Assembly: GCF_000003815.2 (NCBI RefSeq)
Contig: NC_049993.1
Coordinates: 9,977,050 to 10,041,049 of the forward strand
Source: Branchiostoma floridae
Taxonomy: Eukaryota; Chordata; Leptocardii; Amphioxiformes; Branchiostomatidae
Direction of reading: 5' to 3'
Length of the DNA: 64,000 bases
Part shown: positions 1 through 64,000 of the stretch, piece after piece
Position numbering within the stretch: position 1 is the stretch's first letter
How the letters are laid out: the number at the start of each line of letters is the position of its first letter
Made by a program: the position numbers and the translations under genes
The notes under the pieces: generated by a model
Seen by the model: the letters and a program-made list of their open reading frames with translations, nothing else
Databases searched by the model: none
What the model was told of the DNA's origin: nothing

Positions 1-169
1 CGCATCACTAGCCACTTAATTAAGTTGTAGGCTAGCCACTGTTGACACTTACCCAAAACTAAGTACCTTAACTGACATCTCCGTCTATTGATACATCCTT
101 TAACCGTTTTAACTTCGAGATATTATTTACAGCTGCATGTAGCAGCTCTGTTTGGTCGTAATATATTAT

Positions 170-345
170 TAGTCTTGGTCTTGGACCGAAGATTGCCAGT
201 AGCGATAGTCTGTTACTGACGTGAATTTTGGAATCGGTCCAACATCCGGTCCACGGATTTTTTTCAGGTCCGGTTTTTTCGGACCGGTCCAAGAAGAAAA
301 AACGGTTTTGTACCGGTACACTGTACCGATACCCAGCCCTAGTGT
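170..345. mobile_element. GGGTGGGTACC-ended element, partial copy
   Basis: Shares GGTCCAACATCCGG, TTTTTTTCAGGTCCGG, GGACCGGTCCAA and TTTTGTACCGGTAC with the element at 50608. It directly abuts the 59-bp array. The far end is not defined. Confidence 0.65.
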
Positions 346-1422
346 GTATTAAAACACTTGAACATACCTGCAGTGCTAATGAAGAGTTTAGCCATGAAGA
401 GTGTGTATTATAACACCTGAACATACCTGTAGTGCTAATGAACAGTTTAGCCATAAAGAGTGTGTATTATAACACCTGAACATACCTACAGTGCTGATGA
501 AGAGTTTAGCCATGAAGAGTGTGTATTATAACACCTGAACATACCTACAGTGCTGATGAAGAGTTTAGCCATGAAGAGTGTGTATTATAACACCTGAACA
601 TACCTACAGTGCTGATGAAGAGTTTAGCCATGAAGAGTGTGTATTATAACACCTGAACATACCTACAGTGCTAATGAAGAGTTTAGCCATGAAGAGTGTG
701 TATTATAACACCTGAACATACCTACAGTGCTGATGAAGAGTTTAGCCATGAAGAGTGTGTATTATAACACCTGAACATACCTACAGTGCTGATGAAGAGT
801 TTAGCCATGAAGAGTGTGTATTATAACACCTGATCATACCTGTAGTGCTAATGAAGAGTTTAGCCATGAAGAGTGTGTATTATAACACCTGAACATACCT
901 GTAGTGCTAATGAAGAGTTTAGCCATGAAGAGTGTGTATTATAACACCTGAACATACCTGTAGTGCTAATGAAGAGTTTAGCCATGAAGAGTGTGTATTA
1001 TAACACCTGAACATACCTGTAGTGCTAATGAAGAGTTTAGCCATGAAGAGTGTGTATTATAACACCTGATCATACCTGTAGTGCTAATGAAGAGTTTAGC
1101 CATGAAGAGTGTGTATTATAACACCTGAACATACCTGCAGTGCTAATGAAGAGTTCTGCCATGAAGAGTGTGTATTATAACACCTGAACATACCTGTAGT
1201 GCTAATGAAGAGTTTAGCCATGAAGAGTGTGTATTATAACACCTGAACATACCTGTAGTGAAGAGTTCTGCCATGAAGAGTGTGTATTATAACACCTGAA
1301 CATACCTGCAGTGCTGATGAAGAGTTTAGCCATGAAGAGTGTGTATTATAACACCTGAACATACCTGAAGTGCCAGGAAGAGTTCTGCCATGAAGAGTGT
1401 GTATTATAACACCTGAACATAC
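345..1422 (-). repeat. 59-bp tandem array derived from the 3' edge and donor site of PAIP1 exon 4
   Basis: About 18 head-to-tail units of about 59 bp. On the gene strand each unit reads TACACACTCTTCATGGC, then an AACTCTTC stretch, then a CAG|GTATGTTCAGG donor and TGTTATAA. This is the last 40 or so bases of PAIP1 exon 4 plus the first 20 or so of the following intron. Units next to the exon (about 1260-1422) are the same as the exon end, with GGCAGAACTCTTCC. Distal units have drifted to GGCTAAACTCTTCATTAGC. The donor core is kept in nearly all units. Confidence 0.92.
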
Positions 1423-4400
1423 CTGAAGTGCCAGGAAGAGTTCTGCCATGAAGAGTGTGTATCTCTCCAGCCTGTGTAGTCTGGTGCGATCTTTTACCGC
1501 CTCTTCACGCTGTTCAAACTCCACGTGACATCGCTTCAGCAGGTGCTGCCGGAAGTTCCCTGTCTCGCTGGACACTGTCAGGTTGTGGGACAGGTGGTCG
1601 CAGAGCACAGCTCCCGTGTATCTAAAGTTGGGCTGCTCACAAGCCTAAACAAACAAACAAACATCAGTACAGTCATTGTCAGGTTGTGGGACAGGTGGTC
1701 GCAGAGCACAGCTCCTGTGTATCTAAAGTTGGGCTGCTCACAAGCCTTAACAAACAAACAAACATCAGTACAGTCATTGTCAGGTTGTGGGACAGGTGGT
1801 CGCAGAGCACTGCTCTTGTGTATCTGAAGTTGGGCTGTTCACAAGCCTAAACAAACAAACAAACAAACAAACATCAGTACAGCCATTGTCAGGTTGTGGG
1901 ACAGGTGGTCGCAGAGCACTGTTCTTCTGTATCTGAAGTTGGGCTGTTCAAAAGCCTAAACAAACAAACAAACAAACATCAGTACAGTCATTGTCAGGTT
2001 GTGGGATAGGTGGTCGCAGAGCACAGCTCCTGTGTATCTGAAGTTGGGCTGTTCACAAGCCTAAACAAACAAACAAACATCAGTACAGTCATTGTCAGGT
2101 TGTGGGACAGGTGGTCGCAGAGCACAGCTCCTGTGTCTCTAAAGTTGGGCTGCTCACAAGCCTAAACAAACAAACAAACATCAGTACAGTCACTGTCAGG
2201 TTGTGGGACAGGTGGTCGCAGAGCACAGCTCCTGTGTCTCTAAAGTTGGGCTGCTCACAAGCCTAAACAAACAAACAAACAAACAAACATCAGTACAGCC
2301 ATTGTCAGGTTGTGGGACAGGTGGTCGCAGAGCACAGCTCCTGTGTATCTGAAGTTTGGCTGTTCACAAGCCTAAACAAACAAAGAACTATCAGTACAGC
2401 CATTGTAAGGTTGTGGGACAGGTGGTCGCAGAGCACAGCTCCTGTGTATCTAAAGTTGGGCTGCTCACAAGCCTAAACAAACAAACAAACAAACAAACAT
2501 CAGTAAAGCCATTGTCAGGTTGTGGGACAGAGGGTCGCAGAGCACAGAGTTTTGAAAAGATATTTGTGACGTTACTAATGGGCTTTACAGATGATCGATC
2601 ATGTGTTGACTTTCTGGAGTAAGCATTTCCATATGTGATTGGTGAAATATATTCAAATAGACCTGGAATAATCTTGTCTTTGATTTATTCACCTCGTGTA
2701 TGGTCTTGATTTTTTCCAGAAATGTATATTTTTACATGACATTGTCTAGCGCTACTGTGAAATCAACTACAATCCCCAAACACCACAGAGGTCGTTCCGG
2801 CTAATTTCTACATTTCACACTAAATTCCTGAAGCAGGGCGTAATCTTATCCAGCGGTGGAAGGGTTAACAAAAGAATGGACAGGCCATTACCTGTTCATA
2901 GATGGTGTCTACGATCTCCAGGACCGTGTTCCCGTCGCTAATCCACGTGTTCAGCGTGTCGGAGAGGGGGCCAAGCAGATCGTGGAAATCTCCGGGGTTG
3001 TCCGTTAGCTGTACAATGGTGGCTTTCAGGTGCTCGATGGCATTGATGTCTGAGTTGGAACCCCTTCTCTGTACCTGTAAATAAATATATTCCATAAAAT
3101 AAAGAAGTGATTCATCACTTTCTTTATTAAGTTCTGCAAAGAGTAGTGCTTGAAATGAACGTTACCCCAGCCAGTCCCTTGCAAGGTTTGTGGAAGCCAT
3201 AATTTGTAGTAAACATTTTTATTGGATATATATAGAATACAACACGGTGTATTCCATATCACCTGCGAGGTACCAGCCCGACCGCGGGTCGGATCGCCCG
3301 AAGGCCGGAGGGCGATCCGACCCGCGGGAGGGCTGAAGTTTAACAAATTTGGTGCTCTCGAACAAAAAATGTTGCAACAGTAATGTTCCAATGTCCGAAT
3401 CAGGTATTCGAACTTTCGATGGCGCCGTACTCGGTCTGCTCGAAACAGTTGGATTTTTTCAAATGGAGCCCGTGTGATACACCTTTCGAACCTGTGCGAT
3501 ACAGAACTTATGGCCCGGTCCAGAACACCAGTGTCGAACGTTTTCGCGTCACAGGTATGACATAATGAAGTTTTCTTGCCAACCTTTCATTTTTCTATTT
3601 TTCTTACCTATGTTTGATTGTCTGTCTACGTCTGCTATGATCATTAGGATTGAAATTAATGCAGTTCTGAAGCTCCAGTCATTTTCGCAATGGAGAAGGT
3701 GGTACTACGTACCAAAACACTTGGTAATAAGAGTTTCTTTGAAAACTTTAGAAAACTTGACAATACTGTAAATCCATTTAAGTTTGCAGGGATTTCATTT
3801 CGCGGTAGCAGGAAAAAGAACTTTTCGCTGTGGTTTAAAGTTCGCGGTAGCACCATAGACAGTAGTCTCTTATTGCCATGGAAAAATGTTCGTGGCAGTT
3901 TTAAGTTCACGGTGAATCCACCACCGCGAAAAACACGAACATTAAACCTCTGCAAAAGTTTCTGCGTTTACAGTATCCTACAGTACTTATATAGTTGTAA
4001 TCTTTGACAGTGAGGGGATAAAATTTACCACAGTTCTGGGTACAAACTCAGCAGCGTGGACAGACAGTTTGGAAGATGATGCCAGGGTCTTGTCAGAGCT
4101 GATAGACGTGTCGTCAGTGTCGGTACTTCTGCTGTCTGTGCTGTCCACTGCAAGGAGGGCACAAACAGATAATCTCCAAGCAGATCCTACGGCGCCATAA
4201 GATAGTATCAAAGCTGGCCAAGGAGTGTAAGCCGGCTAAGGGAGTCAAACGGGCACCGGAAGTTCCTACGGGAAGTTTGATACTACACATTACGCACCGT
4301 GGATCTGGTTGGAGATTAACAAACAGATACATCCAGATTGTGGATTTTGCACAAATCTCCAAGCAGTTGCAAGGATTTGGCTTATTCTCAGCGTATACAA

Positions 4401-5369
4401 GGAGGATTAAAAACCATCAACCGACAATACTAGTACTAGTACTAGAAAAGAGTACAGAATGTACTGAATCCTTTTGTCTGCTTGGAGACAGTATTTGCAT
4501 CATCCAATATCACTTGAAACATTGACACAAATCAATACTAATACATTGATCCATTTCTTTATAAATCATGTGTGCTAGTCTGTGTGAGTCTATATTAATT
4601 CTGTTATGATACTCACATACTCTACATGAGAATTTGAGACTTTATTTGAAAATCCATCAGTGATGTGCCCTAGGGCACGCAACTAATCTTCCTGGACTTC
4701 ATGACAAAACAAAGACATACATACAAAATATTTACATATACATGTCAATTAAAAAATGGTTGTGGCATTAATATATACACAATACAATATCAATGAAACG
4801 GCTCAGCTAGTACATAATATACTATACACAATGCACAAAATGGAACAAGTCAAGATCAGTTTTCTAGTTTCAGACTGGAGAGTAGATCACAGAGGCCATT
4901 TTGAAAGACCTTAAAGATTGGACAGACTGTAGCGCCATAGGCAGCTGGTTCTACATTGATATTGCTCTATACCTAAATGTCCTTTTCAGGGAGTTTGTCT
5001 TAGGTTTGCCTAACTTGAAATTACTTCCTGAAGCAAAGCGAGTACTGTAATTGTGCTGTTTACTGCTGAGACGGACAGGTTCCTGGTTACAACATCCCAT
5101 CCCGTGTACATACCGTCATCCTCAGTCTTGATGCTGTGGTCTCGGATGGTTTGTGGGAAGGGTCTTCTCAGCTGCGGCTTCTCTGGGGATCCCGTCTTCC
5201 CATCAGCCCTTGTGGCGGGGTCAGGTGAGTTCACGGAGGGGGAGGAGTTGGTCCTCCTGTCCAGGAACCCCACGGCCCCCCCACCCCGGGGACCCTTGTA
5301 CACCCCCCTGCCCCTCCCCCTCCCGACCGACGGCGAGTCTCCGCTAGCGTTGACGTTCTCGGACGACAT
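1423..5369 (-). CDS. PAIP1: PAIP1-like polyadenylate-binding protein-interacting protein, 5' part (first four coding exons)
   Basis: Coding exons in gene order are 5114-5369, 4029-4147, 2892-3074 and 1423-1644; phases 1, 0, 0, 0 join without a break into about 260 residues. The ATG at 5369-5367 opens a Gly/Arg-rich N-terminus. Exon 2 carries a PAM2 motif, LSVHAAEFVP, at residues 113-122; in this family PAM2 binds the MLLE domain of poly(A)-binding protein. Exon 3 (with DNPGDFHDLL and IVDTIYEQ) and exon 4 (with NFRYTGAVLCDHLSHNLTV and GNFRQHLLKRC) match the start of the MIF4G domain, which in PAIP1 contacts eIF4A/eIF3 to stimulate translation of circularised mRNA in the cytoplasm. The remaining exons must lie beyond base 1, because nothing left of 1423 codes. 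Exon 4 is flanked on both sides by tandem arrays made of its own edges. Assignment rests on recognition of the family, not on a search. Confidence 0.88.
1645..2545 (-). repeat. 101-109-bp tandem array derived from the acceptor and 5' edge of PAIP1 exon 4
   Basis: About nine head-to-tail units. On the gene strand each has a (TTTG)n tract, an AG acceptor, then about 70 bases copied from the start of exon 4 (GCTTGTGAGCAGCCCAAC through CACAACCTGACA). Length differences between units come from the number of CAAA/TTTG steps (three to six). The array lies in the intron upstream of the real exon 4 acceptor at 1645-1646, so the transcript meets about nine decoy acceptors first. Confidence 0.92.
3275..3334. 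repeat. GC-rich perfect hairpin
   Basis: An 18-bp perfect inverted repeat, CCGCGGGTCGGATCGCCC at 3282-3299 and its complement at 3310-3327, with a 10-base loop. Pairing continues outward through CAGCCC and GGGCTG. It is strikingly GC-rich within AT-rich intronic DNA of the PAIP1-like gene. I see no other copy in the window. Confidence 0.8.
3762..3976. mobile_element. MITE with TACTGTAAA-type ends, copy 1
   Basis: The left end reads ACTGTAAATCCATTTAAG followed by TTTCGCGGT. The right end reads GCAAAAGTTTCTGCGTTTAC followed by AGTA, an imperfect inverted match to the left. Internal segments repeat the TTCGCGGTAGCA motif. A shorter relative lies at 5672-5776. No coding capacity. It sits in a PAIP1-like intron. 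Confidence 0.55.
4173..4315. mobile_element. TCTCCAAGCAGATC-type hairpin MITE, copy 1
   Basis: Starts with TCTCCAAGCAGATCC and ends with GGATCTGGTTGGAGA. An inner arm ATCAAAGCTGG has a counterpart near TTTGATACTA on the other side. Related copies are at 19619-19752 and 30614-30787. This copy ends only about 25 bases upstream of the acceptor of PAIP1-like exon 2 (4148-4150), so it supplies part of the branch-point region. Confidence 0.7.
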
Positions 5370-5671
5370 GGCTCTCCGCCTTGCTTTGAAAAAATAGAAC
5401 ACTAAATCCATGGAAGCATGCGAGGACGGGGTGGACAAACACACAACATGGTTAGAAATACAGGAATATAGGAGAGCTAGGTCTGACATTGTCAACTTTA
5501 ACATAATGACAACTGTGCAAAAGTTCACAATGGGAAAAACACTGGTACTAGTACTACAGTAGTGTTATATGAAGAAAGAATGTTAACTATTTGACTTGTT
5601 CATAGGCATCAAAACTTAAATGAAATTTCTTTTGCTTTACTTTATTGAAATTACAACAAGGCACTACAGAG

Positions 5672-5776
5672 GGTACTGTAAATGTATTTAAGTACGCGAG
5701 GAATTAATTTCGCGGTGGCCGGAAAAAGGACCGCGAACGTCAAACCACCGCAAAAGTTTCTGCATTTACTAGTATG
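5672..5776. mobile_element. MITE with TACTGTAAA-type ends, copy 2 (short)
   Basis: The left end reads TACTGTAAATGTATTTAAG. It has an inner TTTCGCGGTGGCCGG and a right end CCGCAAAAGTTTCTGCATTT. It shares ends with the element at 3762-3976 but is about half its length. It lies upstream of the PAIP1-like start exon. Confidence 0.55.
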
Positions 5777-6710
5777 CCAGGCAGCAATGCCGATGTTGGG
5801 TGCCATCAAACATACACACATTACATAGCAGAACATAAACAAAGAATATAGCAGTAGTACATTAAATGACAAGCATTCAGTGATTCACATACAGTCAAAC
5901 CTGTCTATAGTGGCCACTCAATCTATCATAATCTGAAGTCCATATTATTTTATCTGTGTAACAATTTACAATGTTTTTGCAATGTAAATTAACCACGCCA
6001 ATAGTGTATTAGAACATAACTTCACCACAATTTACCTCCGTAATAGTGGTGTCGTCTGTTGACCTTATATGACCTCGTTTGTCGGCGGTAAGGCAGTTTT
6101 GTTTTGAAAATAAAGAGGTTCTAAATCCAGCGTAGGGTGACAATACGGCTGCTGTAAGGTTTCCGCTAATACAGGTTTGACTGTACGTAACAACAACACA
6201 ATATAAATTTCTTAAAAAAAAAAGCAATTACAGTATACAGTATCGTAAAACTTTTACTGATTAAGACTTTGTAAAAAAAATTCAGAGGTAAACACTAGAA
6301 AGGCAACATTTTTGAAAAAAATGCAGAATGTGGGCGAAGGGAAAAGAAAGCAAAAATCGGAAGAAAAGAAGCATCAAGAAAGGCAACATTTTCACGAAAA
6401 TGCAGCAAAAAAAAATTAAAAAATATTAAAATTATTATCTATCCACGAATTCGATCCCGGAGCGTTGGTTTCCAACGCGTGAATAATACCACTCAGCAAG
6501 TCCTACAACATGTTACAGTAGCACGTTTTAACAGATATACAAATGTATTGCGTAGCTTGAACACGTCCGTTCACCGTTGAATTTGCAAGATTCCAAGGTC
6601 CAATTTTCTGAAGATAATGTTTTTGTGTGAAAATTTATCAGTCTCGTTCATTCCATGACCGGCAACATCTTCCTTGAGCGCCTGTTTGGTCGTCTCAGCT
6701 GCTATAGTAT

Positions 6711-7012
6711 TATCAAACTGCATGCCGAATGCCATTTTGTGTTCTGTGCGTTGATTGGTTCACCTCTGCGTACACCCGCGACAGTCCGCGACTTTATTCC
6801 AATCAAAAAGCTGGAAACGCAGAGTATATGTTTACAGCTTCCATTTTTTCTGAGTTCCGATTGGCTATTATTAAACTTGATGCCGATTGTGTTCTGTGTG
6901 TTGATAGGTTCACCTCTGACGTAAAACCGAGAAAGTGACACTTTAAGCCAATCAAAAAGCTTGAAACGTGGAGTACATGTTTACAGCTTCCATTTTTTCT
7001 GATTTCCGGGTG
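6711..7012. repeat. Tandem duplication (period about 157 bp) with CCAAT motifs, between PAIP1 and BRX1
   Basis: Two diverged copies, about 6711-6868 and 6869-7012. They share TGTTCTGTG, GGTTCACCTCTG, CCAATCAAAAAGC and TTTACAGCTTCCATTTTTTC. Each copy contains two CCAAT-box cores (ATTGG or CCAAT), and the ATTGG in the second copy's TTGATAGG is decayed. The site is 650-950 bases upstream of the BRX1 start codon and about 1.3 kb upstream of PAIP1-like. A shared promoter or enhancer role is possible but unproven. Confidence 0.6.
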
Positions 7013-7658
7013 GAATATGCAAATATCTGAGGAAAAACTAAATGTGTTGCTTCGCCCACATAATGACGTTTTAAAAATGTTAACGAGAGACTGACATTCA
7101 AGCAGTATCTTCACAATATATTCTTAAGTGCTTACGATTGTCATAACCATGTCATATATGACTGATGACTAATCCTAAATTTCTAATCCATGATTCAATA
7201 CTGAACTGTTACTTATTATTTATCAGTCAGCTCTAATGTTTCGTATACAGTACAAAACTTAAATTCCAAGGGTGAAAGACCAGCTGCAAGTTATGGAAGC
7301 TGCAAACGTAAACAAAATTTATGACCCTGATGATTTTCTGTCAAAAAGCCATCTTCATTTCGACACGTGTGGGAGGGGGGCAGATGGCTGTCGAATTTCT
7401 CTCACCGAAACTCGGGCATTTTCCCGCCAAAATAACATCGCTTGCACAAACTAATAGCATCGATAACAGCGTAAGTATATCGGGCATAACCAGAGCTACG
7501 AATTGTTTTATATGTTTGCATATTCATCATTGAAAGGGTATAAAATTGCAACTGACTTTTCAGACCAGATATTCTTCCGTGTTTGTTGTGATCTCGCTGA
7601 AATCTCGTTCGGAACTGAAAGTAACGCGAGACTGCAGTTGACCTGTGGTGACCCCAAG

Positions 7659-10600
7659 ATGGCGGCGATGGGTAGAAAACGTGGTGGCGTGAAACAAACC
7701 GGCGATCAAGTCGCCAAGAAGGCTAAAACCGAGAATGGAGAAGACGGAAACTCTCCCAATGTACAGCCTACAACGCAAGGAACAGCTATGGGGGACAAGA
7801 GAAAGAAGGTATGGCGATGTGAGGGTAAAATGTGGGATAGACTGCAGTAGTGGGAGGGGGGCATGTGCCCACACGCGTTCAGTTTGCATGCATATCAAAT
7901 TTGTCATGAGCTAAATGTGGTATGTTCTTACTTCTCAATTGGATTGAGTCCCAAGTCCCAAAGTCCCCGCCTGCAAAACACAGTACAGGCAAAATACTTT
8001 CTTCCCACGTACAACTAGGGATTGGAACAACCTCCCAGCTGAGGCAGCTTTGGCATCAACCCTGCCAGATTTCAAATCCAAAATTTAAAGTCCCCCTCCG
8101 CTTGCGCAGTGATCTTCTCGGAGTAAGCTATGGCTGCAGAATACTCAACAAGTTGAGAGTGGCAGCCCTAATGAAAGAAGAAGAAGAAGAATATAAAAGG
8201 CATATTAATGAAGTTAGAGCAGAAAAAAATCATTTTCCTGAAGTACATATTCTAAGTTAGGGAGGAAAGATACACGAAATTCAAACCCATTCATGATATC
8301 ATAGATTATATGAAAAATTCTTCATAAAATTATGAAATTAGTAGTAGTTTACTGGAACTTTTTCTATAGTGCTATTTGACACGATTTTCCCCACAGTATC
8401 ATGGAATAAGCTCTTTCAGTCACACTTCCAAGTAAGCATGTGCAGCAACAGGAATATGTCAGGTGAAGGCCCCTGAGACATAACATTTAACACGTCTGGC
8501 CAGTCAGTCAGTCAGCCATAGTCATACGGTGTATTACAGCACCGTTGGGGTTATACAAATGTACCTGATTCGCTACTGTGATAGCCTGCTGACCAACTGT
8601 GGTGTGTTGTAGCCGGCTACCTGTGGTGAGAGTGGTCATAAATCCTAGGTTCTCCTCGCTCTGATCAAGGGCCTTCAAGAACCTTTCTACAGCCGTCCTG
8701 CCAGACCCCAACACGAAAGATATTTTTGAGGTTGGGGTATGGTATCCAGGCTACCTTTCTTTAAAGTTTTAGCTGGACATTGGTATGCAAAGAGATGAGA
8801 ACTGTTTCTGGAGACTTCCCTTCTGACATATTATCCACAATTCCTTTCACTGCACATGGGTACTTAGAACTATGAATATGCTTATAGCTTAACCTCCATA
8901 GCAGACATTCTGGGCCTTTTTTTGTCAATTTTGGCTCTTGATAAACTTTTTATGGCCATTTCTTTCTGTACTGGGTTGCTTGTACTACTTTTGAACATGC
9001 TTATTGCCCTGAACATGTCAAAAGTAGTCAGCAGGTCACAACAATATGTCTTTTTTGTCAGCGACGTAACGAACGGAGAAAGGTGCAGAAGAAGTTGAAG
9101 AAGAAGATGCAGAGGGAAGGTGCACATCAGCCCAAACCTCCAGTTACTTTAGAGGAGAACTCAGAGGAGTCTGAAGAGGAGGACTCAGAAACAGAAGAAC
9201 AGGAGACTCCTGCACCAGTCACAAGAGAGGACCCTCCACCTTTACATGGGGTAAGGGTTATTTTTACCAAACGAAATGTTAGAAATTTTGCTCACTGAAA
9301 TAGCGACTGAGCATTTTGTGTTGTGTGACTGGTGTAGTGAAAGTGTAGCCGGACAGCCGCACATAACAGGTTGACATAACGTTTTTTCTTAAACTTTGTT
9401 TGGAAAGCCAACGAATGTGCATTTTGGTGACAATGCTGTTTATTTTAAGACACATTGGCATCATTATTTCATTGGAAACTTTCAGAAAAGTAATAAAGTA
9501 TTGCCTAAACAAGCCCCAAAATTAGACAACTTGAGCTAAAATTATTATATCTAGCGGTCTTTTTTCAAGTGAACTTGACTGTACTTGATGATACTTTTTG
9601 ATACCTGTAGGGCAAGTGGACCAACAAGCAGCGGTGTCTGGTGTTCTGTTCCCGCGGAGTTTCTTACCGAGCCAGACATCTCATGAACGACCTTAAGATG
9701 CTCATGCCTCATGCTAAAGCAGGTAAGCACTCCAGCGCATACATTTACTGTATGTTACAAAATCAAACTTGCCCATGGTGAGATGGACATTAATGACATT
9801 TTAGTTAAGTTTAGTTTGACCAATGACAGGATTCTTAATGCTTGGGTCAATGGGGGAAAACAACTAAAGAACCACCCTAAAATGTCTGCAATGGCCAGAT
9901 GGTCAGTCAGTGTACAGACTTGACTGTTTTGTTGTCTTTAATACAGTCTTTGATACAGTCTTTGCAGTTGTTGAACAGTAAAAGATCTTGCCTAGTTTTC
10001 CTGTAAGGTATGATTTACCTTAGTTAATGTATGTCTCATGGTGAACTTTTTCTACTTTCAGAGAGCAAGATGCACAAAAAGGAAAACATCCAACTCATAA
10101 ATGAGGTAATACTTATTACAATGGTTTATAAGTCAGTTGCTTGATTAGCTGCTAATACTAAACAGAATCATTCTATATTACCCTGAAGCTTTTGAGGAAA
10201 TGACTGATGCTAGAAAAGTTGAGTTGAGCCCTTTAGCCCCCTAGGAAGCTACTCTTCCAGTGCTCACAACAGTAAAAAAACATAAGTACAAATACATGAA
10301 ACAGACACCAATGCTTTAGATGCTTTATTTATAATTGTCCATTAGCTGACATGATAACAAAGAAGTTAAGTCTAGTGATGATTTTCCCTCCACAGATGTG
10401 TGAGATGAAGAACTGCAACAAGTGTGTTTATCTGGAGGCCAGGAAGAAGATGGATCTGTACATGTGGTGAGTACTGATGGTAATTCTGATTAAAAATTGT
10501 TTGGATGATAAGGAAAAGAGATCTTGTTTGCTATGTTGATGCCATCTAGTAGTAGTAGCCATTCGTCAGGTTCGCAAGACTATAATGTTGTACACAAATT

Positions 10601-13600
10601 TGTTTTAATGCTCTTTACATCTGAGTTTTGAGGCAAGTTTCTGCTTTTCTTCCCCCCTTTCCAACCCCTCCTTAACTTCCTGTCTCCAGAGAGTTCAGTT
10701 TGCTGCAAGTAACTCCCATGTATTAATGTTTATTATAACTTTATATCAAGGTATTTCAAGTCCGATTTAACAACACCCTTGAACCGCAGGTGGGGGCTAC
10801 CATATGCTCTTGTCCCAGTGGCCAGTTCACTGTTACTATGCCATTATAGTGGTATAGAGAATGAATGTTTCTCTTTCACTTTTCAGGGTGTCAAATGTTC
10901 CTCATGGCCCCTCTGTGAAATTTCTGGTGGAGAATGGTATGTGGATTTATACTGTTTTACAATGTGTATGAATCTCATTGCTGTTTATGTTGTGTTGCAT
11001 TTAAACATATATTTTTTTCATCTTTCATCCTTTGCAGTATTTAAAATTAGGGTTGGACAAGTTTTCCAAAATTCACTTGTCCTATTGGGCAAGCAAATAA
11101 AGGGTTTACTTGCCCAAACCAACTTTTGACTTGCCCAAAATTAAAATGTCACTGTTTTATGCATTTTCACTTCCAGAAATGTGTTTTTTTATTATTGCCT
11201 CTGTTTTTCTATGTTGACCATTGCTTGATGTCATGACCATCAAAAGTGAGAAGTATATTGAAATCTCACTCAATGGAAAAATCTTACTTGCCCGATCGGG
11301 CAAGTGGGGTAGGTCATGCACTTACCCGATCAGCACTTTCACTAGTCCTGGAAAATAGGGCTTGTCCAAGCCTGCCAATCATGCCCCAATGTTTAGATTT
11401 TTTTTCAATACCAACAGTGTTTTTATTCATCTTCTGCATTTCTATATGTTTTTGTTTCAGTTCACACAATGGGAGAACTCAAGTTGACAGGAAACTGTCT
11501 GAAAGGTTCCAGACCCATAGTCACATTTGACAAGGTACAAAATTCAGACATAAGTAACCTAGGATTTGTTTTATTATATAGTTGTGCATTGTTGTAGTAC
11601 CTAGTAGTGTATAGTACTAGTACTAGTAGTGTTTGTGAAGGTTAGACATCCAGGATATGATAAATAGATTATGGTTCAAACTCTTCTTCTGTATACATGT
11701 GTAATATCAAAATTTTATTCAGACGTTTCGGAAGGCATCCACCTTCCTTCCTCAGTGAAATTAAAATGAAGACAGACAATTTCTCGGAACAAAGAATAAT
11801 TCTTATGTTCTAAATAAGCAAAAAAGGTAATGGCTAAGGTGTTACATAAGAATTATTCTTTGTTCCGAGAAATTGTTTGTCTTCATTTTCATTTCACTGA
11901 GGAAGGAAGGTGGATGCCTTCCGAAACGTCTGAATAAAATTTTGATATTATCCAGAAGAAGAGTTTGAACCATAATCTATTTAGTACTAGTAGTGCATTG
12001 TATTTTGGGCTAGTATGTGTTATTTTTCTGTAACACCACAGCCATATTATTTGCATCAGTAATAGATCTCCATGCATTTCTACTGCATGCATGTGACAAA
12101 ATGTTTTCTTTTTTTTTGTAGAGTTTTGATGAACATCCCCACTGGAGTGTTGTGAAAGAACTGTTCACACAGGTAATCCAAAGAATGTACAGTCTATGAT
12201 TAGTATAGATGTTAGGATTAAAACAAAGTTAGGTTAAGTCTGTATCATACACAATATATAATAGGATTACAGTACTTACAGCAAATTCACGATACATTTT
12301 GTATTCATAGGATAGATTATCCGCCACTTTGGAGTGCTTCTCTTGCTTGCAGTCTTATCCATTAGCCCTATTAACAGATGTGGTGCCCCCCCCCATCACA
12401 GCAAACGAAAAAATCTTCAAGTAAACATGCCGATGCACTTGTCCTTGTAATTCTCTCACTTCCTAACAGCCTTACCTAGCTGGTCGTAACGAGTTTTGGG
12501 TCCACAGACCCCTGTGCTAGTCCGACCACCACTGTTTGTGGTCTGTCCCCATGTTAAACACTTCATCAAACCCAGCGCCATGTTTGTTAATCTGGGGTTT
12601 CAGAGCACCTCTCATAACCGGCCCATCTGTACTTCTAAAGGCCTCCCCTTACTAACCATTAGACTAAGAGTTACCGTATGAATGAGTCCCGCAGGTTTGT
12701 ATGAACCAGATGAAGAAAGTGGCACCAATCTATTACCCATGTTCAAATATATTCTTTTGAAAGATTTATTGCTCTTGTGTTTTCTAATTTGTTGTTGTTG
12801 TGTCAGACCTTCAGCACGCCGTACCACCACCCCCGGAGCCAGCCGTTTGTGGACCATGTCTATACCTTCTCCGTGGTGGATGACAGAATATGGTTCCGCA
12901 ACTATCAGGTCAGGAGACAGTAAAACAACGGTGTTGATAGTAAAAAGTTTGACTGCTGGATTCTGTACACTCTTCTTCTTTCAGAGCAGATTTGACTTTA
13001 TTTGAATTGCAACAGGTACAATACCTTGTGGACACTAGGTAACTACAAACATACCTAGCTGATATTGTGACCACATACATATACATAATTTCTATACAAT
13101 ACAAGAATGAACAGAGGGGATATTGAGCAGTCAGTGAAACAAGTGAGTGTTTGTTATACAAAGTGTAGATGCTGAATACTGTACATTCTTCATTGCTTTT
13201 GTTGTGTATGGGCTACCTCTGGCATTATATTATCTTAGAATTGTCAGCTTGGAAATGTGATGACAAGATTTCTTATCTTATTCTATGTTTTGACAGTTCT
13301 TCATGTTCATAGCAATCCCTATCTGGCAGGCTGTCAATGGGGGCTCAAGATCAACTTGTTTGATAGAAATGTTCACATGTAAGAAAAAGAAACACCCAAA
13401 TATAATAGCATGAAAAGGTACCCTATAATGTTGTATTTTTGCTTTAGATTGTTGACGAGAAAGGTTCCTTGGCAGAAGTGGGCCCCAGATTTGTGCTGAA
13501 CCCCATACGTATGTTCGGAGGCAGCTTTGGAGGCCCCACCTTGTACCAGAACCCACACTACAAGTCTCCTAATGAGGTGAAGACATCCATTCTTAGTTTT

Positions 13601-15149
13601 CATCAGACACACTTTTGTATGTTACACGACATTGTATATACATGTATACTAATAAATTCCTTTACTGGGGGCATTTTGAAATTTTTAATTCATTTTTGTT
13701 TTTGAATCATTATTCATTAAATCAACATTACAGAGTTACCCCTTATCAGTAGTACCTCTGAATACCATTGATCTTACAGTTAAAATCTACAAAGGGATCA
13801 CACTGAAAGCTGTGAGGAATAGCTTACATATGATCTAACGGTATTCAATTGTGATCCAGGGCTCTAGCCAGCGTCCGTTTTTCTGTCAATTGACGGAAAT
13901 TTGCTGTGTGTGACGGAAAAGTTTTTAAACCAATCCGTCAACTTTGACAGACAAAAATTCTTGGTGGAAGCTACAAGCGGCTTGGAGATGCTGTCCTGGG
14001 TCGGAAAGCCACACACTGTTTGTTTTGCTATTGTTTTGATTGTTGACATAGTGTGTCGGCGCCCTTTCAAACACGATAATCTCATTAAAAACCCGTTTTT
14101 CCAGGTCTCAGTTCTGTCTTTCTAACTTCATTCCCGCGGTTTTCGCGACAATGGGAATTGGCTGACGGAAAAAAATTTCAAGCTGGCTAGAGCCCTGTTG
14201 TGATCTGAAACTAGCATGTACCATCGTGCTTCTGTATAGTCAGCCCTGGCAGTATATCCTCACAGCCAAAGTAAACCTAGAGATGATTATATATACCGAG
14301 GTGCACATTTCTGCTGTATAATGTTGATCATCTAATACAAAATAGTCGAAAATGGATTTGATGTGACTGAGAAATGTTTTTAAGAAATGATGCATATGTC
14401 CTGTCCTTCAGGAAGAAGAGTAGAGAAAAGTGCATACCCATTGCCCAGTATCTAACAGTGATTTCTTTAATGAAATTGAAACAATTGAGAAATGACTTTA
14501 AGGAAATAGTAAACTGAAATGTGAAATATCATTTATGTAATGTCTTGTGTCAGTCTGTCAATGTCCCCCTGCATGTTCAGTCAGTAATGACCCATGTGAC
14601 CTGGGATACATGTAATTTTCATTTCTTTGAATAATGAATGAGGATATAGGAGAATTCTTGTACACAACCAACATTAAACTTACTTGCTTACGTTTCGGTG
14701 TCTATTAGACACCCTCCCCGCTATATGTAGCCGATGTAGGTGGTGCTTTTGTGACAAGCAGATTATCCCAAACGTGTCCAAGTTTGTATCCCCCCTCGTC
14801 CTGATTCATCACTGGGGCTGACTTAAGCGTAAGCAAGTAAGTTTAATGTTGGTTGTGTACAAGAATTCTCCTATATCCTATATTCTACCAACCTGATGAA
14901 ATTATTTTCGGGAATAAAGAATGATTTTACTACTTGCTCTGTTTGCAGATTCGTCGTGCCCTGAGGAGGTTAAAGGGAGACAAGTACACCAACCGCGTGC
15001 TGGCCAAAAAGGCGCTCCAGGAGAGAAAGACAGATGAGACATACCCGGTCGACCCGACAGACGAAGTCTTCGCCACGCCCAGAGATGAGACTGACTCCGA
15101 AGATGAGAAGCCTCAGAAGAAGAACAAAAGGAGGAGAAAAAAGAACTGA
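7659..15149 (+). CDS. BRX1: Ribosome biogenesis protein BRX1 (Brix domain), complete, 11 coding exons
   Basis: Coding exons: 7659-7808, 9062-9250, 9611-9722, 10062-10105, 10396-10466, 10887-10936, 11461-11534, 12122-12172, 12807-12908, 13448-13576 and 14949-15149. All junctions keep phase and give about 390 residues, slightly longer than the roughly 350 usual for animal BRX1 because of a Lys/Glu-rich N-terminus. The Brix domain spans about residues 115-325. Hallmarks include SRGVSYRARHLMNDL, MCEMKNCNKCVYLEA, SNVPHGPSVKFLV, GNCLKGSRP, RIWFRNYQ and GPRFVLNPIRMFGGSFGGPT. The tail ends in a basic cluster, KKNKRRRKKN, typical of nucleolar proteins. BRX1 acts in early 60S pre-ribosome assembly and binds pre-rRNA in the nucleolus. 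The start is the first ATG (7659) of an open exon with an in-frame second Met four codons in. The gene looks intact. Confidence 0.95.
7972..8200 (+). mobile_element. 5'-truncated non-LTR retrotransposon tail in BRX1 intron 1
   Basis: One frame reads TFFPRTTRDWNNLPAEAALA and then STLPDFKSKI before a TAA at 8086-8088. The FFPRT-x-RDWNNLP signature is the usual C-terminus of CR1/L2/jockey-like ORF2 proteins. About 100 bases of 3' sequence follow and end in a short GAA microsatellite at about 8176-8192. Only the extreme 3' end remains, so it is inactive. Confidence 0.7.
11050..11372. mobile_element. Inverted-repeat element in BRX1 intron 6
   Basis: The left end GGGTTGGACAAG matches the reverse complement of the right end CTTGTCCAAGCC except for one base. 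The interior repeats the words TTGCCC and CTTGCCC and a small palindrome CTTGCCCGATCGGGCAAG. No coding capacity. No target-site duplication was confirmed. Confidence 0.55.
11662..11982. mobile_element. Long palindromic MITE (about 320 bp) in BRX1 intron 7
   Basis: The left half starts AAATAGATTATGGTTCAAAC and the right half ends with its complement. Pairing runs most of the way inward, for example through CAGACGTTTCGGAAGGCATC and GAACAAAGAATAATTC, leaving a small central loop near 11815-11845. The transcript would form a hairpin with arms of about 140 bp inside the BRX1 pre-mRNA. Confidence 0.88.
13857..14197. mobile_element. hAT-like MITE with 8-bp target duplication, BRX1 intron 10
   Basis: The left end CAGGGCTCTAGCCAGC and right end GCTGGCTAGAGCCCTG are perfect 16-bp inverted repeats. 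They are flanked by the direct repeat TTGTGATC at 13849-13856 and 14198-14205. CAGGG-type ends with 8-bp duplications are characteristic of hAT transposons. At 341 bp it has no transposase and is non-autonomous. Confidence 0.9.
14641..14879. mobile_element. MITE with about 50-bp perfect terminal inverted repeats, BRX1 intron 10
   Basis: The left arm starts AGGATATAGGAGAATTCTTG and runs to about 14692. The right arm from about 14828 to 14879 is its complement with no mismatch that I could find. The interior of about 135 bases is unique here. The lack of arm divergence suggests a recent insertion or conversion between arms. It lies only about 70 bases upstream of the last BRX1 exon. Confidence 0.88.
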
Positions 15150-16600
15150 TTAAAGAAACACAACAGGGAAAAGGAGAGTTGGGAGAAAACAGTCTTTTCT
15201 GTTTCACTTCTATGAAGATCAGACATCCAGGTTACTAGTAACTCTTGCCCTGCTGGTGTTCCTTTGCCAATGTAATCCCCCAGGTCTGATTGCTTTCAAC
15301 AGAACAGTAAAACTTGTTTTATGCTACTGCTGCAGAGTTACTTCCCCAGCTATGCTGTGGCATGAAACATTTAGGTAAGAAATAACCCAACCCATATCTA
15401 TAGAAATAATGAAGTCGGATACAGGCATCATGTATGTGCAGATCAAACAATTGACTTGTATAGCAGAACTAGGGTTGTTAAACACAGTTTAGGCTGTACA
15501 ACTGGATCAGACCAATGTGATATAACTTCCTTGATCAGACACAGAAACTAAATCTGGATGTTATTATTAATATGTTCCAAGTGACATCCATCACACTACT
15601 TCACGTGTACAGGTTCATCCTGTCATGTCCAACTGTTTTCAGCATTGCAATACTCCAAAGTAAAGTTTTTGCCTTTGTTGGCAATTCTCATGAAGATAAG
15701 AGAGCTCATCAATATTGTGTAACATATCAAAGTTGCCTATTTTGTTTCAGCACAAGAAAAGAACAGCTATGGGAATTTTTTCCACAAAGATCTTTTTTTT
15801 TATAGATGTGTATATCACATGGAGTAACTCAACTCATAGGCAAATATGATGCCACATGTAGTATACAAATGTGTTTTATTATTGTCAACTGTGTCTGCAA
15901 TTATATTACATATTTTACTAGGATATATGTTCTATTCTGTTTTCATTTATTAAAACTAAATATCCATTGACTTTGATAGATCTCTACTTATACAGACATT
16001 AAATACTATTGCAATTATATAAAATAGGTTTGTGTTTGACTGCCATGATTTTGTTGAGCTTCTTTTGACTCTTTATGTCCCCTCACATTTTGGTCAGAGA
16101 GGACAGTCAAACTACTGGAGAACAAATGTCATGGATAATGATGATGTGATAATAATGGTGATGATATACAAACTGTATCCTGACTAAAGCACACAAAGTT
16201 TGTTTGAGTCTTTATTTATTCATGAAAAAAAACTGCTGCCCGTTTTCCATTGAAGTCATGAGATTAGTGGTAGGTGTCAGACAATACAGCAAACTTACAG
16301 GTTATTAATCTGAAATCATAATAAATTCATGTATATTAGGCTGAGACATGGTCAAACAAAAGCACATAACAAATTGACACCTCATTGGTAACGATGTATA
16401 CTTGAGTGCACCTTGTGTTGATTTACGTAGTTGATATACTAGTAATCACATTGTGTTGATGTACTCGAGTAACTAGTTGACCTTGTGTTGATTAGGTAAG
16501 CGTAAACTGTTTGTCTTATTACTGTACTCATTATTAACACCGCAAATATTAGGAGTCTAATTAACAATGGTGAAAGGAATAAGCCGCTTGATTAGTCACT
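15150..16600 (+). other. BRX1 3' untranslated region and intergenic DNA
   Basis: No convincing coding frame. Candidate polyadenylation signals for BRX1 are an ATTAAA near 15949 and an AATAAA at 16320-16325; I cannot tell which is used. A short cluster of TTGTGTTGAT words lies at about 16415-16495. Confidence 0.5.
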
Positions 16601-16608
16601 AGTGAGAA

Positions 16609-16727
16609 TATAAAGGTAGGCATGCAAAAAAGGCCAGGCGAGTTGGATACGATCTCGAGTCGAGCGTGTTTGTTACAGCGTTTGATACGTACAGCCCGGA
16701 GTTCTGTCAGCCAATCCTACTGAACAA
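16609..16727 (+). promoter_or_regulatory. Putative TATA box and 5' untranslated exon of peptide gene A
   Basis: TATAAA at 16609-16614 is followed about 30 bases later by a likely transcript start near 16640. The segment ends at 16727 in front of a strong donor, GTAAGT. The next acceptor on this strand is the CCACAG directly before the gene A start codon. Inferred from signals only. Confidence 0.45.
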
Positions 16728-17356
16728 GTAAGTTGTGTTCTGATACAAGCGCATACCGCACAGTCGGATATTATTATATGATATATAATAGTACGTCGAA
16801 TATCTAGTACCTCTAGCACAGCGTAAATTAAAATCCTCTGCCCATTTAACGGAACCTGACTTATGCTTACTTTTACTTACTACGTCCTTTGTTTTACTAC
16901 AGTTAATTTCGTGAAAGCCCGACCACATTCGTCGCACTATCACAAGCTGGGGGAATTCTTCGGACAGTTTTGCAAATGTTGCTCAAAATTCGGCCCATTT
17001 TTACGGAAAAATCCTTTCCTAGATCATTGTCGGCGGTTTGTTCTGTCACAGCCTGCTTCAAAATATAGGACATCAAAATCGTGCGACATCCTACAGCGAA
17101 TGTAACCGCACCATAACTCTGTCACATTCAATTCAAATTCATCTCCCTACAGAATTATATTTATAACAGACGTGTAAGACTGGCGTATCGTGAAAAAATG
17201 CAGTTGTCTTCGGACGGAAAAGAATGCCATAGATCCTTATCGACCTTTTGTCGTAATTTCCCCGGAAAGTCTACAGTAGAAGAAATCTTATGTCGGATAA
17301 TCTAAGCTGTAAAACCGAGCACGTTGATCATGATGCTTTGTTGTTTGTTCCACAGG

Positions 17357-18151
17357 ATGAAGACGACTCTGGTGTTGCTTCTTGTCGCCTTGGTCATCTC
17401 GTCTGAGATGATGACTGCGGACAGCTTCACTGCTGGCGCAGAGTGTCCTCCTGGTTTCTGGTGTGAAACTGGAAGAGCTATCGTGAAGGAGCGAGGTTAG
17501 AAGTAGTTTGGATTCCAGACTTTTTCCAGGGAATACACAGGCCAGCTTATTGGCTCCAGGGCAAACGTGGAAGTCAGATGGCCGGCTGTCAGAAAAGGCC
17601 AGCAATCAGCGACCCAGTACAAAAAGAAATGGCCAGCAAAAGTGTACTATGAGCCAAAAAAGGCCATAGAGAGCCTGCTATGGAGGCTACAAGTCAGAGA
17701 AGAAATTTCGCCATGCCCCCCTCTGGAGGGTCTAATGCAGGTGGCTGTGACAAAATTTCTCCTGTAACATCTGCATGTTGGCCCTTTTAATATAATTAGA
17801 CGAGGAGCTCATCAAGTTTGTGTAGGCCATGGATCAGTTTACCATCATCTTCATTGCTTTATATTTTGAACTACCAGGCTCCACAGGTCGCTGGAAGAAT
17901 AATAGAATCAGGTCGCAAACTGTACTTCTTCTCGTAGGTTATCTGTCTTTGGGGCAATTTTGGGGCAATTTTGGGACTAATTCATGAGGAACATTTAATC
18001 ATTGCTGACATGTATATTGAAGTATCATTGTTTGCCCTCAGCCCGCAAAGGTGCGCTTCCTCTGTTTGGGAAGCTGAAGGCGCTGTTGGCCCGCCGCCAG
18101 ACTGAGACTGGCCGCCGTCAGTATGTAGCAGGGCCTCCGGGACCTCCATAA
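17357..18151 (+). CDS. Secreted basic peptide precursor, paralogue A (82 aa)
   Basis: Coding parts are 17357-17495 and 18042-18151; a third, non-coding exon begins at 18653 and a polyadenylation signal AATAAA is at 19032-19037. Residues 1-22 (MKTTLVLLLVALVISSEMMT) are a clear signal peptide. The mature part has a two-cysteine loop, CPPGFWC (residues 30-36), then GR. The conserved core KLKALLARRQTETGRR is preceded by Arg-Lys. Gly-Arg-Arg after TET is a classical site for basic cleavage and C-terminal amidation, as in neuropeptide and antimicrobial precursors. The C-terminal tail is AGPPGPP. The ATG lies one base after the acceptor CCACAG. I do not recognise the family. Paralogues lie at 20996 and 27019 in the same orientation, with related introns and 3' exons. 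Confidence 0.72.
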
Positions 18152-18652
18152 ATGGTAAAGGAACTTCCCATAATTGGTCTACTTGGCCGATTTGTTTGAA
18201 TCTAAAGGTGCCCCAACTCCCTGCTTCGTTCATTCATTTGTGTAATACTAGTTTATCTTCTACATTACCTTCTGCTACGATGACAATTTGTAAAAGGTGT
18301 TCGGTCGGGAAGTTAACGGGTTAGTTTTCTCCACTTTCGGACGTGTTGCCTTTGAACACTCTACGATACGGGGCTATTTTAGGGCACGAACGAGCCCAGT
18401 ATTTTTTCGACCCATAGTTAAAATCAACACGGGACCCAGCAAAAAAATAGAAGCCCTCACCTAATCGTGAAAACACCGAGAGGTATCCCCGTGTTACCTG
18501 ACAGTGTGCGGGCTTCATTTGTGCACATGTTGCAGCTTTTATGCATCGCTGGAGGAAAGTAACACTTAAAAGAATTGTAGGAGCTCTTTTGAGAAAACTT
18601 TGCATTTGAATTCATCAGTTGAATGAGGTCTGTTGTGTCTGTGTCTTTGCAG

Positions 18653-19055
18653 GGCAGTTGGACCATATGACCATCACGTGACCTGCAGTCAAGACCTGCC
18701 AAGTTCCTATTTACAGACACCTATGACATTGCCTTTGTAGCTGTCGATTTTTCATACAGAAAATGATCTTGGTTTTAAGTCTATGTCAGATTGCATACTA
18801 CGACATACTTTACAAGGGGCAAAAACGACCAGTGAATTTAAGCGTTCGTATACAGAAAATCTATACGATTGGGTAGGTTATCTTCTGAAACAGCGAGTAT
18901 GTATTCGCTTATTTTGTACAGCACCATGTGTCTTTGATGTAAAATATACTTCTGCTTAGCTATGCCGCAGTATTTAAGTAGATGTTAAGTTCTGGAGCGG
19001 TCCGTATTGATATCTTGTCATGGAAGCTGAAAATAAAACATTGAAACTGCAATAA
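18653..19055 (+). other. 3' untranslated exon of peptide gene A
   Basis: It begins after TTTGCAG with GGCAGTTGGACCATATGACC and ends shortly after AATAAA at 19032-19037. The same exon start recurs at 24673 (gene B) and 28394 (gene C), always with an ATGACCATCA word and a TGACCTGCAG word. The conservation of this exon across paralogues supports the three-exon transcript model. Confidence 0.6.
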
Positions 19056-19214
19056 GCTTGTTTTCTTTTGTGTTGGATCATGTACATTGTGTACTATATG
19101 TAACGTTAGATCCGTGTCCTTCCGAGTCTGATGACTGAATTCTCAATTCTTTTTTTCTGATCGCTTACGTGATTTTGTATGGGGAGATAGACAGTACCGA
19201 GGATGTTTAAAGAC

Positions 19215-19315
19215 ATTAATAAGTCCCTGTTGGACGCACCATTCATTCTTCTATCAGCATCTGACTAAGGGGCGGGGCATTTGTCAGACTCTGAGGGCCC
19301 TAGAGAACCCTGAAT
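19215..19315. repeat. Duplicated intergenic block downstream of peptide gene A
   Basis: This block, with CTTCTATCAGCAT and GGCATTTGTCAGACTCTGAG, recurs at about 25345-25445 downstream of gene B. It marks the duplication unit as extending beyond the genes themselves. Confidence 0.7.
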
Positions 19316-19618
19316 GAACATGGACTGTACACTGTCATGGTCCTTGTTTTTGTGCACATGATCTATAGCATCACCTTTAATAGTAGCGGTAACTTTTTTA
19401 CTGGTCAAAAATCATTTTAGTCCTATGTCAGATCTCATAGTTTATTGGTCACAATTCTCACAAATGACAAAATAAAACACGAATGTATTCAAACGTTCGA
19501 TCATAGAAATCCATACGATTGGTGTATGTCATGATTTATGTAACAACTACAAAGACCATTGGTCTGTACAGTGGGGTTCAAGTACCGCCGGCCGGTGCCC
19601 GACTGGGCCTACAACTTA

Positions 19619-19752
19619 TCTCCAGGCAGATTTACCGGTGGTATAAGGTAGTATCAAAGCTGACAAAGGAGGAAAGCCAGGCCGAACGGCTTTAATTTAC
19701 CCCTTTGCCAGCGTTGATACTACATTTGTACCTTAAACCACCGGTAAGGCCT
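19619..19752. mobile_element. TCTCCAAGCAGATC-type hairpin MITE, copy 2
   Basis: The left side has TCTCCAGGCAGATTTACCGG and AGTATCAAAGCTG. The right side has CAGCGTTGATACTA and CCACCGGTAAGGCC. It is more diverged than the copies at 4173 and 30614. Confidence 0.6.
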
Positions 19753-20756
19753 ACGTCATATTTCCTACCTGGTACCCGACCGGGCTATTTGCGGAAAAGA
19801 AAAATTAAAGTTACTGCCAATAGATATGTACAAGAAATGCTGTTGAATTATTTTTTCCGTTTTGCGTTTTTGTTCATGTTTATATCGTACTTGTCGTTCA
19901 ACAAAACTGTCGGGCCAAGCCCCTTTGTGGAAATGTGACGTTAGCCCTAATCTTGGTCCGTTTTGCGTTTTTGTTGATGTTTATATCATACTTGTCTGGG
20001 GTTCAGGTGTAGCTCGGCCGGTCGGGCTCCGAAGCCACAAATCTGCCCTGATGGACTGCCGGATACCTCAGGGGGCACCTCTCAGTGTTTTCATGGATGG
20101 GTCACGGCGTCCATTTGTCGCCGGGTCCCGGGTTTATCTTAACTCCGATTTATAAAAAAAAAATACGGGGCCCGAATTGGCTCAAATATAGCCAGTGACC
20201 GCAGGGTTTCCCTTGCACGGCCCGGCCACAATTGGCGCAAAAAATGGCCCGTGAACTACCCGACAAGGCCCCTTTTTCCAAAAGGTCTATGACCGAAGCA
20301 TTAGTCAGGCCCCGAGGGCTCCACAGTACCTGCACATGTCACATGGGAGGGTGTGTGTCACGGACTAACAAAACCGGAACATCAACATTTTTCAGCTCGC
20401 CATTTTAGAAAAGAAGTCAAACACGCACCCCACAACTTGTCAACAGGTTTGTGTTTAGTTTTCCCTTATAATCGTAGTTTTGTTTAACTCTGATGTAATT
20501 ACTAATCTCTTAACATAAATCGTCTGCTAGTTGTAGTAATGGTAGTTTAGAGACAACGAGTCTTGCGTCCATTTTACGACAGTAATGGCCTTGACACCCA
20601 TGACACCGGCTGTCGCTAGATCAACCAACTTGGTCTTTCTAAAATCTTGAGTTAACTTCTCCCACTCAAAATTCGTCTTAGGACGAGAAAGGTCGCTGTA
20701 GGTCCTCATCAACGTTATAGTTCTGCCGGAGATTCGGGCGACTAAGTCGTACGACA

Positions 20757-20994
20757 ATAAAGAAAATCGCACGACAAGCGTCACCCCGTCTTAAGCTGTT
20801 AATTCAGACATGTCGATGTTCTGTTTTCTGTCACCGCAGGATGAAAACCAATCTGGTGTTATCTGGTCATTTAGTTCTGTCGTAGATTCGCTGCAAATCG
20901 TACGACAATGAAAGAAATCGCACGACAAGCGTCACCCCGTCTTAAATTAAGCTGTAAATTCAGACACGTCGATGTTCTGTTTTCTTTTCCACAG
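20757..20994 (+). repeat. Tandem duplication carrying a broken copy of the peptide signal exon
   Basis: About 20757-20867 and 20900-21010 are near-identical, sharing CGCACGACAAGCGTCACCCC and GTCGATGTTCTGTTTTC. The first unit includes an acceptor-like CCGCAG, then an ATG at 20841 and a signal-exon start encoding MKTNLVL, after which homology is lost. This is a truncated exon in front of the intact exon of gene B. Confidence 0.7.
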
Positions 20995-20995
20995 G

Positions 20996-22728
20996 ATGAA
21001 AACGACCCTGGTGTTGCTTCTTGTCGCCTTGGTCATCTCGTCTGAGATGATGACTGCGGACAGCTTTGTTGGCGGCGGCGGCAGAGGTGGAAAAGCTATC
21101 ATGAAGGAGCGAGGTTAGTCGAATACTGGATGCCAGACTGCATGTTACAAGGCTCCGAGGCCAACATACCACCACTGAAAATATTTTGTGGCTGACAAAG
21201 GGTTTTGTGGCAAAAAAAAAAGTTCTGTAACATGCATGTTGATCCAAGAGACAAGGAGCTGGCTAGTATAAACCATGGGAACTGTCTGGCATCTAGGCAA
21301 GGTTAGATGGAGACGTCTTTTGAATTTTGCTTCGCAATTTTGACGGCCGGGTGAAAGAAGATTTCACACATCCATTTAAACTTTATAGCTGTTACCGCAG
21401 CCCTCGCCAGACTAACTACACTGACTGAATAGATAAGAACTAGAGTTCCACGAACACATACCTTTGCCAAATAAACCAGGTTTGTTATGTAGAATGATGT
21501 CTGTAGATATAAATTTGTCACTCATTACATTTTATTTTATATGCCTGGAGTTGGTTCATAAAATTTCGCCATTGATTATACAAATTAGATCCATATTTAC
21601 ACTATTAATATCAAATTGTATCAAGCATCACTTAAGCTATCAGCATACCAAAAATCATGATGATCCTTTCATTCTTGACTTATTCTCTTTCAAAGACTGA
21701 AACAAAACCGGCATCTGCAGTTCAAGAAAAGACATTATAGGGGACCCAAACATACACCACTTACTCTCTGCCATCTTTCTCAACTACATATGTGACAAGT
21801 TTGAAAGTGTTATCACGGAATGCAGTGGATCTATCGACTTTCCTCATCAATTATGCAAATTAGCTATTAATTGGTATCTCATTATGTAAGTTTTTACTTA
21901 GGCTATCTACATACCAAAAATCATGACGATCCGTCAACACGTTCATATTTTCCATTAATTATGCAAATGAGATCAACATTTGCATAATTAATATGTATTG
22001 ACAGTTCTTTTTCTCAGCTACAAATGTGACAAGTTTGAAAGTCCTATAATGGAATGCAGTAGATTTACAAACTTTCCTCATTAATTATGCAAATTAGCTG
22101 TCGATTTGCATAATTAGAATTCCATCATGTAAGTCTTCCCTTTGGCTATCTACATACCAAAAATCATGACGATCCGTCAACACATTCATATTTTCTCATT
22201 AATTATGCAAATGAGGTCAATTGCATAATTAATATGCGTTGATATTTTTCTCTTTCTCATCTAAATATGTGACAAGTTTGAAAGTCCTATCATGAAATGC
22301 AGTGGATTTATAAACTTTCCCCATTAATTATACAAATTAGCTGTTGATTTGAATAATTAGTATTCCATTATGTACATTGTTACTTGGGCTATCTACATAC
22401 CAAAAATCATGACGATCCTTCTACACGTTCCCGAGTTATTCTCCTCCAAAGTTTGGCTGCAGTTTCAAACAAGCCGTTAGGGGGTCAAAACTTACAGCAC
22501 TTACTCTCTGCCCCAAGGGCTATTTACCATTTAAACATCGCGACCACAACATGATTGATTGATTGATTAACATGTCCAGAACATGAGATATAAAAAATTG
22601 AGTTTCTGCTGCAGTACCTTAGCAAGCCGCTAGGGAGCCCATTATCGAACTTGACCTTCGATTTCCCAACCCCTACCCACCTACCAAATATTATCGGGAT
22701 CCATCCGAGGCTTCTTGAGTTATGCTGT

Positions 22729-22773
<45 letters not shown>

Positions 22774-24057
22774 CACACAGACACACACACACAGAGACTC
22801 ACAAGCACAAAACATAACCATAGCCATTCTGGCACTGTCGCTATATTTGGGTGTAATGGTTACGTCATGCCCAAGCCTATAGTGTAAGATTGACAAGAAG
22901 TGACCCCAAAGGTCATAGTTGCTGCAAAAGAGGTCAACACGACTATGAACCAGACGATACGATTACAAGAAAATTGTTTATAGGGACAGTACATTATACA
23001 TGATGGGGTGTATACATGCTATGTACACATAAGATTTAATAATCTGTAGACCAAGAATAAGGGCAACTAGGGGGCCCAAACTTATGTTACTAACTCCTGA
23101 GCATAAGAGCTATCTAACACCCAAAACTCGTGGCCATACCATGTTCAGAAGATGGAAAACACACCCGGAAGTTGCGCTGCAGTACCAGGGGAAGCCGCTA
23201 GGGGGCCCATTATCGCACTTCCCCTTCGTTTCCCAGACCCCTACCNNNNNNNNNNNNNNNNNNNNNNNNNNNNNNNNNNNNNNNNNNNNNNNNNNNNNNN
23301 NNNNNNNNNNNNNNNNNNNNNNNNNNNNNNNNNNNNNNNNNNNNNCCACCAAATACGAGCTGCATCCGTCGAAGTCTTCTCGAGTTATGCTGTCCGCAGA
23401 CAAAAGTTTGCAAATTAAACCAGCGCCCGCACTTCCATGAAAGCCACTAGGGGGCCCAAACTCGCAGCAATCACTCCCTGCTTTAAGGGCTCCCTAACGC
23501 TCAAAAATCACGACCGCAGCATGTCCGGAACGCGAGATATCAAGCATGCAGGTCCCGCTGCAGTACCTTAGCAAGCCGCTAGGAGGCCCATTATCGAACT
23601 CGACCTTCGTCTTCCACACCCCTACCCACCCACCAAATATCAGCCGCATCCATCGAAGTCCTCTCGAGTTATGCTGCTCACAAACGGGGAGAACCACACC
23701 ACCAAACCGAAAACATAACCTTAGCCATTCTGGCAAAGGTAATAAAATGACTGGGAGAATATGTATGAAAAGGCTCGGTGAGGACCACAACGCTAGTCGA
23801 CAAGTCTCAATAGACAATTTCTGTTCGTAGGATTTTAGACAGCATTGAAAGTAAACGTAATTACTCATCAGAACCACATACCACAGTAGTCATCGCTGAT
23901 GTGTGTGTTGATGTGCCATTGTTTGTTCTAAGCCCGCAGAGGCGTGTCTCCCGTTGAGGCTCAGAAGCTGAAGGCGCTGTTGGCCCGCCGCCAGGCTGAG
24001 ACTGGACGCCGTGAAGTGGAACCCCCGAGCTCGGGAGGGAGAGGCCGCGTCAAATGA
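20996..24057 (+). CDS. Secreted basic peptide precursor, paralogue B (80 aa)
   Basis: Coding parts are 20996-21113 and 23933-24057, joined in phase 1. The signal peptide is the same as in paralogue A (MKTTLVLLLVALVISSEMMT). The middle is different: SFVGGGGRGGK, with no cysteines. The core is GVSPVEAQKLKALLARRQ, then AETGRR, flanked by ARR and GRR processing sites that would release a 21-residue amidated peptide. The tail is Gly/Arg-rich with SSGGRGRVK. The 2.8-kb intron is expanded by AT-rich repeats and contains the assembly gap, so the link between the two exons rests on phase and homology. The 3' exon starts at 24673; AATAAA is at 25093-25098. Confidence 0.7.
21464..22430. repeat. AT-rich tandem units (about 242-270 bp) in the intron of peptide gene B
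   Basis: Four imperfect units each contain ACATACCAAAAATCATGACG, a stretch like AATTATGCAAATTAGCTG and ATGTGACAAGTTTGAAAGT. Unit starts lie near 21632, 21903, 22146 and 22388. They belong to the dispersed repeat family that also occurs at 36560, 47180 and 50973. Confidence 0.8.
22728..22800. repeat. (AC)n microsatellite
   Basis: Nearly uninterrupted AC dinucleotides with single G substitutions. The same AC tract sits inside other copies of the dispersed repeat family, for example at 51659-51680. Confidence 0.95.
23040..23740. repeat. Dispersed repeat family, GAGTTATGCTG-type block flanking the gap
   Basis: Two tandem partial blocks, each with GCAGTACC, AGCCGCTAGG(G)GGCCC, TTCC(C)A(G/C)ACCCCTACC and TCGAGTTATGCTG. 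This is the same block order as at 22440-22730 and 51395-51640. No coding capacity. Confidence 0.75.
23246..23345. other. Assembly gap (100 N)
   Basis: Exactly 100 unresolved bases inside repetitive sequence: blocks on both sides share CCGCTAGGGGGCCC and GAGTTATGCTG words. The round length suggests a placeholder, so the true distance is unknown. Confidence 0.99.
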
Positions 24058-24672
24058 ATGGCAAATAGGTGAAGAAAATCTTTAAAAAAATCTACTTGGT
24101 CTTTTCGTTTCAAGATGCTGCAACTCCCCGATTTATTTAACCAACCACCTAACAACAACCGTCTATAGGCGGCAGAATTTTTCAGGGTCTGTCGGGTCAT
24201 CGAAAACACAACATACCAAGGCTTAGTTTATCAGATACAGCAGGCTTGGTCTGGGCATGTTTTGGTTTCTTTGCATGCGTATCGCTGGCGGTGGGCAAAA
24301 GGTGACAGTTAGAAATGTGAAAACTTGTTTCATGGAATACATCGTTGGTCATCAGGAGGAGCTGGTCAGACCTCCAATGGGACAATGAAATGGTACAGAT
24401 GTAAAAAAGGATGAGCAATCGTTTTGTTTGAAAGTTACCCGAACTCACCGCTTTGTTAAATGAACCATGTAGTGCATGCCTTAGGGGCAGGTACGGACAT
24501 AACGATGTTAATCTTCAAGCAGATATGGCTTGTTTTGTACTCATTGTATAGATTCTTTGTGTGTGTATAGTTGGTGGTGAGCAAAAGGTATGCCAGCTTA
24601 TTTGTGAGAACTTGGATTCTTGAATACATCGTCGGTACGCACTCGTAGTTTGTTGTGTCTGTCTCTTTGCAG

Positions 24673-25115
24673 GGCAGTCTGGGTGATCACATGACCATCA
24701 CGTCACCTGCAGTCAAGCTCTGTCAAGCTGCTTTTTGCAGACACCTATAACATTGCTTTAGTAGCTGCCGCTTAACAGAAAATGTTTTTAGTTTTGACTT
24801 TGACTGATGACAAAGTTTTACGTCTATGTTTGTTTACGTATGCTACGACATAGGCCACCAAAGGCAACACGACAAATCAAACGTTCGTTTATAGAAATCA
24901 TTAACTATAGACGAATTTTTGTAACAGCAGCAAAGTATGCATTCGTCTTTGTAGAATATGTATAAGATCATGGGTCTGTTATGTAAAACGTACATACATC
25001 CGTTTAGCTACGTCACAGTCTCAGTTTATGGTAGGATTTTAGTAGATGCTAAGTAGATGCCTGGAGCTGTCTGTACTGCGATGGAAACTGCAAATAAAAC
25101 CTTGAAACTGCAAGA
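24673..25115 (+). other. 3' untranslated exon of peptide gene B
   Basis: It begins after TTTGCAG with GGCAGTCTGG and has AATAAA at 25093-25098, followed by CCTTGAAACTGCAAG, which matches the end of the gene A transcript. Confidence 0.58.
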
Positions 25116-25501
25116 AACTTGTTTTCCCTTGCGTTAGATCATGCACTATTTGTAGACCCTTGTCCTTTTCTGATGACTGAATTCTTAATTTTTTTTTTGA
25201 CTCCTCACGTTATTTTATAATGATAATCATATGCACTTGTTTTTATTCCGAGCGAGCTCGCCGGAGTGAGTGAGAGTGAGAGTTTTATCAAGGACGTTAT
25301 ATATCCTTGTTTTTATATGGGAAAGTTGACCATACCAAGGATGTCTAAAGACATTAACTCTCTGCTTGATGCAATATTCATGCTTCTATCAGCATTTGAC
25401 TAAGGGGCGAGGCATTTGTCAGACTCTGAGGGCCTCAGAGAACCCTGTACAGGAAATTTTGTGCGTCACGGACTAACAAAACCGGAACATCAACATTTTA
25501 A

Positions 25502-26463
25502 CCCTCAAACCACCGTATAGGGTCAAAACTGACCCCAGGCGTATAACATTGAGTGCCATTATGGCATTTCTGGTCGAAAACAAATTTCCTTCCATGAGTT
25601 TGTTTGTATATATGTCCTTTAACTTCTTACACGTTTTACCGAGATTGGCTCATTATTAATTAAGTTATCCTAGAAAGTTTGTGCATGGTCCAGTGGGGTC
25701 AAAACTGACCCCAGCATTTTTTCAAACAAACTTTTGCGACCCACACCTAAACTACTTATCGTAGGATCACGAAATTTTCAGAGAATGATGTACATGTAAG
25801 CCAAAATTAATATAACAACTTTTGTGCCATTATCATGTTATATGACGACATTATGACGTCATCTAGGTAATCTCGGCCGCCATCTTGGATTTTGGCTGAT
25901 GACGTCATCAGATTAGCATAAATAATGAATAATGAGTCATGAAATTTACGTTGAATTTCATAAGATGTGATAAACAACTGTTATTTGCTAAGAAAACCTT
26001 AAAACTTAAATGTTTAATACAAAGTTAGAAAATTTCGAAATAAATATGTCTGTCGGAATTCCGTTGCCATGGCAACATGAAAAATGATGAACATACTTTG
26101 TTCACTGAAAATGTTTGCCTTTAACATTTTCTAAAAAGTTACCAAGTTTGGTGGGCCTAGCGTAAGCCATTAAGGCGCTATACGGCATTGAAGTTGGTAC
26201 AGGCATCAAAAACCTCCTTCCAGGTCTGAATAGCATTGGTGCAAAATGTGGTCCTCATGATCTTTTGCATAAATTATGATAATGAGCTACAAGAATTCTC
26301 ACCTAATCATGTCAGACTGTCCCACATATATTATTGAAACTATTCATATGTACAAATCACAAAAAGAGCCACACAAAAAACTGTATTTGTACAAAACGTT
26401 TTGGGGTCAGTTTTGACCCCATACGGTAATCTACGTCACAAAAAAGCTACGGTGGTTTGAGGG
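25502..26463. mobile_element. piggyBac-like non-autonomous transposon (962 bp)
   Basis: The ends CCCTCAAACCACCGTA and TACGGTGGTTTGAGGG are perfect 16-bp inverted repeats, flanked by TTAA at 25498-25501 and 26464-26467. A TTAA target with CCCT ends is the hallmark of piggyBac transposons. A second, subterminal inverted pair, GGGTCAAAACTGACCCC near each end, is partly palindromic in itself. There is no transposase reading frame. It lies between peptide genes B and C. Confidence 0.88.
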
Positions 26464-27018
26464 TTAAAGGTAGTCATTCTACAGGAGAATTCTGGCTAGT
26501 ACGTACGTCGCAACTTTTTAACAGTTTTTTTTTAGTTTTAACTACGTCTTCCTTCGTTTTACTTGGATTATTCTCGTGAAAGCCCGACCACATTCGTACC
26601 ACGATCACAAACTAATGGAATTCTTCGGACAGTCTTGCAAATGTCGCTCAAAATTCAGCTCTCTTTTCAGGAAAATTCTTTCCTAGATCATTGTCTGTGG
26701 TTTGTTCTGTCACAGCCTGCTTCAAACTATACATTAAAATCGTACGACGTCCTAGGACGGATGATGCCATGCATATTTCTCTGTCGCATTCAATGCAACT
26801 TCATAGCTCCATAGAATTCATATTAGCAGACAGAGGGTATACTGGAGACAGCTGTGGTCGTGTCGTGAAAAAACGCACAGATCAGATCGATCCTTATCGA
26901 CCTTTTGTCTTACTTTTGCCGCAAATTCTACAACAGAAGAATCGTGTGACAAATCTCAGACATACAGGTTGTAAATCCAGACACTTTTATCATGATGTTT
27001 TATTGTTTGTTCCACAAG

Positions 27019-27808
27019 ATGAAAACGACGCTGGTGTTGCTTCTTGTCGCCTTGGTCATCTCGTCTGAGATGATGACTGCGGACAGCTTCGTTGCTGGCG
27101 GTGCGGGTACTATCCCTATAGGAAGAGCTTTCAAGGAGCCCAATCCTGATGCCCGACTGTTTTCAGGGCCTACACATGCCAGCTCCGTGGCTCCAGGGCA
27201 AACTTGCATGTCACAGAAGAAATTTCGCCATGCCCCCGTCAGCAGCTGCAGGGCCTGATGCAGGTGCCTGTGATGAACGTTCTTCGGTAACATGCATGTT
27301 GGCCCTGTAGACGAGGAGTTTCTCGGGCCTGGGTAGGCCCTGGGATCAGTTTGCTATCATCTTCATCGTTTTTCGTTTACATTTTGAACTTCTACCAGGC
27401 TCCATGCGTCGCTGGAAAAGTAAAAGAATTAGGCCGAAAACTGTTTTCCTTTGTCAGGCATTTTACTTTTATGGTATGTTACCTGTATTTGGGGGAATTT
27501 CTACATTTTGCAAACTGTACTCCTCGGTAAGCTAACTCCTCTGGCATGTTGTTTGTCTTCTTAGTAAATTTTTACTTTTTCCCAGCGATCTGTTGAGTCT
27601 GGTAGAAGCAGAGATTTGAACAATTCACCAAGAACACGTAGTCATTGCTGAGATGTCTATTGAAGTATCATGTTTTCTGCCAGCCCGCAGAGGCGTGTCT
27701 CCCGTTGAGGCTCAGAAGCTGAAGGCGCTGTTGGCCCGCCGCCAGACTGAGACTGGACGCCGTCAGTATGAAGCAGGACCTCCGGGACCTCAAGCTCCAC
27801 AGTGGTGA
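27019..27808 (+). CDS. Secreted basic peptide precursor, paralogue C (about 70 aa if the alternative donor is used)
   Basis: The first coding exon starts at 27019 and repeats the signal peptide and ADSF. The second is 27684-27808, encoding ARRGVSPVEAQKLKALLARR, then QTETGRR and a tail QYEAGPPGPQAPQW. The donor used in A and B (GAGCGAG|GTTAG) is missing: the matching position reads AAGGAGCCCAATCC. A phase-1 GT at 27107 (GTGCGG|GTACTA) would join the exons in frame. Otherwise the first exon reads on to a stop at 27258. The acceptor before the ATG is also changed (CCACAAG for CCACAG) but still ends in AG. So either a remodelled gene or a recent pseudogene. The 3' exon starts at 28394; an ATTAAA signal is at 28678-28683. 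Confidence 0.6.
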
Positions 27809-28393
27809 AAGATGAGAACACGCGTACGGTGAGAAGTAGCACAATTGTTCTAAATGGGACTTCCCATAATTTTTGTACATCTCTCTTTGGTCAATTTGTT
27901 TGAATCAAAGGTGCTCCACTCCCTGCTTCGTTTAGGCTGCAACGATATATATGTGTGCACTTGTTAGTTGCAAATAAACCAGTCATTCATTCGTTAGATA
28001 TATCGTCTATATTACCTTGTTATACGTTTGAGGGTCCAACCGGGTAATTAACATGTTGTTTTTATGCTTTTTCGGACGTGGCCCCGTAGGACACCCTACG
28101 GACAAGGGGCCATTTTAGGGCACGAATGGGCCCTTTGTTTTCTTAATTGACATTTGAGACCAACACAGGACCCGGCGATATAATAAAACAGAAGCCATCA
28201 CCTAATCGTGAAAACACCGAAAGGTATACCCGCGGTACCCGGCAGTGGGCAGTGGGCGGGCTTGATTTGTGCGATCTTAGCAGCTTTTGTGCATTGCTGG
28301 TGGCAAGTATTAATCGTAACAAGTTCGTTTGTGAAAACTTTGGTTATTAATTTCATCAGTGTAATAAAGTCTGTTGTGTCTCTGTCTTTGCAG

Positions 28394-28700
28394 GGCAGTC
28401 GGAGTGACCACATGACCATCAGGTGACCTGCAGTCAAGCTGTGCCAAGCTCCTATTTGCTCATAAGCTCCTCAATCATCAACTACATGTATGCTAATTTC
28501 TGTAACAACGGCAAAGTTAACCTACTAGTATTTGTCTTTGTAGTACATGTATAAGATCATGGGTATGCTATGTAAAGCGCACATACAGCCATTTAGCTAC
28601 GCCACAGTATTCTGTGATAAAGATTTGAGTTAAGTTCTGGAGCTGTCTGTGCTGATATCTTGTGATGGAAACTGAAATTAAATCCATGAAACTACAAGAA
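28394..28700 (+). other. 3' untranslated exon of peptide gene C
   Basis: Begins after TTTGCAG with GGCAGTCGGAGTGACC. It has the weaker signal ATTAAA at 28678-28683 where genes A and B have AATAAA, followed by CCATGAAACTACAAG. Confidence 0.55.
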
Positions 28701-30600
28701 CCTTGTGTTATTTTGCGTAGGATGATGTGCACTTTGTAGATCTCACAATGATGACTGCCCTCTCAATTCTGCTTTCTTGTCACTCTCGTTTTTTTTACAT
28801 TTCAATGAGAGCGAGTGAGATAACTACAGGTACAGAATATCTCTACTAGTATATTAATCTAACAGTATCGCTCGATACATGATATGGTTGACATGATGAA
28901 TTAATCAATGAACGTATGAACGAACTTTATTTGTACATGGTACAAAGTATGGCACCAATACCAAAGCACTCAATACAATAATAGTGTATTCTGAAGTCTA
29001 TTTACTATAGAAATATGGATGTAAATGGCGTATACTAACAAACTGTTACAATGCAATCTCGGAGCTTTGTTTGGCTTTCTTGTCCTTATCAAATTGACGA
29101 TTTTGTACAAATTAGCATTTCCAAAAAAAAAAAAAGAAAAAAGTTCGCGACTCTGTCAACAGTTCCACAAAGTTACACCAAAGTTCTAGTCTGCAAACTT
29201 CCTGTTAGGAATATCACGCGCAGCAGTTTTTGTTGATACACTTTTGACGTAACCTGTAAGGGATCGTCCACTATACTATAAAACAGGGTGTTGTCTCTTC
29301 ATCCTCTCGCGTTATTTGATCAAGGTAGTGGGGTAGTCTATGTGGGGTATAACGTGTACGTACTAATATGAAATACCAGTGGACTTCCGATACCCCCCAA
29401 ACTGAATCCTTTGTAGAGAAATGGATACTTGTTTTGAGTATCACCCATTCACAAGTTTTCGTCGATGATAAGGTCCAGGTTCAGGTCAGTATTTATTTGC
29501 ATTATTAATGTTAGCCATCTACATACTAAAAATCATAACAAACCATCGACGACTCTTATTGTTGAGTTATCATTCTCCAAAAGCAGAACAAAAACACCCA
29601 CTGCAGTTCTAAAGAAAACAAAATTACAAAACATATTCCCCGCTCCAAGAACTATCTACCCGCAAAAGCACAACCGCAACAGCAGCACTAAACGCACCAA
29701 TCAGGCGGCTCATTATAGAATTTTACTTTCCTTTTCACGACCCTACCTGTCCACCGAATATCATACAGAACCATCCACAGGTTCTCGAGTTATGCAGTCC
29801 ACAAACACAGACACGCAAGCACACACGAGCACACACACATATAGTAGGGGAGACGCAGCCATTAACATTTTCCCCAGTAATACATGCAATCCAATGGGGA
29901 AACAAATATTTTATGCAATTATCTCAAGAATAAAAAGTTCAAGCCATACAAACTTTAAACCCTCAAATTATAGCCTACTATGTCCAGTCTCATCAAATTC
30001 ATTTGCCAGAATTTCTATACGGCTAGTCTTTAGATACACCCCCCCCCCCAACTGGTTAATGGTCATTACTTATATACGATTCAACAAGTTTAGGGTCTTT
30101 CTTACCACTGCCACCCCCCAAATACCCAGATTTAACAAATAATCCCACCAAGAAAGGCTTTTCAATGGTTTAAAGCCTTGTTTTTATTTTAGCTCTATCT
30201 CTCACCGGGGACTCTAGGCGCAGGCGCTAATTGTTGTGTCTCCCCAGTACACGTACACACAAACCGTGACACGCAAAATCTACTTCCATTTTTCCATGGA
30301 GGGGAGAAAATGTGCTGAAGTTAGACCTATACAGTTCAGCAATTGAGTCGAAAAACTTAAAACACCCCCCTCGCTGACTTGGAAGTGACTCTATATTTAC
30401 CTTACATTCTATAAGAAATCTTCAAAGCATCAAAATGTTCACAGGGTCAGAAATGTAGAAAGTCTTTTTTTCACCATGGTGAAGCTAGGTGTCAGGTAAA
30501 AGATTATATTCTTTGCCAGCGGCCGTCGAAAAAAGGCTAGGCTTGGCAGGTACAACATTTCCAATGGGCCAAACACATTTTGTCAATATTTTCTAAATGG
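28701..30600. other. Repeat-rich intergenic DNA without a gene
   Basis: It holds a partial copy of the GGTACC-ended element (about 29300-29485, with ACTTGTTTTGAGTATC and CACAAGTTTTCG) and a partial copy of the AC-containing dispersed family (about 29515-29860). A 225-codon open frame at 29465-30142 lies across both and has no protein-like pattern. Beyond about 30150 I see nothing recognisable. Confidence 0.6.
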
Positions 30601-30613
30601 CACAAAGTTGTAG

Positions 30614-30787
30614 TCTCCAAGCAGATCCATCGGTGCCTTAGAGATAATATCAAAGCTGGCTAAGGAGTATAGCCGGCTAAAGGGAGATAGCCGGCCAAGG
30701 GAGTCAAACGGGCACCTGGTGCCGCTATACTAAGTCCCTGGCCAGCTTTGATACTATTTCTAAGGCACCGTAGGATCTGCTTGGAGA
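30614..30787. mobile_element. TCTCCAAGCAGATC-type hairpin MITE, copy 3
   Basis: Left arm: TCTCCAAGCAGATCC, CGGTGCCTTAGA and ATCAAAGCTGGC. Right arm: GCCAGCTTTGATAC, TCTAAGGCACCG and GGATCTGCTTGGAGA. An internal TAGCCGGCTA palindrome is repeated. It is the best preserved of three copies and lies about 160 bases downstream of the CYP2 stop codon. Confidence 0.88.
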
Positions 30788-30944
30788 TAAACAAAGTGAA
30801 AGTCTTTGTGTTTTTGCCGTTTTGATTTGCAGCAATTAGTACATATTGATAGAATTTCCCATGTCAGCGACGTGCTAGCTTGTTATATAAGAAAAATTAT
30901 GTATATTTATCAAACTGTGTATTTAACATTTTGAGACAGCGACA

Positions 30945-33900
30945 CTAAGCCAGTGGCTCAGCGACGAGGTCAAAATTCTTAGGCGAATGGGTGAGACCGT
31001 TCATCCCTGTGGTGGTAGGCTTGGCAGCGCCCTCTGGCAGTTTGAAGGTGAAGTGCTGCAGCAGGGACGTGAAGAACACGAAGAGCTCCATCTCTGCCAG
31101 CTGCTTCCCAAGGCAAATGCGTGGGCCTACAAAAGATTGCAGGGTTAACTGTACATAAACGAAAGGAGAAAAATGACATCTTATGTTGTCTGGACATCAG
31201 GAGACAAGTCTTAGAGAAAGTACACTGGCCTTACTTTCATAGCACCTAGGACATATACAGTCAAACCCTTAATGATAAGTGACGATCATCAAAAGAAGCT
31301 CGAAGAAGAACCATATGCCGGTCATAATATCGGAGCTACTACTAGTAGTTAGTGGGGGTCTTAAGCATAAAAGTCTCTCATGATCAACTAAGTCCTTTCT
31401 AAATTTAGTTAGTTCCTTGAGAAAGCTTGCAGATATATGTATCTTTTTATTCAAATATTTGACCATTGTATATGCATTCGGTTCCATTTTTAATAAAATG
31501 GTCTCCACGTAACAAGACCTGAAGGTCACTTCAAGGTGTGAACCTAAGGCCACTCCAAGGTTACGGGTTTAACCGTTACATTGTAACCGTAACAGCCTCT
31601 CTTCGCCCTATGTCAGAAACATTATGATTGAGACCAGCCCAATTGCTCACTAAGAGTTGCCAACTGACCCAATAGGTGAAGCAGGGGTTAGGAAGGCTGC
31701 TCGAGAAGTTCCCTAACCCATAAGCCAGAATGGTTCGATCCACTCAAATCGGGAAGGTCCCCTACTCTTTTCGGCGTGGCGTGCTCGGGGTGTGGCTCTC
31801 CCAGAACACGGTATCTATCCGAGGGACGTCCCTAGCATTTTTCAGTGAAGTGAGGAAAGCCATGTAAAGTGCCTTTCCCATGCAATGGCACAATATCGGA
31901 GACATGGCAGGTTTCGAATCTCTTGGGCCTGAGCCCAAAGCGCTGACGAATACGCCACGCGATCTCACAAAGGTCCATATCTTTGAACCCTACCTAGGGC
32001 TCCTTGTGGGTACCGGGCTATTTTTGGAGCTCGGCCGGGGCGCTGGATTTGCAGTCCAAACCAACCCTTGGCCAGATGACACATTGACGCCGAAGTCGAA
32101 TAGTAGAGAGGTACTGTCACAGTGGCGGCGGCACAGTGGGGGGCAGTGGGGGCAGTCGCCCCCACAAAAATATGTTGTGGGGGCATGGCCCCCACAAAAA
32201 ATCAAGCTGAAACCCATCTGTATATTTTCACCAATAGAAATTTCATAAACCTAGCTAGTCCACCAGCAAAATTTGCCCCAGAAAATGCAGGAAATGGTGT
32301 TTCAAGGGGTCCAGATTTTAAATTTTCCAAAACCTATCTTGAGACGGCCCGTGCCTAAAGCGCTGGACAAGGTGAAAATGTATTGGGGGAGTGTCGGCGT
32401 TGACACGGACCAAGCATCCCTCTTCCTGTTCTTTGTTCTATTCCTGGTAAAAGGCATATCCCTCTTACCATGTTTTTTTTTACCGGGAATAGAACAAAAT
32501 ACAGGAAGGGGGATGCTTGGTCCGTGTCATCGAGTAGGCTTATGATAATTAGTGAAAGGGTGCGTCGTCACGGTAGGCGGTCTGTGATGTCACGACATGA
32601 ACTCCACTCGGCATAGCCAGGCGCAACACCGGACGCGATAAGTTGGGCCTTCAGGCCTCCACATGCTCACAAATCTATCACCAATATTTTGCCCCCACAA
32701 AAGAAATTTGCTGCCGCCGCCTCTGTGTCGGTATCCGGTAGTCTACCTGGACAAAACTTGTGGCTCCAGAACCCAGCCTTGGGGTACATCCCTTACGAAT
32801 AGCGGAACAAATGTGACAGTAGCATTAACCGTTCATGTCTCGCTCGCCCCTTGTACATGTCAAGCAGCGACCCTGGCGTAAAGGACATGATCATCGCTGC
32901 ATCGGTGCTAACCTTTTAGCAAATCAAATACCCTTTCGTTTTTTTGCTGGTTGAAAGTTACCGACCAATCACGTTACCTCTTGGTTGTAGCTGACAACGT
33001 GATTGGCTGGCTAGCGGATGGCAAGGACTACAGCAGCAAGAAGGCTGACACATACATGTACAAGTGGCTGAACATGACCAAGCATGAGAAGGTGATCTTA
33101 CCAATACCAAACGGCATGACGTGGTCGTCCCTCTGGTACTGCCCCTGAGCGTCCAAGAAGCGGCCAGGGTCGAACATTCCGGGGTTCGGGAAATGTTCTG
33201 GGTCGTGGTGGACGGACCACAGGTTGGGCTGTAAAACAAGACAAACACATGGACAAATCATTTATTATCATCCGATATCGGGCCCGTCGCTTGTGTAATC
33301 GAATTAGCAATGACCATGGCGTATTGACATGCGATCCGTTTCACCACTCAAGACTTGGCCAGCTGTCGTCAGTAAATCTTATCATCACTTGTTATAAACA
33401 TGGAACGTGATTGGTTGACAAATTTCCCTCTAAGGCGTTGCTGATTGGGTATTACTTAATTAAACGCAAAGAGAGATCGCAAGCCTATACGTCAGGATTT
33501 TTTTCATATGCACAATCTGCTGGCCTAACATCAACAGTAGTCTCCAAAAATTGAATACAGTAGTGCCAAACGAAAAGAAGCAAACTTAAAACGCTTTTGT
33601 TTGTATATATATATGTAAATCAGACTCAGACAAATGGCTTACCAGAACCAAAGTGCCTTCGGGAATGTCGTATCCATGGAAACTGGTGTCACGTGATGTG
33701 GCGTGAGTGACGCCTGTCGGCAGGATGGTGCCGATGCGAGCCACCTCGGTCAGGACGGCCTCAGTGTATGGCATCTGGGCACGGTGGGCGGTAGACGGCG
33801 GCTTGTCGTGTCCGAGCACGGAGTGGATCTCCTCTTGAACCTGTACAGTAAGCATGTCGTGACATTAAGAACATAGGAAAAGAGAACATTTCAACATGAA

Positions 33901-34728
33901 AGAAACTCTCTTTAAAATGAACACGTGACTGTAAGTCAGGCCCTTAAAAAAAGAGTTAAAGGTGACATGAAGGCTGTACCGTCCTCTGTACATTTTAATG
34001 ACTTTGTTCATCATTATCTCCAAGGATGGGTGCATCAGTTTATACCTTTGTTTGGATGTCAGGGTTGAGAATCATGTACAGAAACGCCCAATACAGGGTA
34101 GTGGAGGTGGTTTCTGCCCCGGCGATGAACAAGTCAAAGAGCACCCTCTCTGTGTACTCGTCAGTGAACGTGGTCTCTTCGTCGTTCTCGCGAGATTTGG
34201 TTTCCCTGACGTACGAGTCGATGAGGTCCCGGATGTCATTGGAATCGAACGTCTTCTTGTGGGAGTCCATCTCCTCTCGGAGGTAGGCTCTGATGGTGCC
34301 TACGAGGTCTATCAAAACTTGTGGGCCTTTTCCCATTCCTGGAACACGTCGCAAAAATGGGAAAAATACGGCAATTTGGCCAAAAACGTTTAAGGAAAAT
34401 GCTCGGTCAAGAACGTCCATCAAGCGTGTGAACTTGTCGTCGTTATATTCGAACCTAGTGAGAAGATAAACAAAAAGATGACTGTAGTGGTATCTTGAAT
34501 GGCATAAGTGATATGGACCTGACTGTAATGATGAACAATAGAGAGAGAGAGAAAGAGAACTGGTTTATTTATTAAACACACACAAAGTCATGTACAAGAT
34601 CGTAGTCCTAAGACTAAATTGCCTCGTACTAAGTACACAAGAGATTATAATGGAAAGCCCTGCCTAAGTGCAATAATCAAAACATAATCATCACAATTCC
34701 CACTCAGCTGTACAATTTAAAAGTGTGG

Positions 34729-34793
<65 letters not shown>

Positions 34794-37669
34794 ACAGAAC
34801 TATTGAGGAAGATTAAAAAGTGACATCTAAAGTCTGACATGAATTTAAAAGAAAAAAAAAATATAACATAATGGTAAATGAGCTTCATTGATGCTACAAC
34901 ATGGTAGAGAAAGACGGCAAGGAACAAGTAAGTATCGTGACGTACATTTGCGTAAGACGATAATCTGCAGCTGCCTAAATCGTTCATTGCTGTATTTCTT
35001 TATATTTTTCATCTAGTATGCGTGTGTGTTATGGGTGGGTACCCGTGAGGTGTACCGGTACAAAACCGGTTTTTCATATCGGACCGGTCCACAAAAAACC
35101 GGACCTGAAAAAATACTGTGGACAGGATGTTGGACCTATTGGCAAAATGAACAGATTATGTGATCAGGCATTCACACATTTTGGGGCTTACCGGTCGAAA
35201 AAAATAACAACAGCGAATTAAAGTAGAGTCTATATTCATTTTACCAAGTTTTACAATCAATCATACAGTCAGTTAGCCTTGTAGGATTTTATAACGCCAG
35301 TGGGAGTCTAATACTCCACAAAACAGATTTCCTTGTTGCGAAATAGACCATTGTTTTGAGTATCGTCTATTCACAAGTTTTCACATACTGAATAAGGTCC
35401 AGGTTCGGACCTGGACCTGATCCTCTGGACCTGAACCGGACCTGGACCTGAATCTTCTGTACCGGTACCCACCCCTAGGGCCTAGTGTGTGTCTTTATTT
35501 TTCGACTTCATTTATCGAACTTACCTGGATCCGAACACAATAGAACAGATCACGTTAGTGACGGCATTCTGGACCATACGGCTAATGTCGAACGGTTTGT
35601 TCCCCATCTTTATGATCTCTGCCTGAAGAGCGACTGACTCCTCCAGGATCTTTCCCTCCATGCTCCTCTTCCCGAAGCCGAACTCTCTCAGAGACATCAG
35701 AGTGAACTTCCGGTGTTCCTTCCACGGAGTTCCGAAAGGAGCGGCGATGATACCTGAAAAATATACTTTATTCGTTCAAACAATCAAATCAATTAGTGAC
35801 TAAATCAATCAATCAATTAATTATGCCAACGACTTGAGACCTGTAAAATATTTCAGATGCCCTTTAGACTAGTACGCTAGCACCTAAAGAAACGGTTGAA
35901 AAATAAAAAAAACAAAACAATGTCGTCGTCACCTGAAACCACGTGGCGATTGTAATGAATCCGTAATTCAGCCATTGGTTGCGAGTGATTTTAGTTTGAA
36001 TAAACCATTCCGATGATGATCATCATCAGAGACCACTTTTCCATACCCCATTCGCGTCACAAACTGCGCATGTGCCGCGAAATGCACTGAGAATACGATG
36101 TCAAAGTTGAAGGATTCCAACTTGCAAACAGTTTTCTGTCTAAGCAAGCTTAATACGTGTGCGGATGTGTTCTGTCTATGTCTCAGACGCCTTCAATTTT
36201 GGTGTAATTAGCTACGATGCGCAGTTAAATCTGTGACATGCTTAGATTAATGGCCAAAGTATTGACTAAAGAGTCACTAAAATTAAGAGACAAAATTAGC
36301 ACATCTAGTGGTTCGCACGGGTTCTTACCTAGCCTCTGGGGGTTGAGAAGCTTAGTCAAGGGATCCGTTGGTCTGGTTGAAAAATCTTCTCCTCTCTTCA
36401 CCAGTGCCTCGTGCATGACGTCATATCCGGAGAGTATAACCGTTGTTTCCCTCCCCAGCTTTATTGTGTAGACAGGTCCGTACATCTTTGCCCATTCGGT
36501 CATCGTCAGAAAGCGGTGGCCCTTGGGGTAAAGATATAGCCAGCATACTGTCTATGGTGTTCACATACATCTTTGAATATTACCTACATGAAAAATGGAG
36601 GTGTAGTTTTTGGTGTGTATGTGTGTGTGCGTGTGTCTGTCTGTGTGTCCGGATGATCCCGGATACTTGTGGTCAGCATAACTTTAGAACCTGTGGATGG
36701 ATTGTAATGATCTTTGGTATATGGGTAAGTGCAAATCATGCAAATTTGGACTTAATTTGCATACTTAATGAGGAAAATTTATATTTCCAGCAGTTTCTAT
36801 TATAGGACTCAAATACATATGTAATTTGTAGCAGGTGGAAGATAAGCAGATGCCAATTATGCAAAAAGGCCCTAATTTGCATAATCAATGTGAAAGTGTC
36901 CTAATTCATCTAAATACACGTAGTAAATTATTTGATTGTCAACATTGTGACTTGTTTAAGTTATTTCAATTTGTACATAAGCAAGCATAAATTATGCAAA
37001 TGTGCAAGTCATTTGCATAATCAGAATATTTTTCCATCAGGTGGTGCGTCACTGTACAAAGAGATTCTATTTTCACAACCGTTGCTTTATTTACAACCGA
37101 CCAGAGAAGTACAGCCGCTTAGGGAACAGCGCGAAGTCGATTTTTCCAGCGACCTATGGTGTCAGGTAGACACTACAGGTCTCCCGTCCGGGTAAATGAT
37201 GCGAATCACCGTGTGGCTGATACGGTATGTAGGTACGCCAGGCCTCCAAACGGGTCATTTGAAGTGAATCGCAGCATATATCTATCTCCAGGCAGAAGGA
37301 TTTGCTCCATCGCACACCGGGTCATGCACATACTTTTTGCTTTAAGAGGTTATCAGTCATTCAGGTAACGTTATGACATTGTCTTACCTTGTTAACGTTA
37401 CCAAACGCCTGGTTATTAAGACTTAAAAACGCCAATGTTGGATTCTTTAAATTCTTGAGGAGGAATGTTTTCCTAACTACCGTAATTTTGCCTACCATTG
37501 CGAGAGAGAAGACATTACCGACGACAGGCCATCCTCTTGGGCCGGGTGGAAGGTTCTTAGGTGTGCTGAAGAACCATGACGTCGCCACGAACACCAGTAA
37601 GAGGACCAGAGCCGTCTGTAAGATCACGTTCTCGCCAACTAAAGACGTAACCAACTGTGCGGCAGCCAT
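30945..37669 (-). CDS. Cytochrome P450, CYP2-type (microsomal), complete, 7 exons
   Basis: Coding exons in gene order: 37496-37669, 36329-36521, 35525-35753, 34046-34454, 33643-33840, 33102-33228 and 30945-31126. All phases match and give about 503 residues, normal for the family. An N-terminal membrane anchor (about residues 17-36) is followed by the proline hinge PPGPRGWP (41-48). The I-helix has AGAETTSTTL (A310-T315), the K-helix ExxR is E367-R370, and the haem loop FGIGPRICLG has its Cys at 448. These are the full set for a working haem-thiolate monooxygenase of the endoplasmic reticulum. CYP2 clan enzymes oxidise small lipophilic compounds such as fatty acids, eicosanoids or xenobiotics; the substrate cannot be read here. 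The first exon also has a second in-phase donor at about 37388, which would insert 36 residues. Introns 1 and 6 are filled with repeats. Confidence 0.93.
31735..31975 (-). mobile_element. tRNA-derived SINE in CYP2 intron 6
   Basis: On the minus strand an A-box-like TGGCGTATTCGTCAGCG is followed by a B-box-like AGATTCGAAACC. Then comes the conserved body GGGAAAGGCACTTTACATGG and TTTCCTCACTTCACTG, typical of tRNA-headed SINEs with a shared central domain. No terminator of its own and no intact tRNA fold. Confidence 0.72.
32113..32345 (+). repeat. Dispersed repeat with CCCCCACAAAAA motif, copy 1
   Basis: Contains GGCGGCACAGTGGGGGGCAG, GCCCCCACAAAAA twice, and AAAATTTGCCCCAGAAAATG. The reverse complement of the same order of words is found at about 49375-49575. 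No coding capacity. Confidence 0.65.
32402..32528. mobile_element. Palindromic MITE (127 bp) in CYP2 intron 6
   Basis: The left arm GACACGGACCAAGCATCCC with TTCCTG and TTCTATTCC is mirrored by the right arm GGAATAGAA, CAGGAAG and GGGATGCTTGGTCCGTGTC. The loop is about 20 bases. It looks like a very short hairpin transposon remnant. Confidence 0.85.
34735..34793. repeat. (AC)n(AT)n microsatellite in CYP2 intron 3
   Basis: About 17 AC steps followed directly by about 11 AT steps. Confidence 0.97.
35033..35475. mobile_element. GGGTGGGTACC-ended inverted-repeat element, most complete copy
   Basis: The left end GGGTGGGTACCCGTGAGGTG and a right end of GTACCGGTACCCACCCC are inverted. The interior has nested inverted words (ACCGGTACAAAACCGG, CGGACCGGTCC, GGTCCAGGTTCGGACC). 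Fragments occur at about 170-345, 29300-29485 and 50608-51765. No coding capacity, and in CYP2 intron 3. Confidence 0.75.
36560..37060. repeat. AC/GT-containing dispersed repeat in CYP2 intron 1
   Basis: It starts near CATGAAAAATGGAGGTGTAG, then a GT-rich tract (36618-36650), CAGCATAACTTTAGAACC and several ATTATGCAAA words. The order is the same as at 47190-47600 and, inverted, 50973-51733. Confidence 0.72.
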
Positions 37670-38080
37670 TTTGAGCTTTGTAAAGGTCAGCGTCCGAAAG
37701 GTCGAAATCCGGACGGGTATTTGTTTACATAATCAATGGATATCATGTGCATTCTAGCGTTCACAAAACAGGTAAGGGGACACATTTGGCGTGCGTTTGT
37801 TTGTTATGTGCATGATGTAGCACTTATCAGGATTGAACTGCATAAGCCATTTCCTTTGCCATTCTTCCAGGGTGTTCAGATCTTTCTGAAGAAGTTGTGA
37901 GTCATTCTTTGCAGATACCTCTATATATAGCAGACAATCATCGGCGAATAACCTCACACTTGAATCGAGCTGGTCTGGCAAGTCGTTTATGTACAAGAGG
38001 AAGAGCAATGGTCCCAGAACAGTCCCTTGCGGAACTGGACCCGATGCTACTTTAACTGGAGCTGAGGCCTTCCCCTCTAC

Positions 38081-39073
38081 GGGTTTACGGAAAAGGCTGG
38101 CCTGTCTACCTGGGCTGTCTACCTGGGCTGGCTATCACGTCAGGCTACTTGGACCTACGAAAGCCCATTGGGACAAAAGCTGTTTTAGCAGTAGGGGTTG
38201 TTTGTGCCCAATGAAGAAGCTATGTGTGAAGCTATTGTGTGTGTTACATAACCCAGAGGTTCTGGGTTCAACTCAGTTGATATGCCGCCGATCTTGTTCC
38301 CTTGGGAAGGATTGTTAACACAACTTATCGGGCTGATTGGATTAGTCTTAAGACTGGTGGCTAGTTGGTCAAAGGTGCCCAGGAGCCGTTCTTTAGTGGC
38401 TGTCAGGGTCCAGGCTTCTGTGCCATACATTAGGATCGACAATTGAATTGTGAGGAGCTTTAAATAAGCGTTGCTAAAGTGCAAGGGTCTGGAACTGCTG
38501 CCATTTGGTGCTAACTAAGGTGACCTCAATACGACAGCAATTACTCCAGGTGTGGCCATAGGACTTAAGTTTTGAACCACTAATACACTGGGAAGGAAGG
38601 ATCCCTAGTCTTTTCCGTAAGAGTGGGTTCTATGCCCTATCTGAGGGAGGGCCCTTACCAAAGCTAGATACTCTTTTCTCTACCCTAGTGAAGGGAGGAA
38701 AGTCGTGGTAAGAGCCCTTCCCAAGCGCACAAGATTGGTTGCATATCAACTGATTCAAACCCAGAACCTCTGGGTTATGTAACATACACAGCTCCTTCAA
38801 ACACAGTTGCTTCACACACAGCCCCTTCACACACAGCTCCTTCACACACAGCTGCTTCACAAACAGCTCCTTCACACACTGCCACTTCACACTGAGCTCA
38901 TTCACATAATAACACACAGATCCTTCAGATACAGCTTCTTCACTGAGCACAAACAACCCCTACTGCTAAAACAGCTTTTGTCCCAATGGGCTTTCGTAGG
39001 TCCAAGTAGCCTGACGTGAAAGCCAGCCCAGGTAGACAGCCCAGGTAGACAGGCCAGCCTTTTCTGTAAACCC
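38081..39073. mobile_element. MULE-like inverted-repeat element inserted in the RT fragment
   Basis: The ends GGGTTTACGGAAAAGGCTGG and its near-perfect complement extend inward for more than 130 bases on each side (38081-38225 and 38930-39073). The flanks CCCCTCTAC (38072-38080) and CCCTTCTAC (39074-39082) form a 9-bp target duplication with one mismatch. Long terminal inverted repeats plus a 9-bp duplication fit Mutator-like elements. The interior holds a SINE-like piece (38640-38790), another retrotransposon C-terminal fragment (minus strand about 38375-38470, LSILMYGTEAWTLTATKERL) and a 15-bp minisatellite. Confidence 0.8.
38785..38905. repeat. 15-bp minisatellite within the MULE-like element
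   Basis: Seven or eight units close to CACACAGCTCCTTCA. It is present only in the right arm region; the left arm has a single related word. It reads as repeated VKELC/VKQLC on the minus strand but is not a gene. Confidence 0.8.
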
Positions 39074-39602
39074 CCCTTCTACCACTACCGTTTGCTCTCT
39101 ATTCGTCAGGAAAGCTTTTAACCAGTTTAATGTAGTACCTTGAATTCCATAGTACTCCAGTTTTGATATGAGTCTGCTATGTGGGACTTTGTCGAAGGCT
39201 TTAGTGAAATCAAGTATTGCTAGATCCACCTGTCTTTTATTGTTCAGTGCCCCAGCTATGTCGTGAACTGTTAAAATAAGCTGTGTTTCTGTGGATCGCT
39301 TTGCTCTGAAACCATGCTGGTAGCCCGTTAGTATATTGTGGCCTTCTAAGTGTTTCATGATATGGCTATGGATAATGTGTTCGAGTAGTTTACAGGAAAT
39401 ACAGGTAAGTGAAACAGGTCTGTAGTTACTGGGGACCGCTCTGTCTCCCTTTTTGAAAATGGCGCATATGTTTGCATCCCTCCAGTCTTGGGGGATTTCT
39501 CCTGTGTCAAGCGATTGTTGGAAAATGTTAGTCAGTCTTCACTTATAGTTTCAAATGTTAGACCGGCCAAACGTCCTGTGTACACACGTGTACACTATGA
39601 CC

Positions 39603-40403
39603 CTAAGAAGCGTGTTTGTCCAGGTGTTTCTTTAGATGCCTTTTGTCTGTAACAGCATAGTCGCATTGGTCACATTTGTAGGGTTTCTCGCTTGTATGTG
39701 TTCTCATATGTCGGGATAGGTCAATCTTGCGAGCAGTTCTGTATCCACACTTTCCACACATGTAGGGTTTTTCTCCGGAATGTTTAGTCATGTGTTGGTC
39801 TAAATTTCCTTTCTTTGCAGCAGAATAGTCACACTGGCCACACTTATAAGGTTTCACGCCAGTATGTTTTCTCATATGTACGGTTAAAGAGGCCCGGTTA
39901 GCCGTTCTATATCCGCACTCTCCACACATGAAGGGTTTCTCTCCGGTGTGTCTAGTCATGTGTTGGTCCAAACTGTGTTTGGTTGCCGCAGCATAGTCAC
40001 ACTCATCACATTTATAGTCTTTTTCCCCGGTGTGTTTAGTCATGTGTTGGTCTAAACTTCCTTTCTGTGAAGCAGAATACTCGCACTGGTCACATTTATA
40101 CGGTTTTTCACCTGTATGTTTTCTTGTGTGTATCAATAGTTGAGACCTAAAGGCTGCTCTATAGTCACATTCCGTACACGCAAAGCGTTTGTCCACAATA
40201 CGTTTCACCGCAAGCCTGTCCGCCTGCTTTGTTTTAACTTGTGCAGGATTTTCAGACTTTACACTGCATGTTTCCTCGCAGGGAATGTCCCCCTCCTTGT
40301 TTTGCTGCCTTCCCGTGTCTAATGTCTCGCTGCTGCTTGTATCGTCCCCAGGGTGAACAGCTGGATGATCGTCCATAGCGACCTCACCGCTACTCTCGCC
40401 CAT
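39603..40403 (-). CDS. C2H2 zinc-finger protein with seven fingers (266 aa)
   Basis: The ATG at 40403-40401 lies two bases after a good acceptor (TTATTATTCTTTTCAG). The coding region is therefore a single exon behind a 5' untranslated intron, with a likely donor at 40704-40703. Residues 1-73 are acidic and low in structure. Seven C2H2 fingers of 28-residue spacing start at about residues 74, 102, 130, 158, 186, 214 and 242, joined by TGEKPY-type linkers (one is TGVKPY, one TSEKPY). Most have a C-x2-C-x-Y pattern (CDQCEYSAS, CGECGYRTA), seen in large lineage-expanded zinc-finger families. It probably binds DNA as a nuclear regulator, target unknown. The open frame continues 21 codons upstream of this ATG into the intron. 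No KRAB, SCAN or BTB domain is visible. Confidence 0.87.
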   Translation of the reverse strand: MGESSGEVAMDDHPAVHPGDDTSSSETLDTGRQQNKEGDIPCEETCSVKSENPAQVKTKQADRLAVKRIVDKRFACTECDYRAAFRSQLLIHTRKHTGEKPYKCDQCEYSASQKGSLDQHMTKHTGEKDYKCDECDYAAATKHSLDQHMTRHTGEKPFMCGECGYRTANRASLTVHMRKHTGVKPYKCGQCDYSAAKKGNLDQHMTKHSGEKPYMCGKCGYRTARKIDLSRHMRTHTSEKPYKCDQCDYAVTDKRHLKKHLDKHAS

Positions 40404-43140
40404 TTCTGAAAAGAATAATAAATCCTCCAATATATTATTAGTCTTGATTGGGACTATTCTATTCATATGGAATACAACAAGATGTAGTCCGTATTAAATT
40501 ACGTACACATGCATGCACAGATATACGCTTATCCGTACATGTGCACACACAAACACACATGCACAAACACACACACATGCACGCACGCACGTACATACAC
40601 ACATAGATGCATACACACACACATGCACACAGTACAAACACATACACACACACGCGTACAAATAACGTTACATAAAAACACATAAACAACTATACACTAT
40701 TTACCTACCGGTTTATGGTTCTGACTAACTGCTAATGTGTTACGAGAATAATTTGTCTTCAAAATGGCCAGACTGGACACAAATGGATCTTGCCCGTGAT
40801 CATCCGATAAATCAAAATGGCGGCCTGGCAAACTGACCTTTCAGCTATGTGGAGGTCGACGGTCAAAGTTGATATACCTGATTACCTAAGTTATAGATTT
40901 CAGTCCCTTAATTGCTCCCTCCATATAAGCTATAGGTCCCCCGTATTTTATCTAATTCTGTAAGGAAAAGATTGCAATCCTCACCCATACTTATTCTCCC
41001 ATCAGCTTGTTGCTGTATTAATGCCTGTATGATAAGTAATACAAATTAATTTTTCGTTTCTTTAAACGTCCCGATCTTTGGAAATTTGACCACATAAATT
41101 AGGTATACTTAATTCATCTTTTTTTTCCATTTTGCATTTTCTTTGAACAGTGTCAGCTTCTGTCAGAAATAAGTGGTCACGCAAAATCTAATCAATTCGT
41201 ATTGATATCAAAACTGACAAAAGTGTCCACAACGCAGGGTAAAACATTTTTGCTCGCTGGTAGCAAATCTGTTGGTTTGTTGCCTACAAAAGGACGTACA
41301 TGGTTAACATAAGTATATTGTGTAATAAGACAATACGTTGTGATTGCCAACTCTTGCCATTTTTTATACTCATGGCTTTTATATAGATGGTATCGTTGTG
41401 TGACATGTGTGATGATTATCCGTCAACTCAAAGAGCCTCTAAAGACTATATTCGAGTAAATGATCATATTAGACATCATAAAAGATAAAAAAATCATTAT
41501 GTACGGTGAGTGAACTCATTATCTGCATATGGCTTTATTGTCTTTCCAGAGGGAAAAATGCCGTTACATTTACATGTACTTCTACAAGTATGACAGTTTT
41601 TGGCTCAGGTCTAAAGTTCAAACGATGTTGCATGCACCTTTTAATTCCCTCAGCTCACTCTGATTTATGTCACTCTAAATGCAATTTTCGTACCATTTTG
41701 TTCTTTTTGAAATCCCTTGTCGTTATGATAAACAACCAACCGACCATGTTATTTTAGGTCTATTTTACTTCCACCATCATTTTACACAGAGTAGTCCACT
41801 TAGTGGTTTACACACGTACACTGCTTTGCAGTGGAGCCCTATATTACATAAATCGAAATGAAACATATACATATGGTGTTAATGTGACATACAAAGAGAA
41901 AAATTACAAACAATAAATAAAACGAATAAATATGATTAGTAATGAACTGATGTGAACAATAACAATAATCATAGCAAATAAGCACTACTAATGATTACAA
42001 CAATATTCATCATCATCATCCTTGCGGACCAAGTCCACCCTCTCCTTCCAGACATCTCTGCCCCCCAAAGCGTTCTTTAACAATATTAATACAAATAATC
42101 CGTACAAATTATTCTGCAGTTGTCTAAATGACAGAAATACTTACCAACACAGATGTTAGATGAAAGTCAAAGTTAAGGCACTGCTACACTTATTAGGGAT
42201 AAAACGGCTGGATAACAGAACAAAATAATAATAATAATAATAATAATAAAATAAAAACAATGATAGAGGACATTTAATCGGTGTTTATGGTGACATAACG
42301 CCTGGCAAGTGACCATCTTGTTAACCACTGAGAGAGCTGCCAACATTCCATCAAACATTGACCTGCCAGTTTACCAAATATCAATGCACTAATTTCCTTT
42401 TCTTTCACTATTTTACTACGGTCAATACTGACCAAAGGAGACCATACTTACGTCTTCTTCGTAAAGCAATGCTGATGAAGTTATCACTATATCAATAAGA
42501 TGTATGAAGACAACCTAGATACATGAAAGAATACACATCCTACAGTCGTCAATTACTAAATGTGTAGAGCTACATGATAGACACTAGGATGCTATTAGTA
42601 GTAATCATGACGCAGTTGCAATTTGTGCCATGGCAGTGTGATCGTGATCTGCATCATTGATTCTAATCTTCGAATCTATCGTACCAATACAAGCTCAAAT
42701 TACTAAACAGCAAAACAGTGTATCGGTCACCCACAATGCTTTTTATCGAATGAATGAATGAATGAATGTATATGGTTTATCGTTGTGTATTGCGACTTTT
42801 AAGTCGCCATGCCCACATGGGCTTATAGAACACTAAATAACAGAAGGATACATCAAGTCAAATCAAATTCTTATGTTTTGTTTGAATGCCTTGTATTCCG
42901 ATTCTAGACATAACATCTTTGCTGACACTGAAGGGACTACCCTACAAGATCAATAAATAAATTAATGAAAATTTATCGTTAGTTTGCGTGGTCTTAGCCT
43001 AAGAGGGTATCATGTTTCCCCCTTTGACCCCACTATAAAGAATAATATCATGTTCTTTCCTCAACCTCACCGAACATCTAAAAACCCTCGCCCCGAGGAT
43101 AATCTAAATACATTACATGTTATCAATGGCAAGATTTGAT
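40404..43140. other. Intergenic DNA between the zinc-finger and lectin genes
   Basis: It holds a CA-rich tract (40500-40665) and a probable 5' untranslated exon of the zinc-finger gene on the minus strand ending at the donor at 40704. There is an (AAT)n microsatellite at 42222-42252 and an ATGA tetranucleotide run at 42752-42768. I see no convincing coding frame. Confidence 0.55.
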
Positions 43141-43185
43141 ATGCAGCGACATTTATTAGGAACTGGCAAATTCATCGGATTTTTT

Positions 43186-46100
43186 CTAGGCTGGAGCACA
43201 CTGACAAATGTAAGGCTTGGACCACCAGCAATCACTGTCGTCCCACATGGGATCACGGCTGGCTTTGCCGCCTGACCAGTACTGACCACACAACAGAAAC
43301 GGACATCTTAACCATCCGTTGCTTGGCTGGCCTGGATACCATCCCTGTTCGAAAAGAGAGAAGGTAGTTATAATTGTTAATCCATTTGTATGTATATTTG
43401 TCAGCAGGGCTAGCCCTTTGTTGTAACCACGGTGCTAGTTGAGCTGTCCTGACTGTGCGTACTTAACGAATACAACAAACACCAATATATAGATAAATAT
43501 TCACCCCTGGATTGCAATCTTAACTTTTAAGGAGATTGCTTAATCAATAACTTTTAAGGAGATTGCATGGCACGACCTTATAATTACTTGTAGATTCAAT
43601 TTTTCAACACTTGTAAATGAGTGCGTGCTAAATAGTGAAGCAGTAAGTGAGTGCGTTTGTAGGGGGAAAACGGCACAATTTACATGAATCTAGGGGCAAA
43701 ACTACAAGGGATTACATGACAAATATACTTACTTACAACAAATATACTTACTCACTTACTCCGGAGCAGTTTTTTTTTACTCCGGAGCAGTTTTTTTTTT
43801 TTTACTCCGGAGCAGTTTTTTTTTTACTCCGGAGCAACACGTATAGCTACTCCAAAGCAATAATTCAATGTATGTACGTATAGACGGTATAGGTCCGTAC
43901 GTACATGACAAATATACTTACTTTTAACAAATATTATTACTCAAATATTATATCATTTGGGGGGGGGGGGTATTGGGGGTTGTCATAGTTACCTTGGTGG
44001 GTCAAAAGGTCGACCTGACCCCTCTTTCACCCCTACCCAGAGCTCAGAAAAATACCTTTTTTACCTATACTACTAATAAGTTCTCTCTCTCTCTCTATTC
44101 CTCTCAATGGCAAACTAGCCGCGTCCGCATACCGTGTATTGGTCACCCTCCTTCGACCCCGGGACCTTCGACCCGTCCACCCAATACCAGCTGCAGCTCC
44201 CTCTCTCCTCCATGCCGATCCAGTGTTCCTTGTTACCTCCTTCCGTTTTGACCAGGTTTCTCAGAGCGATGTCCAGTTCTTCTGTTTTCGGCATGGCCAG
44301 TGTACATCCTTCTTCAAGGCAGGCCGAGCGGGCATTCCAGTGAGACTTCCCGTCCCGAGCAAGCCTGATGCAGGTCCCAGCAAGGAATGTATACCCGATT
44401 CGGCAACCGTCCTTGACATCTGAAAAAGTTTAGGATAGTCGTTTTACCATTTTCTAAAACAACAAATAACGTTTTAGTACACAGGGTGTGTTTTTATCTT
44501 AAAATTGTGTCATATTGACTGTGAGATGGCCAGTGTGGCTCCTTCCCTCATTGCCGTCAATACGGAATGATGGGACTGCCACGTGTACGAAATTCCGTAT
44601 GTCAACTGGATAAGAGCCCCGGAAACTAGTTTTAACTGGATAAGAGCCCCGGCAACTAGTTTGAACTGGATAAGAGTCCCTGCAACTAGTTTGTAGCAAG
44701 TTCCACGACTTTTATCTTTTGTAGATGAAACAGCTAAAAACCTGGTTTACGTATTTTTTTTTAAATAAACATATTGCAGAAGACAAGCAAACAAATCTCA
44801 TTCTATAGCTTGGGGGGGGGGGCATTGTATTGAGATTGAATATCGTACGCCAAACAGATGTTTTACCAGATGTTCCAACTCCCTCGGAGTTTCCAACTCC
44901 CTCTGGCGGTGCACTTGCCACCTCTGGTTGTGTAGGCGCGACCCCTAGCGGTGCAGTTGTCACCCCTGGCGGTGCAGGTGCGACCTTTAGCGGTGCAGTT
45001 GCCACCTCTGGCGGTACAGGTGCGACCTCTAGCGATGGTGCAGGTGTCATCATCGCAAATGCCCATGATAAGGATATGTTCTTTGCAAGAAAAGACTCGA
45101 TGATATTTGCGGATGCGGGTTTTAAGTCAGCTGGTTGCGCTGTCTCAGCCTGCTGTGAAAAATACAGAAACAATGTAAAAGTCATATAGACTATTTATTC
45201 ATACGCTCGTAGCCTCTGTTGCTGGTTCGCAATTAGAACGGAGCAAAACTACTTTCCACGGTAAACTCTCTTCATTCACAATATCCCTTTCCCGGCATAA
45301 TTGAACATAGGCCTGCAACGGAGGTAAGTCTTTTCAAACCTACAATATAATTGTCCATCAAAGAAAAGGGGTGCTGTGATGATTGTAGTAATCTATTGAT
45401 TTTTTCAAATAGTCTTGACTTAAAATTCCCTTTTCTGTGCCAAGGTTCCAGGGTTTGACTTCATAACTACTATGAAGCACAGAAAACTCTTATAGCGTCT
45501 ACCACTGCAAACAATGACAGGAAAAGGTTGGCATACTTCTAGTCAAAAGTTTGAACCTTTTGTTCTACAGGTAACATTAATATCATCAAACTATGCAGAG
45601 TGAACCAGAATAGTTTTAACAAAGTTGATAGAATCAAGACATATTTCAGAAAACCTGAATATTGTGTTCGAATTTCAACTTTCAGATAAGCTCTTTCAAA
45701 GTTGTATCAAAGTTTATAATTGTTTCTAACCCTACAACTTGAAAATGTCCTCCTCGCTGATGAATACAGGGCTTTGGTCATATGTATTTGTCTACAGATA
45801 CTACTACAGCTTGTGGATTGGGTGTCTATATGGTATTATCATATAGCCAGGCGCCGCGGACCAATAAGATGGCCCCGTTCCATGTTGGTTATGACGCCGT
45901 AACACATAGATTCCGGCCACACTGTGTGTATCGCTCCTTCTGATTAGTCAGAATTTGCAGTTGTTCTAAGGCAAAGACTGCAATGTTTCGAAAATTTTCT
46001 GTGGAAATTGTGGCTTCAAAATGTATGTACCAACGAACAAATGTGAATTTTCAGAAATTCGACAAAGGAATTACGTACCAAGGGATCTATGGGTCATACA

Positions 46101-49100
46101 GGTGTTTGCAAGTTTGGGTAGGCTATATGACAATAGCGTTAATGACCCGCCTGTTCCTTGGTGTATATGGTGTCATAACGCCTGCATGGTCCTTTGCTAT
46201 AACCACCTCATAAAGCAAAGGCCCAGGCGTTATGACACCATCTACACCTCGGGGCGGGTCATTAACCTTTAATTCAAAGGAGCCAGTAAATTGGTGTATA
46301 AATGACATTATGGGTTACTGAGTACAAATAACGGTTTTACCTTATTTGCAGTTGAGGCAGTGATATACATAAAGATACAAAACCCTCCACCCAACAGCAC
46401 CGCTACATCAACAGCGATAAGGTAGACGCGGTGACGCTTCGTCTTGCAGTTTCGAAAGAGTCCACAAACGTTCGCTGCAACGTTGCAACCTGTGTGGAGC
46501 CAATGAAATGAATTGAATAAACTTGACCAAATGCCAGCACGCACCAAGCGTTACAAAATAGGTCCTTAACCATATCTCACCCAGCTCTTGGACGAAAATG
46601 TAAATGAATAGACGATTTTGTATATAAAGTTAATTAATAAAAGTTAAACCCTTCCCGCGTCTGATGGCGCATAAGGCGGCGCCCATCTCTGTTTCCTTAG
46701 CCCTGGGCCACACAACGCAACCACTACAGCAGGATCCACTGGTAGTGGTGTGTGTTCAACTTCCATTCTCTTTCCCGAATGCTGAGTGCTAAGCAGAGAA
46801 AGCAGCATGTATCATTTTTAAAGTCTTTGGTATGACTCGGCCGGGGATCGAACTCACGACCTACCGAATGCAAGGCGAACACTCTACCCACTAGGCCATT
46901 GCACCGGATTTTGTATATATACTGTACATATTTCAATTCCTTTTTAATCGTTTTCATTATGTCTTATCTGTCGGAGCAAGTGTTTTTTAATATACAATGG
47001 CTAACACGCAATTCAGCCTAGGGCTGCAAGATGTTATCCACTCAGTGTATGGTACTGTATTGTTAATTGTTGATGTAAACAATAAACTAAGTTATAAGTT
47101 ATATGTTTCGTATTTGTTTATTGTGGCTGTGTACTATAGTGATTTTCGGTGTGTCTTGTTGTTTGTGTTCTTGTGTGTCCGTAGTTATAATCTCCTTGAA
47201 AAATGGAGATATTGTTTTGGAAGGGTGTGTGTCTGTATGTGTGTGTTTGTGTTTTCGGATTTGGACAGACAGCATAACTCGAGAACCTCCTCGAGAACCT
47301 CTTCATGGATTACGATGACATTTGGTATATAGGTAGGTGTTGGGAAAACAAAGGTCAAGGTCGATTTTGGCCCCCCTGGTATGTGACCTTGGAACTGCAT
47401 CAGAACAATTTTTGTATCTTTTGACCTTGACATGCTATGGCCTTGATTTTGGTGGCTTGTGATGTAAGAAAGCAGAGGCCCCATAGCAGCTTGTTCTTGG
47501 ACTGCAGAGGTTTTTTTGTCAAAAATTCTAAATCATGTAAATTAGGACATAATTTGCACCTTTGTCTTACAATACCGTGTCCCCCAAAACTACCATTATT
47601 AAGGTTACATTAACATGTACACAACCTAAACTTCAATGAATAGAATCGATTCAAATGTACAAGATATATAATCAATGAACTGTTTTTATTGCTCTATGAT
47701 TGTTCTGGGACATTGCATACAGTTGCCCATGTGGGACTCGCCAGTGGACGAGAGGGTGGAGAAGGAAGTGCCCACACATCCTTCACCTTAAAAACCCAAG
47801 TGCAGGCCAGGCAGACGTGTCGTCTTAAAAACCCACCCTGTCTGCCTACCGCTGTCAGACCGAGACAGACGCGTACGGATGCCAACAACAACAATGATTG
47901 AAATAGAATTCCAAAAACAGAATGTACCTCCGCCCTTAGCTTGTTGTAGCGCATCAGCCTTGGCATCCGAGAGTTGGTCAGGACTGTTGCAGCCAGCAGA
48001 AGGTTTGATGTGACTCTGCTGTTCACGATTCTTGCATTTGTCAGGCATTTCATCATCACTGTCGATATATTGATAATCATGGTTGTCTTCGTCACCTTTG
48101 ACTGCAGCTGTAGCGATAATTGCCAAGGAAAGTTTAGTTTTCGTATATGCGTAGAAGGAGCCCCTACATTTCAAATCCAATGTAACGCCGTATTCGCCAA
48201 GTTTGTTGAGGTACAAATAGAAGGAGGCCGGCTCTGGTATTGTAAAGCCAGAAGATTGAATTACACCAGGACCCCCCTTCCTAAGAATGGGTTAGCCCAA
48301 CTCTGCTTAATCAATGAGAAAGCATTTAGGGATCAAAGTGGCATGACACAGTATTTTTCCTATGGGAATTTACATGGTTAGGGACCCCAAAGTGAAGAGG
48401 TTCGACGCCCAAGCAACTGACACAAGGCATATTTTCAAACTACACATGACGTGTCCACATTGGTCTCACTTAATACCGAAAACAACCGAAATCTACCGAA
48501 AACAACAGAAAACAACTTGGATCTTCAACTTGTTTTCGGTAATTAGTTAAAAAGTTATTTTCGTTAGTTTTCGGTTGTTTTCTTTAATTTTCGTTGTTTT
48601 CGGTATTTAATGAGACCCTGTCACATTCTTCTGCCATCTCAAGCAGAAATCGGACCCGATTGAGCAAGCACACACACAAATAAACCCCAAACAATCTCCA
48701 TTTTAATGAAGATCATCAAAAAGTTCTTGAAGTTTACGTGTTCTGATGACCCTGCTGAGCAGAGGTTAAGCAAGAGGATAAGCAGAGGATCTGTTGAAAA
48801 TGTTTTTAATTATTAGAATTTCATTATATCGAATTATGAAAAACCGAGTCCGATAATCTGATATATTTTCAATACAGCATACAGTAAATTAGTTGGGAAA
48901 TAAGCCTTCTCGCAGTAGTTAACACGCATGCGCGGGTGAAAAGGACTTTGGGTAATATGTCAAAGTTGAAGGCCCCCCGAAAATCAACATTCCGCCATTT
49001 TGCAGGCGCCATTACGTTCCGAACATTGTTACACAAACCGAAACAATGATAGAGACGAGACTGTTGACGTCTGATGGCCTTCAATATAGAGGGACAGATT

Positions 49101-50164
49101 TTGTTGGCAGACTATGCTTTATCTACTGCCATTTTTTTCAAAGAAAGAGATATTTTAATGAATGCGATGACCCACGCCCCCATATACTAGTATTAAAATT
49201 TTCACCATGTCGTCGTGACTGACGAAATTCTGAACTCTTGACCGTCTTAAACGCCATTTCCTGCATTTGAGGGGCATATTCTGCTTGTTAAACTAAGCTA
49301 AGTACGATAGTAAAATTTCTATTCGTTTAAAGGGTTATGAGAGCGACGCTCTCGCAACATATTGTCTTGCGCCGAAGACGCGGGCCGTCACAAGGGAGGT
49401 CTGGCGAAATTTTGAAATCGGGAAATCTCTGAAACGCCATTTCTTGCATTTTCAGGGGTAAATTTTGCCGGTAGACTAGCTTTATTTGCACAAGGGTTCA
49501 GCTTAATTTTTGGAGGGGGGGGGGGGCTTCCCCCTGTGCCGCCGCCACTGCGAATACGCGGGCTTCGAACGTTTTTCAGCACCTCGGCCAACGTTCGCGT
49601 CTCCTGCAAGCTGCGCTTTTAAGCGAAAAGAAAATCAGCGAGGCATCGGCAACGATTTTTTATAGGGTTTTATGACATTTTGGATCGGTCTTTCGCAAAA
49701 TTGACAATGTTATCAGTTATATTCTATCTACCCCACTCATGCCCAACCATCTCATCTATTACTAATCTAATTCAGGGGGATTCAGTATTGGACAGACGAC
49801 GCCCGAGTCCCGTCCGATTTGTGATGGGGCAGATTTTTAGTGAAAAATACGGTCGACGCTCGGGTGATTTTGAAATTTAGCGAACACTAGGAGGTCTTCA
49901 AATTCGCTCGATGTTGAATTGTGACGCAGGCTTCTTTTTGCAAGCGAAAAGATTGAGGCTGCGGTTCACTGCGGAGAATAGTACCCAGGATAGATCGTAG
50001 TTTGCCTGCGGGCTACTAAGTATTTCCGTAAATGGGGAAATCGTATACGTTTTTTCCCAATCCAGAAGTTGTAACCTACCTTCCTTGGCAGTTAAGTATG
50101 ACTCCATATTGTCAATGCATCGAACACTGGTACCTCTGCATGGCTTTTCTTCTGTCGTATCCAT
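43186..50164 (-). CDS. Type II transmembrane C-type lectin, complete, 6 exons (about 380 aa)
   Basis: Coding exons in gene order: 50080-50164, 47928-48107, 46341-46489, 44867-45149, 44133-44419 and 43186-43344, all in phase. Residues 1-108 form an acidic cytoplasmic N-terminus (DEDNHDYQYIDSDDEMPDKC). A basic stop (CKTKRHR) precedes a single membrane span at about 110-131, giving type II topology. An N-glycosylation site (NIS at 162) starts an Ala/Pro/Val-rich stalk (about 172-225) built from an 8-residue repeat. The C-type lectin domain runs from about residue 238 to the end: GYTFLAGTC, SACLEEGCTLAMPK, EHWIGMEERG, then MWDDSDCWWSKPYICQC. The calcium-site positions read QPS and WDD rather than the classical EPN/QPD and WND, so sugar binding is uncertain. 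Likely a cell-surface recognition receptor. Confidence 0.85.
43750..43862. repeat. Tandem repeat TTTACTCCGGAGCAG with poly-T spacers (lectin intron 5)
   Basis: Four to five units of TTACTCCGGAGCAG separated by runs of eight to twelve T. CTCCGGAG is a perfect palindrome. Confidence 0.85.
44595..44697. repeat. Three-unit tandem repeat, period about 34 bp (lectin intron 4)
   Basis: Units carry AACTGGATAAGAGCCCCGG followed by AACTAGTTT. The third unit has GTCCCTGC in place of GCCCCGGC. Confidence 0.85.
44900..45040 (-). repeat. In-frame 24-bp minisatellite in the lectin stalk exon
   Basis: Units close to GGTGCAGGTGCGACCTCTAG (plus strand) encode eight-residue repeats such as APPGVTTA and APLGVAPT. 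The 24-bp period keeps the reading frame, so stalk length can vary without breaking the lectin domain. Confidence 0.82.
46138..46266. mobile_element. Palindromic MITE (129 bp) in the lectin gene
   Basis: The left arm GTTAATGACCCGCC with GGTGTCATAACGCCTG and the right arm CAGGCGTTATGACACC with GGCGGGTCATTAAC are complementary. The centre is AGCAAAGG-type sequence. It lies about 75 bases downstream of lectin exon 3 on the gene strand. Confidence 0.85.
46645..46907 (-). mobile_element. tRNA-derived SINE in the lectin gene
   Basis: The minus strand reads GGTGCAATGGCCTAGTGGGT (A-box region) and GGTCGTGAGTTCGATCC (B box) with tRNA-like spacing of about 35 bases. A non-tRNA body follows (to GGCGCCGCCTTATGCGCC and an AT-rich tail near 46640). 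The acceptor stem does not close, so it is a SINE head, not a tRNA gene. Confidence 0.82.
47180..47620. repeat. AC/GT-containing dispersed repeat in the lectin gene, intron 2
   Basis: Begins near CTTGAAAAATGGAGATATTG, then a GT-rich tract, CAGCATAACTCGAGAACCTC (the GAGAACCTC word is duplicated in tandem) and GGTCAAGGTCGATTTTGGCC. Same family as 36560 and 50973. Confidence 0.75.
48220..50079. other. Lectin intron 1, repeat-rich
   Basis: It contains an inverted AAAACAACCGAAAA / TTTTCGGTTGTTTT cluster at about 48475-48610. The CCCCCACAAAAA-type dispersed repeat is present in reverse orientation at about 49375-49575, with a poly-G run at 49517-49527. I see no additional exon. Confidence 0.6.
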
Positions 50165-50607
50165 CGTGTACCTAGAATGTAGCAACTGAACGAACTGAAC
50201 ACGAGAAATCTTCTTTCTGCTATTTGGCGATAAATTTGGATGTGATAATACCGACTGCTCCGGCCAATCAGTCTGCTGGAATGCTATGCTTTTTTTTAAA
50301 TACATACATACATACATGTACAAAGTAACACAGTGACCTTTCAGGCAACTTGTCTAGACTACTCACGTAGATGTATACAATCTCATGAAAAATCCATTCA
50401 CGTAGTTCAATGTTCAAATACGTAATGGAAAATCCAAAAAGTAATCTAGTGAATTGTCTGCACTGCAGATAGAAAATATGATGACACCCACGGGTAGAAT
50501 GGCAATACCATGTGATAAGTTGATTTATTCATCATTACTGTGAAAAATAACACGTCATGCAGTCATGGCTACCCAACTATCCAGAGGCTTAGTAACAATA
50601 CAAATTA

Positions 50608-51765
50608 GGGGTGGGTACCAGTACAGAAAAATAAGGTCCTCGTCCTGGCCCTGATTCAGTATGTGAAAACTTGTGAATAGACTATACTCAAAACAGTGGT
50701 CCATTTCGCTACAAAGACATCTGTTTTGTGGAGTATTCGGCTCCCATTGGTGTTTTAAAATCCTACAAGACTGTAAAACTTGGTAGAAATGACAACATAC
50801 TCAGGTCTACTTCTCCCTTGTTATTTTCTTCGACAGGTAAGTCCCAACACGTGTAAATGCCTGATCAGGTAATCTGTTCATTTTCCAATAGGTCCAACAT
50901 CCGGACCACCGATTTTTTTCAGGTCCGGTTTTTCCGGACCGGTCCAATAAGAACAAGAGTTCGGAGACCTCATATCTCCATGAAATAAATCTGATTATGT
51001 AAATGATTTCCACATTTACATAATATATGCTTGGTGATATACACATTTGAATAACGTACACTGGTCACAATGTTTGGCGCAATCATTTGCCATTTAGAAG
51101 AATTATAGCACTTTTACATTGATCATGCAAATTAGGGACGTATTTGCATAATTTATATCTGCTAATGTTCCACCAGCCACAAACTACATATATGGTAGGT
51201 ATTTGAGTCCTACAATGGTAAACACTACAAATATAGATTTCCCTCATTAATTGTGCAAATTAAGTGTCAATTTGCATAATTTGCACTTGATGATGTACAT
51301 CTCTGTCTAAGCTAACTACACACCAAATATCATCTAAATTTGTCGTTCCCTTGTCCAGTTATCCTCTTTAGAAGATTTTGAGAAAAACGCCCCTGCAGTT
51401 CCAGAGCAACCTGCTAGGGGACCCAAACATGCACAACATATTCCTCAGGTCACGAGCTATCTGCCACAAAAAAATCAAGACCATCCAGGTCAAAAGATAC
51501 AAAAAAATGGAATTTCTGCTGCAGTACCAAGGTCACATACCAGGGGACTCAAAATTGACCTTAACCTTTGTCTGCCCGACATCTACCCACATACCAAATA
51601 TCATAGCAATCCGTATAGAGGTTCTTGAGTTATGCTGACCACGAATATCCAGAAACACAAACACACACACACACACACAGACAGACACACGCACAGATAC
51701 ACCCAAAACTATATGTCCATTTTCATGGAGATAAAAATCGGTTTTGTACCGGTACCTAGCCCTAA
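50608..51765. mobile_element. GGGTGGGTACC-ended element interrupted by a nested insertion
   Basis: The left end AGGGGTGGGTACC and right end GGTACCTAGCCCTA bracket sequence that matches the 35033 element in reverse order (GTCCAACATCCGGACC, GGACCGGTCCAA, GGTTTTGTACCGGTAC). It is split by the 50973-51733 element, so it is the older of the two insertions. Confidence 0.75.
50973..51733. mobile_element. Nested AC-containing repeat with TATCTCCATGAAA terminal inverted repeats
   Basis: The ends TATCTCCATGAAA and TTTCATGGAGATA are 13-bp inverted repeats. The interior has ATTATGCAAAT-type words, CGCCCCTGCAGTTCC, GAGGTTCTTGAGTTATGCTG and an (AC)n tract. This copy defines the ends of the dispersed family seen elsewhere in the window. 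No coding capacity. Confidence 0.75.
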
Positions 51766-52267
51766 TACAAATTGTTGCATTGCACACACAAAGACTACTT
51801 TACGTAGGTTATATAAATTACTGAGTATATATCCCAGTGTTGTGCCCTAAAACTGTTCGAACACCACTTTACTGACTCTATCGAATCATGTAAATGAGTA
51901 CCTATCAGCAGTTAAAACATGAACCATATATGCTGAGGAAAAATAGAAGCTCAGAATATTTAAAGTCAACTATTTAAAACTCAAACTATGAACGTTCGGT
52001 TGATTATGAGATAACGTTCATTGTACATATAGTGGTTTTGCCTTTAACTACGATGATATCATTGTATCGGTTTTTAAAATAGTTTTTATGCCAATAAAGC
52101 CTAGTGCTAGGGGTTAGATATTTGAGAGATTCGAACAAAAAGTTTTCGATGAACGTTTCACGTTAGACTGTACCTAGTACAAGTAAACGAACTGAAATGT
52201 CAACACAGGGCGTAACCACATAATTGGTCGCAGAAAGAAACATGCGCATGGTAATATCAAATGGTTG

Positions 52268-52480
52268 TGACGTCGTGTGTGGCGTAACTGGTACGAGCTT
52301 TCGGCTTAGAATCTAGAGGTCCTGAGTTCGATACCCGCCGTGCTCTCGACGTTGTGCCCTTAATTGCGGGAAAGGCACTTTCATGTCGGGGAGGTAAAAA
52401 GTAAAAACTACCTTCACCTTCTGTCTGTACTGTGTATGTGGCACTGTCAATATAAGTTGCAGTGCCACATTGTCCTCGTC
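52268..52480 (+). mobile_element. tRNA-derived SINE
   Basis: A-box-like TGGCGTAACTGGTACGAG and B-box GGTCCTGAGTTCGATACCC (from 52318) are followed by the body TTGCGGGAAAGGCACTTTCA. That body resembles the one in the SINE at 31735. It continues into a TGTGGCACTG inverted pair at about 52437-52475. Confidence 0.75.
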
Positions 52481-52619
52481 TGTCCAAAAGCAAATAGGAA
52501 AACAAACTATCAAATGGTTGCGTTGTTATGTACGGGAGATTCATTCCTCGAAACCAATCATGAGCAACTTACACCCCCACTCTCAATTTTGCTGAGATTC
52601 ATTTGGGAGATATTTTAAG

Positions 52620-52925
52620 AAGCAATGCTGCGATCGGGAGAGCAAGACTTATACCCTACGTGCAATCGTGCGCGATCTTTAAGCCAAGGGCGCAAACCGC
52701 CGTACGTGCAATTTCCTCGTACGTTTTTTGGGCAGGCCACGTCCGCCACGTATTTCTGAAAACGTTCAGGCTGTACAGGGCAGGCGCGTCGCCCGTAATG
52801 GCACGTACGGGGGGCCCGATGGCGCACAAAGTTTTGCCTGCACGTAAAGTTCTACGGCCCAAATTATTGCCCACGTTTTGGCACGTAGATAGCACGTATT
52901 TGCACGTGCGGTGGACTGTGCCCTT
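52620..52925. repeat. ACGTGC-rich CpG-dense block
   Basis: About 300 bases with at least ten ACGT or CACGTGC-like words (CGTACGTGCAATTT, TTGCACGTGCGG, TGGCACGTAG). It ends in GTGGACTGTGCCCTTA. CpG density is much higher than in its surroundings. Probably an old DNA transposon, but I see neither a second copy nor clear ends. Confidence 0.5.
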
Positions 52926-54365
52926 AGCTTTACATGAAAAATCTCTGTGAAAAGTTTATTTGCTGTTCTACGTCAAATATGTTGACACTGGTGACTGTAA
53001 CTGTCTTTTGTTTTAAGTATAAAGAACACATTAGGTCTATAACAGCAATATATGTAACATGTATTGTTCTTTCCCAGGGCTAGCCCTTGGCAATAGCCTA
53101 TGGCTAGTTGGGCAGCCCTGGCTGTCTGTAAACAGCCGAACGAATAAATAAATAAAAAAAACAGCAAGACTGTTTTCTGTTTACTTGGTCCGCTCTTATT
53201 ATTTTTTGCCAAAATCCGCAAACCAATAGATCAAATTGTTGTCGCCTCAACATATGAAAATAACGATAGCGCGTGAGTAGGGTATTCACAAACTGACAAC
53301 ATTCAGTATCTCTACTGTAAGTCACTCGGCCTGGGTTTTCTCCAGATGTTCTTGTCGTTTGCCTGCCAAGTTAGTTAGCAGATGACAGGTAGTCCAGAAA
53401 AAATGGCCACACCACTTAAAATGTTTGACGGGATAAAATCTGACTCATCTACACTTTATCTACTAACTGTAGATAAAGGAGTTTCAATGAATTCGACCGT
53501 CTTTTTTTAAACAGACGACCAAGGAAATTGATTTAGCCAGGTATGAATTCTTCCTTGGGGTCAATGACTGGTCTTTTTTTCTATGTTGCATTTTCTTTGT
53601 GGCAGCTTCTACCTTTCTTGCTAACAGCAATACCCTACAAAATCAATCGCGTAAAACAACAATCTTCATACAAACAGCCAGGTGAAAGGATAGAACACAA
53701 ATACAACACACCTACAACATCGATCATTTATACTGCATAAACAATAAAACCGTCGCCATGGCAATAGTTTTTAAAGCCACACTTATTTTCTTTCTTTTTA
53801 TACATCTACTAGGTCAAAACAAACGACGTAGGCTGAAAGATATACAGTCACCTAAAATATGATACAATGTCTTGGTTTTTCGATCAGGACATCAAAACCT
53901 GGCATTGGAATATTTCTTTCTTTTTATATATCCATATAAACTGGATCACTACAAGATTTTAGCTGTATGTTTCGTATTGTCACCAGGATGTTTATTTCAA
54001 ACAACCAAGCCTTATGAAAGTTACTATAGATTACAACAAACACTCTTCTTACTGAACGATTCGCACTGTAATATGTATAAATTATAGCGTTCACACGTGG
54101 TAATCGCTCAAACTTGCCTTAAATAGATAACCTAGTAATATTACTTCTATCTTAGACTGATAGCACAGATCGTACGACTGCTAGTCAAGCTGTAAACATG
54201 GATTGCCTCTGTAGTCAAAGTTACCTGTATCGTTAATGCTGTTACTGTATATTGTATTGTTACCAGGGCTAGCCTTTGATAATAGCATCCGGCTAGTTGA
54301 GTAGCCCTAGCTGTATTTCTCATGATTATACAGCCGAATAAATCAAATGAATAATGTAAAAAAAT
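52926..54365. other. Intergenic DNA between the lectin and CCP/VWA genes
   Basis: It holds two copies of a short repeat with CAGGGCTAGCC...GGCTAGTTGGGCAGCCCT-type palindromic words (53076-53125 and 54265-54312). Otherwise it is AT-rich with no coding pattern. The 3' untranslated region of the CCP/VWA gene should begin here on the minus strand. Confidence 0.55.
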
Positions 54366-57300
54366 CTACAGATTGCAGAGAGCCTGTACAATCTGATTGA
54401 TGTTCTGAGACAGGCCGATGAAGTCAGTCAGCTCAAAAACGCGGCTTGGGACGTTGTTTGTAATCTGTAGTAGTTGTGTGCTGTCGTAGCCAGACACTCC
54501 GATGGCGAACACTGTTACTCCGTCCGCAGTAAGAGCCCGGGAGGGCGCGACCACGCTATCATGGGAACTTCCGTCTGTCACAACTATCATAATCTGAAAC
54601 GATATTTTAATAAATGATAGACGCTTATTGAATATCTATGCTCCCACAAGGTGAGGTGATAAAGTATTGCAGTAATATAATGATACTTTACCTTACTATT
54701 AATACTGGAGTGCCTCAGGGCATTATACTCGGACCTTTACTATTCCTCACCTACATGAATGATCTACATGTAGTAGGCAACCTCAATTGCAACATCATAA
54801 CTTTGCCGACGATTGTGTAATTTACAAAAAACACTCCTACAGTCAAGCATTAACAGAATGGATAACTCGCAAAAGGATTGGAAATTGAATCTACATAGCG
54901 GACAAATGCCATGTCATGAGATTCATATTCAATTTTCTATGTGAGCCATTTCTGCTGTCACGAGTAAACGGTCATTTTAGACATGGTCTGCACTGACTCC
55001 TGAATGATTCATTATCTTGTGTGCTTATTAATTAATTGCATGGTGATGACAAATTTTTCGAAATATGAAGTTACCCTTCGAATAGGCGATGGCCTCCAGG
55101 CAGCATGTTGCCGTGCGAAGTCCATTGCAGCTCCGGTTAGAGTGCCCCCGTTTTGGTATGTAATGGCACTAATAGCATTCACTGTAGCCGTCTGACTGGT
55201 ATGACTGCCTAGGTTAAACTCCAAGCTGCAAAGAAAACATACCGCGGTGGTACCTACATTACTGTTTTCACATGTAGACCACGACGAATATTTGTCACCG
55301 GGTACAGAGTTCATTTTTACTCCAAGTTTATAAAAAATCCGGGGCCTGGCCAGGCCCAAATATAACCCGGTAGCCACCGAGTGTCCCATGGGGTAAAGAG
55401 GATGTAGCCCCAAACAGCCCTGAAGGGCCTCACTGTGTCGCCATTTGCAATCTACCTAGTTTGTTTTATACCCTGTTGTGGCTAGGTGTGCTCTCTTAAT
55501 CTGGAGATATGAACCTAGCAAGATGGACTTTTCACGACCTTATTTTCCGGTTTCTGACGTTTAAAAGTGCCCTGAAAACTCATCTAATAGACCTAGTCAC
55601 ATGTAGCCTGTTTCACTTATTATCTTAATTCATAACATTAACTATTCTATTATCTTTATTGTACCGTTATCATATCCTATGTATTGCTTTACATTGTTAT
55701 TTATCGATTATAATCAATTTTGTTTTGTATAGAGAAGGAGAGCCGAGTTTAAGCTATATACGTTCCCCCTTCTCCTGCACCTGTATTATTTATTGTTATT
55801 CCTGTGATATTTTATGTGGCTTCTTGTTGTGAAAATGAATAAATAAACAAACAAACAAACAAACAAAATAAGTACAAGCTATAGCAGTCTATTTTTGCTG
55901 CGATGAAAGTGTTCACTTACGTGTTGCTTGATGAGTACTGCACCACTCCGACCCTGGTGGCTGTGGCACCGATGATAAAAGTGCTGACGATATTCGCAAC
56001 AAATGTCTTCACGGCATCAAAGTTCCCAGTGCCAACACTGCCCGATCCGTCCAGAACAAAGAACAGATCTGAACTCGCTTTAAGCAAAAAAAGGAAGAAA
56101 TGAATGTAGAAATATAATGTGAAGTATGCATTACCACATTTTACATTATACCATCAATATACATCTAGCAGCAATACTTCTTGTAATAAGGGATCAGGAA
56201 CAGCTATACTGAGATCGATCACATTTCCATTGTTTCCTAATAAATGTCAATGTTAGCGTTTCACAAAGATCCAACTTTGTTGTCATATGGTCGAATCACG
56301 GTCGACTTATTTCATAATTAGGCAAAGAGTGCGCATTGTCACCAAAACAATCGCATAGCATCAATGATCTGCATGTGTACCCACCTACACATACGCACAC
56401 AGCGTTGCTCTCAGACCACGTGCCATCAGCCTGGCAGGTCCGACTGATTTTGTTGCTGCCGGTAGACAACCCGAAGCCATCGTGACAGGTGAAGTTACAC
56501 GTCTCGGGATGGCGGAAGGCGGAAGGCAGGATGGCGCTGTTACAGGACATTTTTCCATTCATGGGACTGGATAGAGTCGGGCATCTCACACCTAAACAGG
56601 GACATGCGACGATGTTAACCATTAGGAACGTTTATACTAGTAGTTTTTAAAGCAACGAGACGCCTCAGCCTAGCCACCAATAATCTTTTTTACATGTCCG
56701 AGTACGCATGAATGAATTATGGGTTATATGTGAAATGTGAAGGCTTGCAAACCGTTGTCGTCTCGAATATTGCCTCGATTTGCACAATATTGTCCAGAAG
56801 TGCTCTGTTTGTGTCTCAGGGGCCTTCACCTTTGACATATTACCCACAATTCTTGTTGCTGCACATGCGTACTCGGAAGTGTGAACGAGCTTATATGCTC
56901 GAACAGAGTCGTATTGAAGAACTTCATAGTGTCACCGGATAAACTGAACTGAACTGACTGAGTGCCAGATGCACACATAGCGGGGAGTTCAGATGCAGCA
57001 ACTAGCTTTGTTATCACGCAAAATAGATGGTATTAATTGGTAAATATTGCCGGGTACATCAACTATTATTAATATTACAGCTAGACTAAGTATTTTATTT
57101 AGAATGCTAACGACGCCGTTACATACCAATGCATTTTGCGTCGCTACCAGACCAAGTTGCATCAGCCTTGCAGTGCCTCGCACTGCTGCTTGTGGGAGTC
57201 AGTTCGTAGCCTGTGTCGCAGGCGAAGCTGCAGGCCTCGGGATGGCGGAATTCGTAGCCACTGTCACACGTCATACTGCCGTTCAGAGGACTAGACAGGT

Positions 57301-60300
57301 CCGGGCATTTCACAGCTGCAATACAATCCACATGGTTAAAACTATGGCTGGATTCTTTGGAATAGGATTGAACAAGGCTGTGTATATTCGAGCTCACTGA
57401 CCAACATTGAATATAGACGGGGGTGGGGGGGGGGGTGGTGACATAGGATATCTGGCACCTACGACAGGATATCTTTTGTCAGTCCCAGCTCTTTCCCTGT
57501 TGGTTACATAACGCATAATTAGCTCCATTATGTAGTTAACCAACACATACGGCCTTTTGTGCTACACTCCAATTTCCGAGTTATAAAGACAAGTTATCTA
57601 GACAAGTCAATCAGACAAGTTTCTTATCTTATGGTTGGTTTAACGTTATGATGATGACAAATTTGAATTTGTTGCCTTTCTTACTTGTAAACGTAGGCAG
57701 ACTTGCCAAAGCCGAACACTAGGAAGTAGGATGCACATTATGTACCTAAACAAGGCGTTGTCCCAGGATTGTTTGTGTTGAAAGGAATGCTCCAGTTCCC
57801 GCCATGTCCACAGGAGTACTCGGCATAGATCAGCCTGTCGTAACCAGGGTCACAGTGGAGCACACAGACGACTTCGTATTCCGGCTCTGTGCTGTCTGGT
57901 GATTGGCAGGCGTCAGCTGCGGAGGATGTTAGGATAGAACACGAGAAGAAGCCGTTCTCCGGTTCAGCGACCTGTGCGGGTGCGGCAGTGAGAGCAAAGG
58001 CACTTATGTATATGCAGGTGGAGTGTACAAACCGCAAGATGGCTAGTGTGTGCGGGTGTGCATGTGTGTGCGTGATCATACTGACCGGAAAATCCGGACA
58101 GGAGGTCCGTTCACAGTGTCTCCCGTCCCCGACCGTCCCGACCCGGCAGCGGCAGCTGAAGGCCTGGTGACCCGACAAGCTGCAGACCCCGTGCTCAGCG
58201 TGGCAGTCGTGCAGCCCGAGATGGCAGTAGTCAGACGGGACACATCTGCATAACGGTTTAGAAACGATTTTTTTACATGTTCATACATTGACAACGTATA
58301 CGTTTTCGACGTACAATTAACGGTAACAAGTATAACGTTATAGCTTTACGTTTCAAAGCTAAACAGACATCAATTTTACATTTAGTCTGACTAGATTTAC
58401 ACCTAAGATCCAACTGATTTGTTAGAATCCATAATAGCAAAAACGGAAATAAAAAAAAATGCCGTACCAGTACCGATCTTTGTTGACCACCCGAATGGAT
58501 TGGACCCGAAAACGCAATGATATTTCAACGACGTGTCACGAATAGTTATGCAGGAACTACGTTATAGGAGACATATTGATTAAGAATCAAATATGATCAC
58601 CATGAATATCGTTGAAGAGTTTCATCAGTCACGTATGTTTAAGTTACGATCAATTTTCTTCGAACAATGACTGTTTATTAAAGGTAGAGAACGTACCTCC
58701 AAATTTTCGATGTCTGTCAGTACATCTTGGACGCGGAGAATGGTCTAGTCTCGATCTCGTGAGAGAATACGAGACTAGACTAGGCTTGCATAGATCATCT
58801 GCCCCCTCCCCCCGCCCTCTTCTCCGAAAATTGATAGTAAGATCACCATGAAAATGTGAAAATATTTCTTGTTTACCTCGGCTTCTTGTTCCATTGTCCA
58901 CTTGCCATGCACCTGAAGTTGTAGAGACTGTGTAGCACATGGCCACTCTCGTCGGCAACTTTGTATCCCGGCTCACACGTCAGGCGGCAGGAGTCCTGGT
59001 ATCTGGTCCCGCTGCACGTCAAGCCGCCATTAGCCGGACTCTGTGTGTTATGAAATATGGCTGCTGTTGTTTTGCGGGACTTAATACTTTGATAATAATA
59101 AATGCTGCAATTTTTTTTTAAATTTCTGAGGCTACTTTATATGTTATCGAAGGTGAAGTCCGAATACAATGCTAAACTTCCTTCCTACACAGAGTTGTAC
59201 GCTGATCAAATTTTAACCCTTGTGCTTTTGAGGCCTGCGCCAACTTTGATGTCCTATAACGCTAACCAAATTCAGTGAGTTTTCCTAAAATATTGTTGGA
59301 AACAATTTCACGAAGTTTGACAAATTTTCCATTTTTCCGTTTGTTGACAGTTTTGCTATAAAAATCGCTTATTTCGGTTCTAACAATGCATTTTTGGCGT
59401 TTATTTGATAATTATATATGCATAAATTATGCTAGTTTGATGACGTCATCAGCCCCAAATTCAAGATGGCGGACCGTATGGCCAGATCAAGAAAATCTTG
59501 CTTATTATCCCTTAGAATTTGTAAATACGTGGTATTTTTAATCAAAAACATCCAAATAAATGTATTTAGTCTATTTTCATTGTATTTAGTGATTATTTGT
59601 TGCAAAAAAAGTATTTTTGAAAATCCAAGATGGTGGATATAATATGGCGGAGCCTTACTGGTAACTTAGATGTGCATGACGTCATTGTATGACGTCATTT
59701 TGACGTCATTGATATTGCTATTGGCAACACAAGTCGTAATAAACATTATTATTGTGTTATCTGCACTTGCTGGTACATTTTTGGAACAAAACGTGAAGTT
59801 TTCTGAGAATACCCTTTTTTTATGGGTCCGGCCAATACAATCAAATTGACGACGTCATAATTACGTCATATTACGTCAACGTAACGTCAAACGTTTTATG
59901 CTTGTCAGATATTATGTCTATATCAATTCCTTAAAAATTTGGTGGCCACACAACACGTCGTTCAAGAGTTATAGGACTTAGAAGTGGAGGGCCTCAAAAG
60001 CCGGTCTGAATCTTAAAAGACCACTGTCGCCTTCTTCAGGATCAATACTGAACAATCACTCCAGACTCGTAGACTCGCGAGAGTTACGGACACGTGATCT
60101 TGTTAACAAGTGATCTTGCTGATATGTGACGTCAACAATTGATCAAACGTGCCAGGAGGATCACGCGTTGCAATGATCAAGCGTCGTTTACTCTCGCAAG
60201 TTAACGTTCCGATTGGTCATCAGTATTGATCCTGAACAAGGCGACAGTGGTCGCTAACGTTAAAAATTTGATCCATGTATACCTTTGCGTTGGAAGAAAG

Positions 60301-63300
60301 TTAAGCATTATACTACGATTACTACCAACAAAGATAAGTTTCAACGATAATGTGAATTCTGAATGATTATAGTCAATGATGTTGTATCTGGCTCCTTATG
60401 CCTGAGCTTGGATGAACTTTAAGTTACGTACAGAAATATTGCCACAGTCCTTCTTTTTGCAGAACAGATCCGGACCCCCAACAACTGGCTGGAGCGCTAG
60501 AAGTCATAAAGGAATATCATTAGCAGAGCTAGATAACGTCGACCATATACAATAATAACCCAGCAGTCAGGTCTACCACAGGCGATTTATACACATTGGT
60601 TTCATCATCATCATCGGTAGGCTAAAGTCGATCACAAGCTTCATCCGCGACTAGTGTTACAAAATGTACTTGAGTAGAAAAGTTGTCTGGAAATGTAACA
60701 GTATGCCCTACCTCCCGCCTGTAGGCTCCAGTTGCCGGTACTGTGACACGTCACGTTCTGGAGGTTCGTTCCCTCGTACCCGTCCGCACAGGTGACTCGC
60801 AGGTGTTCCCGTAGGTGTGTCCGCTGGCGCACTGGATGGCGGTGTGTGGGAACTCCGGAGGGGCTCCGCAACTCACTGTTGAAAATGGTTAAATGCCGCC
60901 TTACTCTTAGTAACTTAAAGAAGTACTGTCACTTAAAGCCTTTAACAATGCCATACTATGCTACACAATTTTTTTCTCATTTAAGCCATGTTGAATTGAT
61001 TGTATGGATGACATCGGCTCGGAGACCCCCAAGGTTGGCAAAAAAGTTGCCTTTATTATGAAATCTAAGTGGTTAGAGAGGTTGAACAAATATCAGAACA
61101 TACAGAGTATGCCCTACCGAACAATAAATTCGTAATTCCTTGACGTTGACATTCTAGTTTACGTTTTTCTTTTTGCAAACCTAAGGCATGTGTGTACTCA
61201 TTTCGCAGCTGCCTCTTACGATTTACAGTACGGTTGAAAAGTTGTTTTTTTGTTTTGGAACGGCTGAAAATTGATGTGCGCGCGGGTGCCATCCATATAA
61301 TCAAATCTGAACATGACCTTAGACTAGGAAAATGCTATGTTATACGAAGTAAGGGGCTTGCGGGGAGAACAACATACAAACCAGAAGGAACATTCTTTTG
61401 TGAAATTATAATGTAGCATAACAATATAGCATCTTTATAATAATGTATGTCATATCACCTGGAATGCACACCGGTTCCCCACTCCATGCAGCCTGGGCTA
61501 TGACTCTGTGAACCTGGCAGGTGAAGTCATCTTGACCCAGCCGTTCGTAACCGTCATGACAGGTGAGATGGCACGTCTCACCGTACGTCTTACCTGTACA
61601 GGTGACGTCACCATGTGCGGGGACCTGTAGATGGAGGAAATGTATAAATTGCCTTTAAACTGCTTGAATTTAACTTTATGTATAGCAAAAGGCTAGCTTT
61701 ATAGCTAGTGAAGCAACTCAAGTGAAGTCCTTACGACAAATTAAGGCATGTTTTAATTCAAACGCAAAAACCAAAGTAGGAAGAATATCTTAGCTACTAG
61801 TAAAAGACCATTCGAGTACGCGTTGGCGATACCAGCTGATAGAAGGATGCATGAAATTCATGTACTTACCGAAATATTTCCACAGTCAGCGATGACACAA
61901 GCCAGAGTTTGAGGGATAACGGCGTCTGTCAAAAGGAAAGGCTTGTCACTGTACATTGCTTACATCCGAAAGTGAGGCGTCAAAATCATCATTGAAATGC
62001 TTAAAAAGTACAGACATAATCTTAATTCATAATCGTATATCTTGGGGGACTATCTTAGTGCAAAAAGAAGAAAAAAGAAAACTGAAAAATAAAATCATCT
62101 CCCAAACCTGCTGATACAGCATTTTCCATCTCTGCTGCGTTCCCTGTGCGAACGGCGGTCCAGTTTCCGGTCCAGCTGCAGCCCAAAATGTCGTCTGTTT
62201 CCGGTAGATACCCCACGTCACAGATGACGTCACAGTGGTCTGAGAACACGTGACCCTGGCACAGGTACGAGCCTTGTGGGGGGCCCTCAGGCAAGCTGCA
62301 GTTTACTACGTAGTGGAAAACCATACAATTTTAATAGAAAAGTAGAATTGGAGGGGATTATCTATGCCGAAGTAGAAGGGTGGAATTGTTAGAAACATTT
62401 TGTTGTTCAAATTTGTCAAACAGTTTATAAGTGGTGCAAAGCACGTGATTTGTCACTTTCTAGCAGATCAGAGTGGTAGAAAATGTCTATTGGTTATGAG
62501 CCAACTTATAATATTGACATAAAAAACACAAAAAAGCCCTACCTGGGTCGCACAGTGCGGGTTTGTCCCATTGTCCTGAAGCCGTGCACGTCAGTACAGG
62601 GTGCCGGGGCAGGTAGCCTCGCTCACAGACCACTCTGGTTTCTGACTTGTACGTGGTTGTGCTGCTATTGACTCGACCATGAGCAAAATTCTTCGAATAG
62701 GAGAAATTTTTTGTCAGTCGTCTTTTCTTCGACTCTATGTAAGTCTTGGTTTACTGAGACTTCTTTTACAACTTTTCCGTTATACATATCAAGTTAGCCA
62801 CTGTTGTGTTGATAAAACAGATCAATTGATTAAGATACAGCCTTGAAGTTTAATACCTCTCAATCACATAGTACTAGTGCTACTTTTGACTGTCTGTTTA
62901 TTACGGTTAGATAAGAGATTAAATCAAGTACCTCAAATGTTCCTCCACAATCCACGGTTCTGCACACCGGATGTCTGGTCGCACCAAATGTCTCTGCAAA
63001 CAGGCAGAAAGAAACTGTTTAACTACTCAAATGTCTACAAGCTGTATTATCTAGCAAAAACGTTCAACTTTGACGTTTTTAGGCGGTTTGGGGCAACATT
63101 AAGAAAACAGTACAAAATAGAAAGCCCGACAAAAATGTCAAACAACAGCTATCCGGTGCTGAACCTCTGCTTTGAGAATATACAAGATGTGCGTTAGGCA
63201 AGATTAACTATTGGCGCATAAAATTTAAAGAAATGTCACAAAACGTTGATGGTATGGCAGATATTCACTCAACATGTAATTGTATACAAGAAACAAACTT

Positions 63301-63998
63301 GTTTAACAGAGGGATATGCAACATTGCACAATGAAGACACTAATGAAAACGAAAAGAAGGTAAAATCGCAAAGTTATAAAACAACTTATCGACAAAAAAG
63401 CCGATTTTCGCAATTGTGGTAGCATTGCGCCCCAAGCGGAATTGTGTGGAATTTCACCACCCTTCCCAGACTGCACTGCGGCTCCGGGTGGTGGAGAAGA
63501 CCTCTCGCTGACAAAATAACACTACAAAATTGACAAATTCATATTGTCTTAAAACATGGCTTTAGTCCTCATACCTAGACGAGACAGAACGTCCAGGAAG
63601 TCTAGGTTGGTGAGGATGTCCTCTATGTTTGGACCGACCCAGATCAACAACTGCCGCATCATGTCAAAATCGATGATATTGTTCTCCGAGATAATGTCTA
63701 AATATGTATCCACGATAGGAAGGTTAGGGACGTAGTCAAGCTTCACTAGAATGTTAAAAGCCACGTCCGCGTAAATTTCGTCGGAGATATCGAGGATGTC
63801 GAACACACGAGGGTTGGTGTTCGGCATCGTGTCGGCAGCCCGACCGACGCCGACGAGTGTCGACACGACTTTGGGCTGGATCGGCGCCCATTGGCCGCGG
63901 TTGCAGAACAGCAGGCCTGCGTCATCGGTCTGGTATCCCGTGTCACACTTGGCGATGCACATGCGCACATGGGTGTTGTGGTAGGCGATGTTGGTGCA
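54366..63998 (-). CDS. CCP (Sushi)/EGF/VWA mosaic protein, 3' part (16 exons, 5' end outside the window)
   Basis: Coding exons in gene order: 63575-63998 (continues beyond the edge), 62932-62993, 62543-62690, 62108-62305, 61870-61925, 61459-61624, 60712-60875, 60432-60496, 58877-59040, 58086-58245, 57746-57971, 57127-57315, 56385-56591, 55921-56077, 55075-55225 and 54366-54593. They encode about 921 residues. There are about nine CCP modules with the four-Cys/Trp pattern, for example CDVICDVGYLPETDD and CRLTCEPGYKV. An EGF-like module (about 484-535, YCHLGLHDCHAEHGVCS) follows the sixth. The C-terminal VWA domain (about 745-921) has the MIDAS motif DGSGS (753-757) and IVVTDGSS. The architecture recalls SVEP1- or polydom-like extracellular proteins, which act in adhesion or complement-like recognition. 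Phases agree except in exon 60712-60875, which is one base short. Confidence 0.85.
54640..54880 (+). mobile_element. Non-LTR reverse transcriptase fragment in the last intron of the CCP/VWA gene
   Basis: The plus strand encodes TINTGVPQGIILGPLLFLTY and MNDLHVVGNLN. After a frameshift it reads FADDCVIYKKHS. The GVPQG-x-x-LGPLLF and FADD boxes are diagnostic of LINE-type reverse transcriptases. Heavily truncated and frameshifted, and antisense to the host gene. Confidence 0.78.
55848..55868. repeat. (AAAC)n microsatellite
   Basis: Five to six AAAC steps directly after AATAAATA. Confidence 0.9.
59212..60000. mobile_element. Degenerate inverted-repeat element in the CCP/VWA gene intron
   Basis: The left edge TTAACCCTTGTGCTTTTGAG with GATGTCCTATAAC is matched, inverted, by GTTATAGGAC and GGGCCTCAAAAGC near 59960-60000. 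The interior contains several TGACGTCAT palindromes and AAGATGG words. A TTAA occurs at the left edge and in TCTTAAAAG on the right. A piggyBac-like origin is possible but weaker than for 25502-26463. Confidence 0.5.
60019..60252. mobile_element. MITE with 33-bp terminal inverted repeats
   Basis: GACCACTGTCGCCTTCTTCA and the bases on to 60051 pair with 60220-60252 with one mismatch. The interior is rich in GTGATC and GATCA words. No target duplication could be confirmed. It abuts the degenerate element ending near 60000. Confidence 0.85.
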
Positions 63999-64000
63999 TC

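Follow-up and report, generated by a model that had tools for sequence, protein, structure and literature searches.

Near the start of the 64,000-nucleotide stretch of Branchiostoma floridae DNA analyzed here (the window), the minus strand carries part of a PAIP1-like gene, including its coding exons 3 and 4 (Table 1). Exon 4 is bordered by the acceptor TTTAG|GCTTGT and the donor TTCAG|GTATGT and its product is a 74-residue part of the MIF4G region of PAIP1. The Pfam MIF4G model matches this exon with an E-value of 8.1e-7 at 29.4 bits, which is 1.4 below the Pfam gathering score, and the 74 residues recover the human PAIP1 chain 3rk6 with an E-value of 8.7e-18. Joining exons 3 and 4 (135 residues) brings the match to human PAIP1 to 3.3e-27, with eIF4G proteins being much weaker at 1.8e-4 or worse; thus, the assignment of the exon to PAIP1 in an earlier note on this DNA is borne out. 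A scan of 20 open frames in the window yielded matches within the cut-offs for 10, one of these being weak and below the Pfam score, and the genes of the window include P450, C2H2 zinc-finger, lectin, VWA and sushi types, a set in keeping with a lancelet without being proof of one; the C2H2 zinc-finger sequence at 39606-40493 is lancelet-like in its wording. Further, the plus-strand open frames at 17306-17500 and 26950-27255 both contain MKTTLVLLLVALVISSEMMTADSF and resemble a duplicated pair of genes encoding a small secreted protein.

Table 1. Exon 4 of the PAIP1-like gene, its flanking arrays and other features, in window coordinates
Feature	Position	Strand	Basis or remark
End of dispersed hAT-like repeat, tip TAGGGCTGGG...	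225..341	minus	At outer edge of donor array
Beginning (8 bases) of a 20th donor unit (ATACACAC)	342..349	minus	Possible target-site duplication of neighboring element
Donor array, 19 units	350..1462	minus	TRF and unit cutting; innermost unit is the functional exon edge
PAIP1-like coding exon 4	1423..1644	minus	222 nt; phase 0 at both ends; Pfam and human PAIP1 match
Exon 4 core, 113 bp, single copy in window	1463..1575	minus	blastn against whole window
Acceptor array, 9 complete units	1576..2512	minus	TRF and unit cutting; innermost unit is the functional exon edge
Outermost acceptor-array unit, truncated, exon-derived part only	2513..2547	minus	Unit cutting and blastn
PAIP1-like exon 3	2892..3074	minus	183 nt; in-frame junction with exon 4
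Second relative of hAT-like repeat	35030-35477		Directly adjoining 8-bp duplication absent
C2H2 zinc-finger sequence	39606-40493		
hAT-like element, 1,159 bp	50606-51764		Inverted TAGGG tips and perfect 8-bp target-site duplication ATACAAAT; relative of array-edge repeat

Exon 4 is placed, as had been claimed, between two tandem arrays, which TRF delimits at 341-1462 on the donor side (period 59, 19.2 copies) and at 1576-2547 on the acceptor side (period 101, 9.3 copies, with periods of 210 and 416 likewise given), and which we cut into units on the minus strand. A blastn search of the intervening core against the 64-kb window (7-base words, E-values up to 1) recovered the core itself and one 17-base stretch elsewhere in the window (E 0.78); its single-copy status is hence upheld, with its end moved from 1574 to 1575. 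Exon-derived bases, whose absence from the units would have refuted the earlier note by its own account, were seen in the cut units on both sides, as detailed below.

The donor-side repeat indeed combines the exon end with the donor site, although the number of units, previously put at about 18 of 59 bp, is 19 with the functional one included. Sixteen of these are 59 bp long, two 58 bp and one 53 bp, with exon parts of 41 nt in 16/19, 40 nt in 2/19 and 35 nt in 1/19, and an extra base is found in the exon part of the copies in 16 of the 19. The exon end is followed in all of them by 18 intron bases, usually GTATGTTCAGGTGTTATA, GTATG included. The motif |GTATG is kept throughout (19/19), GTATGA replaces GTATGT in two units, the outermost unit shows two further intron-base differences, and 13 of the 19 copies read CAG|GTATG. 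The acceptor side, described before as about nine units of 101-109 bp, comprises nine complete units (five of 101 bp, one of 105 bp and three of 109 bp, i.e. whole TTTG steps apart) and a truncated one. In a typical complete unit ATGACTGTACTGATG and a TTTG run lead to AG and then to 69 bases of the exon start, this exon part being 69 nt in all nine and the intron part, with TACTGA and AG, spanning 32-40 bases. TACTGA...AG|GCTT is preserved in every complete unit, TTAAG replaces TTTAG in one of the nine and the TTTG run is changed in one of the nine; the truncated unit is devoid of splice signals. In the window, the innermost acceptor unit has short weak blastn matches elsewhere, the best (E 4e-4) being to a repeat near 55840-55876 via the TTTG run.

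When the innermost unit of each array was compared with the other array, blastn (7-base words, E-values up to 1) found no match. Given the different units, the lack of any shared sequence in this comparison and the differing lengths and variant orders, we concur with the earlier reading that each edge of the exon was amplified separately. What is multiplied in each array resembles an entire splice-site module, with a branch-point-like motif, a T-rich tract and AG in the acceptor array and the donor in the other one. The earlier note knew of no described class for such an arrangement; however, minisatellites at intron-exon boundaries, both 5' and 3' of exons, are known in lancelets as mirages, according to excerpts of two published accounts (PMC3087553, PMC3902484). 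In both of our arrays the repeat unit extends across the exon-intron boundary, and AG or GT splice signals are present in all 19 donor and all nine complete acceptor units. The locus fits the anatomical definition of a mirage twice, i.e. it is a double mirage with many copies. Elsewhere in the window, an open frame near a C-type lectin exon on the minus strand contains three 30-bp tandem units (44604-44693), each with the acceptor-like end TTATCCAG|TT, and these may be a small coding counterpart that arose by the same boundary-duplication process. Two further TRF arrays, at 6737-7008 (149 bp x 1.8) and 21774-22430 (243 bp x 2.7), lie outside identified exons.

The donor array, formerly taken to run to near 345, has no simple end there and abuts a dispersed-repeat tip, TAGGGCTGGGTATCGG, at 341. 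The 15-base pattern obtained by removing the first T from TAGGGCTGGGTATCGG has four matches in the window at up to 3 mismatches, against 0.71 expected; the other tip of the repeat at the array was not found within the window. Based on the inverted tips and the 8-bp duplication of its 1,159-bp relative, we regard this dispersed repeat as hAT-like. At its second relative, GTGTGTGT is found to the left of the repeat and again seven bases past its right end. The eight bases adjoining the array-edge tip are ATACACAC, which is also the start of an array unit; the element was likely inserted into the donor array, which may continue beyond it past the start of the window. Since the repeat cuts the outer edge, this array has at least 19 units, and the original outer breakpoints have been lost on both sides, by the truncation at 2547 and the element at 341. 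We discarded, for want of support, a start of the duplication from microhomology, in the form of the nine bases ATACACACT common to the inner and outer ends of the donor array: the hAT-like tip makes up the outer end, and these bases can be its target site inside another unit.

The donor units are more similar to their neighbors than a shuffled order would give (lag-1 identity 95.4 versus 93.2 in random order; p 0.002, 5000 permutations), with identity dropping with distance: relative to the innermost unit it is 100% in unit 2, 88-93% onward and 86-88% in the eight outermost units. By eye, units D4 and D6 are mosaic. This neighbor effect is absent from the acceptor units (lag-1 p 0.51), such that the two arrays differ with regard to the concerted evolution that characterizes mirage clusters. 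The exon-part variants of the latter, counted over the nine complete units against the innermost copy with the truncated unit left out and transitions weighted 2, are synonymous in 7 of 12 cases versus 26% expected (one-sided p 0.02), in a small test that is one among several and uses non-independent copies. This excess of synonymous variants is a hint that the acceptor copies might have exchanged sequence with a copy under coding selection instead of drifting freely. Slippage-promoting DNA hairpins were rejected as a cause, single-strand folding of the five tested segments being of ordinary stability (z -1.16 to 0.38).

We then considered how the correct sites might be chosen from among so many copies. 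Only two of the 171 acceptor-donor pairings are in frame and free of stops, namely the innermost pair (222 nt) and A1-D3 (339 nt), while the remaining 169 would result in a frameshift or a stop. U1 pairing of the 19 donors spans -7.7 to -8.8 kcal/mol, with the innermost at -8.4 and the donor of exon 3 at -8.6; as nine of the 19 pair better than the innermost, by at most 0.4 kcal/mol, strength alone cannot pick the right donor. The pyrimidine count, our sole acceptor measure, is 13-15 of 20 across the units and 14 in the innermost. The correct sites are not marked by either property. In light of established splicing knowledge, position is the likeliest guide to site choice: under exon definition, preference goes to the acceptor and donor that lie closest together around a short exon. 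The spliceosome would be expected to pair the innermost acceptor and donor, as these delimit the shortest exon between 3' and 5' splice sites, perhaps with the assistance of enhancers in the core.

Taken together, we propose with considerable confidence that this double mirage stems from two independent edge-crossing tandem duplications, which expanded to minisatellites and were tolerated, with the extra copies being largely neutral. One short tandem duplication would have occurred across the acceptor of PAIP1 exon 4 and another across its donor, and slippage or unequal exchange would have grown both into minisatellites. A duplication that crosses an edge would spare the exon, in that the innermost copy adjoins the single-copy core and the surplus copies come to lie on the intron side; such arrays might be tolerated because the innermost splice pair still yields an intact exon. 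A duplication within the core would in most cases disrupt the coding sequence and be removed, which might account for the core having stayed single copy. We infer from these patterns that the innermost pair is used, that the extra copies are neutral and that slippage or unequal exchange was the process; the arrays are probably a side effect of tandem duplication that was tolerated, and not a new device. Weighing against this proposal are the missing neighbor effect and the synonymous excess of the acceptor array, the loss of both original outer breakpoints and the ordinary folding stability of the segments tested.

It is unlikely, if conceivable, that splice junctions are themselves mutational hotspots for tandem duplication, such that the two arrays have a common cause. 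When 30, 50 or 80 exons, each 170 bp long, were placed at invented positions along 64 kb in simulations, a 59-bp and a 101-bp random seed met on opposite edges of one exon in just 0.005%, 0.020% and 0.024% of trials, respectively, and this rarity favors a common cause. However, with seven seeds, having the unit sizes of seven arrays chosen from 37 TRF rows after exclusion of simple repeats, the zinc-finger array and others, the same outcome was obtained in 0.21%, 0.29% and 0.49% of trials. Moreover, if the two mirages among the 15 globin genes covered in excerpts of the globin study (PMC3087553) are spread over an assumed 60-90 edges, and 100,000-200,000 internal exons are assumed, then the genome as a whole would be predicted to hold 49 to 222 double-edge exons, these being rough figures. 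On this rough reckoning a single double-edge exon is striking locally and unsurprising globally where mirages are common. Survivorship would also yield the same pattern, with edge-crossing duplications being tolerated and core ones not, and the lesser notice taken of intron-only arrays makes for a reporting bias.

We regard as quite improbable an assembly artefact in which unresolved alleles or reads were stacked as false tandem copies. A 100-N gap at 23246-23345 of the window is a sign of a draft assembly, and one globin mirage was apparently misassembled in the draft genome, as per excerpts of its description (PMC3087553); however, the units display ordered mosaic variants and several lengths, and a truncated unit and an element tip are seen at the outer ends. 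Misassembly could alter copy number, but is unlikely to have generated two different arrays. We consider it very improbable that the extra sites are functional, with copy number tuning the unproductive fraction of PAIP1 transcripts via poison splicing. The survival of splice motifs across the units and the preponderance of disruptive pairings might be read in this way; yet, motif survival is weak as proof of function because young or homogenized copies keep motifs without selection, and published mirages are reported without splicing disturbance in the excerpts at hand (PMC3087553, PMC3902484). Least credible is the elaboration of this idea into copy-number-tuned splicing control, wherein the surplus acceptors and donors, the latter including the ratchet-like (re-splicing) CAG|GTATG copies, would send a fraction of the PAIP1 transcripts to decay, and PAIP1 dosage would differ among individuals or tissues according to polymorphic array length.

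PAIP1 exon 4 constitutes a natural test of spliceosome choice among many near-identical sites, with 19 donors near-equal in U1 pairing and nine similar acceptors pointing to a chooser other than site strength, most likely position. New introns have been proposed to arise by way of tandem duplication, and the locus captures a recent and readable stage of that route. Furthermore, should double mirages turn out to be commoner than the multiplied rates for single edges would predict, exon edges would be genuine hotspots of duplication.

Comparable arrangements are seen in several other systems. The human IFI6 (6-16) gene reportedly has a minisatellite with repeated splice donors in tandem array at an exon end, which differs from PAIP1 exon 4 in having a short unit and involving one edge only. 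The founding named case of a mirage is Adh3 (Canestro et al. 2002), with units of 10-72 bp and somatic instability, as related in excerpts of later papers (PMC3087553, PMC3902484); the mirages of B. floridae globins were named after it (PMC3087553), and Adh and troponin C are cited in the PGBD5 study (PMC3902484). In excerpts of the PGBD5 study, lancelet repeats of 60 bp and 108 bp, whose copies number 2 or 7 and 3 or 6 in different assemblies, are placed at splice sites of neighboring exons 3 and 4 (PMC3902484), as against the two edges of one exon in PAIP1. A further parallel is intron gain through segments duplicated in tandem that carry AG|GT (Rogers, as cited by the excerpted PMC3087553), with the PAIP1 arrays differing in having no demonstrated new exon or intron; in the human genome, according to the excerpted PMC2812944, variable internal repeats located at exon-intron boundaries may give rise to novel introns. 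Among the matches listed from the open-licence literature on boundary repeats and lancelet minisatellites, titles and opening parts of abstracts mention no case of arrays on both edges of one exon. Closely comparable are the globin mirages, which share with the PAIP1 exon 4 arrays the minisatellite-like tandem duplication of an intron-exon boundary. In the excerpted account (PMC3087553), the BflGb6 mirage involves the 5' part of exon 2, with 6 and 3 units in two haplotypes, illustrating that lancelet mirage copy number varies between haplotypes, and the BflGb9 mirage lies at the 3' boundary of exon 2; their units are 150-160 bp long with splice signals in many, though not all, regular splicing is apparently undisturbed, and they are proposed as a source of new introns. 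Thus, as far as these excerpts extend, the globin mirages affect one edge per exon with up to 6 units, whereas PAIP1 exon 4 has both edges amplified, with 9 and 19 units.
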